Origin: Micromonospora sp. NBC_00421
Lineage (GTDB): Bacteria > Actinomycetota > Actinomycetes > Mycobacteriales > Micromonosporaceae
Direction: 5' to 3'
Assembly: GCF_036017915.1 (NCBI RefSeq)
Contig: NZ_CP107929.1
Location: forward strand, 3,600,001 to 3,664,000
DNA length: 64,000 nucleotides
The translations under genes were made by a program, and so were the position numbers. The number at the start of each line of letters is the position of its first letter. Within the stretch, counting starts at the first letter, position 1. Shown here piece by piece: positions 1 through 64,000 of the stretch. The notes under the pieces are model-generated. The model did not search any database and had not been told where the DNA came from. It saw only the letters and a list, made by a program, of their open reading frames with translations.

Positions 1-66
1 GGCTCTGGTGATGTCGCCCCTCAGCACCGCCGCGCCGGCCGGCGGACGCCTCTTGTCGCTGGTCAT
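1..66 (-). CDS. Possible N-terminus of a truncated gene
   Basis: An open frame starts with ATG at 66 and runs leftwards off the window for 22 codons (MTSDKRRPPAGAAVLRGDIT...). A purine-rich stretch (gaagag) lies upstream of the ATG. It would be divergent from the ABC exporter that starts at 243, leaving a shared promoter region of about 175 bp. Too little is visible to assign a family, and it could be chance coding. Confidence 0.35.
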   Translation of the reverse strand, partial: MTSDKRRPPAGAAVLRGDITRA

Positions 67-242
67 CGGGGACTCTTCGCACCTGTCACGTGGGCCAATG
101 TAGCGCAACGACGGTACGGTTGCGTCCCGACGTGTTTTGCACTACCGTCCACGCAGCGACGAGGCTGCCCGGCACCGCGCCAGCCCACCGAATCCAGCGT
201 CGCGCGCATCCCGTTGGTACGAAAGATCGGAGCGCCCTTCCC

Positions 243-1136
243 ATGGCCACCACCGCGCTGGTCGACCCCGAAACGGGCCTGACCCAGGCGCAGCTGGCCG
301 CTCGGCACGGACTGCGGGTCGCCGGCGAGCGCCCGTCCCTGACCGAGTACAGCCGCAGACTGTGGGCCTACCGGCATTTCACCGCCGCGTACGCCAACGC
401 CAAACTGGTCGCTTCGTACAGCAACGCCAAGCTGGGCCAGATCTGGCAGGTGCTCACCCCGCTCACCAACGCCGCCGTCTACTACCTGATCTTCGGCGTG
501 GTGCTCGGGCAGAACACCATCCCGAACTTCATCGCGTACCTGACCACCGGGCTGTTCATCTTCAACTTCACCCAGAGCGCGGTGCTGGCCGGCACCCAGT
601 CGATAAGCGGCAACCTGGGGCTGATCCGGGCCCTGCACTTCCCCCGGGCCTGCCTGCCGCTGGCCGCCACGCTCACCCAGTTCCAGCAGCTGCTGGCCTC
701 GATGATCGTGCTGGTCGGCATCGTGCTGGTGACCGGCGAGCCGCTCACCCTGGCCTGGCTGATGCTGCCGCCGGCACTGCTGCTCCAGGCGGCCTTCAAC
801 GCCGGGGTCGTGATGGTGGTCGCCCGGATGGGCTCCAAGGCCAGCGACCTCAAGCAGGTCATGCCGTTCATCCTGCGCACCTGGATGTACGGCTCCGGCG
901 TGCTCTACAGCGTCAAGCTGTTCGACAGGTTGCCGGAGTGGGCCTCGACACTCATCCAGTTCAACCCGATCCTGGTCTACATCGAGCTGGCCCGGTACGC
1001 CCTGCTGGAGCAGGCGCCACTGCTCAACGAGTCGCTGACCCAGCTCTGGCTGGTGGCGGCCGGCTGGGCGGTGCTGGGTGGCGTGGCCGGGTTCGTCTAC
1101 TTCTGGCGCGGCGAACAGGAGTACGGCCGTGGATGA
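243..1136 (+). CDS. ABC-2 type polysaccharide/teichoic acid export permease (TagG/Wzm-like)
   Basis: A 297-residue membrane protein. The N-terminal cytoplasmic part (about 1-55) contains an aromatic/basic stretch (YRHFTAAYANAKLVASYSNA) typical of ABC-2 O-antigen and teichoic-acid exporters. About six hydrophobic segments follow, ending in a Phe/Tyr/Trp-rich C-terminus. The next gene encodes the cognate ATPase, and the two overlap by 8 bp, which implies translational coupling. The pair would move an undecaprenyl-linked polymer across the membrane. I chose ATG 243 because the protein then starts with MATTALVDPETGL and matches the family length. An upstream ATG at 90 would add a low-complexity extension. 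The polymer exported is inferred from the CDP-ribitol synthase and polymerase just downstream. Confidence 0.85.
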   Translation: MATTALVDPETGLTQAQLAARHGLRVAGERPSLTEYSRRLWAYRHFTAAYANAKLVASYSNAKLGQIWQVLTPLTNAAVYYLIFGVVLGQNTIPNFIAYLTTGLFIFNFTQSAVLAGTQSISGNLGLIRALHFPRACLPLAATLTQFQQLLASMIVLVGIVLVTGEPLTLAWLMLPPALLLQAAFNAGVVMVVARMGSKASDLKQVMPFILRTWMYGSGVLYSVKLFDRLPEWASTLIQFNPILVYIELARYALLEQAPLLNESLTQLWLVAAGWAVLGGVAGFVYFWRGEQEYGRG

Positions 1137-1947
1137 CAGGTACGAGACGTCCAACGACGTCACAGTGACCCTGCCCAGGGTCGTCGAGCGGATCCCCACC
1201 GTGGTGGTCGACGACGCACACGTGATCTACCGGGTGCACAAGGGCGCCGGGGGCGGGAGCACACCGGTGGCCGCGCTGCGCCGGCTGGTAAAGCGCTCCT
1301 CCGCGCCGAACATCCAGGAGGTGCATGCGGTCAAGGGGGTCTCCTTCACCGCGTACCGGGGTGAGGCGATCGGCCTGATCGGCAGCAACGGCTCCGGCAA
1401 ATCCACCCTGCTGCGGACCATCGCCGGGCTGCTCCCGGTCAACCGGGGCGCGGTCTACACCCAGGGCCAGCCGTCCCTGCTCGGGGTGAACGCCGCCCTG
1501 CTCAACGACCTGTCGGGCGAGCGGAACGTCACGCTGGGCTGCCTGGCGATGGGCATGCAGCCCGACGACGTGGCCCGGATGACCCCGGAGATCATCGAGT
1601 TCTCCGGGATCAACCAGCGGGGTGACTTCGCCAGCCTGCCGATGCGGACGTACTCCTCGGGTATGGCGGCCCGGCTGCGGTTCTCCATCGCCGCCGCCAA
1701 GAAGCACGACGTGCTGCTGATCGACGAGGCGCTCGCCACCGGCGACAAGGGCTTCCGCAAGCGCAGCGAGCAGCGGGTCCGGGAGCTGCGCGAGGGGGCC
1801 GGCACGGTCTTCCTGGTCAGCCACCAGCTCTCCTCGGTGCGCGACACCTGCGAACGGACGATCTGGTTGGAGTCGGGGCTGATCCGGATGGACGGGCCCA
1901 CCGACGAGGTGATCCGGGCGTACGAGGCATTCGCCAACGGCAAGTAG
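1129..1947 (+). CDS. ABC transporter ATP-binding protein for polysaccharide export (TagH/Wzt-like)
   Basis: A 272-residue ATPase that starts with GTG 1129 inside the end of the permease gene. Walker A is GSNGSGKS (85-92), the signature is YSSGM (175-179), and Walker B is DVLLIDE (194-200). YSSGM instead of LSGGQ is the usual form in TagH/RfbB/Wzt exporters. There is no long C-terminal substrate-binding domain as in carbohydrate-binding Wzt proteins, so the polymer need not carry a recognised terminal cap. It forms a complex with the permease at 243-1136. A gap of about 170 bp follows before the CDP-ribitol synthase gene. Confidence 0.9.
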   Translation: MDDRYETSNDVTVTLPRVVERIPTVVVDDAHVIYRVHKGAGGGSTPVAALRRLVKRSSAPNIQEVHAVKGVSFTAYRGEAIGLIGSNGSGKSTLLRTIAGLLPVNRGAVYTQGQPSLLGVNAALLNDLSGERNVTLGCLAMGMQPDDVARMTPEIIEFSGINQRGDFASLPMRTYSSGMAARLRFSIAAAKKHDVLLIDEALATGDKGFRKRSEQRVRELREGAGTVFLVSHQLSSVRDTCERTIWLESGLIRMDGPTDEVIRAYEAFANGK

Positions 1948-2117
1948 TATTCCGGGCGCACGTAGGGCATCGACCCGGTGCCCGACGGACCGCGTCGTCC
2001 CGTTGGGGCGGCGCGGTCCGCGCGTTAAGGTTCATCCCGTCGCCGTGCTGGCGCAATCTTCCGTTCAGGGTGACCCCCGGGACGTGTGCAGACATTCCCC
2101 GAGAGTGAGGATCGGCA

Positions 2118-3626
2118 ATGACGCAGGACCACACCACTGGCCCGGACGCCACACCGGAGACCCCGGCGCCGTGGCGGCCCTCGCGGACGGTGGCGGTGGT
2201 GCTGGCCGGAGGCACCGGGACCCGGCTGGGCCTGGGCATCCCGAAGCAGTTGCTGAAGATCGCCGGCAAGCCGATCATCGAGCACACCCTGGCCGTCTTC
2301 GAGGGCGCCCCGGAGATCGACGAGATCATCGTGCTGATGGCCACCGGCCACGTCGCCGACGCCCAGCAGATCGTCGACAAGGCCGGGTTCCGCAAGGTCA
2401 GCAAGGTGATCGAGGGCGGCGAGACCCGTAACGCCACCACCCGGATCGCCCTGGACGCGGTCGGCGAGGGTGACGTCAACATCCTCTTCCACGACGCGGT
2501 CCGCCCGCTGGTCAGCGCCCGGATCGTGCGCGAGTGCGTGAACGCGCTGTGGAGCTACACCGCCGTCGACGTGGCGATCCCCTCGGCCGACACGATCATC
2601 CAGGTCGACGAGGACGAGTGCATCACCGACATCCCGGTCCGCTCCCGGCTGCGCCGGGGGCAGACCCCGCAGGCGTTCCGCTCGGGCACCATCCGGGAGG
2701 CGTACCGGCGGGCCGAGGGCGACCCGGACTTCGCCGCCACCGACGACTGCGGTGTGGTGCTGCGCTACCTGCCCGGCACGCCGATCAAGGTGATCGACGG
2801 GTCGGACGAGAACATCAAGGTCACCCACCCGGTCGACGTGCACCTCGCCGACAAGCTCTTCCAGCTCGCCGCCGCCCAGGCGCCCCGGCTGTCGCACCGC
2901 AGCTACACCGAGGAGCTGGCCGGTCGGACGATCGTCATCTTCGGCGGCAGCTACGGCATCGGCCACGACCTGGCCGAGCTGGCCCGGGGCTACGGCGCGC
3001 AGGTCTTCCCGTTCAGCCGCTCCAGCACCGGCACCCACGTCGAGCAGACCGGCGACGTCGAGGCCGCGCTGAAGACCGCCTTCGAGGCCACCGGCCGGAT
3101 CGACCACGTGGTGGTCACCGCCGGCATCCTGGAGAAGGGCGCGCTTGCCGAGATGGACGAGGAGACCATGGACCGGGTGCTCCAGGTCAACTTCGTCGGC
3201 CCGGTGATCGCCGCCCGGCAGTCCCTGCCGTACCTCCAGCAGACCAAGGGTCAGCTGCTGCTCTACACGTCCAGCTCGTACACCCGGGGCCGGGCGCAGT
3301 ACGCGCTCTACTCGTCGACCAAGGCGGCGCTCGTCAACCTGACCCAGGCGCTCTCCGACGAGTGGGCCGAGTTCGGGGTCCGGGTCAACTGCATCAACCC
3401 GGAGCGCACCGCCACCCCGATGCGCACAAAGGCGTTCGGCGAGGAGCCGGAGCACACCCTGCTGGCCGCCGAGACGGTCGCCCAGTCCTCGCTCGACGTG
3501 CTGATCTCCGACCTCACCGGCCAGGTGATCGACGTCCGGCGGGCCCCCGGCGAGCCGGCCCCGGTGCCGGCCCAGCCGACCTCGGCCGCGCAGGACCGGC
3601 TGCCCAGCGGCGTCGACGCCGGCTGA
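2118..3626 (+). CDS. Bifunctional CDP-ribitol synthase (IspD-like cytidylyltransferase fused to SDR reductase)
   Basis: A 502-residue two-domain enzyme. Residues 24-250 are an IspD/TarI-type cytidylyltransferase with the nucleotide loop LAGGTGTRLG (29-38) and the lysine of IPKQ (43). Residues 270-480 are a short-chain dehydrogenase with Rossmann motif GGSYGIG (276-282), catalytic Ser near 386 and Y398-x3-K402. This order matches Haemophilus Bcs1/Acs1, which reduces ribulose-5-phosphate to ribitol-5-phosphate and couples it to CTP. In Bacillus and Staphylococcus, TarI and TarJ are separate proteins and TarJ is an MDR-type reductase. The product CDP-ribitol would feed the polymerase at 3650. 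Substrate assignment is by architecture, and another polyol phosphate is possible. Confidence 0.85.
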   Translation: MTQDHTTGPDATPETPAPWRPSRTVAVVLAGGTGTRLGLGIPKQLLKIAGKPIIEHTLAVFEGAPEIDEIIVLMATGHVADAQQIVDKAGFRKVSKVIEGGETRNATTRIALDAVGEGDVNILFHDAVRPLVSARIVRECVNALWSYTAVDVAIPSADTIIQVDEDECITDIPVRSRLRRGQTPQAFRSGTIREAYRRAEGDPDFAATDDCGVVLRYLPGTPIKVIDGSDENIKVTHPVDVHLADKLFQLAAAQAPRLSHRSYTEELAGRTIVIFGGSYGIGHDLAELARGYGAQVFPFSRSSTGTHVEQTGDVEAALKTAFEATGRIDHVVVTAGILEKGALAEMDEETMDRVLQVNFVGPVIAARQSLPYLQQTKGQLLLYTSSSYTRGRAQYALYSSTKAALVNLTQALSDEWAEFGVRVNCINPERTATPMRTKAFGEEPEHTLLAAETVAQSSLDVLISDLTGQVIDVRRAPGEPAPVPAQPTSAAQDRLPSGVDAG

Positions 3627-3649
3627 CCGACCCCCGGAGACGGTACGAC

Positions 3650-5326
3650 ATGCGTGGTGACCTGGTCAGGAAACTGATCGCACGGTGCCTGACCACCGGC
3701 CTGGCCGTGGTCGCCTTCCTGGTGGTGGCGTTCACCGGGGCCACCGGCTGGGGCCTGGCCCTGGCGGTGGCCGCGCTGGCCGCCGCCGCCTACGAACGCC
3801 GGGTCCGCCCCGACGCCGACACCGTCGCCGAGACGGTGCTGCTGGCCGCCGGGATCCTGGTCGGCTACGCCCGCCGGCTCGACGACGGTTTCGACCCGGT
3901 GCTGGCGCTGACCGCGCTGCTGCTGCTGGGCCTGGTGCTGCTGGTGGGGCCGCTGCGCGACGCCGGCAACCTGGAGATCCGGGCGGCGAACCTGCCGGTG
4001 CGGGCGTGGACCCCGCTGGTCGCCGCCCGGCTCGGCGGCGTACTGCTGGGGCTGCTGGCCGTGGTGGCGGTGGCCGCCGCGTTCGCCCTGCCCGCCGTGC
4101 TGGCGCTGGTCGTCGTCCTGCTGGTGGCCGCCGGCTGCGGCGCGGTCGGCCTGGACCTGGCCCGGCGACGGTTCCGGCCCTCGGGCGGGGGCGGCCCGGT
4201 GACCCGGGCGCTGCGGGCGCACCAGCCGGAGTTCCTGCTCTACTTCTCCGCCCCGCCCGGCTCGGAATACCAGGTCACCATGTGGCTGCCCTACCTGGAG
4301 CGGCTCGGCCGGCCGTTCCTGGTGCTGCTGCGGGAGCCGGAGTTCCTGCCCACGGTCGCCGCCGCGACGAGCGCCCCGGTGGTCTACTGCCCCACCCTCA
4401 AGGCGATGGACGAGGCGCTGGTGCCCAGCCTGCGGGTGGCGTTCTATGTCAACCACGGGGCGAAGAACAGCCACTGCATCCGGTTCACCCAGCTCACCCA
4501 CGTGCAACTGCACCACGGCGACAGCGACAAGGCGCCCAGCGCCAACCCGGTCTCGGCCATCTTCGACAAGATCTTCGTGGCCGGTCCGGCGGCGATCGAG
4601 CGGTACGCGCGGGCCGGCGTGGAGATCCCCGCCGAGAAGTTCGTCGTGGTAGGTCGCCCCCAGGTCGAGGCCATCGAGGTACGCCGGGAGGTGCGGCCAC
4701 TGACCGCCCCGACCGTGCTCTACACCCCCACCTGGACCGGCCACCACGCCGACGCCAACTACTGCTCGCTGCCGGTGGCCGAGCCGATGCTGCGCCGGCT
4801 GCTCGACCGGGGCGCCACGGTGATCCTGCGGGCGCACCCGTACACCGGGCAGAACCCGGCCTCGGCCCGGCAGTTGGCGCGGCTGACCGAGCTGCTCGCC
4901 GCCGACCGGACCCGCACCGGCCGGCAGCACCTGTGGGGCGCGGCGGCCAGTCGGGAGCTGAGCCTGACCGACTGCGTCAACCGCTCCGACGCGCTGGTCT
5001 CCGACGTCTCCGGGGTCATCTCCGACTACCTCTACTCGGGCAAGCCGTACGCGGTGACCGACCTGGGTGTCGACGGCGACGAGTTCCTGACCCGCTTCCC
5101 GCTGGCCCGCTCCGGTTACGTGCTGCGCCGGGACATGGCCAACCTGGACGAGGTGCTGACCGGGCTGCTGGACACCGACCCGTTGGCGGCGGCCCGTTGG
5201 CAGACCCGCCGTCGCTACCTGGGCGACTTCCCCGCCGACGCGTACGCCGACGGCTTCCTCGACGCCGCCCGCCGGGAGCTGGAGCCTGACCGCTCGCTGC
5301 AAGATCGTGCTCGATCCATGTTGTAG
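3650..5326 (+). CDS. CDP-glycerol/CDP-ribitol polyol-phosphate transferase (teichoic acid polymerase-like), membrane protein
   Basis: A 558-residue protein. The N-terminal 180 residues are strongly hydrophobic, with about five predicted membrane segments. The catalytic part (about 195-545) is the glycerophosphotransferase fold: a polar VNHG patch, a GRPQ motif, a TPTW motif and a late SDVSGVISDYL segment that matches the conserved acidic active-site region of TagB/TagF proteins. It would transfer polyol phosphate from a CDP-alcohol to a lipid-linked acceptor at the inner membrane face. TagF-type enzymes in Firmicutes lack such a large membrane domain, but it is seen in actinomycete homologues. 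ATG 3650 is 23 bp after the CDP-ribitol synthase stop, so the two genes probably form an operon. The stop lies inside the terminator stem. Confidence 0.85.
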   Translation: MRGDLVRKLIARCLTTGLAVVAFLVVAFTGATGWGLALAVAALAAAAYERRVRPDADTVAETVLLAAGILVGYARRLDDGFDPVLALTALLLLGLVLLVGPLRDAGNLEIRAANLPVRAWTPLVAARLGGVLLGLLAVVAVAAAFALPAVLALVVVLLVAAGCGAVGLDLARRRFRPSGGGGPVTRALRAHQPEFLLYFSAPPGSEYQVTMWLPYLERLGRPFLVLLREPEFLPTVAAATSAPVVYCPTLKAMDEALVPSLRVAFYVNHGAKNSHCIRFTQLTHVQLHHGDSDKAPSANPVSAIFDKIFVAGPAAIERYARAGVEIPAEKFVVVGRPQVEAIEVRREVRPLTAPTVLYTPTWTGHHADANYCSLPVAEPMLRRLLDRGATVILRAHPYTGQNPASARQLARLTELLAADRTRTGRQHLWGAAASRELSLTDCVNRSDALVSDVSGVISDYLYSGKPYAVTDLGVDGDEFLTRFPLARSGYVLRRDMANLDEVLTGLLDTDPLAAARWQTRRRYLGDFPADAYADGFLDAARRELEPDRSLQDRARSML

Positions 5327-5361
5327 TGGCCTCCCTCGAGAAGGAGGCCACTACAACCATG
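5317..5361. terminator. Bidirectional hairpin terminator overlapping a stop codon
   Basis: Left arm 5321-5334 (TTGTAGTGGCCTCC) pairs perfectly with 5343-5356 across an 8-nt loop. The stem extends further to 5317/5361 with one bulged base. The TAG stop of the polymerase gene is part of the stem. It sits between two convergent genes. There is no clear U-tract, as is common in actinomycetes. Confidence 0.8.
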
Positions 5362-5398
5362 TCCGAGCGCGACCTTGCGGCCGACGCGCGGCGGGCGG

Positions 5399-6265
5399 TC
5401 AGGCGGAGTAGCCCCGGGTGGCGATCCAGTTCGCCAGGGTGGTCACGCTGACCCAGTACGCCGGCAGCGACGGGTCGGCCGAGTCGGCGATCCGGACGAT
5501 ACGGCCGTTGTCCTGGTAGCCGACCACGGCGACGTAGTGGCCGCCGGGGAAGGAGTGCCAGCCGCCGTCGAGATCGGTGACGTCCCCGACCACGTTCGCG
5601 ACCACGGCCCGCTTGTCGGTGACCGTCGCGACCACGTCGGCCCGCAGCCGCTCGGCCTGCGCGTCACTGGGGGTGCCGGCGAACATCCGGGTCCGGTACG
5701 GGTCGCCCTTCACCACGGCGTTGAGCACCCGGGTCGTGTCCTCGGCCGAGTTGGTGCCCATCTCGGTGGTGCCCAACTGGGCGGCGAGGTCGTCCTGGCT
5801 GCGCTCGATGCCGGCCGCGCTGAGCGCGTTGCGCACCGCCGCCGGGCCGCAGTAGTAGTAGGTGGTCTGCGCCTGGTACTCGTAGCGGAGGACCTTCGAC
5901 GACGGCGGCTTCGGAGCTGCCACCGTGCGGGTCAGGTCCGGGTTGGCGGTGGCCCTGGTCTTCGCCCTGGTGACCCGGAGTGATGGGGTGGGGCTCGCCG
6001 ACGGGCTGGCCGTGGGGGTGGCCGACGGGCTGGTCCGGGCGGGGGCGGCGACCCGGGCCTGGGCGCGGGTGGCGACGTCGTCGAGGCGGGGGGCGGTCTC
6101 GGCGACGGCGGTCGAACGCTGCTGGTCGGTCGGGGCGTCGTCGACCCCGGCAGCCAGCGCGGCGGCGCCGGTGGCCAGGACGACGACCGCTGCCGAGCCG
6201 ACCACCAGCTGGTACGGGCGCTGAGTGGTCAGCCGGCGTAGCTGTCGCTTCATGTGGTGCTTCAC
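5399..6265 (-). CDS. Secreted or membrane-anchored C39-like cysteine peptidase family protein
   Basis: A 288-residue protein. Residues 18-40 form a membrane anchor or signal segment. Residues 41-125 are a disordered Ala/Pro/Ser/Thr linker. Residues 126-288 are a peptidase C39-like domain with Cys139 (YYYCGPA), His243 (GGHYVAVVGY) and Asp261 (RIADSADP) as a plausible catalytic triad. Such extracellular papain-like proteins are common in actinomycetes and mostly uncharacterised. I chose GTG 6265 because GGAGGA lies 7 nt upstream. An internal ATG at 6253 lacks that spacing. It converges on the polymerase gene and shares the terminator at 5317-5361. Confidence 0.75.
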   Translation of the reverse strand: MKHHMKRQLRRLTTQRPYQLVVGSAAVVVLATGAAALAAGVDDAPTDQQRSTAVAETAPRLDDVATRAQARVAAPARTSPSATPTASPSASPTPSLRVTRAKTRATANPDLTRTVAAPKPPSSKVLRYEYQAQTTYYYCGPAAVRNALSAAGIERSQDDLAAQLGTTEMGTNSAEDTTRVLNAVVKGDPYRTRMFAGTPSDAQAERLRADVVATVTDKRAVVANVVGDVTDLDGGWHSFPGGHYVAVVGYQDNGRIVRIADSADPSLPAYWVSVTTLANWIATRGYSA

Positions 6266-6377
6266 AGGGTGTTCCTCCACGGGGCGAGGCGGCCGGGCAC
6301 GCCGGAGCGGCACGCGGCGGTACGCCACGCGCGGATCGGGTGTTCGGCCGCTCGTTCGGTCGGGACCGCCCGACGGG

Positions 6378-6442
6378 GGCCGGGCAGCTCGGTGGGCCGC
6401 CCGACGAGAGGCCGGGCAGTTCGGTGGGGCCGTCCGACGAGA
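6378..6442. repeat. Imperfect tandem duplication of a 32/33-bp unit
   Basis: The unit at 6378-6409 (GGCCGGGCAGCTCGGTGGGC...) is repeated at 6410-6442 with a few substitutions and one extra G. It lies upstream of the C39-like peptidase gene. No function is evident. Confidence 0.7.
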
Positions 6443-7041
6443 CCGGACGGCGGGGGCTGTCGGCCGGGTCAGCGCGTCAGGCGCGACGGTCCGGCGGCAC
6501 CCCGGCACCGAGGTGGCGGAACTACCGAGGGGGTGGGGTCGTAGTACACGAGGATGGAACTCCTTCCGCTGCCGCCGACCGGGTTAGCTGACGGATTCGG
6601 GCGGGAAGATCGCCCTACCCCGGGCCGTGGCCCGCGGATTCACCCCAGATGGTGCGGTGGGTCCCCGGTTCGTGACTCGCACGATTGAGCGGGTCGGCGC
6701 GGCGTCGCCTGCTGCGAACGGGAACCGCACCGGACCGCAGCGACACTACTGGCCGGGTTCTCCCTCGCCAAGCCCCGTGAGCTGCGCAAACATGGTCGAG
6801 GCGCACCGTTTTCCGGTGCACTCGGGCACCGACTGGCCGCTCGTGGGGCGACCGGGGCGTCCGTCTCGCGGGGGCGACAACCGGACGCTCCGCCAGCAAC
6901 CACCGATGATCGTCGTAGTCGATGTGACCACCTGTGACCAGGTGTCCGAATCCCCACGCACGGTGACGCCACCCACGCCGGCCCGGATAACAATTCCGCC
7001 CTCGTGACGCCAGGCAGCCCCGATGGCCCGGAGCTGGGACC

Positions 7042-7184
7042 GGACCACGACGCCGGACCACGACACGGGACCGCGACCCCGGACCGCGACCCCGGACCGC
7101 GACCCCGGACCGCGACCCCGGACCGCGACCCCGGACCGCGATGCCGGACCGCGATGCCGGACCGCGATGCCGGACCGCGATGCC
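7042..7184. repeat. 13-bp minisatellite, 11 tandem copies
   Basis: Eleven head-to-tail 13-bp units fill 143 bp. Two degenerate copies (7042-7067, GGACCACGAC...) are followed by five of GGACCGCGACCCC or its last-base equivalent up to 7132 and four of GGACCGCGATGCC (7133-7184). The unit length is not a multiple of three, so the array cannot encode one repeated peptide. The two subtypes lie in blocks, as expected from slippage expansion. There are no spacers, so it is not CRISPR. Confidence 0.9.
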
Positions 7185-7265
7185 GCGACGAAGCGGGGCC
7201 GTGGTGGCGGTGTCCATGCCGAGCCGATACCGCTACCGGCGCGGCATCGAGCCGATCATCTCCGG

Positions 7266-8024
7266 TCAGTTCACCCGGGCCGGGTGCCAGCGGGCGGCGG
7301 GTGCCGGACGGGCCGCCGACGTCGCGCTGCGGGGCAACGGAATCCGGCCCGGCCGCAGCCGTTGCGCCGCCGCGTACGCCTCGACGGCCAGGGACCGGGC
7401 CGCCTCGGCGGCCAGTTCGGCGTCCCGCCACGCCGCCCGTTCCCGCCCGACCGCGACCCGGTACGCCGTACGCCGGTCCCCGCGGACGGCTCGGGCGAGC
7501 ATCACCTCGTGTTCGACCGGGTGCCGACGCGGGTCCCAGCCGTCGCGGTGGGCGAAGACGTCCCGCAGCCGCTCCACCGACAACTCCCCCCGCCAGTGCG
7601 CCGCCACCGCCTCCTGGTGCAGCCACCGTTCCCGGCCCGCGTACTCGACGGGGGTACGGGGGGTACGCGGGCTGGGCAGCGCACCGGCACCGGCGAACCG
7701 GCGGGCCACCGTCTCCGCCTCGTCGTACGCCTGCCAGGCCCGGTCCAGGTCGTCCTGGGCAGCCAGCCAGGCCGTACGACGGCGGTGCGCCGTCTGGGCG
7801 GCCCCGGTGGCGGCGACGGCCACCTCCTCGGCGTAGCGGCGCAGATCGGCGACCGGGGGCGGGGCGTCGGGTGGCGGCACGACGGCGGCGGCGTCGGTCG
7901 GGTGCTCCCGCTCGGGCCGGGCCACCAGGACGGTGAGCCCGGTCAGGGCGAGGACGAGCAGCGCGGACCAGATGGCGGTGGCGGTCGGGACCTCGATCAG
8001 GAACTGGGAGAGCACGGTGTTCAC
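7266..8024 (-). CDS. Hypothetical single-pass membrane protein
   Basis: I do not recognise this 252-residue protein. It starts with a short extracytoplasmic part and one membrane helix (about 12-35, ATAIWSALLVLALTGLTVLV). A long Ala/Arg-rich region with coiled-coil character follows (residues 60-235, many AWxxYDEAE/RRRTAW-like stretches). GTG 8024 is preceded by GAGGTG at a 6-nt distance. It lies 136 bp downstream of another small minus-strand secreted protein and may be cotranscribed with it. Codon use is typical for the window, which supports a real gene. Confidence 0.6.
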   Translation of the reverse strand: MNTVLSQFLIEVPTATAIWSALLVLALTGLTVLVARPEREHPTDAAAVVPPPDAPPPVADLRRYAEEVAVAATGAAQTAHRRRTAWLAAQDDLDRAWQAYDEAETVARRFAGAGALPSPRTPRTPVEYAGRERWLHQEAVAAHWRGELSVERLRDVFAHRDGWDPRRHPVEHEVMLARAVRGDRRTAYRVAVGRERAAWRDAELAAEAARSLAVEAYAAAQRLRPGRIPLPRSATSAARPAPAARWHPARVN

Positions 8025-8160
8025 GGTCGGCACCTCGCGGGCGGGAAGCGGAAGAGGAGGCCGTACCGGCGGCGGGTCCGTTGCGGAGGACGTCCGGCCG
8101 GGCGGTGCGGGGGTGAGGTTCGTCGCACTGGCGGTCGCGGGTGGGCCCCCGCGTGGGCGG

Positions 8161-8577
8161 TCAGCCCGCCGGGGGTGCCCGTGGGCCGGCGACGGTGGGC
8201 AGCCGCCCGGCGGTAGCCCCCGGGGGCGGGACCGGGACGTTCCGCGCGGCACCGGCCGGCACGGTGAGCGTGACGGCGTCGACCCGGTCTGCGGCGACCA
8301 CGCCGGCCAGGTCGACCCCCTGGTCACCGGTGCGGATGCCGGTGAGGCCACCGCCCGGAGCGGACAGGGCCGCAGCGGCGTCGAAGGACACCGGCGCGTC
8401 GATCGACAGGGCGGCTGCGGGCGACCCCGGGTCGGGCAGCACCGGGTCGGACAGCGCGGAGCCGGACAGCGCCGGCCCGGCGACGGCGAACGCGATCGCG
8501 ACGGCGAGACCGGTCAGCAGCCGGGACAACCAGCGCGCGACCCACCACAGGGGACTGGCGGGCGCGGCCGGGAACAT
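8161..8577 (-). CDS. Hypothetical small secreted protein
   Basis: A 138-residue unrecognised protein. The N-terminus (MFPAAPASPLWWVARWLSRL) leads into a hydrophobic signal-like segment to about residue 38. The rest is low in Cys and aromatic residues and rich in Ala, Val, Pro and Asp, like an exported surface protein. It lies between the acyltransferase gene and the membrane protein at 7266-8024, all on the minus strand. Coding is plausible but not certain. Confidence 0.5.
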   Translation of the reverse strand: MFPAAPASPLWWVARWLSRLLTGLAVAIAFAVAGPALSGSALSDPVLPDPGSPAAALSIDAPVSFDAAAALSAPGGGLTGIRTGDQGVDLAGVVAADRVDAVTLTVPAGAARNVPVPPPGATAGRLPTVAGPRAPPAG

Positions 8578-8723
8578 GTGTCCACGCTACCGCCGAGGTG
8601 ACCGGCCCGCAGCACCGCCGGGCGTGTCGCCGCGCCGACCACCGGGTGCCCCTCGCCCGGCCTGGGGACTTCCGGGAACACCCCTGGTCGGCAGGGGTGG
8701 CCGGAGCACCTGGTGCAGTGGGA

Positions 8724-9992
8724 TCAGTGCTGGTCGCGCGGTCCCGCGTACTCGACGGGACGCCCGTCGCGCGACCCGTCGCCGGCGTCTCTCGGCCCCG
8801 GCACGGCGGCAGCGCCGCAGGCGACCACGCCGCCGGAGTCGGCACCGCCGGGAGCAGCACCGCCGGGGACAGCGCCCTCGGGTACAGCGCCGTCGGGGGT
8901 GGGCGGCGCGGGTGGGGTACGGCGGCGGGGGGCGAGGCGGCGCATCATCGGCGTCTCCACCCAGCGGTGCAGGGCTGCGGCCAGCACCAGGTTCACCACC
9001 AGGAAACCGAGCACGGCCAGCGGCCCCGACCAGCCGGGCAGCCCCACGCCCCAGTGCCCGGTGAGCCGCAGCACGGTCATCATCACCAGCACGTGCACCA
9101 GGTAGAAGGCGAACGACACCTCGCCGAGCCAGATCAGTGTGCGGTGCCGCCACGGCGACCAGCGGCCCTGCACGTCCGCCCGGGCCGCCGCCGGGATGAC
9201 CAGGATGTACGCCACCGACAGCAGCGCCGCCCACATCTCGGCCGGGATCCAGTGTGCCGCCACCCAGACGGCCACGAAGAACAGGCTGGCCAGCGGCAGG
9301 CCGGGGCCCCGCCAGTGGCCACGGCGCAGCAGCTCGGCGGCGGCGACGCCCAGCCAGAACTCGGTGGAGCGGACCAGCGGGAAGACCTGGGTGAACCACC
9401 AGTTGGTGCCCTCGGGCAGCAACTGCTGGCCGGGCCAGAGCGACAGGATCACCAGCGGCACCGCCACCACCACCGCCCAGAGCACTCCGGAGCGGGCCCG
9501 CCGGATCGCCGGCAGCACCAGCGGCAGGCAGAGGTAGAAGAACAGCTCGCAGGAGAGCGACCAGCTCACGTTGTTGATGCTGTAGAAGTAACCGGGGGTG
9601 GGGTCCCAGGCCTGGACGAGGAAGAGGTTCTCCAGCGCGGCGCGGGGCACCACCGGGTCGGCGAACCACCACATCACCAGCAGCGCCACCGCCCAGGTCA
9701 GCACGTGGTTGGGATAGATCTTGGCGAGTCGGCGACGCCAGAAGTCCCGCCGCCGGTCGCCGTCGCGGGCCGACCAGACCAGCACGAAGCCACTGAGGAT
9801 GAAGAAGAACTGCACCCCGGACAGGCCGAGGGTGAACAACCAGTCGACCACCGCCTTGGCGTCCGGCTGGGCGATGATCCGCATGGTGCCGGCGTGGTAG
9901 CCGAAGACCAGCATGGCGGCGATCCAGCGCAACCCGGTCAGCGACGGCAGTCGGCTCAGCGCGGGGGACGCGGTGGTGGGCACGCTGGTCAC
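8724..9992 (-). CDS. Acyltransferase 3 family integral membrane protein (OafA-like)
   Basis: A 422-residue protein with about ten membrane segments. The N-terminal motif SLTGLRWIAAMLVFGYH places the conserved catalytic His at residue 33, and a second hallmark (FILSGFVL) follows. Members O-acylate exported glycans, lipids or antibiotics using cytoplasmic acyl-CoA. The last 70 residues are a Gly/Pro/Ala-rich tail with a short degenerate repeat (GAVPEGAVPGGAAPGGA). GTG 9992 gives the best family alignment. It is divergent from the pyruvyl transferase gene, so it may decorate the same wall polymer. Confidence 0.85.
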   Translation of the reverse strand: MTSVPTTASPALSRLPSLTGLRWIAAMLVFGYHAGTMRIIAQPDAKAVVDWLFTLGLSGVQFFFILSGFVLVWSARDGDRRRDFWRRRLAKIYPNHVLTWAVALLVMWWFADPVVPRAALENLFLVQAWDPTPGYFYSINNVSWSLSCELFFYLCLPLVLPAIRRARSGVLWAVVVAVPLVILSLWPGQQLLPEGTNWWFTQVFPLVRSTEFWLGVAAAELLRRGHWRGPGLPLASLFFVAVWVAAHWIPAEMWAALLSVAYILVIPAAARADVQGRWSPWRHRTLIWLGEVSFAFYLVHVLVMMTVLRLTGHWGVGLPGWSGPLAVLGFLVVNLVLAAALHRWVETPMMRRLAPRRRTPPAPPTPDGAVPEGAVPGGAAPGGADSGGVVACGAAAVPGPRDAGDGSRDGRPVEYAGPRDQH

Positions 9993-10171
9993 GCCGGGCA
10001 CCCTACCGGCACGCCCGTCCACCGGTGACGGGCCGGGGTGGTGCGGATGTGCCGAAGGTGTACGAAATCCCTCCACTGCCTTAACATCGCGGGACCCGTC
10101 GGTGTCGGCGCACCCGTGGGTAGGCCGGCGACCCGTCGGAGGCGCCCGGGAACGAGGAACGGAGCAGACTG

Positions 10172-11497
10172 GTGCACCAGCGGATCCTGATGCGGGCGAA
10201 GAAGGACCCGTTCGACGTGCGCGGCCCCGAGGAGGCGTACGAGGGGAACTGGATCGGGGAGAACAACGGCAACCTGGTCTTCAGTCACGCCGCGCACAAG
10301 CTGCTGCGTACCTCCACCGCGCGGATCACCTCCACCGAGTTCAAGGTCGACCTGCGCGACGCCGACCGGATCAACGAGCAGTACGACGTGTACGTCATCC
10401 CGCTGGCCAACGCCTTCCGCCGCAGCTACGCCCACCGCATCGAGCTGATGACGAAGCTTGTCGAACGGCTGCGGATCCCGGTGGTGGTCTTCGGGGTCGG
10501 GGTGCAGACCGACGTCCACGGTGACCGGGAGTACCTGCGGCCGATCGACGACGTGGTCACCCGGTTCGTGCGGGCGGCGCTGGAGCGGGGGCCGAGCATC
10601 GGCGTCCGGGGGGAGATAACGGCGCAGTACCTGAACACGCTGGGCTTCTCCGCCGTCGACGTGATCGGTTGCCCGTCGATGTTCCTGCACGGCGACCAGC
10701 TCCGGGTGGAGAAGACCGCACCGGTCCTGACGCCCGACGCCCGGGTGGCGCTTACCGTCTCCCCGTACGTCAAGTCGATGGCGAAGATCATCGCCGCGCA
10801 CCAGGCCCGCTACCCGCACCTGCGCTACCTGCCGCAGGACCTCAGGACGCTCGGCACCCTGCTCTACGGCGACGCCCCGGAGGACCGGGGCAGGACCAGC
10901 GCCATCCCGATCCACTCCTCGCACCCGTTGTTCACCGAGGACAAGGTGCGGATGTTCCTCGACCCGTGGACCTGGATGGACTACCTCGCCGGCTTCGACT
11001 TCGCGTTCGGCACCCGGATCCACGGCACCATCACCGCGCTTGTCGCCGGCACCCCCGGCTTCCTGTTCGCGCACGACTCGCGCACCCTGGAGCTGGCCCG
11101 CTACTTCGACATCCCGCACCGGCTGATGAAGGACGTGCCGGCCGACGTGGACGCGGCGCAGCTCTACGCCGAGGCCGACTACACCGCCCTGCACGCCGGA
11201 CACCGGGCCCGCTACGAGGTGCTGCGGGCCTTCCTGGCCCGGCACGACCTGGGCAACGCGTTCGACGACGGGGACAGCGCGGCCCGCTTCGACGCACAGG
11301 TCCGCGAGACGGAGTTCCCCCCGGCGGTCCGACCGGCCGGGGCCTGCCCGCCCGAGGTGCTACTGGCCCGCATCCAGTGGCTGCGCGACCGCAACGCGGC
11401 CCTCGGCGACGACGTACGGGAGCTGCACGACCAGCGGCTGCGGGCCCGGGTCAAGCGGGCGGTCCCCGCACCGGTACGGCGGATCCTGAACCGTTAA
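10172..11497 (+). CDS. Polysaccharide pyruvyl transferase family protein
   Basis: A 441-residue protein with the CsaB/WcaK-type fold. Residues 1-110 contain NWIGENNGNLVF. The core contains VFGVGVQTD and a C-terminal segment with FGTRIHG, the conserved HG signature, followed by LVAGTPGFLFAHDSRT. Such enzymes add ketal-linked pyruvate to sugars of wall polymers from phosphoenolpyruvate. The C-terminal 60 residues form a charged helical tail ending in a basic stretch (RLRARVKRAVP). GTG 10172 has GGAG upstream at about 8 nt. It is followed by a family 2 glycosyltransferase. Pyruvylated teichoic acids are known in actinomycetes, which fits the context. Confidence 0.8.
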   Translation: MHQRILMRAKKDPFDVRGPEEAYEGNWIGENNGNLVFSHAAHKLLRTSTARITSTEFKVDLRDADRINEQYDVYVIPLANAFRRSYAHRIELMTKLVERLRIPVVVFGVGVQTDVHGDREYLRPIDDVVTRFVRAALERGPSIGVRGEITAQYLNTLGFSAVDVIGCPSMFLHGDQLRVEKTAPVLTPDARVALTVSPYVKSMAKIIAAHQARYPHLRYLPQDLRTLGTLLYGDAPEDRGRTSAIPIHSSHPLFTEDKVRMFLDPWTWMDYLAGFDFAFGTRIHGTITALVAGTPGFLFAHDSRTLELARYFDIPHRLMKDVPADVDAAQLYAEADYTALHAGHRARYEVLRAFLARHDLGNAFDDGDSAARFDAQVRETEFPPAVRPAGACPPEVLLARIQWLRDRNAALGDDVRELHDQRLRARVKRAVPAPVRRILNR

Positions 11498-11586
11498 CCT
11501 GCCGCTCGGCCGCTGTTCAGCAACTCCATCTCCACCGGATACGTCACGTTCCGTGGCCGTCCATACCCGTGCACCAGGGTGGCGGG

Positions 11587-12711
11587 GTGGTCAACCAGCC
11601 CGCGCCCACCCCGCTGCTCAGCGTCGTCGTCCCCGTCCACGGGGTGGAGGCGTACCTGCACCAGTGCCTCGACTCGGTGCGCACGGACGTCCCGGCCGAC
11701 GCGGTGGGCACAGTCGAGATCGTCGCCGTCGACGACGCCTCGCCGGACCGGTGCGGGGAACTGCTGCGCGCGTACGCGGCCACCCATCCGGGCGTACGCA
11801 CGGTGCACCTGGACCGTAACGTCGGGCTGGGTCCCGCCCGCAACGCCGGCCTGGACGTGGCCACCGGCGAGTACGTCTGGTTCGTCGACAGCGACGACTG
11901 GTTGCCGCCGGGCACCATCCCGGCGGTGCTCGACCGGCTCCGCGCGCACCGCCCCGACGTACTGATGCTCGACCACCTGCGGGTACGCGACGACGGCCGG
12001 CGGGAGGTGGACGCGAGCAGTCACCTGCTGCGCGACACCCCCGCGGTGGTCCGCCTCGCCGACCGCCCCGGGCTGCTGCGGGTGCAGCACACCGCGTGGA
12101 ACAAGGTGGTCCGCCGGGAGTACCTGAACGCGCTGGAACTGCGCTTCCACCCCGGCTGGTACGAGGACATCCCGTTCAGCAACCCACTGCTCATCGGCGC
12201 GGAACGGATCTCCGTGCTGGACCGGGTCTGCTACCTCTACCGGCAGGGCCGGCAGGGCGCGATCACCTCCACCCGCAGCGGTCGCCACTTCGACGCCTTC
12301 GACCAGTACGACAGGCTGTTCGACTGGGTCGCCCGCCGGCACCCGGACGAGCGGCTGCACGGCGAGTTGTTCACCCTGATGGTCAACCACATGCTGGTGG
12401 TGGTCGGCAACGACGGCCGACTCCATCCGCACCTGCGCCGACGCTTCTTCCACCGGGTCGCCGCGCACTACCGTCGGCACCTGCCGCCGGGCGGCTACCC
12501 GCGTCCGGGCGGGGTGGCCGGGCTCAAGCACCGGCTGGTCGGCCGGGACAACTATCTCGCGTACGCGGTGCTGCGCCAGGCGCACCGGCTGGCCGGCTGG
12601 CTCCGCCGGCCGGTCGCCGCGCCGGAGCCGCCCCCACCGGCCACCGAGCCGGCCCGCGCGGCGGACTCCCCCGCCGACCGGGACGCGCTGGCGGGTCGCG
12701 GCAGCCGGTGA
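11587..12711 (+). CDS. Family 2 glycosyltransferase
   Basis: A 374-residue GT-A enzyme. The N-terminal fold carries LLSVVVPVHGVEAYL, then EIVAVDDASPD (45-55), ARNAGLD, and the metal-binding motif DSDD at 101-104. A basic C-terminal region follows. The family adds a single sugar to a polymer or lipid carrier, and here it probably acts in the wall polymer. GTG 11587 follows a GGGTGGCGGG stretch. No better upstream start is seen. The gene lies 89 bp after the pyruvyl transferase and 69 bp before pseI, consistent with one operon. Confidence 0.85.
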   Translation: MVNQPAPTPLLSVVVPVHGVEAYLHQCLDSVRTDVPADAVGTVEIVAVDDASPDRCGELLRAYAATHPGVRTVHLDRNVGLGPARNAGLDVATGEYVWFVDSDDWLPPGTIPAVLDRLRAHRPDVLMLDHLRVRDDGRREVDASSHLLRDTPAVVRLADRPGLLRVQHTAWNKVVRREYLNALELRFHPGWYEDIPFSNPLLIGAERISVLDRVCYLYRQGRQGAITSTRSGRHFDAFDQYDRLFDWVARRHPDERLHGELFTLMVNHMLVVVGNDGRLHPHLRRRFFHRVAAHYRRHLPPGGYPRPGGVAGLKHRLVGRDNYLAYAVLRQAHRLAGWLRRPVAAPEPPPPATEPARAADSPADRDALAGRGSR

Positions 12712-12780
12712 CCGACGCGCCGGGGTCGGGGTCGGCGGGACCACGGGTACGAGTAACGAGCACAGAGAACAGGGGCGGGG

Positions 12781-13833
12781 ATGACGACGACAGTGAAGAT
12801 CGGGCCGTACGTGGTGGGGGCAGGCGAACAGCCGTTCGTGGTGGCGGAGATGTCCGGCAACCACAACGGCGACCTGGGCCGGGCGCTGGCGATCGTGGAC
12901 GCGGTGGCGGCCAGCGGGGCACACGCGCTGAAGTTGCAGACGTACCGGCCGGACACCATCACCATCGACGTGGACACCCCGGCGTTCCGCATCTCCGGCG
13001 GGCACGAGCTGTGGGGTGGGCAGAACCTCTACCGGCTCTACGAGCGGGCGCACACCCCGTACGAGTGGCACGAGCCGATCTTCGCGCGGGCCCGGGAGCG
13101 GGGGTTGACCGTCTTCTCGTCCCCCTTCGACCCGTCGGCGGTGGAGCTGCTGGAGGGGCTGGACGTCCCGGCGTACAAGATCGCCTCGTCGGAGCTGGTC
13201 GACCTGCCGCTGATCCGGCTGGTGGCGGGCACCGGCAAGCCGCTCGTCATCTCCACCGGGATGGCCACCGTCGCCGAGATCGACGCCGCGGTGCGCACCG
13301 CCCGCGACGGCGGGGCCGGTGGCATCGTGCTGCTGGCCTGCACCGCCTCCTACCCGGCCCCACCGGCGGACAGCAACCTGCGCCGGATCCCGGTGCTGGC
13401 GGACGCCTTCGGGGTGCCGGTCGGCCTGTCCGACCACACCCCCGGCATCGGGGTGCCGGTCGCCTCGGTGGCGCTGGGCGCCTGCTTCATCGAGAAGCAC
13501 GTCACCCTCGACCGGACCGACGGCGGGGTCGACTCCGACTTCTCGCTGAACCCCGACGAGTTGGCCGCCCTGGTGGTCGAGTCGGCGCGGGCACACGCCG
13601 CGCTCGGCGGCACCGCCATCGGGCCGACCCCGGCCGAACGGGAGGGGCTGCGGTTCCGCCGCTCCCTGTTCGTGGTGGACGACGTGCAGGCCGGCGACGA
13701 GGTGACCAGCGCCAACGTCCGCTCGATCCGACCGGCCGGCGGCCTACCCCCGGTGGAGATCGACCGGGTCCTCGGCCGCGCCTTCACCACCGACGTCCCC
13801 CGGGGCACCCCCCTCACCTGGAACCTCATCTGA
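12781..13833 (+). CDS. pseI: Pseudaminic acid synthase (NeuB family)
   Basis: A 350-residue enzyme that condenses 2,4-diacetamido-2,4,6-trideoxy-L-altrose with phosphoenolpyruvate. The N-terminal TIM barrel starts with FVVAEMSGNHNGDL (19-32), and the Ser-Gly-Asn-His form is typical of PseI. Metal/substrate residues sit in GLSDHTPGI (His219) and FIEKHVTLDR (His240). The loop GVDSDFS (249-255) also favours PseI. The C-terminal SAF (antifreeze-like) domain covers about 294-350. All other Pse pathway genes lie within 13 kb downstream, which supports PseI over N-acetylneuraminate synthase. Confidence 0.88.
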   Translation: MTTTVKIGPYVVGAGEQPFVVAEMSGNHNGDLGRALAIVDAVAASGAHALKLQTYRPDTITIDVDTPAFRISGGHELWGGQNLYRLYERAHTPYEWHEPIFARARERGLTVFSSPFDPSAVELLEGLDVPAYKIASSELVDLPLIRLVAGTGKPLVISTGMATVAEIDAAVRTARDGGAGGIVLLACTASYPAPPADSNLRRIPVLADAFGVPVGLSDHTPGIGVPVASVALGACFIEKHVTLDRTDGGVDSDFSLNPDELAALVVESARAHAALGGTAIGPTPAEREGLRFRRSLFVVDDVQAGDEVTSANVRSIRPAGGLPPVEIDRVLGRAFTTDVPRGTPLTWNLI

Positions 13834-13983
13834 CCGAGCCCACCCCGCACCCGCACCAGTGATCAGGTGACGAAAATGCGCAGGACACGCCGGGGAACCG
13901 CAATCTGATCATGGTGCTCCCACCCACGGCACGGCGCGTCGATGTGGCGGGGAGCGGGGTGGGACGCCAGGGCGGGGTGGCGC

Positions 13984-14568
13984 TCAGGGGGCGAAGGCGA
14001 CCGTGATCACCAGGTCGGCCAGGTGCAGGGTGCGCCAGACCGCGCGGGTGTGCGGCGGTACGGACAGGCCGTGCCGCCGCCACCAGGCCGCCACCGGCAA
14101 CTCGGCCAGCTTGCAGAGGCTCTCCGCTCGGGTCCAGCGGGCCCAGAAGTCGACCGGCCCGAACCGCGCGGCCAACGCGGGCGGAACCTCGGCAGCAGCC
14201 CGCTCGGCATCGATCGCCACCCGCCAGCCGTGGTCGGCCGGGCCGTACCAACCGACGCAGCGCCCGTCGTCGAGGTGGCTACGGGTCACCGCGTACCGCA
14301 GCTCGGCGGGGGTGCCGACGCGCAGGTGCCGTTCGGCGGCGCGCAGCAGCGCCGGCACCGGCCGTGTCCCCGCAGGTGCCGGCTCACCCGGGCCATCCGC
14401 CGACTGAACCGGTCCACCTGTGGGCTGGACCTCCCCGCCCACCCCGGTCCCACTCACCCCGGTGTCGCCCGGCACGAATCCGACCGGGCCACCCCCGCCC
14501 GGCACGAACCCGGGCAGGACGCTGCCGGGTCGGTGGTCGGGTCGGGTGGGGTCAGATCGAGGCGGCAC
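13984..14568 (-). CDS. Divergent 4'-phosphopantetheinyl transferase-like protein
   Basis: A 194-residue protein. Residues 1-65 are Pro/Gly-rich and may not all be translated. The rest resembles the phosphopantetheinyl transferase superfamily: RVAIDAER corresponds to the Mg-binding GIDxE motif, and FWARWTRAESLCKL corresponds to W-x-x-K-E-x-x-x-K, with the first Lys replaced. It is last in a minus-strand run with an acyl carrier protein, an AMP-ligase and an SDR, so it could load the carrier's prosthetic arm. The GTG at 14568 overlaps the SDR end by 17 bp. A later start near 14380 is possible. Family assignment is by motif only. Confidence 0.6.
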   Translation of the reverse strand: MPPRSDPTRPDHRPGSVLPGFVPGGGGPVGFVPGDTGVSGTGVGGEVQPTGGPVQSADGPGEPAPAGTRPVPALLRAAERHLRVGTPAELRYAVTRSHLDDGRCVGWYGPADHGWRVAIDAERAAAEVPPALAARFGPVDFWARWTRAESLCKLAELPVAAWWRRHGLSVPPHTRAVWRTLHLADLVITVAFAP

Positions 14569-15298
14569 CGTCGACCACGATGACCTGGCCGTTGATGTTG
14601 GTGTGCTCGCACAGCAGCATCCGCACCACCGGTACCACCTCGGCGGGCTCGGTCAGGTGCCCGGTCGGGGTACGCCGGACGATCTGGTCGAGCTGGGTGC
14701 TGCCCAGCACGGCGGACATCTCCGAGGCGAAGAAGCCCGGGGCGACGGCGTTGACAAGCATCCGCCCGCCCAGCTCGCGGGCCAGCGAGCGGGTCGCCGC
14801 GTCCATGCCGCCCTTGGTGGCCGAGTACGCCACCAGGCCGGGGAAGCCGCGCTGCGCGCAGATCGAGGTGACGTTGACGATCCGACCGCGCCGGCCCTGG
14901 CCCAGCATCCGCCGGATCACCAGGCGGGTGAGCTGCAACGGCGCGGTCAGGTTGGTCTCGACGATCCGGACGATGTCGCCGGTGGCGGTGTGCGTGTGCA
15001 TCGAGTCCTGCCCGACGGCGGCGTTGTTCACCAGCCCGTCGACCGGGCCGAACCGCGCCTCCACCGTCCGGACGAAGCCCTGCGCTGCGGCGAGGTCGGT
15101 GACGTCCACCGCACCGACGTGCACCCGGTCGGGGTGCTCGGCGGCCAACTTCTCCAGCTCGGGGGTGACGGTACGGGCGAAGGCGGCCACCGTGAGCCCG
15201 GCGTCGAGCAGGTCGGTGACGATGGCCAGGCCCAGCCCCCGGGACCCGCCGGAGACGAGGACGACGGTGCTGGGTGGGACGAGTGTGGAGTCAGACAT
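14552..15298 (-). CDS. Short-chain dehydrogenase/reductase, FabG-like ketoreductase
   Basis: A 248-residue classical SDR. The cofactor loop is GGSRGLG (17-23), NNAA follows at about residue 90, the catalytic Ser is in NVTSICAQ, and YSATK is the Tyr/Lys pair. The C-terminus (INGQVIVVDGAAS) matches FabG-type 3-oxoacyl reductases. ATG 15298 overlaps the upstream AMP-ligase stop by 8 bp, so translation is coupled. In this cassette the likely substrate is an acyl group held on the carrier protein at 16526-16777, for example 3-keto to 3-hydroxy. That is inference. It could also reduce a sugar. Confidence 0.85.
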   Translation of the reverse strand: MSDSTLVPPSTVVLVSGGSRGLGLAIVTDLLDAGLTVAAFARTVTPELEKLAAEHPDRVHVGAVDVTDLAAAQGFVRTVEARFGPVDGLVNNAAVGQDSMHTHTATGDIVRIVETNLTAPLQLTRLVIRRMLGQGRRGRIVNVTSICAQRGFPGLVAYSATKGGMDAATRSLARELGGRMLVNAVAPGFFASEMSAVLGSTQLDQIVRRTPTGHLTEPAEVVPVVRMLLCEHTNINGQVIVVDGAASI

Positions 15299-16529
15299 CG
15301 CTCTTCAGGGTCTCCTTGACGGGGATCTCGGTCAGCAGCCGGATCCGGCGCGGTACCGCGTACTCGGGAAGCCGTTCGGCACACCAGCGCACCAGCACGC
15401 CCTCGTCCAGCGGGGCGTCCGCGTCGGCGGTGGTGGGGACGACCTCGGCGACCACCATCCGGCCGAGCACCGGCGCGCGTCGGCCGGTCACCCGGGCCCA
15501 GGCGACCCGGGGGTGGGCGGTGAGCATGTCGCGTACCAGCCCGGCGGAGACCTTGCTGCCACCGACGTTGATCTCGTCGGAGTCGAGTCGACCGGTGATC
15601 AGGACCCGGTCGTCGACGATCTGCACCCGGTCGCCGGTGCGTACCGGCCCGTCGAGCCCGACGCCGTGGTGCGGTGAGGTGATCACCAGCTCGTCGTCGT
15701 GCACCGAGAGGGTGGGCCGGCCGGGGGTCACCCGGTCGAGCCAGCCGACCGGGAAACCGGCCCGGCCGTCGTGCACCACGATCGACGCACCGACCTCGGA
15801 GGAGGCGTAGATCCAGGAGATCCGGGCGGCCGGGAAGATCTCCCGGAGCCGGTCCAGGACGGCCTGGTCGACGGGTTCGCCACCGAGGGTGAGCTGCCGC
15901 AGCGGCACCCGGGCCAGCGCCTCGGGATCGCGGTGCAGGGTGCGCCGCCAGAAGGTCGGGGTGCCGGAGGCGGCGTCGACCCCGTGCGCGGCGGCCAGCA
16001 CCGGCCAGTCGTCCAGCTCGTCCGGGTCGACCACCACCAGGTGCTGACCGGGTTGGGTGAGCGCCAGGGTGACCACCTGCCACCAGGCGTAGCTGCCGGG
16101 GGCGTACGGACAGAGCCAGGTCCGCTCGGGTTGGGCGTCGCGCACGGTGGTCAGCGAGTCGAGGGTGTGGCCGACCCGTTTGGGCCGGCCGGTCGAGCCG
16201 GAGGTGAGCAGCCAGAGCCGGCCGTTGTCCGGGGCCCGGTGCACGGCCGGCGGGACGGTCTGCGCCACCCCGTCGGCGAGCACGGTGACGGCGAAGCCGG
16301 CGGCGGCCAGCTCGTCGCGCATCGTCGGGTCGACCCGGCCGGGGCCGGCGAGCAGCAGCTCGGTGCCGTGCGTGGCGTGCTGGCGGGCGACGGCGAGCGC
16401 GTCGGCACCGGTGGCGAGGACCGCGTCGGGCGAGGGCAGCGTCGGGGTGGGCAGCTCCCGCCAGCTCCGGGCCACCCCGGCGATGACGACCCGGTTGTCC
16501 AGCCCGGCCGGTGTCGTCGCGACGGTCAC
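15291..16529 (-). CDS. AMP-dependent acyl/amino-acid ligase (short adenylation enzyme)
   Basis: A 412-residue ANL-superfamily enzyme, about 90 residues shorter than typical family members. The P-loop is LLTSGSTGRPKRVG. Later motifs are WIYASSEVGAS (in place of YGxTE), RTGDRV and GRLDSDEINVGGSKV, and the C-terminal catalytic Lys lies in ETLKSD. GTG 16529 forms a GTGA overlap with the carrier protein stop, so ligase and carrier are tightly coupled. It should activate a carboxylic or amino acid as its adenylate and load the carrier. DltA/DltC do the same with D-alanine for teichoic acids, but the SDR partner suggests a different acyl group. Confidence 0.8.
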   Translation of the reverse strand: MTVATTPAGLDNRVVIAGVARSWRELPTPTLPSPDAVLATGADALAVARQHATHGTELLLAGPGRVDPTMRDELAAAGFAVTVLADGVAQTVPPAVHRAPDNGRLWLLTSGSTGRPKRVGHTLDSLTTVRDAQPERTWLCPYAPGSYAWWQVVTLALTQPGQHLVVVDPDELDDWPVLAAAHGVDAASGTPTFWRRTLHRDPEALARVPLRQLTLGGEPVDQAVLDRLREIFPAARISWIYASSEVGASIVVHDGRAGFPVGWLDRVTPGRPTLSVHDDELVITSPHHGVGLDGPVRTGDRVQIVDDRVLITGRLDSDEINVGGSKVSAGLVRDMLTAHPRVAWARVTGRRAPVLGRMVVAEVVPTTADADAPLDEGVLVRWCAERLPEYAVPRRIRLLTEIPVKETLKSDV

Positions 16530-16777
16530 TGCCGCTGGAGTTCGGCGAGGAAGTCGAGGACGTCCCCGACGGTGGCGATCCGTCGCAGGCCGGGGGCGTC
16601 GAAGTTCAACTCCTCCCCGGTGACGTCCTCCACCCGCAGGGCGAGCTCCGAGAAGTCCAGCGAGCGGAAGCCGATCTCCCGCAGGTCGGCGGAGTCGTCG
16701 TCGGGCAGCACCCTGCCCTGGTTCTGCAACACCTGCGCCATGAGGTCGCGGATCTGCGCGCGACTCAATTCTTCCAT
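16526..16777 (-). CDS. Acyl carrier protein
   Basis: An 83-residue acidic helical protein. The attachment motif is IGFRSLDFSELALRVED, with Ser39 as the expected phosphopantetheine site (canonical G-x-D-S-L is here G-F-R-S-L). The ATG at 16777 is the first gene of the cassette carrier-ligase-SDR-PPTase-like. It is divergent from the PseH-like GNAT at 16866, with only 88 bp between the starts. This makes joint regulation with the pseudaminate genes likely. It is not the housekeeping fatty-acid AcpP, judging by context and the altered motif. Confidence 0.85.
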   Translation of the reverse strand: MEELSRAQIRDLMAQVLQNQGRVLPDDDSADLREIGFRSLDFSELALRVEDVTGEELNFDAPGLRRIATVGDVLDFLAELQRQ

Positions 16778-16865
16778 GCGGCGAAGTGTACATCCCGGCA
16801 ATTCCTTCCCCCCTTTACCGGGTAGGGTCCGCAGGGATCCACCGGGTTGACACAAAGGGGTACGA

Positions 16866-17375
16866 GTGCTGCGCGAGGCCACCACGGACGACGTTAACCT
16901 GATGTTGTCCTGGCGTAATCAGGAAACCAACCGGCAGGTCAGCAAGACCAGCCACGAGATCACCGCGGACGAGCACGCGGCCTGGTGGTCCCGGGTCCGC
17001 GTCGACCCGGCCCACCGCATCCTGATGTACGTCCACGACGGTCTGACGGTCGGCGTGGTGACCTTCTTCGACCTGCGCCTGGACGGGCCGCGGACCGCCT
17101 CGTGGGGGTTCTACCTGGACGCCGACGGGCTGGCCGAGCAGGGGGCCACCCTGCCCGCCTGGCTGGGGGTGATGCGGGCGGCGGTGGATCACGCCTTCGA
17201 CGTGCTCGCACTGGACCGCCTCGACGGCGAGGTCTTGGCGCACAATACCGCCGTACGGCAGATGAACCGTCGTTTCCGGTTTGTCGAGGGCACCCCGCGC
17301 CGGGAGACACACCACGGCCAGGAAGTCGACATAGTCCCTATTTCCCTGGCCCGGGAGAACCGCCGTCGACGATAA
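16866..17375 (+). CDS. pseH: GNAT N-acetyltransferase, probable PseH (acylates UDP-4-amino-4,6-dideoxy-N-acetyl-altrosamine)
   Basis: A 169-residue GNAT protein. The start MLREATTDDVNLMLSWRN and the following S-H-E-I-T-x-x-E-H-x-x-W-W block are characteristic of PseH/RimJ-like sugar acetyltransferases. It would acylate the 4-amino group made by PseC before PseG releases UDP. Usually acetyl-CoA is the donor. The adjacent carrier/ligase cassette raises the possibility of a different acyl donor. GTG 16866 sits in a short divergent promoter region containing TTGACA (16848-16853), which is too close to the start to act alone as its -35. Confidence 0.8.
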   Translation: MLREATTDDVNLMLSWRNQETNRQVSKTSHEITADEHAAWWSRVRVDPAHRILMYVHDGLTVGVVTFFDLRLDGPRTASWGFYLDADGLAEQGATLPAWLGVMRAAVDHAFDVLALDRLDGEVLAHNTAVRQMNRRFRFVEGTPRRETHHGQEVDIVPISLARENRRRR

Positions 17376-17488
17376 TTTCGACAATTGTCCGGCGACCATT
17401 CACGGGGCGGCCATCCGACGTTAACCGGCCCGGCGTCGTCGCGGTCCGCCGCTCGGCAGCCGGATCAGCGGCCGACCGGCAACCCGGA

Positions 17489-19261
17489 TCAGCGGCGACG
17501 CCAGGCGGCCCAGCGCTGCTCCGGGTTGCCGCCCAACCGGACGAACCCGTGCCGGGTGCCGTCCCAGTCGTCCGGCTCGCCGGGTGCCCACCGGGCGAAG
17601 ACCACGTCGGCGTCGGCCGGCGGGTTGTCGACGAACCACCGCACGTCGGCCCAGGTGACCTGGTGGCTGAGGTTGAACCGCAGGATCCACTGGACGCCGA
17701 GCGACGCCCAGACCCGGTCGCCGGGGCGTACCCCGACGTCGGCCACCCGTGGGGTGGGTGCGGTCGCGGCGACCATCGGCCGGACCAGCCGGTCGGTGAT
17801 CACCTGCATGGTGCCGAGGTTCACCACCACCAGCGCGGCGAGCACCGGCGCCCGCCACCGGGGCAGCCGCACTACGGCGACCAGCAGCAGGCAGCCGGCC
17901 ACCCCGACGGCCGCCCCGGTGAACGGGCGGAACTCCCGCCAGCCGCCGGTCAGCGCCATCAGGTCCGGTGCGCCGAACCCGCCGTAGCGCAACTCGTGCC
18001 CCCGGCTCGCCACCCAGGCCAGCCGGATGGCGATCAGTGTCGCGCCGGCCAGCAGCACCCCCACCGCGACCGCCACCCGCCGCCACCGTTGCCGGGGCGT
18101 CGCGGTCACCAGCATCCCCACCCCGACCAGCAGCCAGAACGGGGCGAGCATCTGCACGTACCGGCCGTAGATCGCGTCCAGCGGTTTGCTGGTGATGCCG
18201 GCCAGGATCACCGACGCGCCGGCGGCCACCCCGACGCTTGTCACAAGCGCCACCCCGAACGTCCACCGGGTCGCCCCGGCGGGGCCCTGACTCCCGGCGG
18301 GGGCCGTCGCGCCTGCGGCGGAAGCGGGGGCGGGGCGGAGCAGGATGCCTACGGCACCGGCCCAGGCGACGCCGGCCAGCCCGAAGGTGACGACGACCAG
18401 GTACCAGAGTTGGGTGGCGACCGCCGCGCCGACCCGCAGCAGCCCCGGCCCGGAGGCGACGGCCCGCACGGTGCCGCCGCCGGGCGGATCGCCCAGCAGG
18501 TAGACCCGGTCGCCGAGCAGCCGGATGACCGCCTCGTTGAGCAGCGCCAGCGCCAGCACCGGCAGCACCGCGGCGAGCACCTGCGCCGGGCTGGTCCGCC
18601 GCCGCAGGAACAGCAGCAGCACCAGCCCGACGTGCACCCCCACGATCACCAGGCCCCGGGAGTGCAGCAGGTGGAACGCCCCGACCAGCGTGCCGACCAC
18701 GGCGGCGACCAGCGGGCCGGGTCGGCGTACCCAGTGGTGCACGGCCAGCAGCCAGGCCAGCACCAGCGGTGCCAGCACCGCGTCGATCATCGCCACCCCG
18801 GCGTAGAAGACGGTCGCCGGCAGGGTGGCCGCGACGGCGGCGGCGGCCAGGGCGACCGCGCGGCGCACCGGCACCAGCCGACGCACCAGCAGGTACGCCA
18901 GCGGCAGCACCGCAGCGTTCACCGCCGCGTTGATCAGCTGCACCAGCCGGTAGCTGTCGGTGAAGTCCCGCTCACCGAGGAACGCCGGGGAGATCAGCAG
19001 CGGGTAGCCGATCCGGCGCAGCGGCCCGTTCTCGCTGCTGAACCCGCCCGGCCCACCGGCCAGCGCGCGGGCGGTGTGCAGGTAGCTGTCCTCGTCGGTG
19101 TGCGCGATGGGCAGCGGCACGTGCCGGGACAACCACATCCGCCAGCCGACCCCCAGCAGCCAGCCCACCACCAGCAACACCGGCACCAGCCGACGGCCTC
19201 GGCCGGCCGGCTGCCCGGACGGGTCGGCGATGGGGTGTCTCACCTCGGTGCCGGCCACCAT
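17489..19261 (-). CDS. Integral membrane glycosyltransferase-like protein (GT-C fold)
   Basis: A 590-residue protein with about 11-12 hydrophobic helices. An acidic motif after the first helix (HTDEDSYLHTARAL) matches the first-loop DxD/ED catalytic region of GT-C transferases such as PMT and ArnT. A second extracytoplasmic loop precedes the last helix, and a soluble C-terminal part (about 520-590) follows. These enzymes use polyprenyl-phosphate sugars outside the membrane. ATG 19261 has AGGAGG 6 nt upstream. It converges on pseH and is divergent from pseB. It may glycosylate the wall polymer, but the substrate cannot be read from sequence. Confidence 0.75.
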   Translation of the reverse strand: MVAGTEVRHPIADPSGQPAGRGRRLVPVLLVVGWLLGVGWRMWLSRHVPLPIAHTDEDSYLHTARALAGGPGGFSSENGPLRRIGYPLLISPAFLGERDFTDSYRLVQLINAAVNAAVLPLAYLLVRRLVPVRRAVALAAAAVAATLPATVFYAGVAMIDAVLAPLVLAWLLAVHHWVRRPGPLVAAVVGTLVGAFHLLHSRGLVIVGVHVGLVLLLFLRRRTSPAQVLAAVLPVLALALLNEAVIRLLGDRVYLLGDPPGGGTVRAVASGPGLLRVGAAVATQLWYLVVVTFGLAGVAWAGAVGILLRPAPASAAGATAPAGSQGPAGATRWTFGVALVTSVGVAAGASVILAGITSKPLDAIYGRYVQMLAPFWLLVGVGMLVTATPRQRWRRVAVAVGVLLAGATLIAIRLAWVASRGHELRYGGFGAPDLMALTGGWREFRPFTGAAVGVAGCLLLVAVVRLPRWRAPVLAALVVVNLGTMQVITDRLVRPMVAATAPTPRVADVGVRPGDRVWASLGVQWILRFNLSHQVTWADVRWFVDNPPADADVVFARWAPGEPDDWDGTRHGFVRLGGNPEQRWAAWRRR

Positions 19262-19604
19262 GTGTCGCCTCCTGCTTCGTGGGGTGCGCCGGTCGCCGTC
19301 AGCCCGACCGGGGTTCGCGGGGGTGCACCGTCGCCATCGGCGCGACCGGGCCGTCGCCGGACAGAACCGGTCCGACGGGGTCCTCACCGGCCGCGCCGGG
19401 CCACTGTAGTCAGCACCGTCCCCGCTGGTCAGCCGGATCTGGCGGGGGTCGGAAGTGTTCGCCCGCCGGAGGTCCGGCATTCACGGGAGCAGCGTGGGCG
19501 GTTAACCCGGGAGCGTCGGGGTGTTAACCCGACCTGGTTAGCGTCCGTCCGGTCGCCTGGCCCCGAGCCGGTGGCGCAACAACCACGAGCTGGGGAGCAC
19601 CAAA
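19262..19604. other. Divergent intergenic region upstream of pseB
   Basis: These 343 bp separate the GT-C gene from pseB, and no gene is supported. The right half becomes less GC-rich and holds the spaced GTTAACCC repeats (19501-19530) and the pseB ribosome site. It is the probable promoter region for the five-gene pse operon. Confidence 0.6.
19501..19530. promoter_or_regulatory. Direct GTTAACCC repeat, possible operator of the pse operon
   Basis: GTTAACCC occurs at 19501-19508 and again at 19523-19530, 22 bp apart (about two helical turns). It lies 75-105 bp before the pseB start. A weaker third copy (GGTTAGCG) follows at 19536. Function is inferred from spacing and position only. Confidence 0.35.
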
Positions 19605-20588
19605 TTGAGTGAGTTGAATGGGTCCTCCATTCTGATCACCGGCGGGACGGGGTCCTTCGGGAAGACGTTCCTCCGGCACGTCCTCAAGGTGGCCGACCCG
19701 GCCCGGGTGGTGGTGTTCTCCCGCGACGAACTCAAGCAGTACGAGCTGCGCCAGCAGCTCGGCGACGACCCCCGGCTGCGCTGGTTCATCGGCGACGTGC
19801 GGGACCGGCACCGGCTCACCCGGGCCATGCACGGGGTGGACCACGTGGTGCACGCCGCCGCCCTCAAGCAGGTGGACACCGCCGAGTACAACCCCTCGGA
19901 GTTCATCGCCACCAACATCACCGGCTCGCAGCACGTGGTCGACGCGGCCATCGAGGCCGGCGTCAGGAAGGTCATCGCGCTCTCCACCGACAAGGCGTCC
20001 AGCCCGATCAACCTGTACGGCGCGACCAAGCTCGTCGGTGACAAGCTCTTCGTCTCGGCCAACCACTACGCCGCCCAGCACCCCACCCGCTTCGCCGTGG
20101 TCCGCTACGGCAACGTGGTGGGCAGCCGGGGCTCGGTGGTGCCGCTGTTCCGGCGGCTCGCCGACGAGGGCAAGAGCCTGCCGATCACCGACAAGCGGAT
20201 GACCCGGTTCTGGATCACCCTGGACCAGGCGGTGCAGTTCGTGCTGGACAGCTTCGACCAGATGCAGGGCGGCGAGCTGTTCGTGCCACGCATCCCCAGC
20301 ATGCGCATCCTCGACCTGGTCGAGGCGGTCGCCCCGGAGGCCACCACGCACGAGATCGGCATCCGGCCGGGCGAGAAGCTGCACGAGGAGATGATCGCCC
20401 CGGACGACAGCCGCCGTACGCTGCGCGCGAAGGACAGGTTCATCGTCCAGCCGACGATCGCCACCTGGGGTTACCGGCCGCCTGTCGACTGCGAGCCGGT
20501 CCCGGACGGCTTCGCCTACCAGTCCGACGGCAACGACGAGTGGTTGACCGTCCCACAGCTGCGCGACATGCTCGGCATCGCGGCGTGA
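19605..20588 (+). CDS. pseB: UDP-N-acetylglucosamine 4,6-dehydratase (inverting), first step of pseudaminate synthesis
   Basis: A 327-residue extended SDR. The Rossmann loop is GGTGSFG (13-19). The triad STDKASSPINLYGATK gives Asp129, Lys130 and Tyr138, the pattern of FlaA1/PseB, which remove water and invert C5. It converts UDP-GlcNAc to UDP-2-acetamido-2,6-dideoxy-arabino-hexos-4-ulose in the cytoplasm. It starts with TTG 19605 after GGGGAG. Its stop overlaps the pseC start as GTGA (20585-20588). Length and motifs match the family well. Confidence 0.92.
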   Translation: MSELNGSSILITGGTGSFGKTFLRHVLKVADPARVVVFSRDELKQYELRQQLGDDPRLRWFIGDVRDRHRLTRAMHGVDHVVHAAALKQVDTAEYNPSEFIATNITGSQHVVDAAIEAGVRKVIALSTDKASSPINLYGATKLVGDKLFVSANHYAAQHPTRFAVVRYGNVVGSRGSVVPLFRRLADEGKSLPITDKRMTRFWITLDQAVQFVLDSFDQMQGGELFVPRIPSMRILDLVEAVAPEATTHEIGIRPGEKLHEEMIAPDDSRRTLRAKDRFIVQPTIATWGYRPPVDCEPVPDGFAYQSDGNDEWLTVPQLRDMLGIAA

Positions 20589-21742
20589 CGGCGATGCTCC
20601 CGTACGGGCGGCAGTCGGTCACCGACGACGACGTCGCCGCCGTGGTCGCCACCCTGCGCAGCGACTGGCTCACCACCGGCCCGCAGGTCGACGCCTTCGA
20701 GGCGGACCTCGCGGGCTGGACCGGCGGGGCCGGCTGCGCGGCCGTCGCCAACGGCACGGCGGCGCTGCACGTGGCGTACGCGGCGGCCGGGGTGGGACCG
20801 GGCGACGAGGTGGTGGTGCCGCCGATGACGTTCGTGGCGACCGCCAGCAGCGCGGTCGCCCTCGGCGCGCGGATCGTCTTCGCCGACGTCGAGGAGGAGA
20901 CGTTCACCCTGGACCCGGCAGCCGCCGCCGCCGCGACCACCGCCCGGACGAAGGTCGTCGCCGCCGTCGACTACGCCGGCCACCCGGCCGACTACGACGC
21001 CCTGCGCACCGCCCTGGCCGGCTCGGACGCGTTGCTGCTGGCCGACGCGGCGCACTCGATCGGGGCCACCTACCGCGGCCGACCGGTCGGGTCGCTTGCC
21101 GACCTGACCACCTTCTCGTTCTTCCCCACCAAGAACCTCACCACCGCCGAGGGCGGCGCGGTCGCCACCACCGACCCGGAGTTGCTGAAGCGGGCCCGCC
21201 GGTTCCGCAACATCGGGCTGGTCCGGGAGCGCGCCGAGCTGCGCGAGCCGGACGAGGGCGGCTGGCACCAGGAGGTGCACGAGTTCGGGTTGAACTACCG
21301 GCTGCCGGACGTGCTCTGCGCGCTGGGTCGCAGTCAGCTGCGCCGGCTCGGTGACTTCCTGGCCGCCCGCGCCCGGCTGGTGGCCCGCTACGACGAGGCG
21401 CTGGCCGACCTGCCCGGGGTGCTGACCCCGACCCGCCGGTCGTGGGCCGCCCCCGCCTGGCACCTCTACCCGGTCCGGGTCCTCGACGGCCGCCGCCGCG
21501 AGGTGTACGACCGGATGCGGGCCGCCGGCATCGGCGTACAGGTCAACTACCTGCCGGTGCACTGGCACCCGGCGTTCGCCGATCTCGGCTACCGGCGCGG
21601 GTCCTGCCCGGTGGCCGAGTCGTTCTACGGTCAGCAGCTCTCGCTGCCGCTGTATCCGAGCCTGACCGACGCCGACCAGGACCGGGTGATCGACGCGCTC
21701 GGCGCGGCGCTGCGCGGCGTCACGGCGCACACCGCCGCCTGA
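20585..21742 (+). CDS. pseC: UDP-4-amino-4,6-dideoxy-N-acetyl-beta-L-altrosamine transaminase
   Basis: A 385-residue PLP enzyme of the DegT/DnrJ/EryC1 family. The substrate loop has ANGTAALH, the cofactor aspartate lies in ADAAHS (153-158), and the Schiff-base Lys is Lys183 in FFPTKNLTTAEGG. The TTAEGG ending is typical of PseC-like members. It aminates the PseB product at C4 with glutamate as donor. GTG 20585 overlaps the pseB stop by 4 bp, showing tight coupling. The order pseB-pseC is the standard one in Campylobacter and Bacillus. Confidence 0.92.
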   Translation: MTAMLPYGRQSVTDDDVAAVVATLRSDWLTTGPQVDAFEADLAGWTGGAGCAAVANGTAALHVAYAAAGVGPGDEVVVPPMTFVATASSAVALGARIVFADVEEETFTLDPAAAAAATTARTKVVAAVDYAGHPADYDALRTALAGSDALLLADAAHSIGATYRGRPVGSLADLTTFSFFPTKNLTTAEGGAVATTDPELLKRARRFRNIGLVRERAELREPDEGGWHQEVHEFGLNYRLPDVLCALGRSQLRRLGDFLAARARLVARYDEALADLPGVLTPTRRSWAAPAWHLYPVRVLDGRRREVYDRMRAAGIGVQVNYLPVHWHPAFADLGYRRGSCPVAESFYGQQLSLPLYPSLTDADQDRVIDALGAALRGVTAHTAA

Positions 21743-21754
21743 CCGGGGGAACCG

Positions 21755-22591
21755 ATGCACCACGCGAACCACTTCTACGGGCACGCCCACGTGCTGGCCC
21801 GCTACTGCGGCCTGGGCGACGGCCACCCGCCCCGGATCAACGGGTACGTCCAGCACGGCTGGAACATCGGCGACGGCCTCGCCCCCGGCCATCCGTACGC
21901 CGAACGCACCCCCAGCCTGCTGTGGTCGGAGCAGACCCGACGGCGGGCCTGGTCGGTGGGGCGACGCAACGTGGTGGTCACCGGTGCGCCCTTCGCGTAC
22001 CTGCTGGACCTGCGCGCCGACGACCCGCCGCCGGCCGCCCGGGAGGGCACCATCTGGTACCCCTTCCACGGGTGGGAGGGCCAGCACGTCAAGGGCGACC
22101 ACAAGGAGCTGATCGCCCGGATCCGGGACACCGAACCCGGCCCGGTCACCGTCTGCCTCTACTGGCACGAGTACGGCATGCGCCGGGTCCGCCGGCTCTA
22201 CGAGAACGCCGGCTTCCGGGTGATCTGCCACGGCTACCGGGGGCACTGGTGGCGGGACACCGACCCGCTCTTCCTGGACAAGCAGCTCACCGAGCTGCGC
22301 CGGCACGCCCGGGTGGCGTCCAACCGGCTGACCAGCGCCATCTTCTACGGCATCGCCGCCGGCTGCGAACCGGCCGTCTACGGCGACCCGATGATCCTGG
22401 CCAAGGAGGACCCCACCTTCGGCGGCACCGCCCGGATCCGCAGGCAGTGGCCGGAGCTGCACGGCGAGTCGGTGGACCTGCCGACCGCCGTCGGGATCGC
22501 CCGCGCCGAGCTGGGCACCGACCACCGCTGTACGCCGGCCGAGCTGCGTGAACTGCTCGGCTGGGCGCATCCCGCAGGAGGAACGAGTTGA
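21755..22591 (+). CDS. Unrecognised protein of the pse operon, candidate glycosyltransferase
   Basis: I cannot place this 278-residue soluble protein in a family. It is rich in His, Trp and Tyr. Features that recall GT-B or capsule-type transferases are an early GYVQHGWNIGDG segment, WYPFHGWEG, VCLYWHEYG, and a late E-N-A-G-F-R-V-I-C-H-G block followed by NRLTSAIFYG. The last resembles the N-x-x-S/T-x-x-x-Y/F-x-A region of sugar-nucleotide transferases. It lies between pseC and a methyltransferase-like gene and overlaps the latter as TTGA (22588-22591). A job in transferring pseudaminic acid is an inference from position. Confidence 0.6.
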   Translation: MHHANHFYGHAHVLARYCGLGDGHPPRINGYVQHGWNIGDGLAPGHPYAERTPSLLWSEQTRRRAWSVGRRNVVVTGAPFAYLLDLRADDPPPAAREGTIWYPFHGWEGQHVKGDHKELIARIRDTEPGPVTVCLYWHEYGMRRVRRLYENAGFRVICHGYRGHWWRDTDPLFLDKQLTELRRHARVASNRLTSAIFYGIAAGCEPAVYGDPMILAKEDPTFGGTARIRRQWPELHGESVDLPTAVGIARAELGTDHRCTPAELRELLGWAHPAGGTS

Positions 22592-24396
22592 CCACTGGAA
22601 CCGCCGCCCCCGTCGTCCTGCCCGGCGGGGAGATGCTGGCCTGGTCCGACCTGCCGGAGCAACGGCTGGCCGACGGTGGGCCGCTGGGCGCGCTGGCCGC
22701 CCGGGTCGTACCGGCGGGGGCGCGGGTGCTGCTGGCCGGGCCGCACGACCCGGCGCTGCTGGACCGGCTCGCCCACGCCGAGGTGACCTGCCTGCTGCGC
22801 AGCCACCCCGACGCGGTGGCGCTCACCGACCGGGCCGCCCGGGTGGTCGTCGGCGGACCCGCCGGGCTCGACCCGGCCGACACCTTCGACGTGGTGGTGG
22901 CCGGGGCCGGGCTGGACGCCGTCGAGTCGGTGGAGGGCACCAGGCTGGGCTGGACGGGGGTGCTGGGCCGGCTGGCCGCCGCCCTGCGCCCCGGCGGCAC
23001 GCTGCTGCTGCGGCTGGACAACCCGCTGGGGGTGTCCCGGCTGGTCGCCACCTCCCCCTGGTACGCCGACCGGGCCGACGCGGCGTGGAGCATCGGCGGG
23101 GTGCTCGACGCCGGCCGCCCGGCCAACCGGGAGCAACTGCGTGACCGGCTCGTCGAGGCGGGGCTGACGGTGACCGCCGACTACGCCGCGTACCCCGATC
23201 CGGGTGCCGCGACGGCGCTGGTCGCCACCGACGCGCTGGCGCACCGGCCCACGTCGGGGCTGCTCGACGCGGTGCTGCACGGCGCGTGTGCCGGTGGTTT
23301 CGCCGGTGGCCCGGTGCTCCAGGACCCGGCCCGGCTGGCGGTCGACGCGCTGCACGCCGGGCTCGGCGCGACGCTGGCCCCCGGCTGGCTGGTGACGGCC
23401 CACCGCCCCGCCGGCCACGACGAACCCGTCGCCGCGCCACTGCCGGTGGTGCTGGTGCAGACCGGGCCGCCCGGGGTCGGCGTGGTCGAGGTGACCGACG
23501 GGCCGGGCGGCTGGCAGTGGGCGGTCACCGGCGGCGGTGCCACCCGGGGTCGGGCGGCACCCTTCGCCAGCCGGGAGGCGGCCCACCGGGACCCGGCCGC
23601 GCTCACCGGACCGGTACCTGCGGGCCGGCTGCTGCGCACCCTGCTGCTCGACGGCTGCCTGCGCCGCGACCTGGACGCCCTACGCCGGCTGCTGCGCGGC
23701 TACGCGGGTTGGCTCGCCGGCCAGGCCGACCCGGAGGGGCGGCTCGCCGGCGCGACGGCGCTGGCCGACCCGGACAACGTGGTCGTCGACGGGGACGCCT
23801 TCGCGGTGCTCGACCCGAGCTGGCAGGCCACCGGACCGCTGCCCGTCGAGGTGACGCTGGCCCGGGGGCTGTGGCGGTTCGCGGTCGCCCTGCTCACCGG
23901 CGGATACGCACACCCGTGGCCGTCCACCCTGGACGTGGCCGGGCTGACAGTGGTCCTCGGCGGCGTCGCCGGGCACGACCTGGACCGGGCCACCGTCGAC
24001 GCGGCCGTCGAGACCGAGGCGGCGGTCGCCGCCGCCCTGCGCGGCCTGGACGCCGACGGGCAGGGGGCGCTCGCCACCGAACTCCGCGCGGTCGACCCCA
24101 CCGACCCGCCCGCCGGTCCGCGCAGCTACCAGCAGATGCGCGAGGCCTGGGTACGCCAGCGCGAGGAGCTGACCCGGCTCGCCGCCCTGCTGAAGTGGAC
24201 CGAGGAGCTGCTCACCTCGCGGGAACGGGCGCTGCGCCGGTCCGACGCCACGATCAACCTGCTCAGCGGCTCGCTCAGTTACCGGGTGGGCCGGCTCGCC
24301 ATCACCCCCGCCCGGCTGGCCAAGCGGGGCGCCCGGGCGGCCAAACGGCGGGCCCGCGAGGCGCTCGGCCCGAAGCCGCAGGAGGAGCAGCAGTGA
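22588..24396 (+). CDS. Large protein with SAM-methyltransferase-like N-terminus and coiled tail
   Basis: A 602-residue protein. Residues 35-200 look like a degenerate class I methyltransferase: VLLAGPHDPALLD, FDVVVAGAGLDAVE, LRPGGTLLLRLDNP. The middle (about 210-500) is unassigned, though LADPDNVVVDGDAFAVLDPSW resembles a kinase-like or phosphotransferase metal site seen in large glycan-locus proteins. The C-terminus has helices and the SLSYRVGR motif often found at the end of glycan-cluster glycosyltransferases and methyltransferases. It starts with TTG in a TTGA overlap and ends in a GTGA overlap with pseF. Confidence 0.6.
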   Translation: MTTGTAAPVVLPGGEMLAWSDLPEQRLADGGPLGALAARVVPAGARVLLAGPHDPALLDRLAHAEVTCLLRSHPDAVALTDRAARVVVGGPAGLDPADTFDVVVAGAGLDAVESVEGTRLGWTGVLGRLAAALRPGGTLLLRLDNPLGVSRLVATSPWYADRADAAWSIGGVLDAGRPANREQLRDRLVEAGLTVTADYAAYPDPGAATALVATDALAHRPTSGLLDAVLHGACAGGFAGGPVLQDPARLAVDALHAGLGATLAPGWLVTAHRPAGHDEPVAAPLPVVLVQTGPPGVGVVEVTDGPGGWQWAVTGGGATRGRAAPFASREAAHRDPAALTGPVPAGRLLRTLLLDGCLRRDLDALRRLLRGYAGWLAGQADPEGRLAGATALADPDNVVVDGDAFAVLDPSWQATGPLPVEVTLARGLWRFAVALLTGGYAHPWPSTLDVAGLTVVLGGVAGHDLDRATVDAAVETEAAVAAALRGLDADGQGALATELRAVDPTDPPAGPRSYQQMREAWVRQREELTRLAALLKWTEELLTSRERALRRSDATINLLSGSLSYRVGRLAITPARLAKRGARAAKRRAREALGPKPQEEQQ

Positions 24397-25250
24397 CCGG
24401 ACCGGACACTGAGCCGACGGGTCGGCCCGGCAGCGCCGACACCCCGGCGACGGGCCGACCCGGGAAGGCCGACACCCCCGGGCGCGGCGCGGTCGCACCG
24501 GCCGGGTTGCCCGGCTCCGGCACCCGCATCGTCGGGATCGTGCAGGCCCGGATGGGCTCGTCCCGGCTGCCCGGCAAGGTGCTGCGCCCACTGGCCGGGC
24601 GCAGCGTCCTCGGCCGGGTGGTCCGGGCCGCCCTCGACAGCGGGGTCCTCGCCGACCTGGTGGTCGCCACCAGCGTCGACCCGGTCGACGACGCGGTGGT
24701 CGCCGAGTGCGCACGGCTCGACGTGCCCGTGCACCGGGGGCCGGTGGACGACGTGCTGAGCCGGTTCGTCGGCGCGCTCGACGCCCACCCCGGCGACGCC
24801 GTCATGCGGTTCACCGCGGACTGCCCGCTGCTCGACCCGGAGATCGTCGCGCTGGTGGCGGGGGTCTACCGGGCGGTCCCCGGGCTCGACTACGCCAGCA
24901 CCTCGATCGCCCGTACCCTGCCCCGGGGGCTGGACGTGGAGATAATCCGGGCGGATACGCTGCGTACCCTCGACCGGCTCGCCACCGACCACCACCGGGT
25001 GCACGTCACCTCGTACGCGTACACCCGTCCGGAGCTGTTCCGGGTGCTCGGGGTGACCCTCACCCCGGACAGGTCGGCGCTGCGGCTCACCCTCGACACC
25101 GAGCAGGACTGGACGCTTGTCAGTGCGGTCGTCGACCACTTCGGCGACGTCAGCGTGCCGCTTGCCAAACTCGCCGATTGGTTGGACGGGCGACCCACCC
25201 TGCGTACCCTCAACTCCTCGGTACGCCAGAAGCGGCTGGAGGAGTCCTGA
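24393..25250 (+). CDS. pseF: CMP-pseudaminate cytidylyltransferase (SpsF/PseF-like)
   Basis: A 285-residue protein. Residues 1-45 are a Gly/Pro/Thr-rich extension with a short internal repeat. The nucleotidyltransferase domain (46-285) begins with IVGIVQARMGSSRLPGKV and continues with MRFTADCPLLDPE, the CMP-sugar synthase signature, and YASTSIARTLPRGLDVEI. It activates pseudaminic acid with CTP. GTG 24393 is preceded by GGAGGAG and overlaps the previous stop as GTGA, so the odd N-terminus is probably translated. In the SpsF type the C-terminal PseG hydrolase is separate, as here (25247). Confidence 0.82.
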   Translation: MTGPDTEPTGRPGSADTPATGRPGKADTPGRGAVAPAGLPGSGTRIVGIVQARMGSSRLPGKVLRPLAGRSVLGRVVRAALDSGVLADLVVATSVDPVDDAVVAECARLDVPVHRGPVDDVLSRFVGALDAHPGDAVMRFTADCPLLDPEIVALVAGVYRAVPGLDYASTSIARTLPRGLDVEIIRADTLRTLDRLATDHHRVHVTSYAYTRPELFRVLGVTLTPDRSALRLTLDTEQDWTLVSAVVDHFGDVSVPLAKLADWLDGRPTLRTLNSSVRQKRLEES

Positions 25251-26428
25251 ACCCACCACGGATCGGGTTACGCTGCGACGCCGGCCCGCGCACCGGCGTC
25301 GGTCACCTGGTCCGCTGCCTGGCCCTCGGCGAGGAGTTCCTGACCCGGGGCGCCCGGGTCGAACTGTTCGGCACGGTGCACCGGGTCGGCTGGGCCGCCG
25401 CCCAACTGGCCACGCGCGACATCCCGGTCCACCCCGGTCCGGACACCCCCGCCGGGCTGGTGGAGACGGCCCACCGGCACGCCCTGGACGCGCTGGTGCT
25501 CGACTCGTACGAGCTGGATCCGGCCGGGGCCGGGGCGCTGCGGGCGGCCGGCGTGGTCACCCTGGCCATCGTCGACGGCGACACCCGGGGCCAGGACGCC
25601 GACCTCTACCTCGACCAGAACTTCGGCGCGGACACCGACGCCACCGGTCAGGCGGATGGCCGTCCCGCCGTCCCGGCCCGCAGCGCGCCCACCGCCGACG
25701 CACCCGGCGACGGGCGGGGCTCGGCCGGCGCTGGCGACAGGCGGGTCCTGGCCGGCGCTGGCGACAGGCGGATGCTGGCCGGGGTCCGGTACGCGCTGCT
25801 GCGTGGCTCGGTGACCGCCGCCCGGCCGGCCGTCCCACCGCCGGCCACCCCCACCGCCCGCCCCCGGGTGCTCGCCTTCTTCGGCGGCACCGACGCGGTC
25901 GGCGCGGCCCCGGTGCTGGCCCGGGTGCTGCTCGGCACCGGCCATCCGATGACGTTGACGGTGGTGGTCGGGCGGCCGGAGATCGAGGCGGAGCTGACCC
26001 GGGTCACCCCCGGGCGGGGGCAGTCGCTGCACCTCGTCGCGCCGACCGACACCCTGCCCACGTTGATCGGCGCAGCCGACCTGGTGGTCAGCGCCGCCGG
26101 CACCTCCACCTGGGAACTCTGCTGTCTCGGTGCACCCGCCGCACTTGTCTGCGTGGTGGACAACCAGCGTGACTCGTACCGCCGGGTGGTGGCGCACGGG
26201 CTCGCCGCCGGCCTCGGCGAGCTGCCGGAACTGGTCGCGCCGGGGCTGGCCGGACGGACCGCGCGGGCCGAGGCGGCCCGGACGCTGCGCGCGCTGTTGG
26301 CGTCCCCGCAGCGACGGGCGGCGCTCGCGGCCCGCGCCTGGGCCACCGTCGACGGGCACGGCCGGGCCCGGGTCGCGGACGCCGTCCTCACCCTGATCGC
26401 AAGTCGTACGGGTGTACTAAAGCCCTGA
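25247..26428 (+). CDS. pseG: UDP-2,4-diacetamido-2,4,6-trideoxy-beta-L-altropyranose hydrolase
   Basis: A GT-B-like nucleotide-sugar hydrolase of 393 residues. The N-terminus IGLRCDAGPRTGVGHLVRCL holds the catalytic His and the R-C-x-x-L of PseG. The C-terminal half has FFGGTDAVG and DLVVSAAGTSTWELCCLGAP, the UDP-binding region. It releases UDP before PseI acts. No ATG, GTG or TTG fits the N-terminus. The only reasonable start is CTG 25247, which forms a CTGA overlap with the pseF stop and has GGAGGA just upstream. An insert at about residues 130-185 contains a tandem 9-residue duplication absent from most homologues. Confidence 0.82.
   Translation: MNPPRIGLRCDAGPRTGVGHLVRCLALGEEFLTRGARVELFGTVHRVGWAAAQLATRDIPVHPGPDTPAGLVETAHRHALDALVLDSYELDPAGAGALRAAGVVTLAIVDGDTRGQDADLYLDQNFGADTDATGQADGRPAVPARSAPTADAPGDGRGSAGAGDRRVLAGAGDRRMLAGVRYALLRGSVTAARPAVPPPATPTARPRVLAFFGGTDAVGAAPVLARVLLGTGHPMTLTVVVGRPEIEAELTRVTPGRGQSLHLVAPTDTLPTLIGAADLVVSAAGTSTWELCCLGAPAALVCVVDNQRDSYRRVVAHGLAAGLGELPELVAPGLAGRTARAEAARTLRALLASPQRRAALAARAWATVDGHGRARVADAVLTLIASRTGVLKP
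25724..25777 (+). repeat. 27-bp tandem duplication inside pseG
   Basis: Two copies of a 27-bp unit (25724-25750 and 25751-25777) differ only near the end and encode AGAGDRRVL and AGAGDRRML. A partial third copy begins at 25778. It keeps the frame and lies in a linker-like insert between the two GT-B halves. Confidence 0.85.
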
Positions 26429-26440
26429 TAGGGTGCGGGC

Positions 26441-27073
26441 ATGCCGCAGGCCGCCTACCAGCCGTCGATGCTCGACCTCGCCGACACCGGCCCGACGCTG
26501 ACCCCGCTGACCGGGCTGCGCCGGCGGGTGCTCACCCGGGGCGCCTGGGTCGACCACCTGCCCGGCTGGGTGCGCGGCTCCGACGCGGTGCTCGACGCCC
26601 TACGCACCGAAGTGCCCTGGCGGGCCGAACGCCGCACCATGTACGACACCGAGGTCGACGTCCCGCGCCTGCTCTGCTGGTACGGCGCCGGTCGCCCGCT
26701 GCCGCACCCGCTGCTCACCACGGCGCGCACCGCGCTCACCGAGCACTACGCGGCCGAGCTGGGCGAACCGTTCGTCACCGCCGGCATGTGCCTCTACCGC
26801 GACGGGAGGGACAGCGTCGCCTGGCACGGCGACACCCTCGGCCGCTCGGCGCACACCGACACGATGGTGGCGATCGTGTCCTTCGGGTCACCCCGCCCGC
26901 TGCTGCTGCGCCCCCGCGGCGGCGGTGAGACGCTGCGCTTCCCGCTGGGCCACGGCGACCTGGTGGTGATGGGTGGCTCCTGCCAACGCACCTGGGAACA
27001 CGCCGTCCCCAAGACCAGCCGCCCGGTCGGCCCCCGGGTCAGCGTCCAGTTCCGCCCCGTCGACGTCGCCTGA
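26441..27073 (+). CDS. alkB: AlkB-type alkylated-DNA repair dioxygenase
   Basis: A 210-residue 2-oxoglutarate/Fe(II) oxygenase that removes methyl groups from damaged bases. The iron ligands are His129 and Asp131 (WHGDTLG) and His187 (WEHAVPK). The 2OG-binding arginines lie in PRVSVQFR (199 and 205). The substrate lid MCLYRDGRDSVAWHGD is typical of actinobacterial AlkB. It starts 13 bp after pseG with ATG 26441, but its function is unrelated, so it may simply follow the operon. It converges on parC with only 26 bp between stops. Confidence 0.88.
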   Translation: MPQAAYQPSMLDLADTGPTLTPLTGLRRRVLTRGAWVDHLPGWVRGSDAVLDALRTEVPWRAERRTMYDTEVDVPRLLCWYGAGRPLPHPLLTTARTALTEHYAAELGEPFVTAGMCLYRDGRDSVAWHGDTLGRSAHTDTMVAIVSFGSPRPLLLRPRGGGETLRFPLGHGDLVVMGGSCQRTWEHAVPKTSRPVGPRVSVQFRPVDVA

Positions 27074-27099
27074 CGCCGCCGGGGCGGACGGGCCACCCG

Positions 27100-29589
27100 T
27101 CAGTCGCGTTCGATGAGGTGCCCGACGACGGTGGGGCCGAGCATGACGGCGAAGCCGGAACCGTCCCGGCGCGGATCGGCAGGCGGCAGCTCCACCGGGT
27201 CACCGGTCGCGGTCGCCCCGACCGGGCGCGGCCCGACCCACGCCACCACCAGGCCCTCCTCACCCTTGAGGAACCGCTGCGCCCGCACCCCGCCGGTCGC
27301 CCTCCCCTTCGCCGGGTACGACCCGAACGGCGTCACCTTGACCGTGGCCCCGGTCGAGGTCACCACCATCGGCTCACCGTGTACGGCGTCGTCGGTGCGG
27401 ATCGCCCCGAAGAACACCACCCGGGCACCCGCCGGCAGGTTGATCCCGGCCATCCCACCGCCCTTGGGCCCCTGCGGGCGGATCACCGCGGCGGCGAACC
27501 GCAGCAGAGCCGCCTCACTGGTCACGAAGGCCAGCGTCTCGGTGTCGTCGGCCAGCCAGGTGGCCCCCACCACCTCGTCGCCCGTCCGCAACGAGATCAC
27601 CTCGAACTCGTCCGAGCGGACCGGCCACTCCGGGGCGCAGACCTTGACCACCCCCTGCCTGGTGCCCAGCGCCAACCCCGGGGAGCCCTGCGCGGTCGGG
27701 CCGAGCGGGGCGAGGCCGATCACCGTCTCCCCCGCCTCCAGCGGGACCAGCTCGGAGGCGGCCATGCCACCGCGCAACGACACCGTGCCGGCCTGCTCGG
27801 GCAGCACCGGCAGCGGCAGCACGTCGACCTTGAAGGCCCGGCCGGCGCTGGTGACCAGGAGCACCCGGCCCCGGGCGGTGCTGTGCGCGACCGCGCGTAC
27901 CGTGTCGTGTTTGACCCGGCCGTTGCGGCGACGCCCCTCCGACGCCTCCTCCGACTCGGCCGCGGTCCGGGCGACCAGCCCGGTCGCCGAGAGGATCACC
28001 TGGCACGGGTCGTCGGCCACCTCCAGCGGGCCGGCCGGTGCGGACGCGGCGAGCACCTCCTTGAGGTCCCCGTCGACCAGGGTGGTGCGACGCGGCGCGG
28101 CGAACTGCTTCACCACCGCGGCCAACTCGTCGGAGACGACCTTCCGCAGCACCTTCGGGTCGTCCAGGATCGTGGACAGCGCGGCGATCTCCCCGCGCAG
28201 CTTCTCCTGCTCGGCCTCCAGCTCGATCCGGTCGTACTTCGTCAACCGGCGCAGCGGGGTGTCCAGGATGTACGTCGCCTGGATCTCGGAGAGCCGGAAC
28301 TTCTGCATCAGGCCGTCCTTGGCGGCCTGGGCGTCCTCGCTGGCCCGGATCAGCTTGACCACCCGGTCGATGTCGAGCAGGGCGATCAGCAGGCCGTCGA
28401 CCAGGTGCAGCCGCTCCTCCCGCTTGCGCCGACGGTACGCGCTGCGCCGGGTCACCACCTCGTAGCGGTGGGCCAGGAAGACCTCCAGCAGCGTCTTCAG
28501 CCCGAGGGTGCGCGGCTGGCCGTCGACGAGCACCAGGTTGTTGATGCCGAAGGACTGCTCCAGCGGGGTGAGCCGGTAGAGGTCGGCCAGCAACGCCTGC
28601 GGGTTGACCCCGACCTTGCACTCGACGACCAGCCGGGTGCCGCTCTCCCGGTCGGTGAGGTCCTTGACGTCGGCGATGCCGGTGAGCCGCTTGGTCTTGT
28701 TGACCTCGTTGGTGATCGCCGCGATGACCTTCTCCGCGCCGACGCCGTAGGGCAGTTCGACCACGGTGATCGCCTGCCGGCCCCGGCTGCCCTCCAGCGG
28801 GCCGATCTCCACCCGGCCGCGCATCCGCACCACGCCACGCCCGGTCTCGTACGCCCGGCGCACCTCGTCCAGGCCCAGCAGCAGGCCGCCGGTGGGCAGG
28901 TCGGGGCCGGGAACGTACTCCATCAGCTTGTCGAGGTCGGCGTCCGGGTGGTTGATCAGCCAGCGGGCGGCGGAGACCACCTCACCGAGGTTGTGCGGGA
29001 TCATGTTGGTCGCCATCCCGACCGCGATCCCGGACGCCCCGTTGACAAGCAGGTTGGGGAAGGCGGCGGGCAGCACGGTCGGCTGGGTCAGCGAGCCGTC
29101 GTAGTTGGGCTCGACGTCGACGGTGTCCTCGCCCAACTCCCCGACCAGCAGCATCGCCTCCCGGGAGAGCCGGGCCTCGGTATAACGCGCCGCGGCCGGG
29201 CCATCGTCTGGGCTACCAAAATTTCCATGCCCATCGATGAGTGGCGTGTTCAGCGAGAAGTCCTGGGCGAGCCGGACCATCGCGTCGTAGATCGCGGTGT
29301 CGCCGTGGGGGTGGTACTTCCCCATCACGTCGCCGACGATCCGGGCCGACTTCACGTGCCCCCGGTCGGGGCGGTGACCCTGCTCGTGCATGGACCACAG
29401 GATGCGGCGGTGCACCGGCTTGAGGCCGTCGCGGGCGTCGGGCAGGGCGCGGGAGTGGATGACCGAGAAGGCGTACTCCAGGTAGGAGTCGGAGACCTCG
29501 GTGACCAGCGGGTTGTCGAAGACCCGCGCGCCGGCCTGGTCGAAGGCGGACAGGTCCACCTTGGCGCGGTCGTCCTTACGGCGTGCCAT
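27100..29589 (-). CDS. parC: DNA topoisomerase IV subunit A
   Basis: An 829-residue type IIA topoisomerase subunit. The N-terminal breakage-reunion domain has [14 protein letters not shown] with Thr98 and Asp102 at the quinolone positions equivalent to GyrA 83 and 87. The catalytic Tyr136 lies in [11 protein letters not shown]. The C-terminal DNA-wrapping beta-propeller covers about 530-829, and I see no canonical GyrA box. It starts 42 bp after parE, so parE-parC form an operon. The divergent tail and neighbours indicate the ParC/ParE pair rather than gyrA/gyrB. Codons around 29182-29247 are atypical (see separate entry). Confidence 0.9.
29182..29247 (-). other. Low-GC codon tract ending at the empty GyrA-type intein site of parC
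   Basis: Over 22 codons just before the catalytic Tyr-Thr junction, parC uses CCA, GAT, CAT, GGA, AAT, TTT, GGT, CGT and TAT, which are rare in the rest of the gene. The tract stops exactly at TAT (Tyr136, 29182-29184). The following ACC GAG GCC CGG are normal. Tyr/Thr is the site where mycobacterial GyrA inteins insert. Confidence 0.7.
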
Positions 29590-29630
29590 CGTTCAGCTCT
29601 CTTCCGGGTGTGCGGCGGCCACGGTGCTCG

Positions 29631-32600
29631 TCATGCGTCGATCGCGTCGCGGTCGACCCGGTCGGAGGAGTCGATCAGCCAGTTGCGGCGCGGTTCGACC
29701 TTCTCGCCCATCAGCAGTTCGAGGATGCGCTCGGCGGCGTCGACGTCGTCGAGGGTGATCCGGCGGACCGCCCGGGTGGCCGGGTTCATGGTGGTGTCCC
29801 ACAGCTCGTCGGCGTCCATCTCACCGAGGCCCTTGAAGCGCGGGATCGGGGTGACGATCTGCCTGCCGGCCTTCTCCAGCTTGCGGACAGTCGCCTCCAT
29901 CTCGGCCTGGGTGTAGGTGTAGGTGGTCTGCGGGCTGCGCCCCTTCGTGGTGATCTTGTGCAGCGGCGGCATCGCGGCGTAGAGCCGGCCGGCCTCGATC
30001 AGCGGTCGCATGTACCTGGCGAAGAGGGTGATCAGCAGGGTCCGGATGTGCGCGCCGTCCACGTCGGCGTCCGCCATGATCAGCACCCGGCCGTAGCGCA
30101 GCGAGGACAGGTCGAAGGTACGCCCCGAACCGGCCCCGAGCACCTGAACGATCGCCGCGCACTCGGCGTTGTCCAGCACCTGCTGGAGGTTGGCCTTCTG
30201 CACGTTGAGGATCTTGCCGCGAATCGGGAGAAGCGCCTGATATTCCGAGGTACGAGCGACCCGCGCACTGTTGTGGACGAAGACGCCGGCTTCGAGGGCG
30301 AAGTTGTGGTAGCCCTCGACCGTCAGGTCGTAGACGTCTGCTGTCTCGTCAAGCGGCTCGACGGACACGACATGGTGATTCACCAGATTGACCGCCTCCC
30401 GGAGGCGGGCGTAATCGCCGCCGTAGAGCGCCAGGAGCCGATCGAACCGGAGTCCCGTGCGTGCGGAACTCAGCCGCTCAGCCTCGTACGCCGCCGCCAG
30501 TTCCGCATCCGGCAGCACCAGCAGCGGAGTGAGCCGCTTGAGCGCGGCCCGCCGCCTGCCCTCCTGTTGGCGTCCAACCCGCTCTGCCCTGGGCACGTTG
30601 GCCACGTAGGCCGCCCGACCGGCTTGCGCCTTGGCAAGGTGACCGGTGCCCGGGTCTGCCAGTCGCTGCTTCATCAACCGTGAGTGTCGGGCCCCGAATT
30701 CAGGATTCTCCTCGTGCCAGGTCCGCACCGCGTTGCGCTGGCGTTCCCGCTCGGCGGGATCGCTGAGTTGTTCGACGGTCTTCCGTGAACGCCAGGCACG
30801 CAACTCCGGGTTGTCCCACTGCCGCACCGAACGCGCCCGCCGTTCGGAACGACGAGCAGGGTCCGCGAAATAGTTCCGGACGCGCTCCGCAGCGGCCTCG
30901 CGGTGCTCGGGCTGTGACCAGTACTGGGCCTGCCGGTCCCGCATCCGGTCGGCATAAGCGGCCTTTTCCTCGTCACCGAGCGCGTCGTACCAGTCCTGAA
31001 AGCCCTTGTTCAGCTTGGCCCGAAATTCGGGTGACTCGTTGAGCGCGAACAGCCGGGCGAGGCACGCCTCACGGAATGCGGGATCGCGCCACTGCGCGCT
31101 GAGCATGGCCGCCTTGAACTCCCGGCCGCCGTTGGCAAACCACTCCCGCCAGCCCGCGTGGACGTGTTCACCCATCATCGCGGCGTGCAGTGCCGAGTGG
31201 TCGGCCCAGGTCATCCTTTGGATGTTTCGTGGATCGTTGTTGCGCTTGTCGATGTCGATGTGGTGACGGACGTTGCCGTTGGTCGCGCTGTCACGACCGT
31301 GACGAAGATTCCAGGCGTCCGCGAGGTAGTGGGTGTAGACCCACTCCTCCCGGTCGTTCATCCAGATCCGCTCGTACCCGTGCAGCTTGTGCCCCTCGGC
31401 CTTACTGGAGATGCTCCGGTACAGGGGCATCAGTGAGTCACCGGGGGTCAGGGCATCGGCCCGTCGGTAGGAACCGTCGCGCAGCCGGAAAAGGTGATCC
31501 GGTGTGCAGCGGACCGACGCGCCGTTGTCGAGGTTCACCCGGACGAGCCCGGCAGCGCTCTTGGTGAGGCGTGGCTCCACCAGCGGAGCGACCACCACGC
31601 GCCCCGCCTTGTTGGTGGTGTAGCCGAAATGGGTCACCCCGCGCTGCCAGTCCGCTGCCAGGTCGGCGAAGGATCGGGCCTCGCCGGAGGCGAGCGCGAC
31701 CATGGTGTCGCCGGTAAAACACCCCAGGGCGCTGTCCCCCTCCACGATGAACAGCTCGCTGCGGTCCACCCCGGTGGCACGGCAGTCGACCAACTTGGCC
31801 GGCATCGACGCGCCCTCCAGGGCGGTCTTGCGCCGGGCGGCGTCCTTCTGCTGCTTCTGGGTCAGCCGCACCCGGGCCGCGTCGACGATCTTCTGGAGCA
31901 CCGTGCGCGCCTCGGCCTTGCTGCGCTTGTCCTCCAGCCACGCCTTGACGTGCTGTTCGACCAGGGTCTGCAGGACCTTGGTGATGCCGGCGGTGGAGAG
32001 CTCGTCCTTGGTCTGCGAGGTGAACTGCGGCTCGGGGATGCGGACGTGCAGCACCGCCGTCATCCCCTCCAGGACGTCGTCCAGGGTGGGCGGGTCCTCC
32101 TTGGGCTTGAGCAGGCCCCGGGTGTTGCGGACGGCGTCGGCCAGGGCCCGGGTCAGCGCCCGCTCGAAGCCCTTGCGGTGGGTGCCGCCGTGCGCGTTGC
32201 GGATGGTGTTGGTGAAGCACTCCACGGTGCGCTCGTAGCCGGTGCCCCAGCGGAAGGCGATCTCGACCTCGGCCCGGCGCTGCACGTTGGACTGCATCAC
32301 GCCGTTGGCGTCGGCGGCGTTCTCCCGGTACGTCCCCTCGCCGGTGACCAGCAGGGTGCCGGAGACCGGCCGGTCACCGGCCGGGGCCAGGAACTCGACC
32401 ATGTCGGTGAGCCCGTTGGGGAAGTGGAACCGCTCCTCGACCGGCTCCTCGGCGGTCTCGTCGCGCAGCCGGTAGTCGACCCCGGGGACCAGGAAGGCGG
32501 TGTTGCGCAGTTTCATCCGGACGGCGTCGACGTCCAGCCGCGCGCCGGTCTCGAAGTAGCGGGCGTCGTGCCAGTAGCGGATCGAGGTGCCGGTGCGCTG

Positions 32601-33140
32601 CCCCCGCTTCATCGTCCCGACCACCTGCAGGCCGGGGCCGGGGGTGAAGGGGGCGTCCGGCCCGTCGCCGGCGAAGACACCGGGCACGCCGTGCCGGAAC
32701 GACATCGTGTGCACCTTGCCGGCACGCCGGACTGTCACGTCGAACCGGCGGGACAGCGCGTTGACCGCGGAGGCGCCCACGCCGTGCAGACCGCCGGAGG
32801 TCTTGTAGCCGGAGCCGCCGAACTTGCCGCCGGCGTGCAGCCGGGTGAGCACCAGCTCGACCCCGGAAATGCCGGACTTGGCGTGCACGTCGGTGGGGAT
32901 GCCCCGGCCGTCGTCGTCGACCTGCACCGAGCCGTCGGCGTGCAGGATCACCTCGACCGTGCCGGCGTGACCGGCGACACCCTCGTCGGTGGAGTTGTCG
33001 AGGATCTCGTTGACGAGGTGACCCACGCCACGACTGTCGGTGGAGCCGATGTACATGCCGGGACGCTTGCGGACGGCGTCCAGGCCCTCCAGGTGGGTGA
33101 GGTCGTCTGCCCCGTAGAGGGTCTCAGGCTGTGCGGTCAA
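29631..33140 (-). CDS. parE: DNA topoisomerase IV subunit B containing an intein
   Basis: 1169 residues before splicing, 685 after. The N-extein holds the GHKL ATPase: NEILDNSTDEG, DDDGRGIP and GGLHGVGAS. The transducer follows, then the TOPRIM start FIVEGDSALG. After the intein (474-957) the C-extein continues SARVARTSEYQALLPIRGKILN, with the DADVDG metal motif and the RFKGLGEM tail region. I chose TTG 33140 (protein starts MTAQPETLYGADDL) because GGGGAG lies about 9 nt upstream and homologues start there. An upstream ATG at 33353 would add 71 Arg/Gly-rich residues. Activity depends on protein splicing. Confidence 0.92.
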   Translation of the reverse strand: MTAQPETLYGADDLTHLEGLDAVRKRPGMYIGSTDSRGVGHLVNEILDNSTDEGVAGHAGTVEVILHADGSVQVDDDGRGIPTDVHAKSGISGVELVLTRLHAGGKFGGSGYKTSGGLHGVGASAVNALSRRFDVTVRRAGKVHTMSFRHGVPGVFAGDGPDAPFTPGPGLQVVGTMKRGQRTGTSIRYWHDARYFETGARLDVDAVRMKLRNTAFLVPGVDYRLRDETAEEPVEERFHFPNGLTDMVEFLAPAGDRPVSGTLLVTGEGTYRENAADANGVMQSNVQRRAEVEIAFRWGTGYERTVECFTNTIRNAHGGTHRKGFERALTRALADAVRNTRGLLKPKEDPPTLDDVLEGMTAVLHVRIPEPQFTSQTKDELSTAGITKVLQTLVEQHVKAWLEDKRSKAEARTVLQKIVDAARVRLTQKQQKDAARRKTALEGASMPAKLVDCRATGVDRSELFIVEGDSALGCFTGDTMVALASGEARSFADLAADWQRGVTHFGYTTNKAGRVVVAPLVEPRLTKSAAGLVRVNLDNGASVRCTPDHLFRLRDGSYRRADALTPGDSLMPLYRSISSKAEGHKLHGYERIWMNDREEWVYTHYLADAWNLRHGRDSATNGNVRHHIDIDKRNNDPRNIQRMTWADHSALHAAMMGEHVHAGWREWFANGGREFKAAMLSAQWRDPAFREACLARLFALNESPEFRAKLNKGFQDWYDALGDEEKAAYADRMRDRQAQYWSQPEHREAAAERVRNYFADPARRSERRARSVRQWDNPELRAWRSRKTVEQLSDPAERERQRNAVRTWHEENPEFGARHSRLMKQRLADPGTGHLAKAQAGRAAYVANVPRAERVGRQQEGRRRAALKRLTPLLVLPDAELAAAYEAERLSSARTGLRFDRLLALYGGDYARLREAVNLVNHHVVSVEPLDETADVYDLTVEGYHNFALEAGVFVHNSARVARTSEYQALLPIRGKILNVQKANLQQVLDNAECAAIVQVLGAGSGRTFDLSSLRYGRVLIMADADVDGAHIRTLLITLFARYMRPLIEAGRLYAAMPPLHKITTKGRSPQTTYTYTQAEMEATVRKLEKAGRQIVTPIPRFKGLGEMDADELWDTTMNPATRAVRRITLDDVDAAERILELLMGEKVEPRRNWLIDSSDRVDRDAIDA
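30222..30269 (-). other. Atypical codon tract in the C-extein flank of the parE intein
   Basis: The first 16 codons after the intein include AGT, GCT, CGT, GAA, TAT, CTT and ATT, unlike the flanking host codons. From GGC AAG ATC CTC onwards codon use is normal. This fits co-conversion of flanking DNA during homing. The N-extein side (GAC AGC GCC CTG GGG) is normal. Confidence 0.65.
30270..31721 (-). mobile_element. GyrB-type intein with HNH homing endonuclease
   Basis: A 484-residue intein in the TOPRIM motif of ParE. It begins with Cys1 (CFTGDTMVAL). Block B has CTPDH (72-76). It ends with block F YDLTVEGYHNF and block G VFVHN (His483, Asn484), with Ser as the +1 residue. All splicing residues are intact. 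The HNH domain lies at about 150-180 (RHHIDIDKRNNDPRNIQRM, then H175 and H179). Residues 205-360 carry about seven W-x-x-P-E-x-R-type repeats, probably DNA-recognition modules. Blocks A and B and the LRDGSY/DSLMPL segments resemble the Synechocystis GyrB intein, which sits at the same site. Confidence 0.93.
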
Positions 33141-33452
33141 CTGGTCGTACTCCCCGGTCTCGGCGGTGTGGTGCCGCTCACCGCCTCGATCTCCACGCGC
33201 GGCGTGCCGCAGCGAGCGTAGCCGTACGCCCCGACAGCGACGTGCAGCCCCACGTCGGACCGCGGTTGCGCGTCCTGCGGGGGCAACGCCGCCGGGAGCC
33301 GGGGCCTTCCCCGGTCGGGGCCACGCCACGCCGGAGAACACCATTTCCGTCATTCGACGATCGTGTTAAGAGGCATTGACGCCCATCTCGCCAGGTGATC
33401 TGATCCGGCCGTGAAGGATCTTTCACATTTCCATGGACAGATGGGGGACGTC
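33141..33452. other. Divergent intergenic region between parE and a secreted hydrolase gene
   Basis: 312 bp without a supported gene, unless parE starts upstream at 33353. It carries both divergent promoters and an imperfect palindrome at 33411-33426. A TTGACG at 33376 could be a -35 element for the rightward gene. Confidence 0.5.
33411..33426. promoter_or_regulatory. 16-bp imperfect palindrome before the SGNH hydrolase gene
   Basis: GTGAAGGATCTTTCAC reads almost the same on the other strand, with one symmetric mismatch pair. It lies 27 bp before ATG 33453 and downstream of a possible TTGACG box, so it could be an operator. The leading GTG is in frame with the gene but lacks a better ribosome site. 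Confidence 0.35.
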
Positions 33453-34709
33453 ATGTCCAGGTTCCGCCGGACCGCCCTTGCGGCGATCCTCACCGTCGCC
33501 ACGGCCGCCCTGCCGGTCGCCGTCGGCCCACCCGCACCGGCCGCCGCCGCGCTGCCCACCGCCGCGGTCGCCCTCGGGGACAGCTTCATCAGCGGCGAGG
33601 GCGCCGGGGCGTACGCGCCGGTGACCGACCTCAACGGGACGGCCCAGCCCTTCCCGGGCTGGTCGGCGCCGAACAACAACGCCTACTTCTGCCACCGATC
33701 ACCGAACGCCTCACTGTTCAAGGCGGACCTGCCGGGCATCGCCGCCCGGTTCAACCTCGCCTGCTCCGGTGGCCAGCCCTACGACATCGCCAACGCCTCG
33801 GCCAGCCGGGCCAAGGGCCGGCAGGTCGCCGCCCAGCTCGACCAGCTCCGCGCGGTCGGGCAGACCCACGACATCGACCTGGTGCTGGTCGGCCTCGGCT
33901 CGAACAACAGCTCCTTCACCTTCGGCAGCGTCGCCGAGAAGTGCGCGAACCGGTTCATCGCCGACGCCTGGACCGGGTGGTGGGAGTTCTGGGCGTACCT
34001 GGGCGGGCCGGTGGAGCAGGAGCCCTGCTCGGACGCCGACCTGGCCACCGCCGCCCAGGTCAGCGCGGCCACCGCGGAGACCACGGCGGCGGTCCGGCAG
34101 ATCCTGACCACGCTCGACCAGATCGACGCCGACGGCCAGCACCGGATCGTCTTCCAGGACTACACCAACCCGTTGCCGCCGGAGCTGGCCTCGACCTACT
34201 GGGAGGAGGACAGCCGGGACGACACCCGGGACAAGTTCCGCGACCTGGGTGCCGAGCGGTACGCCGCCGGCTGCCCGATCCACCGGGCCAGCCTCGCCCC
34301 CGGCCAGCGCTTCTCGCAGGGCCTGGGCACCCTGGTCAACTCGGTACGCAGCACGCTGTCCGCCGAGTTCCCGGCCGCCGACCTGGTCTACCTCAACGTG
34401 CAGCGGGCCTTCGACGGCGCCCGGCTCTGCGAGTCGGCGGGCAGTCCCGGTAACGCGCTGGCCACCCCGATCCGGCTCCAGGACGGCACCTCTGGGGTCT
34501 TCGTCACCAGCCTCTCCGGCTACGACAAGCTGGACATCCAGCGGATCGCGAACACCTGCGGGACGTACTTCCAGACCTGCCAGGAGTCCTGGCACCCGAG
34601 CGCGGCCGGGCACCAGGTGCTCGGCCGGTGCCTGACCGGGGCGGCGGCTACCGCCGCCCGTACGGTCGCCTGCGTCCGGTCGACGGACGGCACCGTCCGG
34701 GTCAGCTGA
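33453..34709 (+). CDS. Secreted SGNH/GDSL-family hydrolase (lipase/esterase-like)
   Basis: A 418-residue exported protein. A Sec signal peptide (MSRFRRTALAAILTVATAAL..., cleavage near AAAA 30-33) is followed by VALGDSFISGEG with nucleophile Ser44. LVGLGSNNSS is block III, and WHPSAAGHQVLG near the C-terminus carries the Asp/His-type block V (here W-H-P-S-x-x-G-H). Several Cys pairs suggest disulfides in the exported fold. ATG 33453 has GGGGGA 5 nt upstream. An in-frame GTG at 33411 would add 14 residues. It converges on the nsrR-like gene, and both probably stop at the hairpin 34716-34754. Confidence 0.85.
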   Translation: MSRFRRTALAAILTVATAALPVAVGPPAPAAAALPTAAVALGDSFISGEGAGAYAPVTDLNGTAQPFPGWSAPNNNAYFCHRSPNASLFKADLPGIAARFNLACSGGQPYDIANASASRAKGRQVAAQLDQLRAVGQTHDIDLVLVGLGSNNSSFTFGSVAEKCANRFIADAWTGWWEFWAYLGGPVEQEPCSDADLATAAQVSAATAETTAAVRQILTTLDQIDADGQHRIVFQDYTNPLPPELASTYWEEDSRDDTRDKFRDLGAERYAAGCPIHRASLAPGQRFSQGLGTLVNSVRSTLSAEFPAADLVYLNVQRAFDGARLCESAGSPGNALATPIRLQDGTSGVFVTSLSGYDKLDIQRIANTCGTYFQTCQESWHPSAAGHQVLGRCLTGAAATAARTVACVRSTDGTVRVS

Positions 34710-34715
34710 ACCGAC

Positions 34716-34754
34716 GGCCGGTGGGGGCGACCCGGGTGGTCGCCCCCACCGGCC
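34716..34754. terminator. Bidirectional hairpin terminator
   Basis: A perfect 17-bp stem (34716-34732 with 34738-34754, core GGTGGGGGCGACC) closes a 5-nt loop. It lies 7 bp after the SGNH hydrolase stop and 9 bp from the stop of the convergent regulator gene. There is no U-tract. Confidence 0.85.
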
Positions 34755-34762
34755 GGACCGTC

Positions 34763-35218
34763 TCAGGTCGCCGTCGCTCCCGTCGCCGCAGCGGGTGGGG
34801 CCAGGGTGAGCAGCACGGCGGCCGTCGGGTCGTCGACCAGGTCGTCCAGCGGCACCTCGTCGAGGACGGCGAGGAAGGCCGCCTGGGCGCGGCGGAGCTG
34901 GACCCGCAGGCGGCAGCCGGCGCGCAGCGCACAGCCGGACTCCTCGCAGGAGACCACCTCCCCCTCCCCCTCGAAGGCGCGCACCACCCGCCCGACGGTG
35001 ATCCGCTCGGCCCCCTCGGCGAAGGCCACCCCGCCGGAGCGGCCCCGGACGGTGACCAGCACCCCGATCCGCTGCAACCGCTGCACCACCTTGGCCACGT
35101 GGCTGCGCGGCAGGTCGAGCCGGTCGGCCAACTCGTCGACGGTGGTCCGGGCCGACGCGGGAGCGACGAGCATGGCGATCCGCAGGGCCATGTCCGTCGA
35201 CCGGTTGAGCTTCACCAC
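34763..35218 (-). CDS. nsrR: Rrf2-family regulator, NsrR-type nitric-oxide sensor
   Basis: A 151-residue winged-helix protein. The N-terminus (KLNRSTDMALRIAMLVA) and the recognition helix region LPRSHVAKVVQRLQRIGVL are typical of NsrR/Rrf2. Cys91, Cys96 and Cys102 (CEESGCALRAGC) reproduce the C-x4-C-x5-C spacing of NsrR, which binds a NO-reactive Fe-S cluster. It normally represses hmp. Here a decayed hmp lies divergently at 35360, so its original target is lost and it may now regulate itself or distant genes. Confidence 0.82.
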   Translation of the reverse strand: MVKLNRSTDMALRIAMLVAPASARTTVDELADRLDLPRSHVAKVVQRLQRIGVLVTVRGRSGGVAFAEGAERITVGRVVRAFEGEGEVVSCEESGCALRAGCRLRVQLRRAQAAFLAVLDEVPLDDLVDDPTAAVLLTLAPPAAATGATAT

Positions 35219-35359
35219 CCGACCCTAGCCAGGGCAGTCGGCGGCGGACAGTGGCGGACGGCCGGGACCGCCGCGACCCCGGACGCGGGACTTTCGGCCC
35301 ATAAGCGGACTTTGAGATTCCTGTTTAGGTGTCCTCTGTAGCCAACAGGAGGAGGAGCC

Positions 35360-35881
35360 GTGCTCTCGGAGTCGTCAGCCGCCGTCGTCACCGCCACCCT
35401 GCCCGTGGTCCGGGCGCACGCCGACCAGATCACCGGCCGGATCGCGCACAAGCACGCCTCGCTCGGCATCACCGCCGGCCAGTACCCCCTTGTGGGTGTC
35501 GGCACCTGATGGCCGCCGTCGGCGAGGTGCTCGGCCCGGCGGTCACCCCGCAGGTCGCCGCCGCCTGGGACGAGGTGTACTGGTTGATGGCCTGCGAACT
35601 CGTCGCCCGGGAGTCCCGCCTGTACACCATCGCGGGGGTTGCCGGGGACGGCGCGGTGTGGCGCGACTGGCGAGTCGTCGAGGTGACCCCCGAGGCCACC
35701 GACGTCGTCTCGTTCACCCTCGTCCCGGCCGACGGCCGACCGGGTACGCCGGTTCACGTACGCCACGGCGGCGCTGGACCGGATCCGGGTCTGTTACTCC
35801 TGGCGACACTGGGCCGAGCAGCTTCCCGCCGTCTACTCCTCGGTGAGCGGTGTCGGTCAGGTCGCCCCGGCAGCCGCCTGA
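35360..35881 (+). pseudogene. hmp: Decayed flavohaemoglobin (nitric oxide dioxygenase) gene
   Basis: A good ribosome site (GGAGGAG) and GTG 35360 open the frame VLSESSAAVVTATLPVVRAH, the globin start of Hmp. About 50 residues are then missing, and the frame jumps to IAHKHASLGITAGQY, which keeps the proximal His. A frameshift near 35495-35503 brings a TGA at 35507-35509. In another frame HLMAAVGEVLGPAV and AAAWDEVYWLMA continue the globin, followed by the start of the FAD domain (WRVVEVTPEATDVVSFTL) to about 35745. The remaining FAD/NAD region is absent. The last 130 bp carry an unidentified tail ending at 35881. Confidence 0.85.
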
Positions 35882-35917
35882 CGTGGACCCGTTATTACCG
35901 GCCGGTAGGATAGGGCG

Positions 35918-36781
35918 GTGAGCGGGGACACGGAGTACACGCAGGAGTTCGTCGACGTCGACCGGGCCCGGCTCGGCATCCAGGTCTACCCGGAACCCGA
36001 CGGGGCGCCCGACGCTCCGGTGGTGGTGATCTGGCCGGCGATGGGGGTCCGGGCCCGGTACTACCGGCCGTTCGCCACCGCGCTACGCGACGCCGGCCTG
36101 GCGGTGATCGTCGCCGACCTGCGCGGCACCGGCGAGAGCACTCCCCCGCCGTCACGTGCCTGCCGGTACGGCTACCGGGAACTGGCCGCCGACGTCGGCG
36201 CGGTCCTCGACGCGCTGAAGCCCCGGCTGGACGGCCGCCCGACGCTGCTGCTGGGGCACTCCCTCGGCGGGCAGGCGGCCCTGCTGCACCTGGCCCTGCA
36301 CGGTGTCGACCGGGTCGACGGGCTCGCCCTGCTCGCCGTCGGTGTCCCGTACTGGCGCAGCTATCCGGGCCTACGCGGGTACGGCGTCCTGCCGTACACC
36401 CAGGGGATCGCGGCGGTCGCCGGCGCGCTCGGGGTCTGGCCGGGTTGGGGGTTCGGCGGCCGGCAGGCGCGCGGGGTGATCCGGGACTGGGCGCGCACCG
36501 CCCGGACCGGCCGCTTCCCCACCCTGGACGGGGTGGACAGCGAGGCGGCGGTGGGCCGGTTGACCGTGCCGGTGCTTGCGGTAAGCGTCGACGACGACCA
36601 GTACACCCCGCACCCGACCGTCGACCACCTCTGCGCCAAGCTCACCGCCGCGCCGGTCACCCGTCACCGGTACACGGCGACCGAGGCGGGCGCCCCGCTG
36701 GACCACTTCCGGTGGGTCCGGGCCGGGCTGCCGTTGACCCGCCGGGTGGCCGACTTCGCGGCGGGCCTGCCCCGCCGCTGA
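35918..36781 (+). CDS. Alpha/beta hydrolase family protein
   Basis: A 287-residue enzyme. The oxyanion region is IWPAMGVRARYYRPFA, the strand before it is VIVADLRGTGES, and the nucleophile elbow is LLGHSLGGQAAL. Likely acid and base residues are the Asp in VSVDDDQYTP and the His in LDHFRWV. The substrate is not indicated. Similar stand-alone hydrolases are common in actinomycetes. GTG 35918 follows the hmp remnant by 37 bp and may use its old promoter region. Confidence 0.8.
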   Translation: MSGDTEYTQEFVDVDRARLGIQVYPEPDGAPDAPVVVIWPAMGVRARYYRPFATALRDAGLAVIVADLRGTGESTPPPSRACRYGYRELAADVGAVLDALKPRLDGRPTLLLGHSLGGQAALLHLALHGVDRVDGLALLAVGVPYWRSYPGLRGYGVLPYTQGIAAVAGALGVWPGWGFGGRQARGVIRDWARTARTGRFPTLDGVDSEAAVGRLTVPVLAVSVDDDQYTPHPTVDHLCAKLTAAPVTRHRYTATEAGAPLDHFRWVRAGLPLTRRVADFAAGLPRR

Positions 36782-36930
36782 CCTGCACCGGACGGCCGGG
36801 GCCACCCCGCCGCTGGTCCCCGCCGGGAGCACGTCGGGCGGCTCCGCCGGTGGGTCGCCCGGAAGTCGGGCGCGTAGCCGCCGCCGGGACGGGTATGCCG
36901 CTGCGCCCGAACACGGTGGAGGGGGATCAG

Positions 36931-37554
36931 ATGTCCGAACGACACACCGCACTGCGCTCGATGCACGATCTGGGCCTGGCGGCCTGGTTCGGTGGCTCCC
37001 TGATGGGAGCGCTGGGCGTCAACGGAGCGGCGGCACGGATCAGCGACTCGACCCAACGGCTCCCGGTGGCCTCGGCCGGCTGGGCCCGGTGGACCCCGGT
37101 CAACGCGGCCGCGATCGGCGCGCACCTGGCCGGCGCGGTGGGCGAACTGGCCACCGAGAGCCCCCGGATGATGGCCCAGTCCGGGGTGGGTCGGATGAGC
37201 GCGGTGAAGACGGCGCTGACCGTCGGCGCGCTCGCGGCGACCGGCTACAGCCGGTTGGTCGGCATGAAGTTGCAGAACGCCGGCAACACGCCGGTCTCGG
37301 GGACCACCGAGCCCAACTACCAGACGCCCACCGAGGTGGCGCACCGGCAGCGGCAGATGCGGGTCCTCCAGTGGACCATCCCGGCGTTGACCGGGGCCCT
37401 GGTGGTGGTCACGGCGTACATGGGCGAGCAGCAGAAGCCCGGCCAGGTGTTCCGGGGGATGCTCGGGCGTGCCGGTGGGTTGATGGGCGCCCCGGCGACG
37501 ATGGGCCGGCTGGCCGCCACGGGGGCCCGTCGGCGGATGGCGATGGCCAGCTGA
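36931..37554 (+). CDS. Hypothetical membrane protein
   Basis: A 207-residue unrecognised protein with about four hydrophobic stretches (for example LAAWFGGSLMGALGV, AAIGAHLAGAVGEL, AVKTALTVGALAATG, LQWTIPALTGALVVVTAYM). The C-terminal third is Arg/Gly-rich (MLGRAGGLMGAPATMGRLAATGARRR). ATG 36931 is preceded by GGAGGGGGAT. It looks like an actinobacterial small integral membrane protein. No partner gene is obvious. Confidence 0.7.
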   Translation: MSERHTALRSMHDLGLAAWFGGSLMGALGVNGAAARISDSTQRLPVASAGWARWTPVNAAAIGAHLAGAVGELATESPRMMAQSGVGRMSAVKTALTVGALAATGYSRLVGMKLQNAGNTPVSGTTEPNYQTPTEVAHRQRQMRVLQWTIPALTGALVVVTAYMGEQQKPGQVFRGMLGRAGGLMGAPATMGRLAATGARRRMAMAS

Positions 37555-37571
37555 CCGTCGGGCCGGGACCG

Positions 37572-37621
37572 GCCGGTGCGGGACCTGCCGTCGCGCCGTC
37601 GACGGCGCGCCCCGCACCGGC
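37572..37621. terminator. Hairpin with nested palindrome between convergent genes
   Basis: Arms GCCGGTGCGGG (37572-37582) and CCCGCACCGGC (37611-37621) pair perfectly and enclose an 18-bp perfect palindrome (CGCGCCGTCGACGGCGCG). It lies between stops at 37554 and 37696, so it can serve both strands. Confidence 0.6.
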
Positions 37622-37695
37622 AGGTCGGCGAGCGGGGCGGGTGCCTCACCGGGTCGGTGACCCGGGGTGCGCCACCGTGGGGCGGTGAACCCGGG

Positions 37696-38592
37696 TCAGT
37701 GGCTGGCCGCCGTCGTCGTGGACACCACCCCGAGCAGTTCCGCAAGCCGGGCGGCGTCCCGCTGGGCCTGCCCCGCGCAGCAGTTGTTGAACAGCACGTG
37801 CAGCTCCCCGGACCGGTCGGCCAGGTCTGCCAGCAGGTCGGCCCACCGGCGCAGTTCGTCGTCGGCGTAGGCGTACCGGAACCGGTCCTCCTTGCTGCCG
37901 TCCGCCCAGTGCGCGCTGTGACCGTGCATCCGGACCAGCACCGGCTCGGCCGTACCGACCATGATCGGCGGCACCGAGGAGGGGTGGCCCTGCGGCATGT
38001 CGACGCAGACCAGACTGAGGTCGCGGTCGCGCAGGAAGGTCACCGTCTCGGCCGCCGCCACCCCGTCGAACCAGGACCCGTGGCGCAGTTCCACCGCGAC
38101 CCGCCACGGCCGGCACCGGTCGGCCAACTCCTCGATCCGCCGCCGGGCGCCGGCGCTGCGCACCAGCCACGGCGGGAACTGCAACAACACCGCGCCGAGC
38201 CGGTCGGCCGCCGCGAGCGGCTCCAGCGCCGCCCGGAACCGGCTCCACAGCTCGTCGTACGACGCCTCGGGCAGGTCCCGGCGGCGGATCCGGGACGGCC
38301 CGGTGGCCGGTCGCAGGTCCCTCGGCAGCACCTGCACCGGGGTCGGGTGGCCGGTGAAGAGGCTGAACGCCTTGACGTCGAAGGTGAAACCCGGCGGGGT
38401 GGCCGCCGCCCATCCGCTTGTGGTCTCCGGCACCGGGACGGCGTAGTACGAGGTGTCCACCTCGACCAGTCCGAACTGCCCGGCGTACCAGCCGAGCCGC
38501 TGGGCGGGGGTGCGTGCCGACCGGGGATACCAGCCGGCGCGCAGCAGTGTCTGATCCGCCCAGGACGAGGTGCCCACCCTGATCACTCCCAT
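37696..38592 (-). CDS. DUF72 family protein (YecE-like TIM barrel)
   Basis: A 298-residue protein of the DUF72 family. The start IRVGTSSWADQTLL and then VEVDTSYYAVP are the conserved first strands. LLQFPPWL, VAVELRHGSWF and VLFNNCCAG follow the family order. The structure is a TIM barrel with no experimentally assigned reaction, and some members are proposed to be nuclease- or sugar-related. ATG 38592 begins MGVIRVGT. It is divergent from the DinB-like gene with a 123-bp gap. Confidence 0.85.
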   Translation of the reverse strand: MGVIRVGTSSWADQTLLRAGWYPRSARTPAQRLGWYAGQFGLVEVDTSYYAVPVPETTSGWAAATPPGFTFDVKAFSLFTGHPTPVQVLPRDLRPATGPSRIRRRDLPEASYDELWSRFRAALEPLAAADRLGAVLLQFPPWLVRSAGARRRIEELADRCRPWRVAVELRHGSWFDGVAAAETVTFLRDRDLSLVCVDMPQGHPSSVPPIMVGTAEPVLVRMHGHSAHWADGSKEDRFRYAYADDELRRWADLLADLADRSGELHVLFNNCCAGQAQRDAARLAELLGVVSTTTAASH

Positions 38593-38715
38593 GTGGTCCA
38601 GTCCACCGCCCGGCCGCCGGATCGGCAACCGCTGGCGTCGGGTGTGGCCCACCGGATTGTCGGGGGGTGGCCCTAGCGTGGCCTTCGACGACATCGACCA
38701 CGGAGGCAGGCGGAG

Positions 38716-39222
38716 ATGACCACTTCGGAACGGGTGCTCACCGGCGAACGGGCCGACCTGGCGCAGACCATCGGCCTGCACCGCGGCTTTCTACGACACA
38801 CCGTGCGCGGGTTGACCGACGCGCAGGCGGCTACCCGCAGCACCGTCAGCGAGCTGTGCCTGGGCGGCCTGGTCAAGCACGTGACCGCGGTGGAGCAGCG
38901 GTGGGCGCGGTTCATGGTCGGCGGGGCCGGGGCGATGGAGAGCGTGCCGGTCGACTGGGCCGGTCTGTTCCGGATGTCCGACGACGACACCCTGGCCGGT
39001 CTGCTCGACGGCTACGCCGAGACCGCCGCCCACACCGACGAACTGATCGCCACCCTCGACCTGGACGTGAGCCATCCGCTGCCGGAGGCGCCCTGGTTCA
39101 CGCCGGGCGCGAGCTGGTCGGTGCGACGGACGCTGCTGCACGTGATCGCGGAGACCGCCCAGCACGCCGGGCACGCCGACATCATCCGCGAGTCGATCGA
39201 CGGCGCGAAGACGATGGGCTGA
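38716..39222 (+). CDS. DinB/DUF664-like four-helix protein
   Basis: A 168-residue protein. The pattern SELCLGGLVKHVTAVEQRW places a metal-ligand His, and LLHVIAETAQHAGHADIIRE has the typical C-terminal His pair of the DinB/YfiT superfamily. Some relatives use mycothiol or other thiols as cosubstrates (MST family), but the reaction here is unknown. ATG 38716 follows GGAGGCAGGCGGAG. A second such protein is at 43803-44309. Confidence 0.82.
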   Translation: MTTSERVLTGERADLAQTIGLHRGFLRHTVRGLTDAQAATRSTVSELCLGGLVKHVTAVEQRWARFMVGGAGAMESVPVDWAGLFRMSDDDTLAGLLDGYAETAAHTDELIATLDLDVSHPLPEAPWFTPGASWSVRRTLLHVIAETAQHAGHADIIRESIDGAKTMG

Positions 39223-39231
39223 CCCGGCCGG

Positions 39232-40278
39232 TCAACGGGGGCGGTCGACGACGTAGCGGGTCAGTCCGAGCAGGAACCGGCCGTCCTCGGTGCCGGCCCG
39301 GTCGCCGAGCGCTGCCTGTGCCTCGGCCGACGCCGCGTCGGCCAGCTCGCGGGCGCAGCGGCGGGCCACCTCCACGCTGTCGTACGCCATCAGCCGGCGG
39401 TGCAGCCAGCGCACCTCGGTGGCGGTGCGGTCGGCGCGTGGGGTGCCCAGGAAGGCGACCGTCCGCTCCCGTTCCCCGGTGGTGCACCGCCCCAGGAAGT
39501 CGATGAGGATCAGGGTGCGCTTGCCCTCCCACAGGTCACCGGCGATCTCCTTGCCGTAGGCCGCGTACTCCCCCACCAGGTTCAACACGTCGTCGGTGAT
39601 CTGGAAGGCCGCGCCGAGATACCAGCCGTAGCGGTCCAGCCGGTCCCGACGCAGCCGACCGTCGCCGGCCGCCAGGATGCCGGTGCGGCAGGGATAGATG
39701 CAGGTGTACCAGGAGGTCTTCTTCAGACACATCCGGTAGTAGTCGTCGGGGGTGAGGTCGCAGGCGTTGTCCCGGATCCAACCGATCTCGATCGCCTGGC
39801 CCTCCAGCGAGTGGCGCAGCATCAGCCGGCTCTCCTCGACCAGTTGCCAGGCGGCGCCGGAGCCGAGGCCGTCCCGGTTGGCCAGCAGCCGGTCCAGGGC
39901 GAGCAGGTTGGTCATGTTGCCGACGTTGAGGGCCACCCCGACGCCGTACTGGGCGGGCAGGGTGGGTGCGCCACGCCGCTGTTCACTGCCGTCCTGGATG
40001 TCGTCGTGGATGAGGAAGGCGTTGTGGAACAACTCGACGGTGGTGGCCACGTTGACCGCCGCCTCGTCGACCTCGGTGCCGTCCCCGGCGAGCCGGCAGG
40101 CGGCCAGGCAGAGCGCCGCCCGGAGCCCCTTGCCGGCGCGGCGCGGATAGTCGGCGACCAGGTCGTAGAGGTAGCGGGGGCCACCGGTGGGCAGGTGGGC
40201 CAGCAGGGTCGCCATGGTGCGGGTCCGGTAGCGGTCCAGCACCTCCTCGACCTGGTCGTCGAGGCCGGGGGAAGTCAT
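39232..40278 (-). CDS. Polyprenyl (isoprenyl diphosphate) synthetase
   Basis: A 348-residue all-helical enzyme. The first Asp-rich motif is HDDIQD (Asp92, Asp93, Asp96), followed by RRGAPTL. The second is ITDDVLN, where Asn233 replaces the third Asp of the usual DDxxD. It would elongate allylic diphosphates with isopentenyl diphosphate. Chain length cannot be read with certainty. No phytoene or terpene cyclase gene is adjacent, so it may serve quinones or a carrier lipid. ATG 40278 gives the best length. The upstream gene's stop lies 4 bp away, so the two are probably cotranscribed. Confidence 0.85.
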   Translation of the reverse strand: MTSPGLDDQVEEVLDRYRTRTMATLLAHLPTGGPRYLYDLVADYPRRAGKGLRAALCLAACRLAGDGTEVDEAAVNVATTVELFHNAFLIHDDIQDGSEQRRGAPTLPAQYGVGVALNVGNMTNLLALDRLLANRDGLGSGAAWQLVEESRLMLRHSLEGQAIEIGWIRDNACDLTPDDYYRMCLKKTSWYTCIYPCRTGILAAGDGRLRRDRLDRYGWYLGAAFQITDDVLNLVGEYAAYGKEIAGDLWEGKRTLILIDFLGRCTTGERERTVAFLGTPRADRTATEVRWLHRRLMAYDSVEVARRCARELADAASAEAQAALGDRAGTEDGRFLLGLTRYVVDRPR

Positions 40279-40282
40279 CGGC

Positions 40283-40753
40283 TCAGGACACCGGGCCGGG
40301 CTCGCCACCGGCCGGCGGAGCCCCGGCAGGCCGCCGGACGCGTGCCGGGCCCGCACCGGAGGCCGTCGGGTGGCCCTGCTGGGACACCCGCTCGATCAGC
40401 CCGTTGGCCAGTTCCGGGGCGAGCCGGGCCAGGTCGATCAGGCTGTCCAGCACGTCGTGCGCGTCGGCGGCGTAGCGGCGGGTCAGCTCGCCGCGCTCAC
40501 CGTCGGCCGGCAGTTGGGCGACCACCATGTCGATGAGCGAGTGGGTGTCCTTGCGGACCCGGCCGGACACCTCGTCGAAGGCGGCCGGGTCGACCCGCCG
40601 GTCGGCGGTGAGCTTCTCCTGGAGGCGGCGGGCGCTGGCGATGCCGGCGGACAGCTCCTCCTCCAGCACCGACGCCGCCCGGGTGACGGCGGCGGACATC
40701 TCGTCGCCGACCTGATCAAAACGCTCGTCACTGTGCGTGTCGCGTCCTGGCAT
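40283..40753 (-). CDS. Hypothetical coiled-coil protein
   Basis: A 156-residue hydrophilic protein with heptad-like helices (AVTRAASVLEEELSAGIASARRLQEKL). Charged segments follow, and the tail is Pro/Gly-rich. I do not recognise a family. It precedes the polyprenyl synthetase gene with 4 bp between them, so they share a transcript. ATG 40753 starts MPGRDTHSDERFD. An in-frame start further up exists but lacks support. Confidence 0.6.
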   Translation of the reverse strand: MPGRDTHSDERFDQVGDEMSAAVTRAASVLEEELSAGIASARRLQEKLTADRRVDPAAFDEVSGRVRKDTHSLIDMVVAQLPADGERGELTRRYAADAHDVLDSLIDLARLAPELANGLIERVSQQGHPTASGAGPARVRRPAGAPPAGGEPGPVS

Positions 40754-40937
40754 GGTGTCAGCCTCCCTCGATGCAGCGTGTCCAGCGGAGTCTGACACCG
40801 AAACGAACCGGACCGTCACTTACTGTAGGGATGCCGACGGACTTTTCGCCGTTACCACCCGGGCCTGGTGTGATCGGGGCCACCGGCACCCGTGCCGGCG
40901 TGACGCCCCACCCGGGGGTGGCGCTGAGGAACACGAG

Positions 40938-41201
40938 ATGACCCGACATCCCCTGGACCCGGAAACCGCCGAGCGGCTGCTCAGCGGGCCGGTCGCCGGG
41001 CCGGCGGACGACCTCGGGGCACTCCTGGCGGCGGTCCGCGCCGCACCGCACCCGGCCGAACTGCGCGGGGAGCCGGCCGCGATGTCGGCGTTCCGGGCAG
41101 CTCGGGCCGGCCTCCTCCGGGCGACATCGTCCACACCTCGCGCCCCGGCCGACGGGTCCCCGTCCCTGCCCGGCGGTGCGCTCCCCGCCGAGCCGTCGTG
41201 A
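40938..41201 (+). CDS. Small hypothetical protein resembling the N-terminus of anti-sigma-like membrane proteins
   Basis: An 87-residue protein starting MTRHPLDPETAERLL. This opening and the FRAARAGLL block recall the cytoplasmic N-terminus of actinomycete membrane proteins encoded beside ECF sigma factors. Here the expected membrane part is missing and a stop comes after a Pro/Ser-rich tail. No sigma gene is present. It may be a truncated remnant. ATG 40938 has GAGGA about 10 nt upstream. Confidence 0.5.
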   Translation: MTRHPLDPETAERLLSGPVAGPADDLGALLAAVRAAPHPAELRGEPAAMSAFRAARAGLLRATSSTPRAPADGSPSLPGGALPAEPS

Positions 41202-41284
41202 TCAGCGTGCCGGCCGGGATCCGGGTGCCGTGCCCGGGATCGGGCGCATCGCGCTCCGGCCCCGCCACCCGGCCGGTCTCACCG

Positions 41285-43351
41285 TCAGCGCAGCCGGGGG
41301 CGGTGGCCCCGGTGGGCGGCCGAACGGTCCCGACCGTACGCGTCGGCATGCCCCCACCGCCCGGGGACGTCCAGCAGCTCGATCCGGCCGAATCCGTCGG
41401 GCAGCGCCGGATTCACCAGCAGGTTGTCGGCGCAGGGCCGCAACCCGAGGATGGTGCCGAGCAGCATCACCACGGCCCCGGCGGACCACGACTGTGGCCG
41501 GCCGGCCATCGGCAACTGCACCGGGTACCTGGTGGACGTCCGTGGATAGCCGGCGATCACCTCCGGCACCGATCCGCCGACCAGCTCCGCCACCGCCAGG
41601 ATGCCGGCCGCGACCCGGGCCGCCTCCTCGTCGTGGTGGTAGCGCCGCAACCCGGCGGCGATCAGCGAGTTGTCCGACGGCCACACCGCGCCCAGGTGCG
41701 CACCCACCGGGTTGTACGCCAACTGCCCGTCGGCGAAGGTGCGCACCCCCCACCCGGAGAAGAGGTGCGGCCCGAGCAGCTGGGCGGCGACGGCGGCGGA
41801 CCGCTCCTCGGGGACGATCCCGCTCCACAGCAGGTGCCCCAGGTTGGACGTCAACGCCTCCACCGGCGTGCCGTCCGGCTCCAGGGCCAGCGCGTAGTAC
41901 TCCCGTCGGGGCAGCCAGAAGTCCCGGTTGAAGCGTTCCTTCAGGGCGGCGGCCTCGCGTTCCAGTTGATCGGCGTACTCCGGGTCGGCCCAGAACTCCC
42001 GGGCCAGGCGGGCCCCGCGGACCTTCGCGTCGTAGGCGTAGCCCTGGAGCTCGCAGGTGGCCCTCGGCCCGGCGGGCGGACGGCCGGCGGCGTCCACGAT
42101 CGCATCCGGCGAGTTCCGCCAGCCCTGGTTGACCAACCCGTTGCGGGGGTTGCGCCGCTGGTAACGCAGGTAGCCGTCGCCGGTGAGGTCGCCGTACTCG
42201 TCGATCCAGTCCAGCGCCATCCGGGCCGGGTGGCGCAGTTGCCGGACCAGCGCCGCGTCGCCGGACCAGCGCTCGTACTCGTCGAGCAGGATCACGAAGA
42301 GCGGGGTGGTGTCGGCGGCGCCGTAGTAGAGCCCGGTCGGTTGCTCCTCGAAGGCGGCCGACTCGCCGTACCGCAACTCACCGACGATCTTCCCGGGTTC
42401 CTCCTCGTGCTGGTCGTCGAGGCGGCCGCCCTGGAGCAGGGCCAGCATGCGCAGCGTGCTCGGGGTGAGTTCGGGGGTGAACGGCAGGGTCTGCAGACAG
42501 GTGATCAGCGCGTCCCGGCCGTACAGCGCCATCGCCCAGGGCAGACCGCCCACCGGCACCCGCCCGGTGTACGCCAGCGGGACGTACCGCAGCGCGGCCA
42601 GGTCGGTCAGCGCCTGCTCGTACACCGCCGGCAGCCGCTCCTGCTCGGTCACCAACTGGGGCGCCCGGTCCAGCCAGTCACGCAGGTCGTGCCGCATGTC
42701 GTGGCGGACCCGCAGCCGATGTGACTCCAGGCTCTTCCGCAGGTCGTGGCCGCCATCACCCCGGATGGTCATGCCCACGTGCAGGTCGGTGATCCACTTT
42801 CCGTGCCCGGGCACGGTGATCCGGTAGGTGAAGCCACCCTCGTCGACGTCGGCCGGGGCGGTGCTGGACACGGTCGCCTCCCGGGCGAACCGCTCCCGTT
42901 CGTAGCGCAGCCGTAGCACCCCGTGGGGCGGGTGGGCGGCCCTGGTGATCCGCCGGGGCACCGGGCTGCCGATCTCCGAGGTGTCGGCGAAGTCGGCACC
43001 GACCTCCATCCGGACGACGAACTCGGCGGGTACGGCGGAGTGGTTCAGCACGGTGAGCTGCTCGGTGAAGCTGTCGTCGATGGAGCGGTGCCGGATCACC
43101 GACACGTCAGCGTCGACGTAGTGACTAGCCCTGCCGGGGACCAGGAAGAAGCGGGTCTCGAAGTAGGTCATGTCGTCGCGGGACAGGGCGTGCAGCCGCT
43201 GCCCGTCGATGGTGAGCACCCAGCGGGAGATGAACCGGGTGTCGAAGGAGAAGAGCCCCACCGGCGTCCTCGGGTCCACCTCCATGTCGCCGTGGGCGTC
43301 GCTGACCGCGAAGGCGTTGCCGGCGACGACGTGGACCCGTTCCTCCCTCAC
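41285..43351 (-). CDS. Glycogen-debranching-type amylo-alpha-1,6-glucosidase family protein
   Basis: A 688-residue protein. An N-terminal beta domain (about 1-205, with VGLFSFDTRFISRW and SIDDSFTEQL) corresponds to GDE_N_bis. A GH15-like (alpha/alpha)6 barrel follows (about 270-670) with GGLPWAMALYGRDAL, WIDEYGDLTGDGYLRY and GAVWPSDNSL. Asp/Glu residues in these segments are likely acid-base residues. It would cleave alpha-1,6 branches or related glucosides. GTG 43351 overlaps the upstream SCP2-like stop as GTGA, so they are coupled. Confidence 0.85.
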   Translation of the reverse strand: MREERVHVVAGNAFAVSDAHGDMEVDPRTPVGLFSFDTRFISRWVLTIDGQRLHALSRDDMTYFETRFFLVPGRASHYVDADVSVIRHRSIDDSFTEQLTVLNHSAVPAEFVVRMEVGADFADTSEIGSPVPRRITRAAHPPHGVLRLRYERERFAREATVSSTAPADVDEGGFTYRITVPGHGKWITDLHVGMTIRGDGGHDLRKSLESHRLRVRHDMRHDLRDWLDRAPQLVTEQERLPAVYEQALTDLAALRYVPLAYTGRVPVGGLPWAMALYGRDALITCLQTLPFTPELTPSTLRMLALLQGGRLDDQHEEEPGKIVGELRYGESAAFEEQPTGLYYGAADTTPLFVILLDEYERWSGDAALVRQLRHPARMALDWIDEYGDLTGDGYLRYQRRNPRNGLVNQGWRNSPDAIVDAAGRPPAGPRATCELQGYAYDAKVRGARLAREFWADPEYADQLEREAAALKERFNRDFWLPRREYYALALEPDGTPVEALTSNLGHLLWSGIVPEERSAAVAAQLLGPHLFSGWGVRTFADGQLAYNPVGAHLGAVWPSDNSLIAAGLRRYHHDEEAARVAAGILAVAELVGGSVPEVIAGYPRTSTRYPVQLPMAGRPQSWSAGAVVMLLGTILGLRPCADNLLVNPALPDGFGRIELLDVPGRWGHADAYGRDRSAAHRGHRPRLR

Positions 43352-43713
43352 CGGCGGCCGTCCCGCTCCCGGGGGTGCCGGGCGTCGGGCGGGCCGGGGA
43401 AGATCCGTCGGAGCGTCATCAGCAACCGCATGTTGCCCTGCACCGACAGGTCGTTGCGCAGCAGTGCGGTGGCGAGGTGGGTCCGGCCGGACGCCAACCG
43501 GTCGAACACCTCCCGGTCGGCACGGACGACCAACTCGGCGTCCTCGGCGGACCGGCTGACCTCGACCCGCTGGTCGTGGATGGTGAGCCGCCAGTGGGCG
43601 GTCTGTCCGCCCTCGGCGGCATCCAGGCGCAGGGTGCCCGAGGTGGTCTCCGGCAGGTCCGACCGCCGGCCCGAAACCCACCGGTCCAGGAACCCCGCCA
43701 TCGACGTACCCAC
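43348..43713 (-). CDS. SCP2-like sterol-transfer domain protein
   Basis: A 121-residue single-domain protein. The fold order fits SCP2: GTLRLDAAEGGQTAHWRLTI, VEVSRSAEDAELVVRADREVF, then RLASGRTHLATALLRNDLSVQGN, which is the hallmark helix and G-N turn. Such proteins bind lipid-like ligands. I preferred GTG 43713 over ATG 43701 because GGAG lies 5 nt upstream. It is translationally coupled to the debranching-type enzyme, an unusual pairing. Confidence 0.75.
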   Translation of the reverse strand: MGTSMAGFLDRWVSGRRSDLPETTSGTLRLDAAEGGQTAHWRLTIHDQRVEVSRSAEDAELVVRADREVFDRLASGRTHLATALLRNDLSVQGNMRLLMTLRRIFPGPPDARHPRERDGRR

Positions 43714-43802
43714 GTCTTCTCCCCCCACCGGCCGTTCCCTACCCGGCCAGGATGCCGCCCGGCGGGGTGAGGTCGGGTCACCCGGAGCGGGTGAGATCCC
43801 GG

Positions 43803-44309
43803 TCAGGGCCGGAGCAGACCCCGCAGGTAGGCGGCCTGGCCGACGTGTTGGAGATCGTCGGAGAGGATGCTGACCAGCCGGGCACCGAGGGTCACCGGCG
43901 GATCCCAGTTCTCGTCGACGATCCGGTCCAGGTCCGCCGGTCGCAGCCCGGTCAGGAACCCGCGGGTGCGCTCCGCCACCGCCCGGTGGTAGCCGACGAG
44001 CGCCTCCGCGCTCTCCGGGCGTACCGCGGCGACCTGTTCCGGGGTGTGGCCGAAACCGGTGTCGGCGGGGTCGGCGGGAAGCCCGAACCGGGCCGCCGTG
44101 CCGCCGGTGCCCCAGACCTGGTCGACCCCGAGCAGCTCGGCGACCTGTTGGTCCTGGATCCGGGTGAGATGCCAGACCAGCCAGCCGACCGGGTTGGCAC
44201 CCGGGCCGGGCGCCCGGCACAGCTCGTCGGGGCTGAGCCCGTCCACCGCCGCACGGACCAGGTCGGGCAGCCGCCCGTAGGCTTCGGTCAGCAGATCGTC
44301 GACGTTCAC
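43803..44309 (-). CDS. DinB/DUF664 family protein
   Basis: A 168-residue four-helix protein. NPVGWLVWHLTRIQDQQVAELLG is the family signature with the first His ligand, and DDLQHVGQAAYLRG carries the last. It is the second such protein in the window but is not a close copy of the one at 38716. GTG 44309 has AGGAGGAA 3-4 nt upstream. Role unknown; a thiol-dependent transferase or metal hydrolase is possible. Confidence 0.85.
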   Translation of the reverse strand: MNVDDLLTEAYGRLPDLVRAAVDGLSPDELCRAPGPGANPVGWLVWHLTRIQDQQVAELLGVDQVWGTGGTAARFGLPADPADTGFGHTPEQVAAVRPESAEALVGYHRAVAERTRGFLTGLRPADLDRIVDENWDPPVTLGARLVSILSDDLQHVGQAAYLRGLLRP

Positions 44310-44440
44310 CGGTTCCTCCTTCTCGCGGACGTACCGGATCCAGATACCGCTGACGGACCTCGCCAAACCGCGTTCCGGGGTGATGGCGTGGTCGGTGCCC
44401 CCCGGCACGACCCTGCACGACGTGCGGTGCGGTACCCGGC

Positions 44441-44815
44441 TCAGGCGGACGGTTCGGGTCGGGCGATGGCCCAACCCCGACCGTACGGATCGCGCAGCAG
44501 CACCTCGTGGGGAACGCCGTTGGCGGTACCGACCCGGGCACCCACCGCGACGGCGCGGCGCAGCACCGCGTCGGGGTCGGCGGACTCCACGGTGAGCACC
44601 GGCAGTCGGGGCGTCGCCGCGGCGGGGTCGGCCCACTCGCTGACGGTGAACCGGTGGCCGTCGACGACGAGGTCGGCGGTGAGCACCCGTCCGTCGGGAA
44701 GGCACTCCTGCCGCTGCGGAACCGCACCGAACACGTGGGTGTAGAACGCGATGGCATCGGACGCGTCGGTGACGACGAGGTGCGGCGGCGCGGCTGATGG
44801 TTGCGCGGAGGTCAT
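44441..44815 (-). CDS. VOC-superfamily (glyoxalase/bleomycin resistance-like) protein
   Basis: A 124-residue beta-alpha-beta-beta-beta protein. The start PHLVVTDASDAIAFYTHVFGA and the end EVLLRDPYGRGWAIA are typical of PhnB/VOC proteins with a metal or ligand pocket. The substrate is unknown. ATG 44815 fits the family length. It lies just upstream of the DinB-like gene on the same strand, with 131 bp between them. Confidence 0.82.
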   Translation of the reverse strand: MTSAQPSAAPPHLVVTDASDAIAFYTHVFGAVPQRQECLPDGRVLTADLVVDGHRFTVSEWADPAAATPRLPVLTVESADPDAVLRRAVAVGARVGTANGVPHEVLLRDPYGRGWAIARPEPSA

Positions 44816-45048
44816 GACGTCGATGCCACCTTCCCCGTCGACCGGCGATGGATCCGTCTCGGTCGAGGGTAGGCGGTGCGGAGGTCGTACCGGCACCCTT
44901 AACCGACCCCTGACCGTCGACGGCGCTCGGCAGCGGGGTGGCCGCGCGGCTACCCCGGAGGTGGGGGGTGGTGACGGGCCGCTCGCCGCACTAGCGTCGG
45001 CACGGGGGCCGCGCCGCGCCCCGCCGATCGACCGGAAGGGCGTGGATC

Positions 45049-46470
45049 GTGTCGCTGCTGGCCGCGATGTCATCGTCGATGGACGACCGCCCGGACCTGG
45101 TCCGGGTGGGTGACCGGTCGCTGTCCCGGTCCGGGCTGCAGGGGCTGGCCGCCGCGGTCGCCGACGACCTGCACGGCCTGGACCGGGTCGCGATCGAGAC
45201 CACACCCACGACGGAGACCGTCGTCGCCGTGGTGGGTGCGCTGCTGGCCGGTACGGCGGTGGTGCCGGTGCCGCCGGACGCGGGGCCCCGGGAGCGGGAG
45301 CACATCCTCCGCGACTCGGCCGCACAGGCCCTGCTCGCCCCGGCGGACGCGGCGTCGGGCGGGTCCACCGCGTCGGGCCGGGACGGGCTGCCGGTGGTCC
45401 CGGTCGATCTGCGCCGCACGTCGGCGACCACGCATCCGGAACCCGCACCGGAGCGGACCGCGCTGATCCTCTACACCAGTGGGACCACCGGGGCCCCGAA
45501 GGGGGCGTTGCTCTCCCGGGCGGCGATCGCCACCTGCCTGGACGGGCTGGCCGACGCCTGGGGGTGGACCCCCGACGACCTGCTGGTGCACGGGCTGCCG
45601 CTGTTCCACGTACACGGGCTGGTGCTCGGGGTGCTCGGTCCACTGCGGGTCGGCAGCCGACTGCACCACGTCGGCCGGCCGCAGCCGCAGCGGTACGCCG
45701 CAGCCGGCGGGACACTGTACTTCGGCGTACCCACCATCTGGTCGCGGATCGGTGCGACGCCGGCTGCCGCGCGGGCGTTGCGGTCGGCGCGGCTGCTGGT
45801 GTCGGGCAGCGCGGCGCTGCCCACGTCGGTCTTCGACGGCCTCGCGGCGCTGACCGGGCACCGGGTGGTCGAGCGGTACGGCATGACGGAGACCCTGATC
45901 ACGGTGAGTGCCCGTGCGGACGGCCCGCGCCGGCCGGGTGCCGTCGGGGTCCCCCTTCCCGGGGTACGCACCCGGATCGTCGACGAGCAGGGCCGGGACC
46001 TGCCGGCCGACGGTACGGCGATGGGCGAGTTGCTGGTCGCCGGCCCGACCCTGTTCGACGGCTACCTGAACCGGCCGGACGCCGACGCGGCGAGCCGCAG
46101 CGCCGACGGCTGGTTCCGGACCGGCGACGTCGCCACCGTCGGCCCGGACGGGTGGCACCGGATCGTCGGCCGGGCGAGCACCGACCTGATCAAGAGCGGT
46201 GGTTACCGGATCGGGGCCGGTGAGGTGGAGGAGGCGCTGCTGACCCACCCGGCGGTACGCGAGGCGGCGGTGGTGGGCCTGCCGCACCCGGATCTGGGCC
46301 AGCAGGTCACCGCGTACGTGGTCGCCGACGGGGTGACCGGGGCGGAACTGGTGGACTTCGTCGCCCGGCAACTGTCGGTGCACAAACGGCCCCGTGAGGT
46401 CCGGTTGGTCGACGCACTGCCCCGCAACGCGCTGGGCAAGGTGCAGAAGAAGCGCCTCGTCGAGGGCTGA
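45049..46470 (+). CDS. matB: Malonyl-CoA synthetase-like acyl-CoA ligase
   Basis: A 473-residue ANL ligase. The P-loop is TSGTTGAPKG (143-152). GLPLFHVHGLVLGVLGPLR, LLVSGSAALP and ERYGMTETL follow Streptomyces MatB closely, including the small-acid binding region. The C-terminal catalytic Lys is in NALGKVQKK. MatB makes malonyl- or methylmalonyl-CoA from the free diacid for polyketide extension. GTG 45049 gives MSLLAAM. It is convergent with the metallophosphoesterase and 1 kb from an Sfp-type PPTase, which suits a supply role for a polyketide pathway. Confidence 0.85.
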   Translation: MSLLAAMSSSMDDRPDLVRVGDRSLSRSGLQGLAAAVADDLHGLDRVAIETTPTTETVVAVVGALLAGTAVVPVPPDAGPREREHILRDSAAQALLAPADAASGGSTASGRDGLPVVPVDLRRTSATTHPEPAPERTALILYTSGTTGAPKGALLSRAAIATCLDGLADAWGWTPDDLLVHGLPLFHVHGLVLGVLGPLRVGSRLHHVGRPQPQRYAAAGGTLYFGVPTIWSRIGATPAAARALRSARLLVSGSAALPTSVFDGLAALTGHRVVERYGMTETLITVSARADGPRRPGAVGVPLPGVRTRIVDEQGRDLPADGTAMGELLVAGPTLFDGYLNRPDADAASRSADGWFRTGDVATVGPDGWHRIVGRASTDLIKSGGYRIGAGEVEEALLTHPAVREAAVVGLPHPDLGQQVTAYVVADGVTGAELVDFVARQLSVHKRPREVRLVDALPRNALGKVQKKRLVEG

Positions 46471-46474
46471 GCGG

Positions 46475-47314
46475 TCAGACCTGGGCGGGTGCGGGCAGCA
46501 CCCGCCGCAGCCACGAATCGGTGCGGGCCCGGTGCCGCCACTCCCGGGGGTAGCCGACGGAGACCTCCTCGAACCGCACCCCGTCGTGCCAGGTGACCCG
46601 GGGGATGTGCAGGTGGCCGTAGATCACCGTGCTGGCGTGGAAGCGGCGGTGCCAGTCGGCGGTGAGCTCGGTGCCGCACCACTGGGCGAACTCGGGATAG
46701 CGCAGGATGTCGGTGGGCGTCCGGACCAGCGGGTAGTGGTTGACCAGGACCTTCGGCACGGCCGGGTCGCAGTCGGCGAGCCGGGCCTCGGTCAGCGCCA
46801 CCCGGGCCCGGCACCAGGCGTCCCGGCTCGGGTACGGGTCGGGGTGCAGGAAGACCTCGTCGGCGCAGACCACCCCGGAGGCGTGGGCGCGGGCCAGCGA
46901 CTGCTCCTTGCTGGTGACGCCCGGCTCGCGGAACGAGTAGTCGTAGCCGACGAACAGCGGGGCCACCAGCAGCGGGCCGCCGGCCCCGGTCCACAACGGG
47001 TACTCGTCCTCGGGGGTGCTCACGCCCAGGTTCCGGCACTGCCGCACGATGGCCTGGTAGCGGGCCTCGCCGCGCAGCAGGACGGGGTCCTGGGAGTGGG
47101 TCCACAATTCGTGGTTTCCGGGTGCCCAGATGACCTTGCCGAACCGTTCGCTGAGCAGCTTCAGCGCCCAGGTCACGTCGGCGAAGAGTTCGGCGACGTC
47201 ACCGGCGACGATCAGCCAGTCGCCGGCTGCGTGGGGCCGCAGGCTCTCCACGATCTTCCGGTTCTCCGGGTACGCCACGTGCAGGTCGCTTACCGCGTAG
47301 ATGCCGGCGCTCAT
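46475..47314 (-). CDS. Calcineurin-like metallophosphoesterase
   Basis: A 279-residue protein with the full metal-site order: SDLHV, GDVAE, GNHE, a His in VNHYP, and GHLH. The family cleaves phosphomonoesters or diesters. The substrate is unknown. It lies immediately downstream of the phosphopantetheinyl transferase gene (50 bp). This pairing is common in actinomycetes and may relate to carrier-protein or cofactor turnover, which is inference. Confidence 0.85.
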   Translation of the reverse strand: MSAGIYAVSDLHVAYPENRKIVESLRPHAAGDWLIVAGDVAELFADVTWALKLLSERFGKVIWAPGNHELWTHSQDPVLLRGEARYQAIVRQCRNLGVSTPEDEYPLWTGAGGPLLVAPLFVGYDYSFREPGVTSKEQSLARAHASGVVCADEVFLHPDPYPSRDAWCRARVALTEARLADCDPAVPKVLVNHYPLVRTPTDILRYPEFAQWCGTELTADWHRRFHASTVIYGHLHIPRVTWHDGVRFEEVSVGYPREWRHRARTDSWLRRVLPAPAQV

Positions 47315-47363
47315 CGTCTGGTCCCCTCGTTCGGTGGTCCGGTTGCCGTGCCCGTGGTGCGGC

Positions 47364-48002
47364 TCAGTTCGGTACGGCGACGACGGCCAGGGCCAGGCCG
47401 GCGTCGTGCAGGTAGCGGCCCTCGAAGTCCCGAACGCGACCGGGGACGAGGACGCGGGCGGTGAAGGTGCGGGCGGTCGGATGAAGGGTGATCCGGGCCT
47501 CGTCGAAGCCGAGGAAGACGCCGGTGACCGGGAACCACGCCTTGTAGAGGGCCTCCTTGGCGCTGAACAGCAGCCGGTCCCAGTGCGGGCCGGGGGTGTC
47601 GGCGGTCAGCCGGTGCACCATGGCCCGCTCGTCGGTCAGGGCGATCGCGTCGAGGACGCCGTCGGGCAGCGGTGCGTCGGGTTCGGCGTCGATGCCGATG
47701 GTCCGGACGTCGTCCCGGCGGGCTACCACGGCAGCCCGGTAACCGTCGCAGTGGGTGAGGCTGCCGACCACGCCGGTGGGCCAGACGGGCGCGCCGCGTT
47801 CCCCGGTGAGAATCGGCGTGGATGGCTCGCCGAGGGCGCGCAGGGCGCGGCGGGCACAGGTGCGGGCGGTGGTGAACTCCCGCCGCCGCTTCTCCACGGC
47901 GCGGGCCACCAGGGCGGCCTCCTCGGGGTGCAGCGGCTCGGTGTCGGTGTCGTCGAACGCCTCGACGGCGACCGCTCCGGGTGGCGCGAGTTGCTCGATC
48001 AT
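47364..48002 (-). CDS. Sfp/EntD-type 4'-phosphopantetheinyl transferase
   Basis: A 212-residue enzyme that converts apo carrier proteins to the holo form with CoA. The motifs are GSLTHCDGYRAA (80-91), TIGIDAEP (Asp105 and Glu107, Mg-binding) and LLFSAKEALYKAW (about 145-156). It is a much more canonical member than the protein at 13984. The ATG at 48002 overlaps the korB stop as ATGA, so it is cotranscribed with korAB. It can serve PKS/NRPS carriers and possibly the ACP at 16526. Confidence 0.9.
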   Translation of the reverse strand: MIEQLAPPGAVAVEAFDDTDTEPLHPEEAALVARAVEKRRREFTTARTCARRALRALGEPSTPILTGERGAPVWPTGVVGSLTHCDGYRAAVVARRDDVRTIGIDAEPDAPLPDGVLDAIALTDERAMVHRLTADTPGPHWDRLLFSAKEALYKAWFPVTGVFLGFDEARITLHPTARTFTARVLVPGRVRDFEGRYLHDAGLALAVVAVPN

Positions 48003-49048
48003 GCGTCGGCCAGCGGTCGGATCGTCCAGGTGTCGCCGGTGTGGAGGAGGTCGGTGAGTTGTTGTTCGGGGGTGTGGGTGGTGGTGGCTTTGGCGGTGGT
48101 GACTTGTTGTTGGACGAGGTTGTCGTAGGTGGGGCGGTTGGTTTGTCGGAAGACGCCGATGGGGGTGTTGCGGAGATCTGGTCCGGGGAGTCGGGTGAGG
48201 GCGAAGGCGTAGGCGGGGTCGGTGATGGTGGTGTCGTGGATGACGATGTCTTCGGGTGGGGTGGTGGCGGTGTCGCGGACTTCGAGGCCGAAGGCGTGGG
48301 GTGGGTGGACGAGGCAGTGTTGGTTGTTGTGGCCGAAGGTGATGGGTTGGCCGTGGTGTAGGGGGATGAGGTGGTCGTCGCGGGTGTCGGGGTTTTTGAG
48401 TTGGTCGAAGGCGCCGTCGTTGAAGATGTTGCAGTTTTGGTAGATCTCGACGAAGGCGGAGCCTTGGTGTTGGGCGGCGGCGCGGAGGACTGTTTGGAGG
48501 TGTTTGCGGTCGGAGTCGATGGTGCGGGCGACGAAGGTGGCTTCGGCGCCGAGGGCGAGGGAGAGGGGGTTGAAGGGGGCGTCGGCGGAGCCGGTGGGGG
48601 TGGATTTGGTGATTTTGCCGGTTTCGCTGGTGGGGGAGTACTGGCCTTTGGTGAGGCCGTAGATGCGGTTGTTGAAGAGGAGGATTTTGAGGTTGACGTT
48701 GCGGCGTAGGGCGTGGATGAGGTGGTTGCCGCCGATGGAGAGGGCGTCGCCGTCGCCGGTGACGACCCAGACGGACAGGTCGGGTCGGGTGACGGACAGT
48801 CCGGTGGCGATGGCGGGGGCGCGGCCGTGGATGGAGTGCATGCCGTAGGTGTTCATGTAGTAGGGGAAGCGGGAGGAGCAGCCGATGCCGGAGATGAAGA
48901 CGGTGTTCTCGCGGGGGATGTGCAGTTCGGGCATGAATTGTTGGATGGCGGCGAGGATGGCGTAGTCGCCGCAGCCGGGGCACCAGCGGACTTCCTGGTC
49001 GGATTTGAAGTCTTTGGTGGTGAGTTTCACCGTGACGGGTTCAGGCAT
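47999..49048 (-). CDS. korB: 2-oxoglutarate:ferredoxin oxidoreductase, beta subunit
   Basis: A 349-residue TPP-binding subunit. WCPGCGDYAIL carries cluster Cys residues, and GDGDALSIGGNHLIHALRRN is the GDG-x-N TPP/Mg motif. NNRIYGLTKGQYSPTS continues the family pattern. It forms a complex with korA and makes succinyl-CoA with reduction of ferredoxin. The 5' end overlaps the korA stop by 8 bp. Its coding strand is strikingly A/C-rich, with runs of ACC, CAC and CAA codons, unlike neighbouring genes. Confidence 0.92.
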   Translation of the reverse strand: MPEPVTVKLTTKDFKSDQEVRWCPGCGDYAILAAIQQFMPELHIPRENTVFISGIGCSSRFPYYMNTYGMHSIHGRAPAIATGLSVTRPDLSVWVVTGDGDALSIGGNHLIHALRRNVNLKILLFNNRIYGLTKGQYSPTSETGKITKSTPTGSADAPFNPLSLALGAEATFVARTIDSDRKHLQTVLRAAAQHQGSAFVEIYQNCNIFNDGAFDQLKNPDTRDDHLIPLHHGQPITFGHNNQHCLVHPPHAFGLEVRDTATTPPEDIVIHDTTITDPAYAFALTRLPGPDLRNTPIGVFRQTNRPTYDNLVQQQVTTAKATTTHTPEQQLTDLLHTGDTWTIRPLADA

Positions 49049-50942
49049 TTTTGAGGACCTCTTCCAGCGTCGTCTCCAGTTCGGCGGCGGTGAAGGGTAG
49101 GCCGCGGACCTGGTTGTAGGCGATCGCGTCGATCAGGTAGCGGGCGCGGATGACCTGGGCGAGTTGGCCGAGGTTCATCTCGGGGATGACGACCCGGTCG
49201 TAGGCGGTCAGGACCTGGCCGAGGTTCGCCGGGAGGGGGTTGAGGTGGCGTAGGTGGGCTTGGGCGATGGGCAGGCCGCGGTGGCGCAGGGTGCGGCAGG
49301 CGGCGCCGATGGGGCCGTAGGTGGAGCCCCAGCCGAGGACGAGGACGCGGGCGTCGCCGTCGGGGTCGTCGACCTCGAGGTCGGGCACGGGGATGGCCTG
49401 GATGCGGGCGGCGCGGGTGCGGACCATGTAGTCGTGGTTGGTGGGGTCGTAGGAGATGTCGCCGGTCTTGTCGGCTTTCTCCAGGCCGCCGATGCGGTGT
49501 TCCAGTCCGGGGGTGCCGGGGATCGCCCAGGGGCGGGCGAGGGTGTCGGGGTCGCGTAGGTAGGGCAGGAACGTGACGCCGTCGTCGTGGTTGGGTGCGG
49601 TGGCGAAGGAGACGCGTAGGTCGGGCAGGGAGTCGACGTCGGGCAGGAGCCAGGGTTCGGAGCCGTTGGCGACGTAGTTGTCCGACAGCAGGATCACCGG
49701 GGTGCGGTAGGTCACGGCGATACGGGCGGCTTCGAGGGCGGCGTGGAAGCAGTCCGAGGGGGACTTCGCGGCGATGACCGCGACGGGGGCTTCACCGTGG
49801 CGGCCGTGTAGGGCCATGTTCAGGTCGGCCTGTTCGGTTTTCGTGGGTAGCCCGGTCGACGGGCCGGCGCGTTGCACGTCCACGACGACCAGGGGAAGTT
49901 CCAGGGCGACGGCGAGGGAGATCGTCTCGGATTTCAGGGCGACCCCGGGGCCGCTGGTCGTGGTGACCCCGAGGGCACCGCCGTAGGAGGCGCCCAACGC
50001 GGCGCCGACCGCGGCGATCTCGTCTTCGGCCTGCATGGTGACCACGCCGAGTTTCTTGTGTTTGCTCAGTTCGTGGAGGATGTCGGAGGCGGGGGTGATC
50101 GGGTACGCGCCGAGGAACACCGGCAACCCGGAACGGACCCCCGCGGCGACCAACCCCAACGACAGGGCGGCGTTACCGGTGATGTTGCGGTAGGTACCCG
50201 GCAGCATCCTGGCGGGTTTCACCTCGTAGCGCACCGAGAACGAATCAGTGGTCTCGCCGTAGTTCCACCCCGCCCGGAACGCGGCGATGTTCGCCGCGAC
50301 GAGATCCGGACGCTTCGCGAACTTCCGCTCCAGGAACCGCAACGTCGAGTCGTACGGGCGGGAGTACATCCACGACAACAACCCCAACGCGAACATGTTC
50401 TTCGCCCGCTCGGCGTCCTTCTTCGACACCTGCAACTCCGCCAGAGCACCGACCGTCATCGACGTCAACGCCACCGGATGCACCACGAACCCCGCCAGAG
50501 AGTCATCCTCCAGAGGACTCACCGCGTAACCGACCTTGACCAGGTTCCGCCTGGTGAACTCATCGGTGTTCACGATGATGTCCGCACCCCGACGCAGATC
50601 CGCCAGATTCGCCTTCAACGCCGCCGGATTCATCGCCACCAACACATTCGGCGCGTCCCCCGGCGTCAGAATGTCGTAATCAGCGAAATGCACCTGGAAA
50701 CTCGACACCCCCGGCAACGTCCCCGCCGGCGCCCGAATCTCCGCCGGGAAATTCGGCAACGTCGAAATATCATTACCCAACTGCGCCGTCTCCGAGGTGA
50801 ACCTGTCCCCCGTCAACTGCATCCCATCACCCGAGTCACCCGCAAACCGGATCACCACCCGGTCCAACTGACGGACCTCGGTGGCGGCGGTCGTCCCGCC
50901 CTCCGTCGGCTGCCCGTCGTCGTACCATGCCGTCGAGGTCAT
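49041..50942 (-). CDS. korA: 2-oxoglutarate:ferredoxin oxidoreductase, fused gamma-alpha subunit
   Basis: A 633-residue subunit. The gamma domain (about 28-200) starts IRFAGDSGDGMQLTG. The alpha domain has GAYPITPASDIL, MQAEDEIAAVGAALGASYGGA and TSGPGVALKSE, the pyrimidine-binding part. Such fusion is normal in actinobacteria. It oxidises 2-oxoglutarate in an alternative TCA step. ATG 50942 is first of the korA-korB-PPTase operon. The skew of the coding strand changes within the gene: the 5' third is G/T-rich and the 3' half is A/C-rich. Confidence 0.92.
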   Translation of the reverse strand: MTSTAWYDDGQPTEGGTTAATEVRQLDRVVIRFAGDSGDGMQLTGDRFTSETAQLGNDISTLPNFPAEIRAPAGTLPGVSSFQVHFADYDILTPGDAPNVLVAMNPAALKANLADLRRGADIIVNTDEFTRRNLVKVGYAVSPLEDDSLAGFVVHPVALTSMTVGALAELQVSKKDAERAKNMFALGLLSWMYSRPYDSTLRFLERKFAKRPDLVAANIAAFRAGWNYGETTDSFSVRYEVKPARMLPGTYRNITGNAALSLGLVAAGVRSGLPVFLGAYPITPASDILHELSKHKKLGVVTMQAEDEIAAVGAALGASYGGALGVTTTSGPGVALKSETISLAVALELPLVVVDVQRAGPSTGLPTKTEQADLNMALHGRHGEAPVAVIAAKSPSDCFHAALEAARIAVTYRTPVILLSDNYVANGSEPWLLPDVDSLPDLRVSFATAPNHDDGVTFLPYLRDPDTLARPWAIPGTPGLEHRIGGLEKADKTGDISYDPTNHDYMVRTRAARIQAIPVPDLEVDDPDGDARVLVLGWGSTYGPIGAACRTLRHRGLPIAQAHLRHLNPLPANLGQVLTAYDRVVIPEMNLGQLAQVIRARYLIDAIAYNQVRGLPFTAAELETTLEEVLKNA

Positions 50943-51339
50943 GGGCGATCACGTCCCTCTCTCCTGCGCGCGGCGCGCACCACCACGGCGCGGCACCCGG
51001 ACGCGACGGGACCGGCACCCGGCCCGGCGGCACCCCCGCCGGTCGTCACGCCGTCGGTGCCGCGGCTCGGGCGCCCGTACCGCCGGGGTCGGCGACCCCG
51101 TCGTCAGCCGGCGGGGCCGCCGACCGCGGCACGCGCCGGTGAGCGCGTGCGACCACACGTTAGGTTCCGCCTCCGGCGGTGCCAACCCTAAGCACGGTAG
51201 TTCCACCCCTGGCCGTGCCAACCCGTAGCGAACCCCTACCCGGGCACACCCCCACACCGGCGGGCGACGGCCGGCACGATGGGTCCATCGGGGACGTTGC
51301 GGGGCCCGCGCCTCGACCCGACATGGGACACTTGTATAC
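50943..51339. other. Divergent intergenic region between korA and a protein kinase gene
   Basis: 397 bp with no supported gene. It includes a bulged inverted repeat (51159-51191, TTAGGTTCCGCC with GGCGGTGCCAACCCTAA) and direct GTGCCAACCC repeats. TTGTATAC lies directly before the kinase ATG. Confidence 0.55.
51179..51224. promoter_or_regulatory. Direct GTGCCAACCC repeats, possible operator
   Basis: GTGCCAACCC occurs at 51179-51188 and 51215-51224, 36 bp apart, in the divergent korA/kinase promoter region. Function is inferred only from repetition and place. Confidence 0.3.
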
Positions 51340-52854
51340 ATGGGCGAGCTGACCAGCGGCGCAGTGGCCGAGCCAGGGTCACCGCTGCGGCCGGGTGATC
51401 CGGAGCAGGTCGGGCCCTACCGGTTGCGCAGGCTGCTCGGCTCGGGCGGCATGGGGGTGGTGTTCCTGGCCGAGGCGTCGGATGGAGGCCGGGTGGCGGT
51501 CAAGCTCGTCCACGACGAACTGCGGTCCCGACCGGAGTTCCGACGGCGCTTCGCCCGGGAGGTCGCCGCCGCCGGCCGGGTGGCCGACTTCTGTACGGCC
51601 CGGGTGCTCGACGCCGATCCACAGGGACCGGTCCCCTACCTCGTCACCGAGTACGTCACCGGGTCGTCCCTGCACGAGCACGTGGCCCGGCACGGCTCGC
51701 TCTCCGGCCCCCAGGCCGAGGCATTGGCGGTCGGCGTGGCAGCCGGGCTCACCGCGATCCACGCCGCCGGGCTGGCCCACGGCGACCTGACCCCCCGCAA
51801 CGTGCTGCTGTCCCCGTTCGGGCCGAAGGTCATCGACTTCGGCCTGGCGAGCCTGATCGAGGCCCTCGACCCGACCACCGGTCCGTCGTACGGCACCCCC
51901 GGCTGGTTGGCTCCGGAACGCCTCGCCGGCCTCCCCCCGGCCCAGCCCGCCGACGTCTACGCCTGGGGCATCCTCGTCGGCTGGGCCGCCACCGGCCGGC
52001 TGCCGGTCGACCCCCGGGTCCACCCGGCCGACGGCCCCGACCTGAGTGGACTGCCCGCCGGCCTGGCCGCGGTGGTCGCCCGGGCCCTGCGCGCCGACCC
52101 CCGGCAACGACCCACCGCCCGGGAGGCGATGCTGGTCCTGGTCGGCAGCGCCGACACGGCGACCATCCGGTCGGCGCTGGAGCCGGTGGCCACGACCACC
52201 GAGCAACTCACCGGCACCCGGTGGTATCCCGCCGCGGGGCAACCGGCCACCCTGCGCGCTCCGGCGTCACTGCCGCATCGGCCGCCGCCGTCCTGGGCGG
52301 CGGTGTCGACCGGGGTGGTGGCGGTGCTCGCCGCCGTCGTGCTCGGCGTCGTCGCGCTGCGCCAGGCCGACCAGCGGGACACCCCGGTCGCCGGCCCGGG
52401 TCCGGCCGCGCCCGCCAGCACCACGCCGAGCCCGAGCCCTTCGCCCTCCCCCAGCCCGTCCCCCGCCACCGCCAGCGGGCAGGACGGGTCACTGGAATTC
52501 ACCGTACGGGGGGTGCACTGCGGGCAACGTGAGATCGGATTCTGGCCGCTGACCCAGAAGGCGGACGGGGTGTTCTGCATGGTCGACGTCGACATCGTCA
52601 ACAAGGGCACCAAGGGCACCATCGTCTGGCCGCTCAGCCAACGGCTGGTCGACGCCGACGGGCGCGGTTACACGCCCGATGCCCGGTCCCTGCTCTACTA
52701 TCCGGACACCCAGCGGTTGACGAAGAACATCAAGCCCGGCGCGGAGGTCAGCGGGTCGCTGGTCTACGACACGCCGGTCGGCACCGAGTTCCGTCAGCTC
52801 GTTGTGCACGACACGCCCCTGAGTGCGGGCACCACCATCGACCTACCACCGTGA
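51340..52854 (+). CDS. Transmembrane Ser/Thr protein kinase with extracellular DUF4352-like domain
   Basis: A 504-residue protein. The kinase domain (26-275) has GSGGMGVV, Lys55 in VAVK, catalytic loop HGDLTPRN (147-154) and DFG (166-168). The loop has Gly148 in place of Arg, so it is a non-RD kinase. One membrane helix (319-341) is followed by a linker with SerPro repeats (363-375) and an outer beta domain (380-504) resembling DUF4352. It may sense the cell surface and phosphorylate cytoplasmic targets. ATG 51340 directly follows TTGTATAC with no clear ribosome site, so the mRNA may be leaderless. Confidence 0.88.
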   Translation: MGELTSGAVAEPGSPLRPGDPEQVGPYRLRRLLGSGGMGVVFLAEASDGGRVAVKLVHDELRSRPEFRRRFAREVAAAGRVADFCTARVLDADPQGPVPYLVTEYVTGSSLHEHVARHGSLSGPQAEALAVGVAAGLTAIHAAGLAHGDLTPRNVLLSPFGPKVIDFGLASLIEALDPTTGPSYGTPGWLAPERLAGLPPAQPADVYAWGILVGWAATGRLPVDPRVHPADGPDLSGLPAGLAAVVARALRADPRQRPTAREAMLVLVGSADTATIRSALEPVATTTEQLTGTRWYPAAGQPATLRAPASLPHRPPPSWAAVSTGVVAVLAAVVLGVVALRQADQRDTPVAGPGPAAPASTTPSPSPSPSPSPSPATASGQDGSLEFTVRGVHCGQREIGFWPLTQKADGVFCMVDVDIVNKGTKGTIVWPLSQRLVDADGRGYTPDARSLLYYPDTQRLTKNIKPGAEVSGSLVYDTPVGTEFRQLVVHDTPLSAGTTIDLPP

Positions 52855-52872
52855 CCGGGAGAGCCGGAGAAC

Positions 52873-54177
52873 ATGGACGTCGCCGTCGCCATAGGGCTCA
52901 CCGGACGGGCACTGACCCGGGCCCTGTACGCCACCGGACGGGGCGTGGTGCTCGTCGCCACCGCCGCGCTCAGCCTGGCCCTCTTCATCGTCACCACCCT
53001 CGCCACGGCGTTCATCCTGCTCGGCGTCGGGGTGCTGCTGCTGCCGGTGGTCACCCCGCTGGTCCGCCGGCTGACCGGGCTGTGCCGGAAGATCGCCACC
53101 CGGTCCGGGGTCCCGATCGCCTCGCCCTACCTTCCGCTGCCACCGCTGGAACCGGGGATGTTCGGCTGGGTGCAACGCTGCCGGTCCATCCTCACCGACC
53201 CGGCGACCTGGCGTGACCTGCTGTTCCTGCTCCTCAACGCGCTGGTCGGGTTCGCGCTCGGGCTGTTGCCGCTCACCCTGCTGGTCTACTCGGTGGAGGG
53301 GCTGGTGCTCTCCACCGGGTTCTGGATGCTGATGCGCGAGTCCGGGGTGAACTTCTGGTACGGCTTCACCGCGCTGGACTCCTGGCCGCATGCGGCACTC
53401 GGGGCGCTTGTCAGTCTGGTGCTGTTCGGGATCTGGGCGGCCGCCACCCCACACGTGATCGCCGGACACGCCCATTTCGCCAGATCGCTCCTGGGGCCCA
53501 GTGAGCGGTCGGTGATCGCCTCCCGGATGCGGCACCTCTCCGAGACCCGGTCAGACGTGATCAACATCCAGGCCACCGAGCTGCGCCGGATCGAACGGGA
53601 CCTGCACGACGGCGCGCAGGCCCGGCTGGTCGCGATCGGCATGAAACTCGGCGCGGCCACCCGGCAGCTGCGTACCAATCCGGACGCCGCGGAGACCCTG
53701 CTGGTCGACGCGCGCAACGCCACCGCCACCGCGCTGGAGGAGCTGCGCTGCCTGATCCGGGGCATCCATCCACCGGTTCTCGCCGAGCGGGGCCTGGAGG
53801 ACGCCATCCAGGCCATCGCGCTGGAGAGCCCGATCGAGGTCGAGGTCACCACCGACGTGCCCGGCCGGTTGGCCGCCCCGGCGGAGTCCGCCGTCTACTT
53901 CGCCCTCTCCGAGTTGCTGAACAACGTCGTCAAGCACGCCAAGGCCGACCGGGCCAGCATCGAGCTGTGCCACGAGGACGGTCTACTGCGGGCGGTGGTG
54001 ATCGACAACGGTCAGGGCGGCGCGGACGCCTCGCTCGGCACCGGTATCCGGGGCATCGAACGACGCTGTGCTACGTTCGACGGGACGCTCGTCCTCAGCA
54101 GTCCCGAAGGTGGGCCGACCGTCGCGATCCTGGAGCTGCCGTGCGCGTTGTACTCGCCGAGGACCTCTTCCTACTGA
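52873..54177 (+). CDS. NarL/DesK-type sensor histidine kinase
   Basis: A 434-residue membrane kinase. The N-terminal half has four membrane helices in two pairs (about 23-65 and 115-195). HisKA_3 has RIERDLHDGAQARL with the phospho-acceptor His245. The ATP-binding domain follows with ELLNNVVKHA (N box) and DNGQGG. The sensed signal is unknown. ATG 52873 follows GGAGA. It lies 18 bp after the kinase gene and overlaps the response regulator by 37 bp, so all three are probably one operon. Confidence 0.9.
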   Translation: MDVAVAIGLTGRALTRALYATGRGVVLVATAALSLALFIVTTLATAFILLGVGVLLLPVVTPLVRRLTGLCRKIATRSGVPIASPYLPLPPLEPGMFGWVQRCRSILTDPATWRDLLFLLLNALVGFALGLLPLTLLVYSVEGLVLSTGFWMLMRESGVNFWYGFTALDSWPHAALGALVSLVLFGIWAAATPHVIAGHAHFARSLLGPSERSVIASRMRHLSETRSDVINIQATELRRIERDLHDGAQARLVAIGMKLGAATRQLRTNPDAAETLLVDARNATATALEELRCLIRGIHPPVLAERGLEDAIQAIALESPIEVEVTTDVPGRLAAPAESAVYFALSELLNNVVKHAKADRASIELCHEDGLLRAVVIDNGQGGADASLGTGIRGIERRCATFDGTLVLSSPEGGPTVAILELPCALYSPRTSSY

Positions 54178-54803
54178 GGCAGGGAATGGTCCAGCTCCTC
54201 GAATCGTACGACTTCGAGGTCGTCGCGGCGGTCGACAACGGTCCGGCGCTGCTCGACGCGCTGGTGACCCTGCGCCCCGAGGTCGCGGTGGTCGACGTGC
54301 GACTGCCTCCGACGTTCACCGATGAGGGCCTCCAGGCTGCCCTGGAGGCTCGTCGCCGCTACCCTGGCCTGCCCATCCTGGTGCTCTCCCAGCACGTCGA
54401 GCAGTTGTACGCCAAGGAGCTGCTCGCCGACGCCAGCGGCGGCATCGGTTACCTGCTGAAGGACCGGGTGCTCAACAGTGACCAGTTCGTCGACGCCATC
54501 CGACGCGTCGCCGACGGGGGCACCGCGATGGACCCGCAGGTGATCTCGCAACTGCTGGCAGGCAGGTCCCGTCGGGAGCCGTTGTCCACGCTCACCCCAC
54601 GCGAGCGGGAGGTGTTGAAGCTGATGGCCGAGGGATGTTCGAATACGGCCATCGCGCAGCGCCTCATCGTCAGTCAGGGCGCGGTCGCCAAATACACGAC
54701 AAGCATCTTCACCAAGCTCGACCTCACCCCGGCGGACGACAGCAACCGTCGGGTGCTGGCCGTGCTGGCGTACCTCAACGGCACCCGCGCCGACGTCTCC
54801 TGA
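54141..54803 (+). CDS. LuxR/NarL-family response regulator
   Basis: A 220-residue regulator. The receiver (1-125) has AEDLFLLRQG and phospho-acceptor Asp52 (VAVVDVRLP), with Lys near 107 (YLLKDRV). The HTH domain (about 152-215) is LTPREREVLKLMAEGCSNTAIAQRL. GTG 54141 lies within the histidine kinase gene, ensuring coupled translation. It is the cognate partner of that kinase. Its targets may include the ABC transporter ending at 54941, which converges on it. Confidence 0.92.
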   Translation: MRVVLAEDLFLLRQGMVQLLESYDFEVVAAVDNGPALLDALVTLRPEVAVVDVRLPPTFTDEGLQAALEARRRYPGLPILVLSQHVEQLYAKELLADASGGIGYLLKDRVLNSDQFVDAIRRVADGGTAMDPQVISQLLAGRSRREPLSTLTPREREVLKLMAEGCSNTAIAQRLIVSQGAVAKYTTSIFTKLDLTPADDSNRRVLAVLAYLNGTRADVS

Positions 54804-54882
54804 CGCCCCGGCCAAGCGGTGTCACCGGTCCGCCAGGCGGCGGTGACGGCGCACCGATCGCCGTCCACCGCAGCACCACGCG

Positions 54883-54930
54883 ACCATGCGGAACGCCCCC
54901 GGTCGGTCGACCGGGGGCGTTCCGCATGGT
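54883..54930. terminator. Strong bidirectional hairpin terminator
   Basis: A perfect 18-bp stem (54883-54900 with 54913-54930, core GCGGAACGCCCCC) encloses a 12-nt loop that can itself pair GGTC with GACC. It lies between the response regulator stop (54803) and the convergent permease stop (54941). Confidence 0.88.
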
Positions 54931-54940
54931 GCTTCCCACG

Positions 54941-57505
54941 CTACTCGACGGCGACGGCAGCCTCCGCCGGCCGGGAGAACATCGCCCGACGCCCCGGCAG
55001 CAGGGTGGCGGCGAAGGTGAGCGCCGCCGCACCGGCCACCACGCCGATGTAGATGAAGATCGACCCGGAGGGGACGGGCCGGCCCAGCACCACGGCGCTG
55101 AACGGCAGCAGGGTGACGATGGAGGCGATGGTCCCGAGGATGACCCCGATGATGGTGATCATGCCGGCCTCGACGCCGAGCATCTGCAGCGCCTGTTGCC
55201 GGGTGGCGCCGATGAGCCGCTGCATGCCCAGCTCCCGACGGCGACCGGCGGTGGCCACGATCAGGGTGTTCGCCACCGAGATCATGGTGTAGCCGGCGAC
55301 CAGCGCGACGAGCAGGTAGTTGACCCACGCCAGGGTCTTGGTCCGCTCGGCGAACGTGGTGATCGCGTCGCGCCCCTCGATCAGGGTGCCCGGCTGACCG
55401 CCTACCTTCTCCCGCAATTCGGCCGTGAGCGCGGCCCGGTCGGTACCGGGCGCGGCGGTGACCAGGATCTGGCGGGCCAGCCCGGTGGTGCTGTGGGCGG
55501 CGAGCAGTTCGGCGGGGAGCATGATCGTCTCGTACCCCTCCTTCGCCGGGTAGAGCGCGACCACCCGCAGGTCCACCGCCGACCGGTCGCCGAGCCGCAG
55601 GGTGATCTGGTCCCCGACACCGATGTCGAGGTTCTTCCCGGCGACCTCGGGTAGCGCCACCGTGTTGCCGGTGAGGTCGGTCAGGTTGCCGGCGCTCGTC
55701 CGCACCCCGGTGATGGCAGCGGCGCTGGCCCCGCTCACCCCCTGCAGGGGCCACGGCGACTCGACGTGCGACCCGTCGTACGGCTTGTTGATCCAACCGG
55801 CGCTGGTGACGTACGCGGACACCGCCTCGACGCCCGGCGCGGAGCGGAGCGTCTCGACGGTGTCGGCGGGGAACCCGCCGGTGGTCGAGCTGAGCACCGC
55901 GTCGGCGCGGAGGTTGTCGGAGTAGTAGCGCTCGGCCGCCTCGTTCTGGGTGGTCTGGAGGTAGAAGTTGGCCAGCGCCAGGCCCACCGCCAGCATGATC
56001 GGGGTGACCGCGGAGGCCACCCGGACCGCGCGGACCCGCACGTTGATCGTGCCGAGGTAGCCGGCGAGCCCGAAGAACGCCCGCGCCGGCACACTGAGCA
56101 TGGCGGCCAGCAGCCGGGTCAACCCCGGGCTGATCAACGCGATGGCGATCGCCCAGCACATCACCGCCGGCCCGGCGGTCGCCGAGGCCACCGCCCCCCG
56201 CATCGCGATCGCCGTCACCAGCAGGAGGGCGAACCCGCCGCCGAAGAAGAGGATGGAGAACACCACCCGGGGCCAGCTGATCCACTTGCGCTGGAGGGCG
56301 GCCTCGGCGATACCTGCGGTGGGCCGGGTCTTGGCGGGACGCCGACCAGCGACGTTGGCGGCCATCAGCGCGGCGAAGATCCCGACGATCGGGCCGATCA
56401 GGTATGGCAGGAAGCCCTGGTGGAACTCGACCACCGGCGAGATCACCCCGGCCTCCGAGACGATGTGGTGCAGCAGCGGCCCCAGCACCACACCGGGCAC
56501 GACGCCGAGGATCGCCGCACCGACCGCGACCACAAGCGCCTCGCGGCGCACCATCTTTCGGATCTGCCGGGGTGTCGCGCCGATGGAGCGCAGCAGCGCG
56601 ATCTCCTTCTGCCGCTGCTGCACCGACAGGCCGAGGGTGCTGGCGACCACGAAGATCGCCACGAAGACCGTCATGCCGGCGAAGACACCGGCGAGCGGGA
56701 TGAGCTGGGCCTGCCCGCCGACCGCCTCGGGGAACTCGGCCGCGCCGCGGTCGTCACCGGTCAGCACCACCAGCTTGCGGTCGGCGAGGGTCCGCTCGAT
56801 CCGACCGCGCAGGGCGTCCACGTCGGTGCCGGGCTTGGCCACCACGCCGATCGCGTCGGCGCTGCCGGTGTGCGGGTTGAGTCGCCGTTCGTCGTCGCCG
56901 GAGAAGAACAGCGCCGTCTGGTCCGCCTCGACCGGCGGGGTGGCGATGCCGCTCACCTGGTAGGAGGAGGCGATTCCGCCGACCACCACGTCGACCCGGT
57001 CACCGACCTTGACGTGGGCCAGCCGGGCCACCGCCCGGTCCAGCACGACCTGGCCGGCCTGGGCGGGCGGCTGCCCGTCGAGCTTGTACGGCCCGAGCTG
57101 GGCCGACTCCCAGCCGTGGCCCAGTGACTGGGTGCCGACGATCACCGGAGCGCCGTCGCGGACCACGGTGGCGGCGAAGGACGCCTCGGCGACCGCCCGT
57201 TCGACCCCGGGCACCTCCTGGATCCGGTTCACCAGGCCCGGATCGATCCAGTAGCGTTCGGCAAGTGGCACGGACTTGATGTCCTTGGTGTCCTGCGGGT
57301 CCTTCTTGGGCACGCCGTAGGTCTGCTTGCCGCTGACCACGACGTCGGCCGCCGCCAGGCGCTGCGGTGGGACGGCCAGCCGGATGCCCGTCTCCATCAG
57401 CCCGCCACAGGCGACGACCAGCGCCACCCCGAAGAAGACCGCGATGAACGTCGCGATGAACGCGAGCTTGCGGTAGCGCAGGGTGCGCCACGCGAGGTAC
57501 GTCAT
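54941..57505 (-). CDS. FtsX-like ABC transporter permease (MacB type)
   Basis: An 854-residue protein. A first helix (about 12-35), a large periplasm-facing domain, three helices with QRQKEIALLRSIGATPRQI, then a second repeat unit ending in RRRELGMQRLIGATRQQ and three more helices. It thus carries two FtsX units in one chain. Such permeases work mechanically with a LolD/MacB-type ATPase to export lipids, peptides or antibiotics, or to sense them. ATG 57505 overlaps the ATPase stop by one base pattern (TGATG). It may serve as a resistance pump for the nearby cluster. Confidence 0.88.
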   Translation of the reverse strand: MTYLAWRTLRYRKLAFIATFIAVFFGVALVVACGGLMETGIRLAVPPQRLAAADVVVSGKQTYGVPKKDPQDTKDIKSVPLAERYWIDPGLVNRIQEVPGVERAVAEASFAATVVRDGAPVIVGTQSLGHGWESAQLGPYKLDGQPPAQAGQVVLDRAVARLAHVKVGDRVDVVVGGIASSYQVSGIATPPVEADQTALFFSGDDERRLNPHTGSADAIGVVAKPGTDVDALRGRIERTLADRKLVVLTGDDRGAAEFPEAVGGQAQLIPLAGVFAGMTVFVAIFVVASTLGLSVQQRQKEIALLRSIGATPRQIRKMVRREALVVAVGAAILGVVPGVVLGPLLHHIVSEAGVISPVVEFHQGFLPYLIGPIVGIFAALMAANVAGRRPAKTRPTAGIAEAALQRKWISWPRVVFSILFFGGGFALLLVTAIAMRGAVASATAGPAVMCWAIAIALISPGLTRLLAAMLSVPARAFFGLAGYLGTINVRVRAVRVASAVTPIMLAVGLALANFYLQTTQNEAAERYYSDNLRADAVLSSTTGGFPADTVETLRSAPGVEAVSAYVTSAGWINKPYDGSHVESPWPLQGVSGASAAAITGVRTSAGNLTDLTGNTVALPEVAGKNLDIGVGDQITLRLGDRSAVDLRVVALYPAKEGYETIMLPAELLAAHSTTGLARQILVTAAPGTDRAALTAELREKVGGQPGTLIEGRDAITTFAERTKTLAWVNYLLVALVAGYTMISVANTLIVATAGRRRELGMQRLIGATRQQALQMLGVEAGMITIIGVILGTIASIVTLLPFSAVVLGRPVPSGSIFIYIGVVAGAAALTFAATLLPGRRAMFSRPAEAAVAVE

Positions 57506-58290
57506 CAGAAGCCACCCCTGCCGGTGGACTGCGGCGCCCGGTTCTGCTGCCAGGCGGTCAGGTGGGTCATCCGCTCGGCCACCACGTCGGCGGTCGGCGC
57601 CTCGAGCTCACCGATGAACTGGCCGTCGGCGAGGAACAGCACCCGGTGCGCGGCGGCGGCGGCCACCGGGTCGTGGGTCACCATGATGATCGTCTGGCCA
57701 CCGCTGGACACCGTCTCGCGGAGCAGCTGCAGCACCTCGATGGTGGTCTGGGTGTCCAGTGCGCCGGTCGGCTCGTCGGCGAAGATGACCGCCGGCCGCA
57801 TGATGAGCGCCCGCGCGATCGCGACCCGCTGCTGCTGACCGCCGGAGAGCTCGCTCGGCAGGTGCTTACGCCGCTCGGCCAGCCCCACCCGGCCCAGCAC
57901 CTCCACGACGGAGTGCCGGTCGGGCCGGCGGCCGGCCAGTCGGTACGGCAGGCCGACGTTCTGCTCGACGTTGAGCGCCGACATCAGGTTGAACGCCTGG
58001 AAGATGAAGCCCACCCGTTCGCGGCGCAGGATGGTGAGCTGGTTTTCGTTCATGCCGCTGAGTTCCTTGCCGTCCAGCACCACCGAGCCGGACGAGGGCA
58101 CGTCGAGCCCTGCCGCGCAGTGCAGGAAGGTGCTCTTACCAGAGCCGGACGGCCCCATCACCGCGGTGAAGCTGCCCCGCGGAAAACTCATCGTGACGCC
58201 ACGCAGTGCCTCGACCCGGTTCTCACCGCGCCCGTACGTCTTGCGGACGTCCCCCAGACGGACCGCGTCGACGGTCCCGCTCATGGGCAT
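57505..58290 (-). CDS. ABC transporter ATP-binding protein (LolD/MacB-like)
   Basis: A 261-residue ATPase. Walker A is GPSGSGKS (46-53), the Q loop is IFQAFNLM, the signature is LSGGQ (148-152), and Walker B runs VIFADEP (168-174). The NENQLTILRRERVGFIFQ stretch is typical of MacB/LolD ATPases. I used ATG 58290 (MPMSGT). ATG 58284 or the GTG further up are possible, and the ribosome site GAGAG fits 58290. It is cotranscribed with the permease. Confidence 0.9.
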   Translation of the reverse strand: MPMSGTVDAVRLGDVRKTYGRGENRVEALRGVTMSFPRGSFTAVMGPSGSGKSTFLHCAAGLDVPSSGSVVLDGKELSGMNENQLTILRRERVGFIFQAFNLMSALNVEQNVGLPYRLAGRRPDRHSVVEVLGRVGLAERRKHLPSELSGGQQQRVAIARALIMRPAVIFADEPTGALDTQTTIEVLQLLRETVSSGGQTIIMVTHDPVAAAAAHRVLFLADGQFIGELEAPTADVVAERMTHLTAWQQNRAPQSTGRGGF

Positions 58291-58414
58291 CCGACTCTCT
58301 TTATTCCTGTTCACCTCATGCTCCCCGCAGAAGAACGTCGCCAGATGGCGGTGGGTATGTGACAACCGTATGGATCTGGCGGGCGCCGCTCTATGGAGCT
58401 AATGACCCGAAGCG

Positions 58415-58430
58415 GTAGGCCTAGACCTAC
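58415..58430. promoter_or_regulatory. Near-perfect 16-bp palindrome, possible operator
   Basis: GTAGGCCTAGACCTAC matches its reverse complement except for one symmetric pair. It lies between the LuxR-family regulator's stop (58467) and the ABC transporter start (58290), about 125 bp upstream of the latter. That is a suitable place for a repressor or activator of the transporter. Confidence 0.45.
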
Positions 58431-58466
58431 ACTCCGGGGTCGGGTTCCCGCACCGCCCGCAGGGGC

Positions 58467-61298
58467 TCAGCTCGCCTGTACCGCCGCGGACTCCCACTGC
58501 GACCAGGAGCGCTCGGCCCCGCTCGGCGCGACCGCCAGCAGCCCGGCCCCGGTGGCGTCCATCGGGAGCCCGAGTGAAAGCTCGGTGCGCCGCCGGACGT
58601 TCAGCTTCCGGTAGACCCGGGTGAGGTGCTGCTCGACCGTGCTCACCGTGATGTACAGCTTCTTGCCGATCTCCCGGTTGGTGTGGCCGAGTGCGGCCAG
58701 CGTGGCGACCCGCTGCTCGGCGTCGCTGAGCCGGGACAGTTCGTCGTGCTCCGGTGGGGCGTCCGCCTCGTCGGCCCCCGTCACGTCACCCCCGGGCAAC
58801 AGCCGGCGACACAGCGCCTGCGCCTGGATGTCCTTGGCCAGTTGCATCGCGCTCCGGGCCACCACCCGCGAGGTGTTGAACTCCCCGCGTCCGTAGTGCG
58901 CGCTGCTGAGCGCGGCCAGGGCGAGGAAGAGCTGGTAGCGGTCGCCGGCTTCCTGGAGGAGGTTCGCCGCCTGGCGCAAGGTGTCGACCCGTTGTCTGAC
59001 GTCGAGCGCCGACCCGAGCAGCCGCAGCGAGATGCCCCTGGTCCGGGCGTTCGCCGCACCGGGCCGGGAGAGCTGCTCGGTCACCATGCCCCGGGCCCGG
59101 TCGGGCCGGCCCGAGCGCAGGTAGACCTGGGCCAGGTCTCCCCGCCAGGGCAGCAGGGTCGGCAGGTCCAGCCCCCACTGGGTGGCCAGTTGCCCGCAGG
59201 TCTCGAAGTCGGCGAGCGCGGCGTGCGCCCGTCCCCCGGCAAGGTGCAGGTGGCCCCGGGCGCGCAGGTACTGCGGCCAGAACCAGGTGTCGCGCATGGC
59301 ATCCGGAATGACGTGCTTGAGTAGCGCCTCGGCCTCGTCCAGCTTGTCCATACCGATCTTGGCAAGCAGCAGGTTGGACAGCGGCGAGCCGATAGCGACA
59401 CCCCAGTTGTGCGGTGACATCGCGTCCAGTGCCTCGCGGGCGAACCGCTCGCTGAGCGGCAGGTCGCCCTGCCGCAGTGCGATGTGCGACCGGACGTCGG
59501 ACAGGATCGCGTGCCAGGTGGTGGCCCCCCGCGCCCCGGCCTCGACACCGAGTACGTCGCACCAGTGCACCGCCCGGTCCATCCGGTCGGCGTAGACAAG
59601 CGTCTGCAACGCGCACAGCGCCGACTCCAGTCCGACGTCGACCAGCAGGTGGCTGCCGAGCACCTGTTCGGCACGGGCGATCACCTCGTCGGTCACCCCG
59701 TCGGTCAGCACGGCGGTCAGCGACGGGGTGGCCGAGCCGAGTACGCCGCCGGGCCGGGCCGCGACGGCGGCCGACCTGACGCCGGGAGTGGCGTCGAGTT
59801 CGGCGAACGCGACCGGGAAGTGCAGCCGCAGCCACTCGGCCCACCCCTCCAACTCGGCGGCGGTGGTGGCGTCCAGTTGCTGCCGCACGTCGCGCAGGTG
59901 TCGCAGCGTCTCCTGGGCCTCCTGCCGGTGGCCGTGCCAGAGCTGGTAGCGCAGCAGCGCCACGGCGTGCCGCTCGGAGAGGTGCCCGGCCCGCAGCGCG
60001 TCGCGCTGGGACTGGAGGTGCTGACTCACCGCTGCCGGGTTGACCCGCCACTGACAGTCGGCAAGCATCGCGGTCAGGGCCGCCCGACGAGGGGCGTCGT
60101 CACACATCTCGTGGGCCAGCTTGAGCGACTCCACCGCGTCCTCGACACGGTCCTCGGCGAGCGCGTGGGTCGCCGATTCCTGGAGCACGGTGACCGCCCA
60201 GGGCTCGGCGAGACCGCCTGACGCGAGCAGGTGGCCCCCGATGGCCGAGGCGGGCGCGCCCTCGGCGTGCAGCAGCTCCGCCGCGCGGGCGTGCATCTCG
60301 GACAGGGCGTCCGGGGCCAGGTCGTGCAGCACCGCAGCGCGCGCCGCCGGGTGACGGAACCGCCCCGCGTCCAGCAGACCGGACGCGGTCAGCGCGTCGA
60401 GCACCCACTGGACCCTGGCCGGCTTGCTGGCCAGCAGCCGGCCCAGCAGCGCCGGGGTGGCGAGGTCGCCGAGCAGTGCCAGCCCGTGGGCCACCTCCAG
60501 GATCGCCGGGTCCCAGCGCCGCAGGCAGGCCAGGACCGCCTGGCGGAACTGACCGCCGACGACCACCTCGGTGTCGTCCGCCGAGCCGGCGGCCCGCCGG
60601 TCCTGCCCGAGCGCGTGCAGCAGCAGCGGGTTGCCACCGCTGATCCGGTGGTACGTCGGAGCGAGCTTCGCGGCGGTGTCCCGGTCCGTCCAACCGCCCA
60701 GCAGCTCGGCGACCCCCGGCTCGGACAGGGGTGACAACTGGATGTTGCAGAAGCAGGCGTGCCGGGTGAGCTCGGCGCGGAACTCGGGGTTGAACGGCTG
60801 CGGTTGGGGCGACTCGGTGAGCACCAGCAGGATCTGCGCGGCGGTGAGCCGGCGTTGCAGGTAGAGCAGGGTTTGCAGGGTGGTCTCGTCGGCGAACTCG
60901 ACGTCGTCGACGAGCAGGACGAGCGGGCGGTCCCGGGCGATGTCGAGCAGCTCGGCACACATTCCGCGCACCGCGGTGATGTCGGCGACTCCCTCGACCG
61001 TGGTGGCCCCGAGGTCGATGAGCGTGTCGATGCGTCGCAGCGCCTCGGCCGGCAGGGGCACGCTGTGGAACAGTTGCCCCATCACCGCGGCGGGCAGCAG
61101 CCGCTCCGCCCGTGAGCAGGCGGCGCTCAGCACCAGCCCACCGGCCGCGGCGACGTGGTCGGCGAAGGCCCGCAGCAACTCGGTCTTGCCCGTGGCACCG
61201 GGGCCGCTGATCAGTGCGACCCGCCCCCTGCCCGTGGCGCTTCCGGAGTAAAGCTCCCGCAAGATGTCAAGCTCGCGGCTTCTCTCCACGAATTCCAC
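58467..61298 (-). CDS. Large LuxR-family ATPase regulator (LAL/MalT-like)
   Basis: A 943-residue regulator. The N-terminus VEFVERSRELDIL leads to Walker A GPGATGKT (32-39) and Walker B LVLLVDDVEF (about 126-135). A long tetratricopeptide-like helical region fills the middle. The C-terminal LuxR HTH (about 850-905) is EQRVATLAALGHTNREIGKKLYITVSTVEQHLTRVYRKL. LAL proteins activate many actinomycete polyketide and peptide clusters. It starts at GTG 61298. The AT-rich gap to its right and the thioesterase beyond suggest it controls a cluster to the right. Confidence 0.92.
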   Translation of the reverse strand: MEFVERSRELDILRELYSGSATGRGRVALISGPGATGKTELLRAFADHVAAAGGLVLSAACSRAERLLPAAVMGQLFHSVPLPAEALRRIDTLIDLGATTVEGVADITAVRGMCAELLDIARDRPLVLLVDDVEFADETTLQTLLYLQRRLTAAQILLVLTESPQPQPFNPEFRAELTRHACFCNIQLSPLSEPGVAELLGGWTDRDTAAKLAPTYHRISGGNPLLLHALGQDRRAAGSADDTEVVVGGQFRQAVLACLRRWDPAILEVAHGLALLGDLATPALLGRLLASKPARVQWVLDALTASGLLDAGRFRHPAARAAVLHDLAPDALSEMHARAAELLHAEGAPASAIGGHLLASGGLAEPWAVTVLQESATHALAEDRVEDAVESLKLAHEMCDDAPRRAALTAMLADCQWRVNPAAVSQHLQSQRDALRAGHLSERHAVALLRYQLWHGHRQEAQETLRHLRDVRQQLDATTAAELEGWAEWLRLHFPVAFAELDATPGVRSAAVAARPGGVLGSATPSLTAVLTDGVTDEVIARAEQVLGSHLLVDVGLESALCALQTLVYADRMDRAVHWCDVLGVEAGARGATTWHAILSDVRSHIALRQGDLPLSERFAREALDAMSPHNWGVAIGSPLSNLLLAKIGMDKLDEAEALLKHVIPDAMRDTWFWPQYLRARGHLHLAGGRAHAALADFETCGQLATQWGLDLPTLLPWRGDLAQVYLRSGRPDRARGMVTEQLSRPGAANARTRGISLRLLGSALDVRQRVDTLRQAANLLQEAGDRYQLFLALAALSSAHYGRGEFNTSRVVARSAMQLAKDIQAQALCRRLLPGGDVTGADEADAPPEHDELSRLSDAEQRVATLAALGHTNREIGKKLYITVSTVEQHLTRVYRKLNVRRRTELSLGLPMDATGAGLLAVAPSGAERSWSQWESAAVQAS

Positions 61299-62128
61299 CC
61301 GTCTCCCCCCAGGTCAGCGATGACGCATCGAACGGGGCGCTGCCGCCTGGCGGGACAGGCCCCCGACGAAACCGTTCGACTCGATGCCACGCGGTCCGCC
61401 GAGGCCCACCCGGCCCGCTGACCACGTCAGCCCGCAAACCGGGTATTTCAATGAAGATGGTCAATTGAATGACGGCTTTCGCCGCGCCTCGACGGCGAAC
61501 ACAGCATACATAGACACCCGTACAAGACGGTAGTGGGGTGGTGATACTTCGTCACCGATATTACGCACGGGGGTGGCGTTTGGCCGGTTCTCGACGCCGG
61601 CCACAAAATTACCTATCAGTAGCCATTTCATGATCCAAAAACTCCCCCACGCCTCCGACCTGCACAAACGGCCGCAGAATCCACCGTTCCGCAGGCCGCT
61701 GACCTGCAAAAGTACCCCGACAGAGGGTTCTTAACGGAATTTTTATGCCAAGACGGCCTTGGTCACCACCGATCCCAATGAGCTCGTCACACCGACACCG
61801 AACGGTCGATGGACAGCAAATCGGGCAAAATACTCTTGAGGAAAAATTGAGTTTCGGCGAGGAGACGGAGCTATTACAGACACAATTCAAAGGTCTGGTA
61901 ATCCTGTCGACCTTGCGACATCGACGCAGGGGATCACAAATACGACTTGCCGGGTCCGAAAAGTGGCCGCCGGTTGACGGGCCGCTGAAATCTAGTCGCG
62001 GGCCGGCGAGTTAGGGGTCGCCTCCGGGTATACCCAGGCCTTCCTTGCCGCCAGGCTGGAGCTATCCGAGGGCAGTGACGCACAACACGATGTCGGAAGC
62101 GTGTCCGCCCCCAGCCGAGGAGGAAAGC
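61299..62128. other. AT-rich intergenic region of 830 bp, probable regulatory zone
   Basis: No gene is supported. Short open frames (for example 61609-61890 on the minus strand) have poor codon use. From about 61430 to 61990 the sequence is much richer in A and T than elsewhere in the window, as in actinomycete cluster promoters or horizontally acquired junctions. It contains A/T runs such as GGAATTTTTATG (61736-61747). Confidence 0.65.
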
Positions 62129-62398
62129 GTGGACGATCTCACATCGGTGAGCAACGCGCGGCGGTTCAGCGACGTTCGCGGCGACGACCGATTCGACGTG
62201 GTGCTCGAGGGCGGCCCGGTCGGTCTGCCGGCCACCGCCCGGGCCCACAGCGCGCAGGCCGGCACCGGCCGGATCAAGGTGCCCTACCTGGGCGGCTACG
62301 AACACTTCGAACGCTCGGGTGACCACGACGGCCTCGACGACGACGCCTCGCGGGTGGTGGTCTTCCGTTGGACCATGCGGACGAAGATCGCCGAATGA
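62129..62398 (+). CDS. DUF5988 family small protein
   Basis: An 89-residue protein. FDVVLEGGPVGLPATAR, IKVPYLGGYEHFER and a C-terminal FRWTMRTKIAE match the compact DUF5988 signature as I recall it. Members are usually found in actinomycete secondary-metabolite clusters and have no known function. I chose GTG 62129 because AGGAGG lies 5 nt before it. ATG 62090 would add 13 residues. It lies between the LAL gene and the type II thioesterase and faces the latter. Confidence 0.78.
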   Translation: MDDLTSVSNARRFSDVRGDDRFDVVLEGGPVGLPATARAHSAQAGTGRIKVPYLGGYEHFERSGDHDGLDDDASRVVVFRWTMRTKIAE

Positions 62399-62453
62399 CG
62401 ACACGGTTGATGGGGGCACCGGCCACCAGCGCCCCCGTCGACCGTCCTGTGGA

Positions 62454-63230
62454 TCAGCCGGTCGGCGCGCCGGGCAGCAGCCGTTCCAGCTCGGTACCGA
62501 TCAGCCGGATCACGTCGGCGGCATGGTCGTTCAGGTAGAAGTGCCCACCCGGATACACCCGTACGTCGCATTCGCCGGTGGTGTGCAGCCGCCAGTCGTG
62601 CGCCTCGTCCAGTGTGGTCATCGGGTCGTCGTCGCCGGTGAGCACGGTGATCGGGGCGTCCAACCGCTGGTCCGGGTCGGCCCGGTAGGTCTCCACCGCC
62701 TTGTAGTCCCCACGCACCGCGGGCAGGATCATCGGCAGCAGCTCCGGGTCACCCAGCACCCGCGGGTCCGACCCGCTGAGCCGGGCCAGTTCCCGCAGCA
62801 CCCCGGCGTCGTCACGGGTGTGCACGTACTGCTCCTGTCGGACGCGGGACGGGGCCCGGCGGCCGGAGGCGAACAGCCGCACCGGCGGTCGGCCGGTCTC
62901 CCGCTGCAACCGCAGCCCCACCTCGTAGGCGAGCACCGCGCCCATGCTGTGGCCGAAGAGCGCCACCGGCCGGTCCAGCCATGGCCGCAGTGCACCGAAC
63001 ACCCCGTCGGCCAGCGCGGCGATGGTGTCCAGCACCGGCTCGTGTCGGCGGTCCTGCCGGCCCGGGTACTGGATCGCCAGCACTTCGACGGTGGGCGAGA
63101 GTGCCCGGGAGACCGGGAACAGGTAGCTGGCCGAACCACCGGCATGCGGCAGCGCCACCAGCCGGATCGCGCTGGACGGCGCGGGATGGAACCGCCGTAC
63201 CCACAGGTCGTTCTCTAGCGTTGCCGTCAT
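62454..63230 (-). CDS. Type II thioesterase of a polyketide or non-ribosomal peptide system
   Basis: A 258-residue alpha/beta hydrolase. RLVALPHAGGSASYLFP is the conserved start. The nucleophile elbow is GHSMG (93-97, Ser95). Asp in LTGDDDPMT and His in PGGHFYLNDH complete the triad. Type II enzymes remove stalled acyl groups from carrier proteins. ATG 63230 is preceded by an AGGAC stretch, and a GTG three bases earlier is also possible. It implies that carrier-protein assembly lines are encoded nearby, probably beyond 64000. Confidence 0.9.
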   Translation of the reverse strand: MTATLENDLWVRRFHPAPSSAIRLVALPHAGGSASYLFPVSRALSPTVEVLAIQYPGRQDRRHEPVLDTIAALADGVFGALRPWLDRPVALFGHSMGAVLAYEVGLRLQRETGRPPVRLFASGRRAPSRVRQEQYVHTRDDAGVLRELARLSGSDPRVLGDPELLPMILPAVRGDYKAVETYRADPDQRLDAPITVLTGDDDPMTTLDEAHDWRLHTTGECDVRVYPGGHFYLNDHAADVIRLIGTELERLLPGAPTG

Positions 63231-63642
63231 CACTGGTCCTCTGGGGATCGGTGCTGCGGGCCCGCCCCGCAGCGGGACGTCTGCAGCGGGACGTTCCCGT
63301 GCCGGCCCCACCGGTGGCGGGTCGCCGGGTCGACCTGCCCATCGGCGACGCGGACCGACCGGGCGTACCGGGGCTCGCCCGGGGGTCGACGTCGACGGGG
63401 CGTCCGCGCCGGCGCGTCACCCGGGACCGTCATCAGCACTCCCCTGCCGGTCAGCTCGGGCGGCACGGCGTACCGGCGTGGTGCCGTCGCCCGTCGACGA
63501 AGTCGAGCGTAGGAACAGCCGGGAGACCGGGGCAACCCCTAAGTAGATGGTCGGCCCCCTAGCCCCCGACCGGACGGCGGGCGCACGGGACGACGTTCCC
63601 GCACCGGACGGGAACGTCGTCGTCAGCCCGGGGACGGTGCGG
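63231..63642. other. Intergenic region without a supported gene
   Basis: 412 GC-rich bases between the thioesterase start and the MFS gene end, both on the minus strand. Open frames here show no family features. The thioesterase promoter probably lies in this stretch. Confidence 0.55.
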
Positions 63643-64000
63643 TCAGGCCACCGGATGGGCCGGCCGGGGGCTGGCCGGGGCTGCCGACTCCGGTCCGATC
63701 CGGATTTCGGTGCCCGGCGCGGCATCGGCGCGGCCGGTGCCCTCGGCGACCGCCACCGCGTCGACCGGGGCGGTGGCCGGGGTGACGTCGGCGGTGGACG
63801 ACGGGTCGGCGGTGGGCGTGGTCACGGGGTCGACCGGCCCGCCGGGCGTCTCCTGCCCGGGCACCGACGTGCCCACGTTGCGCAGCAGCACGGCTGCCAG
63901 GACCGCCGTCACCAGCAGGATGCCGGCCGAGACGACCGCCACGGCCCGCAGCTCGTCGGCGAAGGCCGCGCGGGCCAACGCCGCCAGCGTGTCCGCCGCG
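63643..64000 (-). CDS. C-terminal end of an MFS drug-efflux-type transporter (partial)
   Basis: 119 codons enter from the right edge. AAFADELRAVAVVSAGILLVTAVLAAVLLR is a final membrane helix, as in DHA2/EmrB-type 14-helix transporters. A Pro/Thr/Val-rich cytoplasmic tail of about 75 residues follows and is longer than usual. The start lies beyond 64000. Near a type II thioesterase it may export or give resistance to the cluster product. Confidence 0.65.
   Translation of the reverse strand, partial: AADTLAALARAAFADELRAVAVVSAGILLVTAVLAAVLLRNVGTSVPGQETPGGPVDPVTTPTADPSSTADVTPATAPVDAVAVAEGTGRADAAPGTEIRIGPESAAPASPRPAHPVA

Follow-up and report, generated by a model that had tools for sequence, protein, structure and literature searches.

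Carrier-protein genes in the neighborhood of pseH have been described before. In the flagellar glycosylation islands of Aeromonas, genes for an ACP, a 3-oxoacyl-ACP reductase and an AMP-dependent synthetase lie beside pseH together with LuxE/LuxC, and similar genes are present in islands of Enterobacteriaceae. In the accessible parts of these descriptions the Aeromonas authors propose a liposugar component, the ACP, ligase and SDR genes are accounted for only as putative fatty acid synthesis, and no PPTase, cassette-specific PseH or coupling of acyl-ACP to a GNAT is mentioned. Variation of the acyl group at N-7 of pseudaminic acid (Pse) is known from the psaGH versus psaDE modules of Acinetobacter and from psb of Shigella boydii (Pse5Ac7(3-hydroxybutanoyl)), in which a PseH-type gene is exchanged while the pathway is otherwise shared; in Acinetobacter the 3-hydroxybutyryl group accompanies an exchanged acyltransferase/hydrolase pair, and the gene sets as listed in the available excerpts contain no carrier, ligase or SDR. 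Pairing of an adenylating ligase with a dedicated small carrier protein is known from DltA/DltC in D-alanylation.

The window analyzed here, a stretch of 64,000 nucleotides from the soil bacterium Micromonospora sp. NBC_00421, carries within its pse locus a cassette of four minus-strand genes encoding an ACP, an AMP-forming ligase, a FabG-like SDR and a PPTase-like protein. With the Lux-type module of Aeromonas FGI Group II, as far as its published description was accessible, the cassette shares the ACP, the FabG-like SDR and the AMP-forming ligase next to pseH. It differs from it in that LuxE/LuxC are lacking, the ligase is a different, short one, the carrier has an RSL instead of a DSL motif, and a small PPTase-like gene and an own GNAT type are added. 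The statement of the earlier note that no system with this set is described was too strong, since Aeromonas and Enterobacteriaceae have comparable genes, judged from the same partial descriptions: carrier-protein modules beside pseH are already published and the window cassette is a variant of these. Judged from the sequence, it appears to supply an unusual acyl group for pseudaminic acid, a sialic-acid-like surface sugar.

Organization of the cassette and the pse locus

The ACP gene (16777-16526, minus strand, ATG start, 83 residues) is followed by the ligase gene (16529-15291, minus strand, GTG start, 412 residues), which has 4 bases in common with the end of the ACP gene, and by the SDR gene (15298-14552, minus strand, ATG start, 248 residues), which has 8 bases in common with the end of the ligase gene. 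The PPTase-like ORF (14568-13984, minus strand, GTG start, 194 residues as opened) completes the run. The PseH-like GNAT, here called type A, is encoded on the plus strand (16866-17375, 169 residues) and its start lies 88 bp from the divergent start of the ACP gene, so that the overlapping run facing a PseH-like transferase, as first read from the letters, is real according to the ORF coordinates. The surrounding plus-strand genes encode the pseudaminic acid synthase PseI (12781-13833; TIGR03586, 452 bits, cut-off 340), the inverting UDP-GlcNAc 4,6-dehydratase PseB (19605-20588; TIGR03589, 492 bits, cut-off 408), a PseC-like aminotransferase (20540-21742; TIGR03588, 401 bits, under the cut-off of 423.5), a cytidylyltransferase at the position of PseF (24393-25250; PF02348 CTP_transf_3, with a weak PseF match of 29 bits) and a PseG-like UDP-sugar hydrolase (25247-26428, start codon uncertain; TIGR03590, 129 bits, under the cut-off of 153.6).

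Fifty ligase loci were fetched, 43 from Micromonospora and seven from at least four other lineages, and ACP and SDR are present in all of them, so the grouping goes beyond coincidence. The window ACP matches PF00550 (24.0 bits, cut-off 20.8), and its attachment serine S39 is found in all 50 cassette loci. The canonical carrier motif around this serine is D-S-L. It was not found in any of the 50 cassette loci, all of which have R-S-L around the phosphopantetheine serine, as do the matches listed for the ACP (120 of 1,235 database homologues). The ligase matches PF00501 (68.8 bits) and PF13193 (43.9 bits); its P-loop TSG[ST]T is conserved in 50/50 loci and K409 in 49, the remaining row being a gap. 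DltA is not among the best 25 of 58 NCBIfam rows for this ligase, and no DltB-type partner was recognized in the cassette, which resembles DltA/DltC in the pairing of ligase and carrier. The SDR matches PF00106 (155.4 bits), and its top NCBIfam row is the 3-oxoacyl-ACP reductase TIGR01830 (167 bits, below the cut-off of 297.75).

Distribution and exchange of the cassette

Among 81 genomes of the genus, the ligase was found in 34, and the same 34 and no other encode a GNAT with 69-99% identity to that of the window. Twelve further genomes have the same pse locus without the cassette and with a GNAT of only 43-52% identity (type B), and no genome of the genus falls between these two groups. The cassette being tied to one GNAT type is as expected if the GNAT uses the cassette product. 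Ligase and PseI are 1.2-4.4 kb apart in 29 of the 34 genomes; the remaining five are drafts in which they are on different contigs or PseI is unmatched. Two of the 34 are outside the 50 fetched loci (G039, where the contig breaks within the cassette, and G051, which was not fetched). In the fetched loci the GNAT is always present and is listed directly beside the ACP; PseI was found in 45, the five misses being drafts. Outside Micromonospora, cassette, GNAT and PseI also stay together in four or more lineages, usually in a different gene order. The synteny that the earlier note proposed to check is thus present in relatives, and absence of the cassette beside pse genes, one half of what the note held against its own interpretation, is therefore not the case. 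This part of the interpretation stands together with the tie to one GNAT type. Its second route for the acyl group, via a membrane acyltransferase, is not borne out: the gene of the Acyltransferase_3 protein (8724-10076, minus strand; PF01757) is present in 9 of the 12 pse loci without cassette and, being common to loci with and without it, was not counted in the cassette.

Comparison of 12 shared genes shows that a clean split by cassette is confined to the GNAT (support 1.0, branch 1.24) and PseI (1.0, 0.078), next to a weak split of a 2OG gene (0.776, 0.015). The other nine, PseB and PseC among them, show no such split. Its absence in PseG, which also acts on the acylated sugar, speaks against the cassette and its GNAT forming a module. 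Going by the accessible part of the Acinetobacter description, the exchanged genes differ, being GNAT, PseI and cassette without PseG here and acyltransferase plus hydrolase there. PseB of type A and type B loci is 91.5% identical, compared to 74-76.5% with four other loci having PseB in the stretch. On a concatenated neighbor tree, built as a quick tree, the type A genomes do not form one clade (p-AU 0.0024). Four cassette-linked GNATs from two other genera of the family cluster with type A (support 97/91) rather than with the type B proteins of Micromonospora itself, and a topology joining the Micromonospora GNATs of both types is rejected (p-AU 0.0005). Raineyella, G386 and a Frankiaceae MAG have the most divergent cassette-linked GNATs; these three lie between both types in the unrooted tree and are about equally similar to them, that of Raineyella being 45.6% identical to type B and 41.8% to type A. 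As GNAT, cassette and PseI adjoin each other, their co-inheritance may be due to linkage.

In 6 of the 12 cassette-less Micromonospora loci the same slot is occupied by an ACP-SDR-ligase-LuxE-LuxC set, and LuxE/LuxC gave no match in any of the 20 type A loci scanned. This set is the published Aeromonas gene set, which suggests slot swapping and is counted in favor of the cassette and its GNAT forming a module. Micromonospora thereby offers a natural experiment: in one syntenic pse locus the same slot is filled in three ways, and the type of GNAT changes with the filling. What such modules contribute would be seen from the Pse of strains of either type.

Proposed acyl transfer by the type A GNAT

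Taken together, it is probable that the four genes and the facing GNAT constitute one acyl-transfer module, by which a non-acetyl group is passed from acyl-ACP to the 4-amino group that becomes N-7 of pseudaminic acid. We infer the enzymatic steps, the identity of the acyl group and its direct transfer from acyl-ACP. Phosphopantetheine would be attached to the RSL carrier either by the small PPTase-like protein of the cassette or by a housekeeping PPTase. The short ligase is proposed to activate a carboxylic acid by adenylation and to load it onto the carrier, and the FabG-like SDR is proposed to reduce or oxidize the carrier-bound acyl group, most likely from 3-oxo to 3-hydroxy. The type A GNAT is proposed to transfer this group, in place of acetyl, to the 4-amino group of UDP-4-amino-4,6-dideoxy-AltNAc, from which PseG, PseI and PseF would yield CMP-Pse with a non-acetyl acyl group at N-7. 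In other systems 3-hydroxybutyryl is attached to Pse although such a cassette is lacking. The acid expected here is therefore one that is not available as a thioester from primary metabolism, and the presence of a dedicated cassette likewise suggests something less common than 3-hydroxybutyryl. More tentatively, with somewhat less than even chances, the locus may represent a PseH-type GNAT drawing directly on a dedicated acyl-ACP, 4-N acylation as a carrier-protein step, a swappable pseI-pseB slot holding this module, a Lux-type one or nothing, and a minimal PPTase of about 124 residues matched to the RSL carrier. If the GNAT takes acyl-ACP, this would widen the range of donors known for PseH-type enzymes and provide a tool for N-7 acyl variants of Pse.

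The window GNAT has a fold like that of solved PseH (PDB 4ri1, 4xpk) and scores 68.4 bits with TIGR03585, below the curated PseH cut-off of 93.1. Three type B GNATs (82.2-90.9) and that of Raineyella (74.5) are likewise under it, and that of G386 is marginally above (93.4). Compared to PseH, a longer loop GLxxRGxxLPAW lies near the CoA pyrophosphate site. R131 and N134 are found in all 50 cassette-linked GNATs, and L131 and H134 in all 12 others. In Helicobacter pylori PseH the residue aligned with N134 is Tyr138, for which a role as general acid is proposed; a tyrosine is absent there from all GNATs compared, with Asn in 50/50 cassette-linked GNATs and His in 12/12 others. Type A retains R17, E122 and N127, which are aligned with residues by which PseH contacts its acceptor and CoA, a point against the use of acyl-ACP.

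It is unlikely, though the least so among the alternatives, that the GNAT is a divergent PseH using acetyl-CoA and that the cassette's acyl group goes to a second site, a Pse hydroxyl or another residue of the polymer, via the membrane protein of the type A loci or another enzyme. Retention of the CoA-contact position N127 and to a large extent of the R92-G93 turn would fit this, as would the nearest folds, which are acetyl-CoA GNATs, with SpeG, an acetyl-CoA enzyme of another kind, tied with PseH. The membrane protein (17489-19480, minus strand, without Pfam family and taken as such from visual inspection of its hydrophobic stretches) was seen in 39 of the 43 Micromonospora loci of type A, in 0/7 other cassette loci and in 0/12 cassette-less loci, whereas the GNAT is missing in none of the 50. 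The Acyltransferase_3 gene, present in 9 of 12 loci that lack the cassette, also speaks against such a route. Moreover, the GNAT type and signature residues tracking the cassette would be left unexplained.

With a still lower probability, the product of ligase, ACP and SDR is released as acyl-CoA or free acid and the GNAT takes a larger acyl-CoA, as FdhC (PDB 5kta, 5ktc) appears to. FdhC, which matches the window GNAT by profile (5.5e-5) and fold, is likewise a GNAT whose PDB title indicates transfer of a hydroxyacyl group to an amino sugar. The sugar is a different one, and the 5ktc title lists as products a 3-hydroxybutanoylamino sugar together with CoA, indicating that GNATs can take larger acyl groups from CoA, which counts against acyl-ACP. 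However, Pfam and NCBIfam profiles recognized no transacylase or thioesterase in the cassette, and Lys133 of PseH, which holds the CoA pyrophosphate, is replaced by Val, Ala or Gly across the 50 cassette-linked GNATs. Type B also lacks the canonical Tyr and Lys, so a switch of the donor is unreadable from these residues. That a small secondary-metabolite cassette lies in the pse locus by chance is very improbable: a carrier, a ligase, a reductase and a PPTase are usual components of metabolite pathways, co-segregation could arise by linkage and a ligase relative (60% identical) occurs in Nocardioides (L043) away from pse genes, without ACP, GNAT or PseI matches at its locus, but the set adjoins GNAT and PseI in the other lineages despite the mostly altered gene order, and no ligase without that GNAT was found among the 81 genus genomes.

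The small PPTase-like protein

The PPTase-like gene was found in 45 of the 50 fetched loci and is absent beside 4 of the 7 cassettes outside Micromonospora; in the three g247 genomes, for which 150 of 235-275 first-look candidates were scored, it did not appear among those scored. Being patchy beyond Micromonospora, it is not indispensable. The conserved portion of the ORF comprises 124 residues (13984-14358, minus strand), so the first approximately 70 residues of the frame open to 14568 are doubtful. No Pfam or NCBIfam model matched the ORF; at E ≤ 0.001 no Pfam family, PF01648 included, matched it or two distant homologues. The first assignment as PPTase-like thus lacks a family model and is supported by predicted fold and motifs. 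An AlphaFold2 model of the conserved portion (pLDDT 94.5) has the predicted fold of the AcpS/Sfp superfamily, and the 44 best rows of its VIA-align comparison are PPTases, AcpS or fungal FAS with PPT domain. Motifs of this superfamily are DxE and WTxxExxxK. Both are present (D50, E52, W75, T76, E79, K83), and D50-x-E52 and W75-T-R-x-E79-xxx-K83 are invariant in 23/23 aligned proteins. This small protein, missed by the curated models used, would represent a PPTase of compact size serving an atypical carrier.

Pairing of the cassette with one GNAT type

In Micromonospora sp. NBC_00421, whose genome consists of a single contig of 7.23 Mb with a G+C content of 72%, the cassette is located in a pseudaminic acid (Pse) locus between the genes encoding PseI (window 12781-13833, plus strand) and PseB (19605-20588, plus strand), with PseG encoded at 25247-26428. 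It reads away from position 16777 on the minus strand and encodes an ACP (83 aa), an AMP-forming ligase (412 aa; up to 87% identical to annotated Micromonospora proteins), a FabG-like SDR (248 aa) and a PPTase-like ORF without family match, the conserved part of which spans 13984-14358. The first three genes share 4 and then 8 bases with the next gene start or stop, and there is a 17-base overlap at the last junction if the final ORF opens at 14568. The mapping of ORFs and overlaps bears out the arrangement described in the earlier note, i.e., a minus-strand run of these four genes, the ACP gene lying 88 bp from the start of a divergent PseH-like GNAT gene on the plus strand. Apart from the cassette, the window contains a match to PF01648 (AcpS/Sfp-type PPTase; 47427-47699, minus strand), one of five in the genome, and, near the pse locus, a 1240-aa DNA gyrase subunit B into which an intein splicing domain (PF14890) is inserted (29631-33353, minus strand).

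Among 81 Micromonospora genomes, the ligase is present in 34 and PseI in 46, the copy in genome G060 being partial. PseI occurs in 33 of the 34 ligase genomes (Fisher p 7.7e-11), and the exception, G051, is a draft. The synteny with pse genes in relatives, put forward as a check on the proposal, was found as well: the ligase lies 1.2-4.4 kb from PseI in 29 of the 34 genomes, and in four drafts both are on separate contigs. The identity of the GNAT to that of the window shows two sharp peaks across the 81 genomes, at 69-99% (34 genomes; type A) and at 43-52% (12 genomes; type B, in the same pse locus without cassette). The genomes of the first peak are exactly the 34 ligase genomes, and neither a type A GNAT without ligase nor a ligase without type A GNAT was found among the 81. 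G060, having no GNAT match, was kept outside the 12 type B genomes; its locus (L078) is a partial pse locus with 133 aligned PseI residues and a short PseB match.

The wider set of 50 loci comprises 32 of the 34 ligase genomes of the genus (without G039 and G051), 11 Micromonospora from a family draw and seven others; loci L036-L042, whose genomes are partly shared with this set, were counted once only. L043, whose ligase lacks partners, and L046, matched at 35% identity over the C-terminal domain only, stand outside all cassette counts. A membrane-type protein without Pfam match, encoded at 17489-19480 (minus strand), occurs in type A Micromonospora loci only (39 of 43; type B 0 of 12).

Gene histories within the pse locus

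Trees were calculated for 12 shared genes from at most 29 type A and 12 type B genomes, omitting proteins outside 0.75-1.5x the query length, which left 7 to 29 type A and 9 to 12 type B genomes per gene. A clean split between the types was obtained for the GNAT (support 1.0, branch 1.24) and for PseI (support 1.0, branch 0.078) and a weak one for 2OG (support 0.776, branch 0.015), whereas it is absent in the trees of AT3 (Acyltransferase_3), PyrTf, GT2, PseB, PseC, ORF21755, ORF22588, PseF and PseG. The cassette is thus tracked by acyl transfer and by the condensation step of PseI, but not by the steps preceding acylation. Vertical divergence of the entire locus was ruled out, since nine of 12 genes are unsplit by type and a concatenated tree of five neighbours, a quick tree of 39 genomes (28 A, 11 B) having at least four of the five genes, needs three type changes and rejects a single A clade (p-AU 0.0024). 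PseG, which would act between acyl transfer and PseI and is unsplit by type, counts against simple co-adaptation.

The GNAT tree was extended to 40 rows (21 A, 12 B and seven other loci; unrooted). The GNATs from two other genera of the family, g247 (three) and g274 (one), cluster with type A (97/91) and away from type B of Micromonospora, and holding Micromonospora A and B together was rejected (p-AU 0.0005). In contrast, PseB and PseI of A and B loci are close within the genus (91.5 and 83.4% identity, compared to 74-76.5 and 60-70% for the other loci), showing that within the family the GNAT tracks the cassette and not the species. A grouping of all cassette-linked GNATs from outside the genus with type A holds only for these four loci of two genera. 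The most distant cassette-linked GNATs, those of Raineyella, G386 and a Frankiaceae MAG, are positioned between A and B in the unrooted tree; their similarity to either type is much the same (41.8-47.6% identity to A, 45.0-46.6% to B), so that solely the signature residues (R131/N134 in cassette-linked GNATs, L131/H134 in type B) place them on the A side.

The cassette beyond the genus and a second module in its slot

The ligase was detected in 3/396 genomes of a phylum draw and in 25/200 genomes of the family draw, the latter from 3 of 44 genera. In all seven loci from outside Micromonospora (Raineyella, the Frankiaceae MAG, G386, three g247 genomes and one g274), ACP, ligase and SDR adjoin GNAT and PseI; the g274 locus has the gene order of the window with PseI inverted, and in the other six PseI lies behind the GNAT. 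The PPTase-like gene adjoins or is near the cassette in three of the seven. It was also searched for in 20 genomes, with scoring limited to the best 150 candidates in 19 of them, so that absences are not exhaustive. This search recovered the gene from five of eight genomes with the cassette and from none of the 12 without; in each of the three g247 genomes, no match was seen among the 150 candidates scored. In the Raineyella locus (L044:12150-13612), a transposase-like ORF pair, identified by eye, separates the SDR from the displaced PPTase-like gene. An exception to the set is Nocardioides (L043:9986-11212), where a ligase 60% identical to that of the window lies beside a glycosyltransferase-like gene and ACP, GNAT and PseI were not matched. 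Close ACP homologues are present, going by source name, in Kribbella, Actinoplanes and others; Kribbella reportedly has Pse-like wall polymers.

In the 12 type B genomes, the GNAT adjoins PseI on the GT2 side, and synteny with the window extends over PseB, PseC and the flanking genes. The PseI-PseB gap of six of these Micromonospora loci (L067-L070, L076 and L077) holds a complete lux-type module, i.e., an ACP (DSL motif around the phosphopantetheine Ser), SDR, AMP ligase, LuxE and LuxC; all five genes were matched by tblastn in 6/6 loci, and Pfam supported LuxE in two loci and LuxC in one. The remaining six retain at most parts of the module (tblastn): L071 has an ACP match alone, L072 an ACP match and an SDR fragment and L073 a weak partial SDR match, and the other three gave no match to its genes. 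Thus, the type B GNAT exists with or without the lux-type module, and the apparent remnants in L071 and L072 suggest that the module can be lost while the GNAT remains. Unlike this, a type A GNAT without cassette was not found in the genomes searched.

According to excerpts of published work, the same five-gene set is known beside pseH in Aeromonas Group II flagellar islands, and Enterobacteriaceae islands hold similar genes. In its working the cassette may be likened to the Aeromonas module but it is not a member of it, because LuxE and LuxC are missing and carrier and ligase differ.

Predicted function and acyl group

The exclusive pairing, the family tree and the signature residues all speak for a common function of cassette and GNAT, the ligase/type A GNAT pairing and the signature residues carrying most of this reading. 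Most likely, ligase, ACP and SDR would build an acyl group on the carrier, which the type A GNAT would pass to N-4 of the UDP-sugar, corresponding to N-7 of Pse; all chemical steps are inferred. The alternative route of the earlier note, to the polymer through the membrane acyltransferase, is not supported: Acyltransferase_3 (8724-10076) was rejected as a cassette-specific partner, since its gene occurs in 9/12 loci without cassette. An assignment of the donor from CoA-binding residues was dropped: types A and B share an altered loop and both lack the Lys of PseH, so these residues cannot separate carrier-dependent from CoA-dependent enzymes.

As acyl group, 3-hydroxybutyryl is possible via the SDR, but it was demoted because the Acinetobacter modules that put 3-hydroxybutyryl on Pse list no such cassette genes in the sections available. 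A dedicated loading system accordingly points to a rarer acid. A description of a cassette of this type was not found in the portions covered of the literature, including PMC7874193, PMC4875605, PMC4363471, PMC7439481, PMC9912281, PMC9676051, PMC3628348, PMC13317340, PMC6338021, PMC3283744 and PMC4964394; Campylobacter Cj1308 is tabulated there as 'putative acyl carrier protein'.
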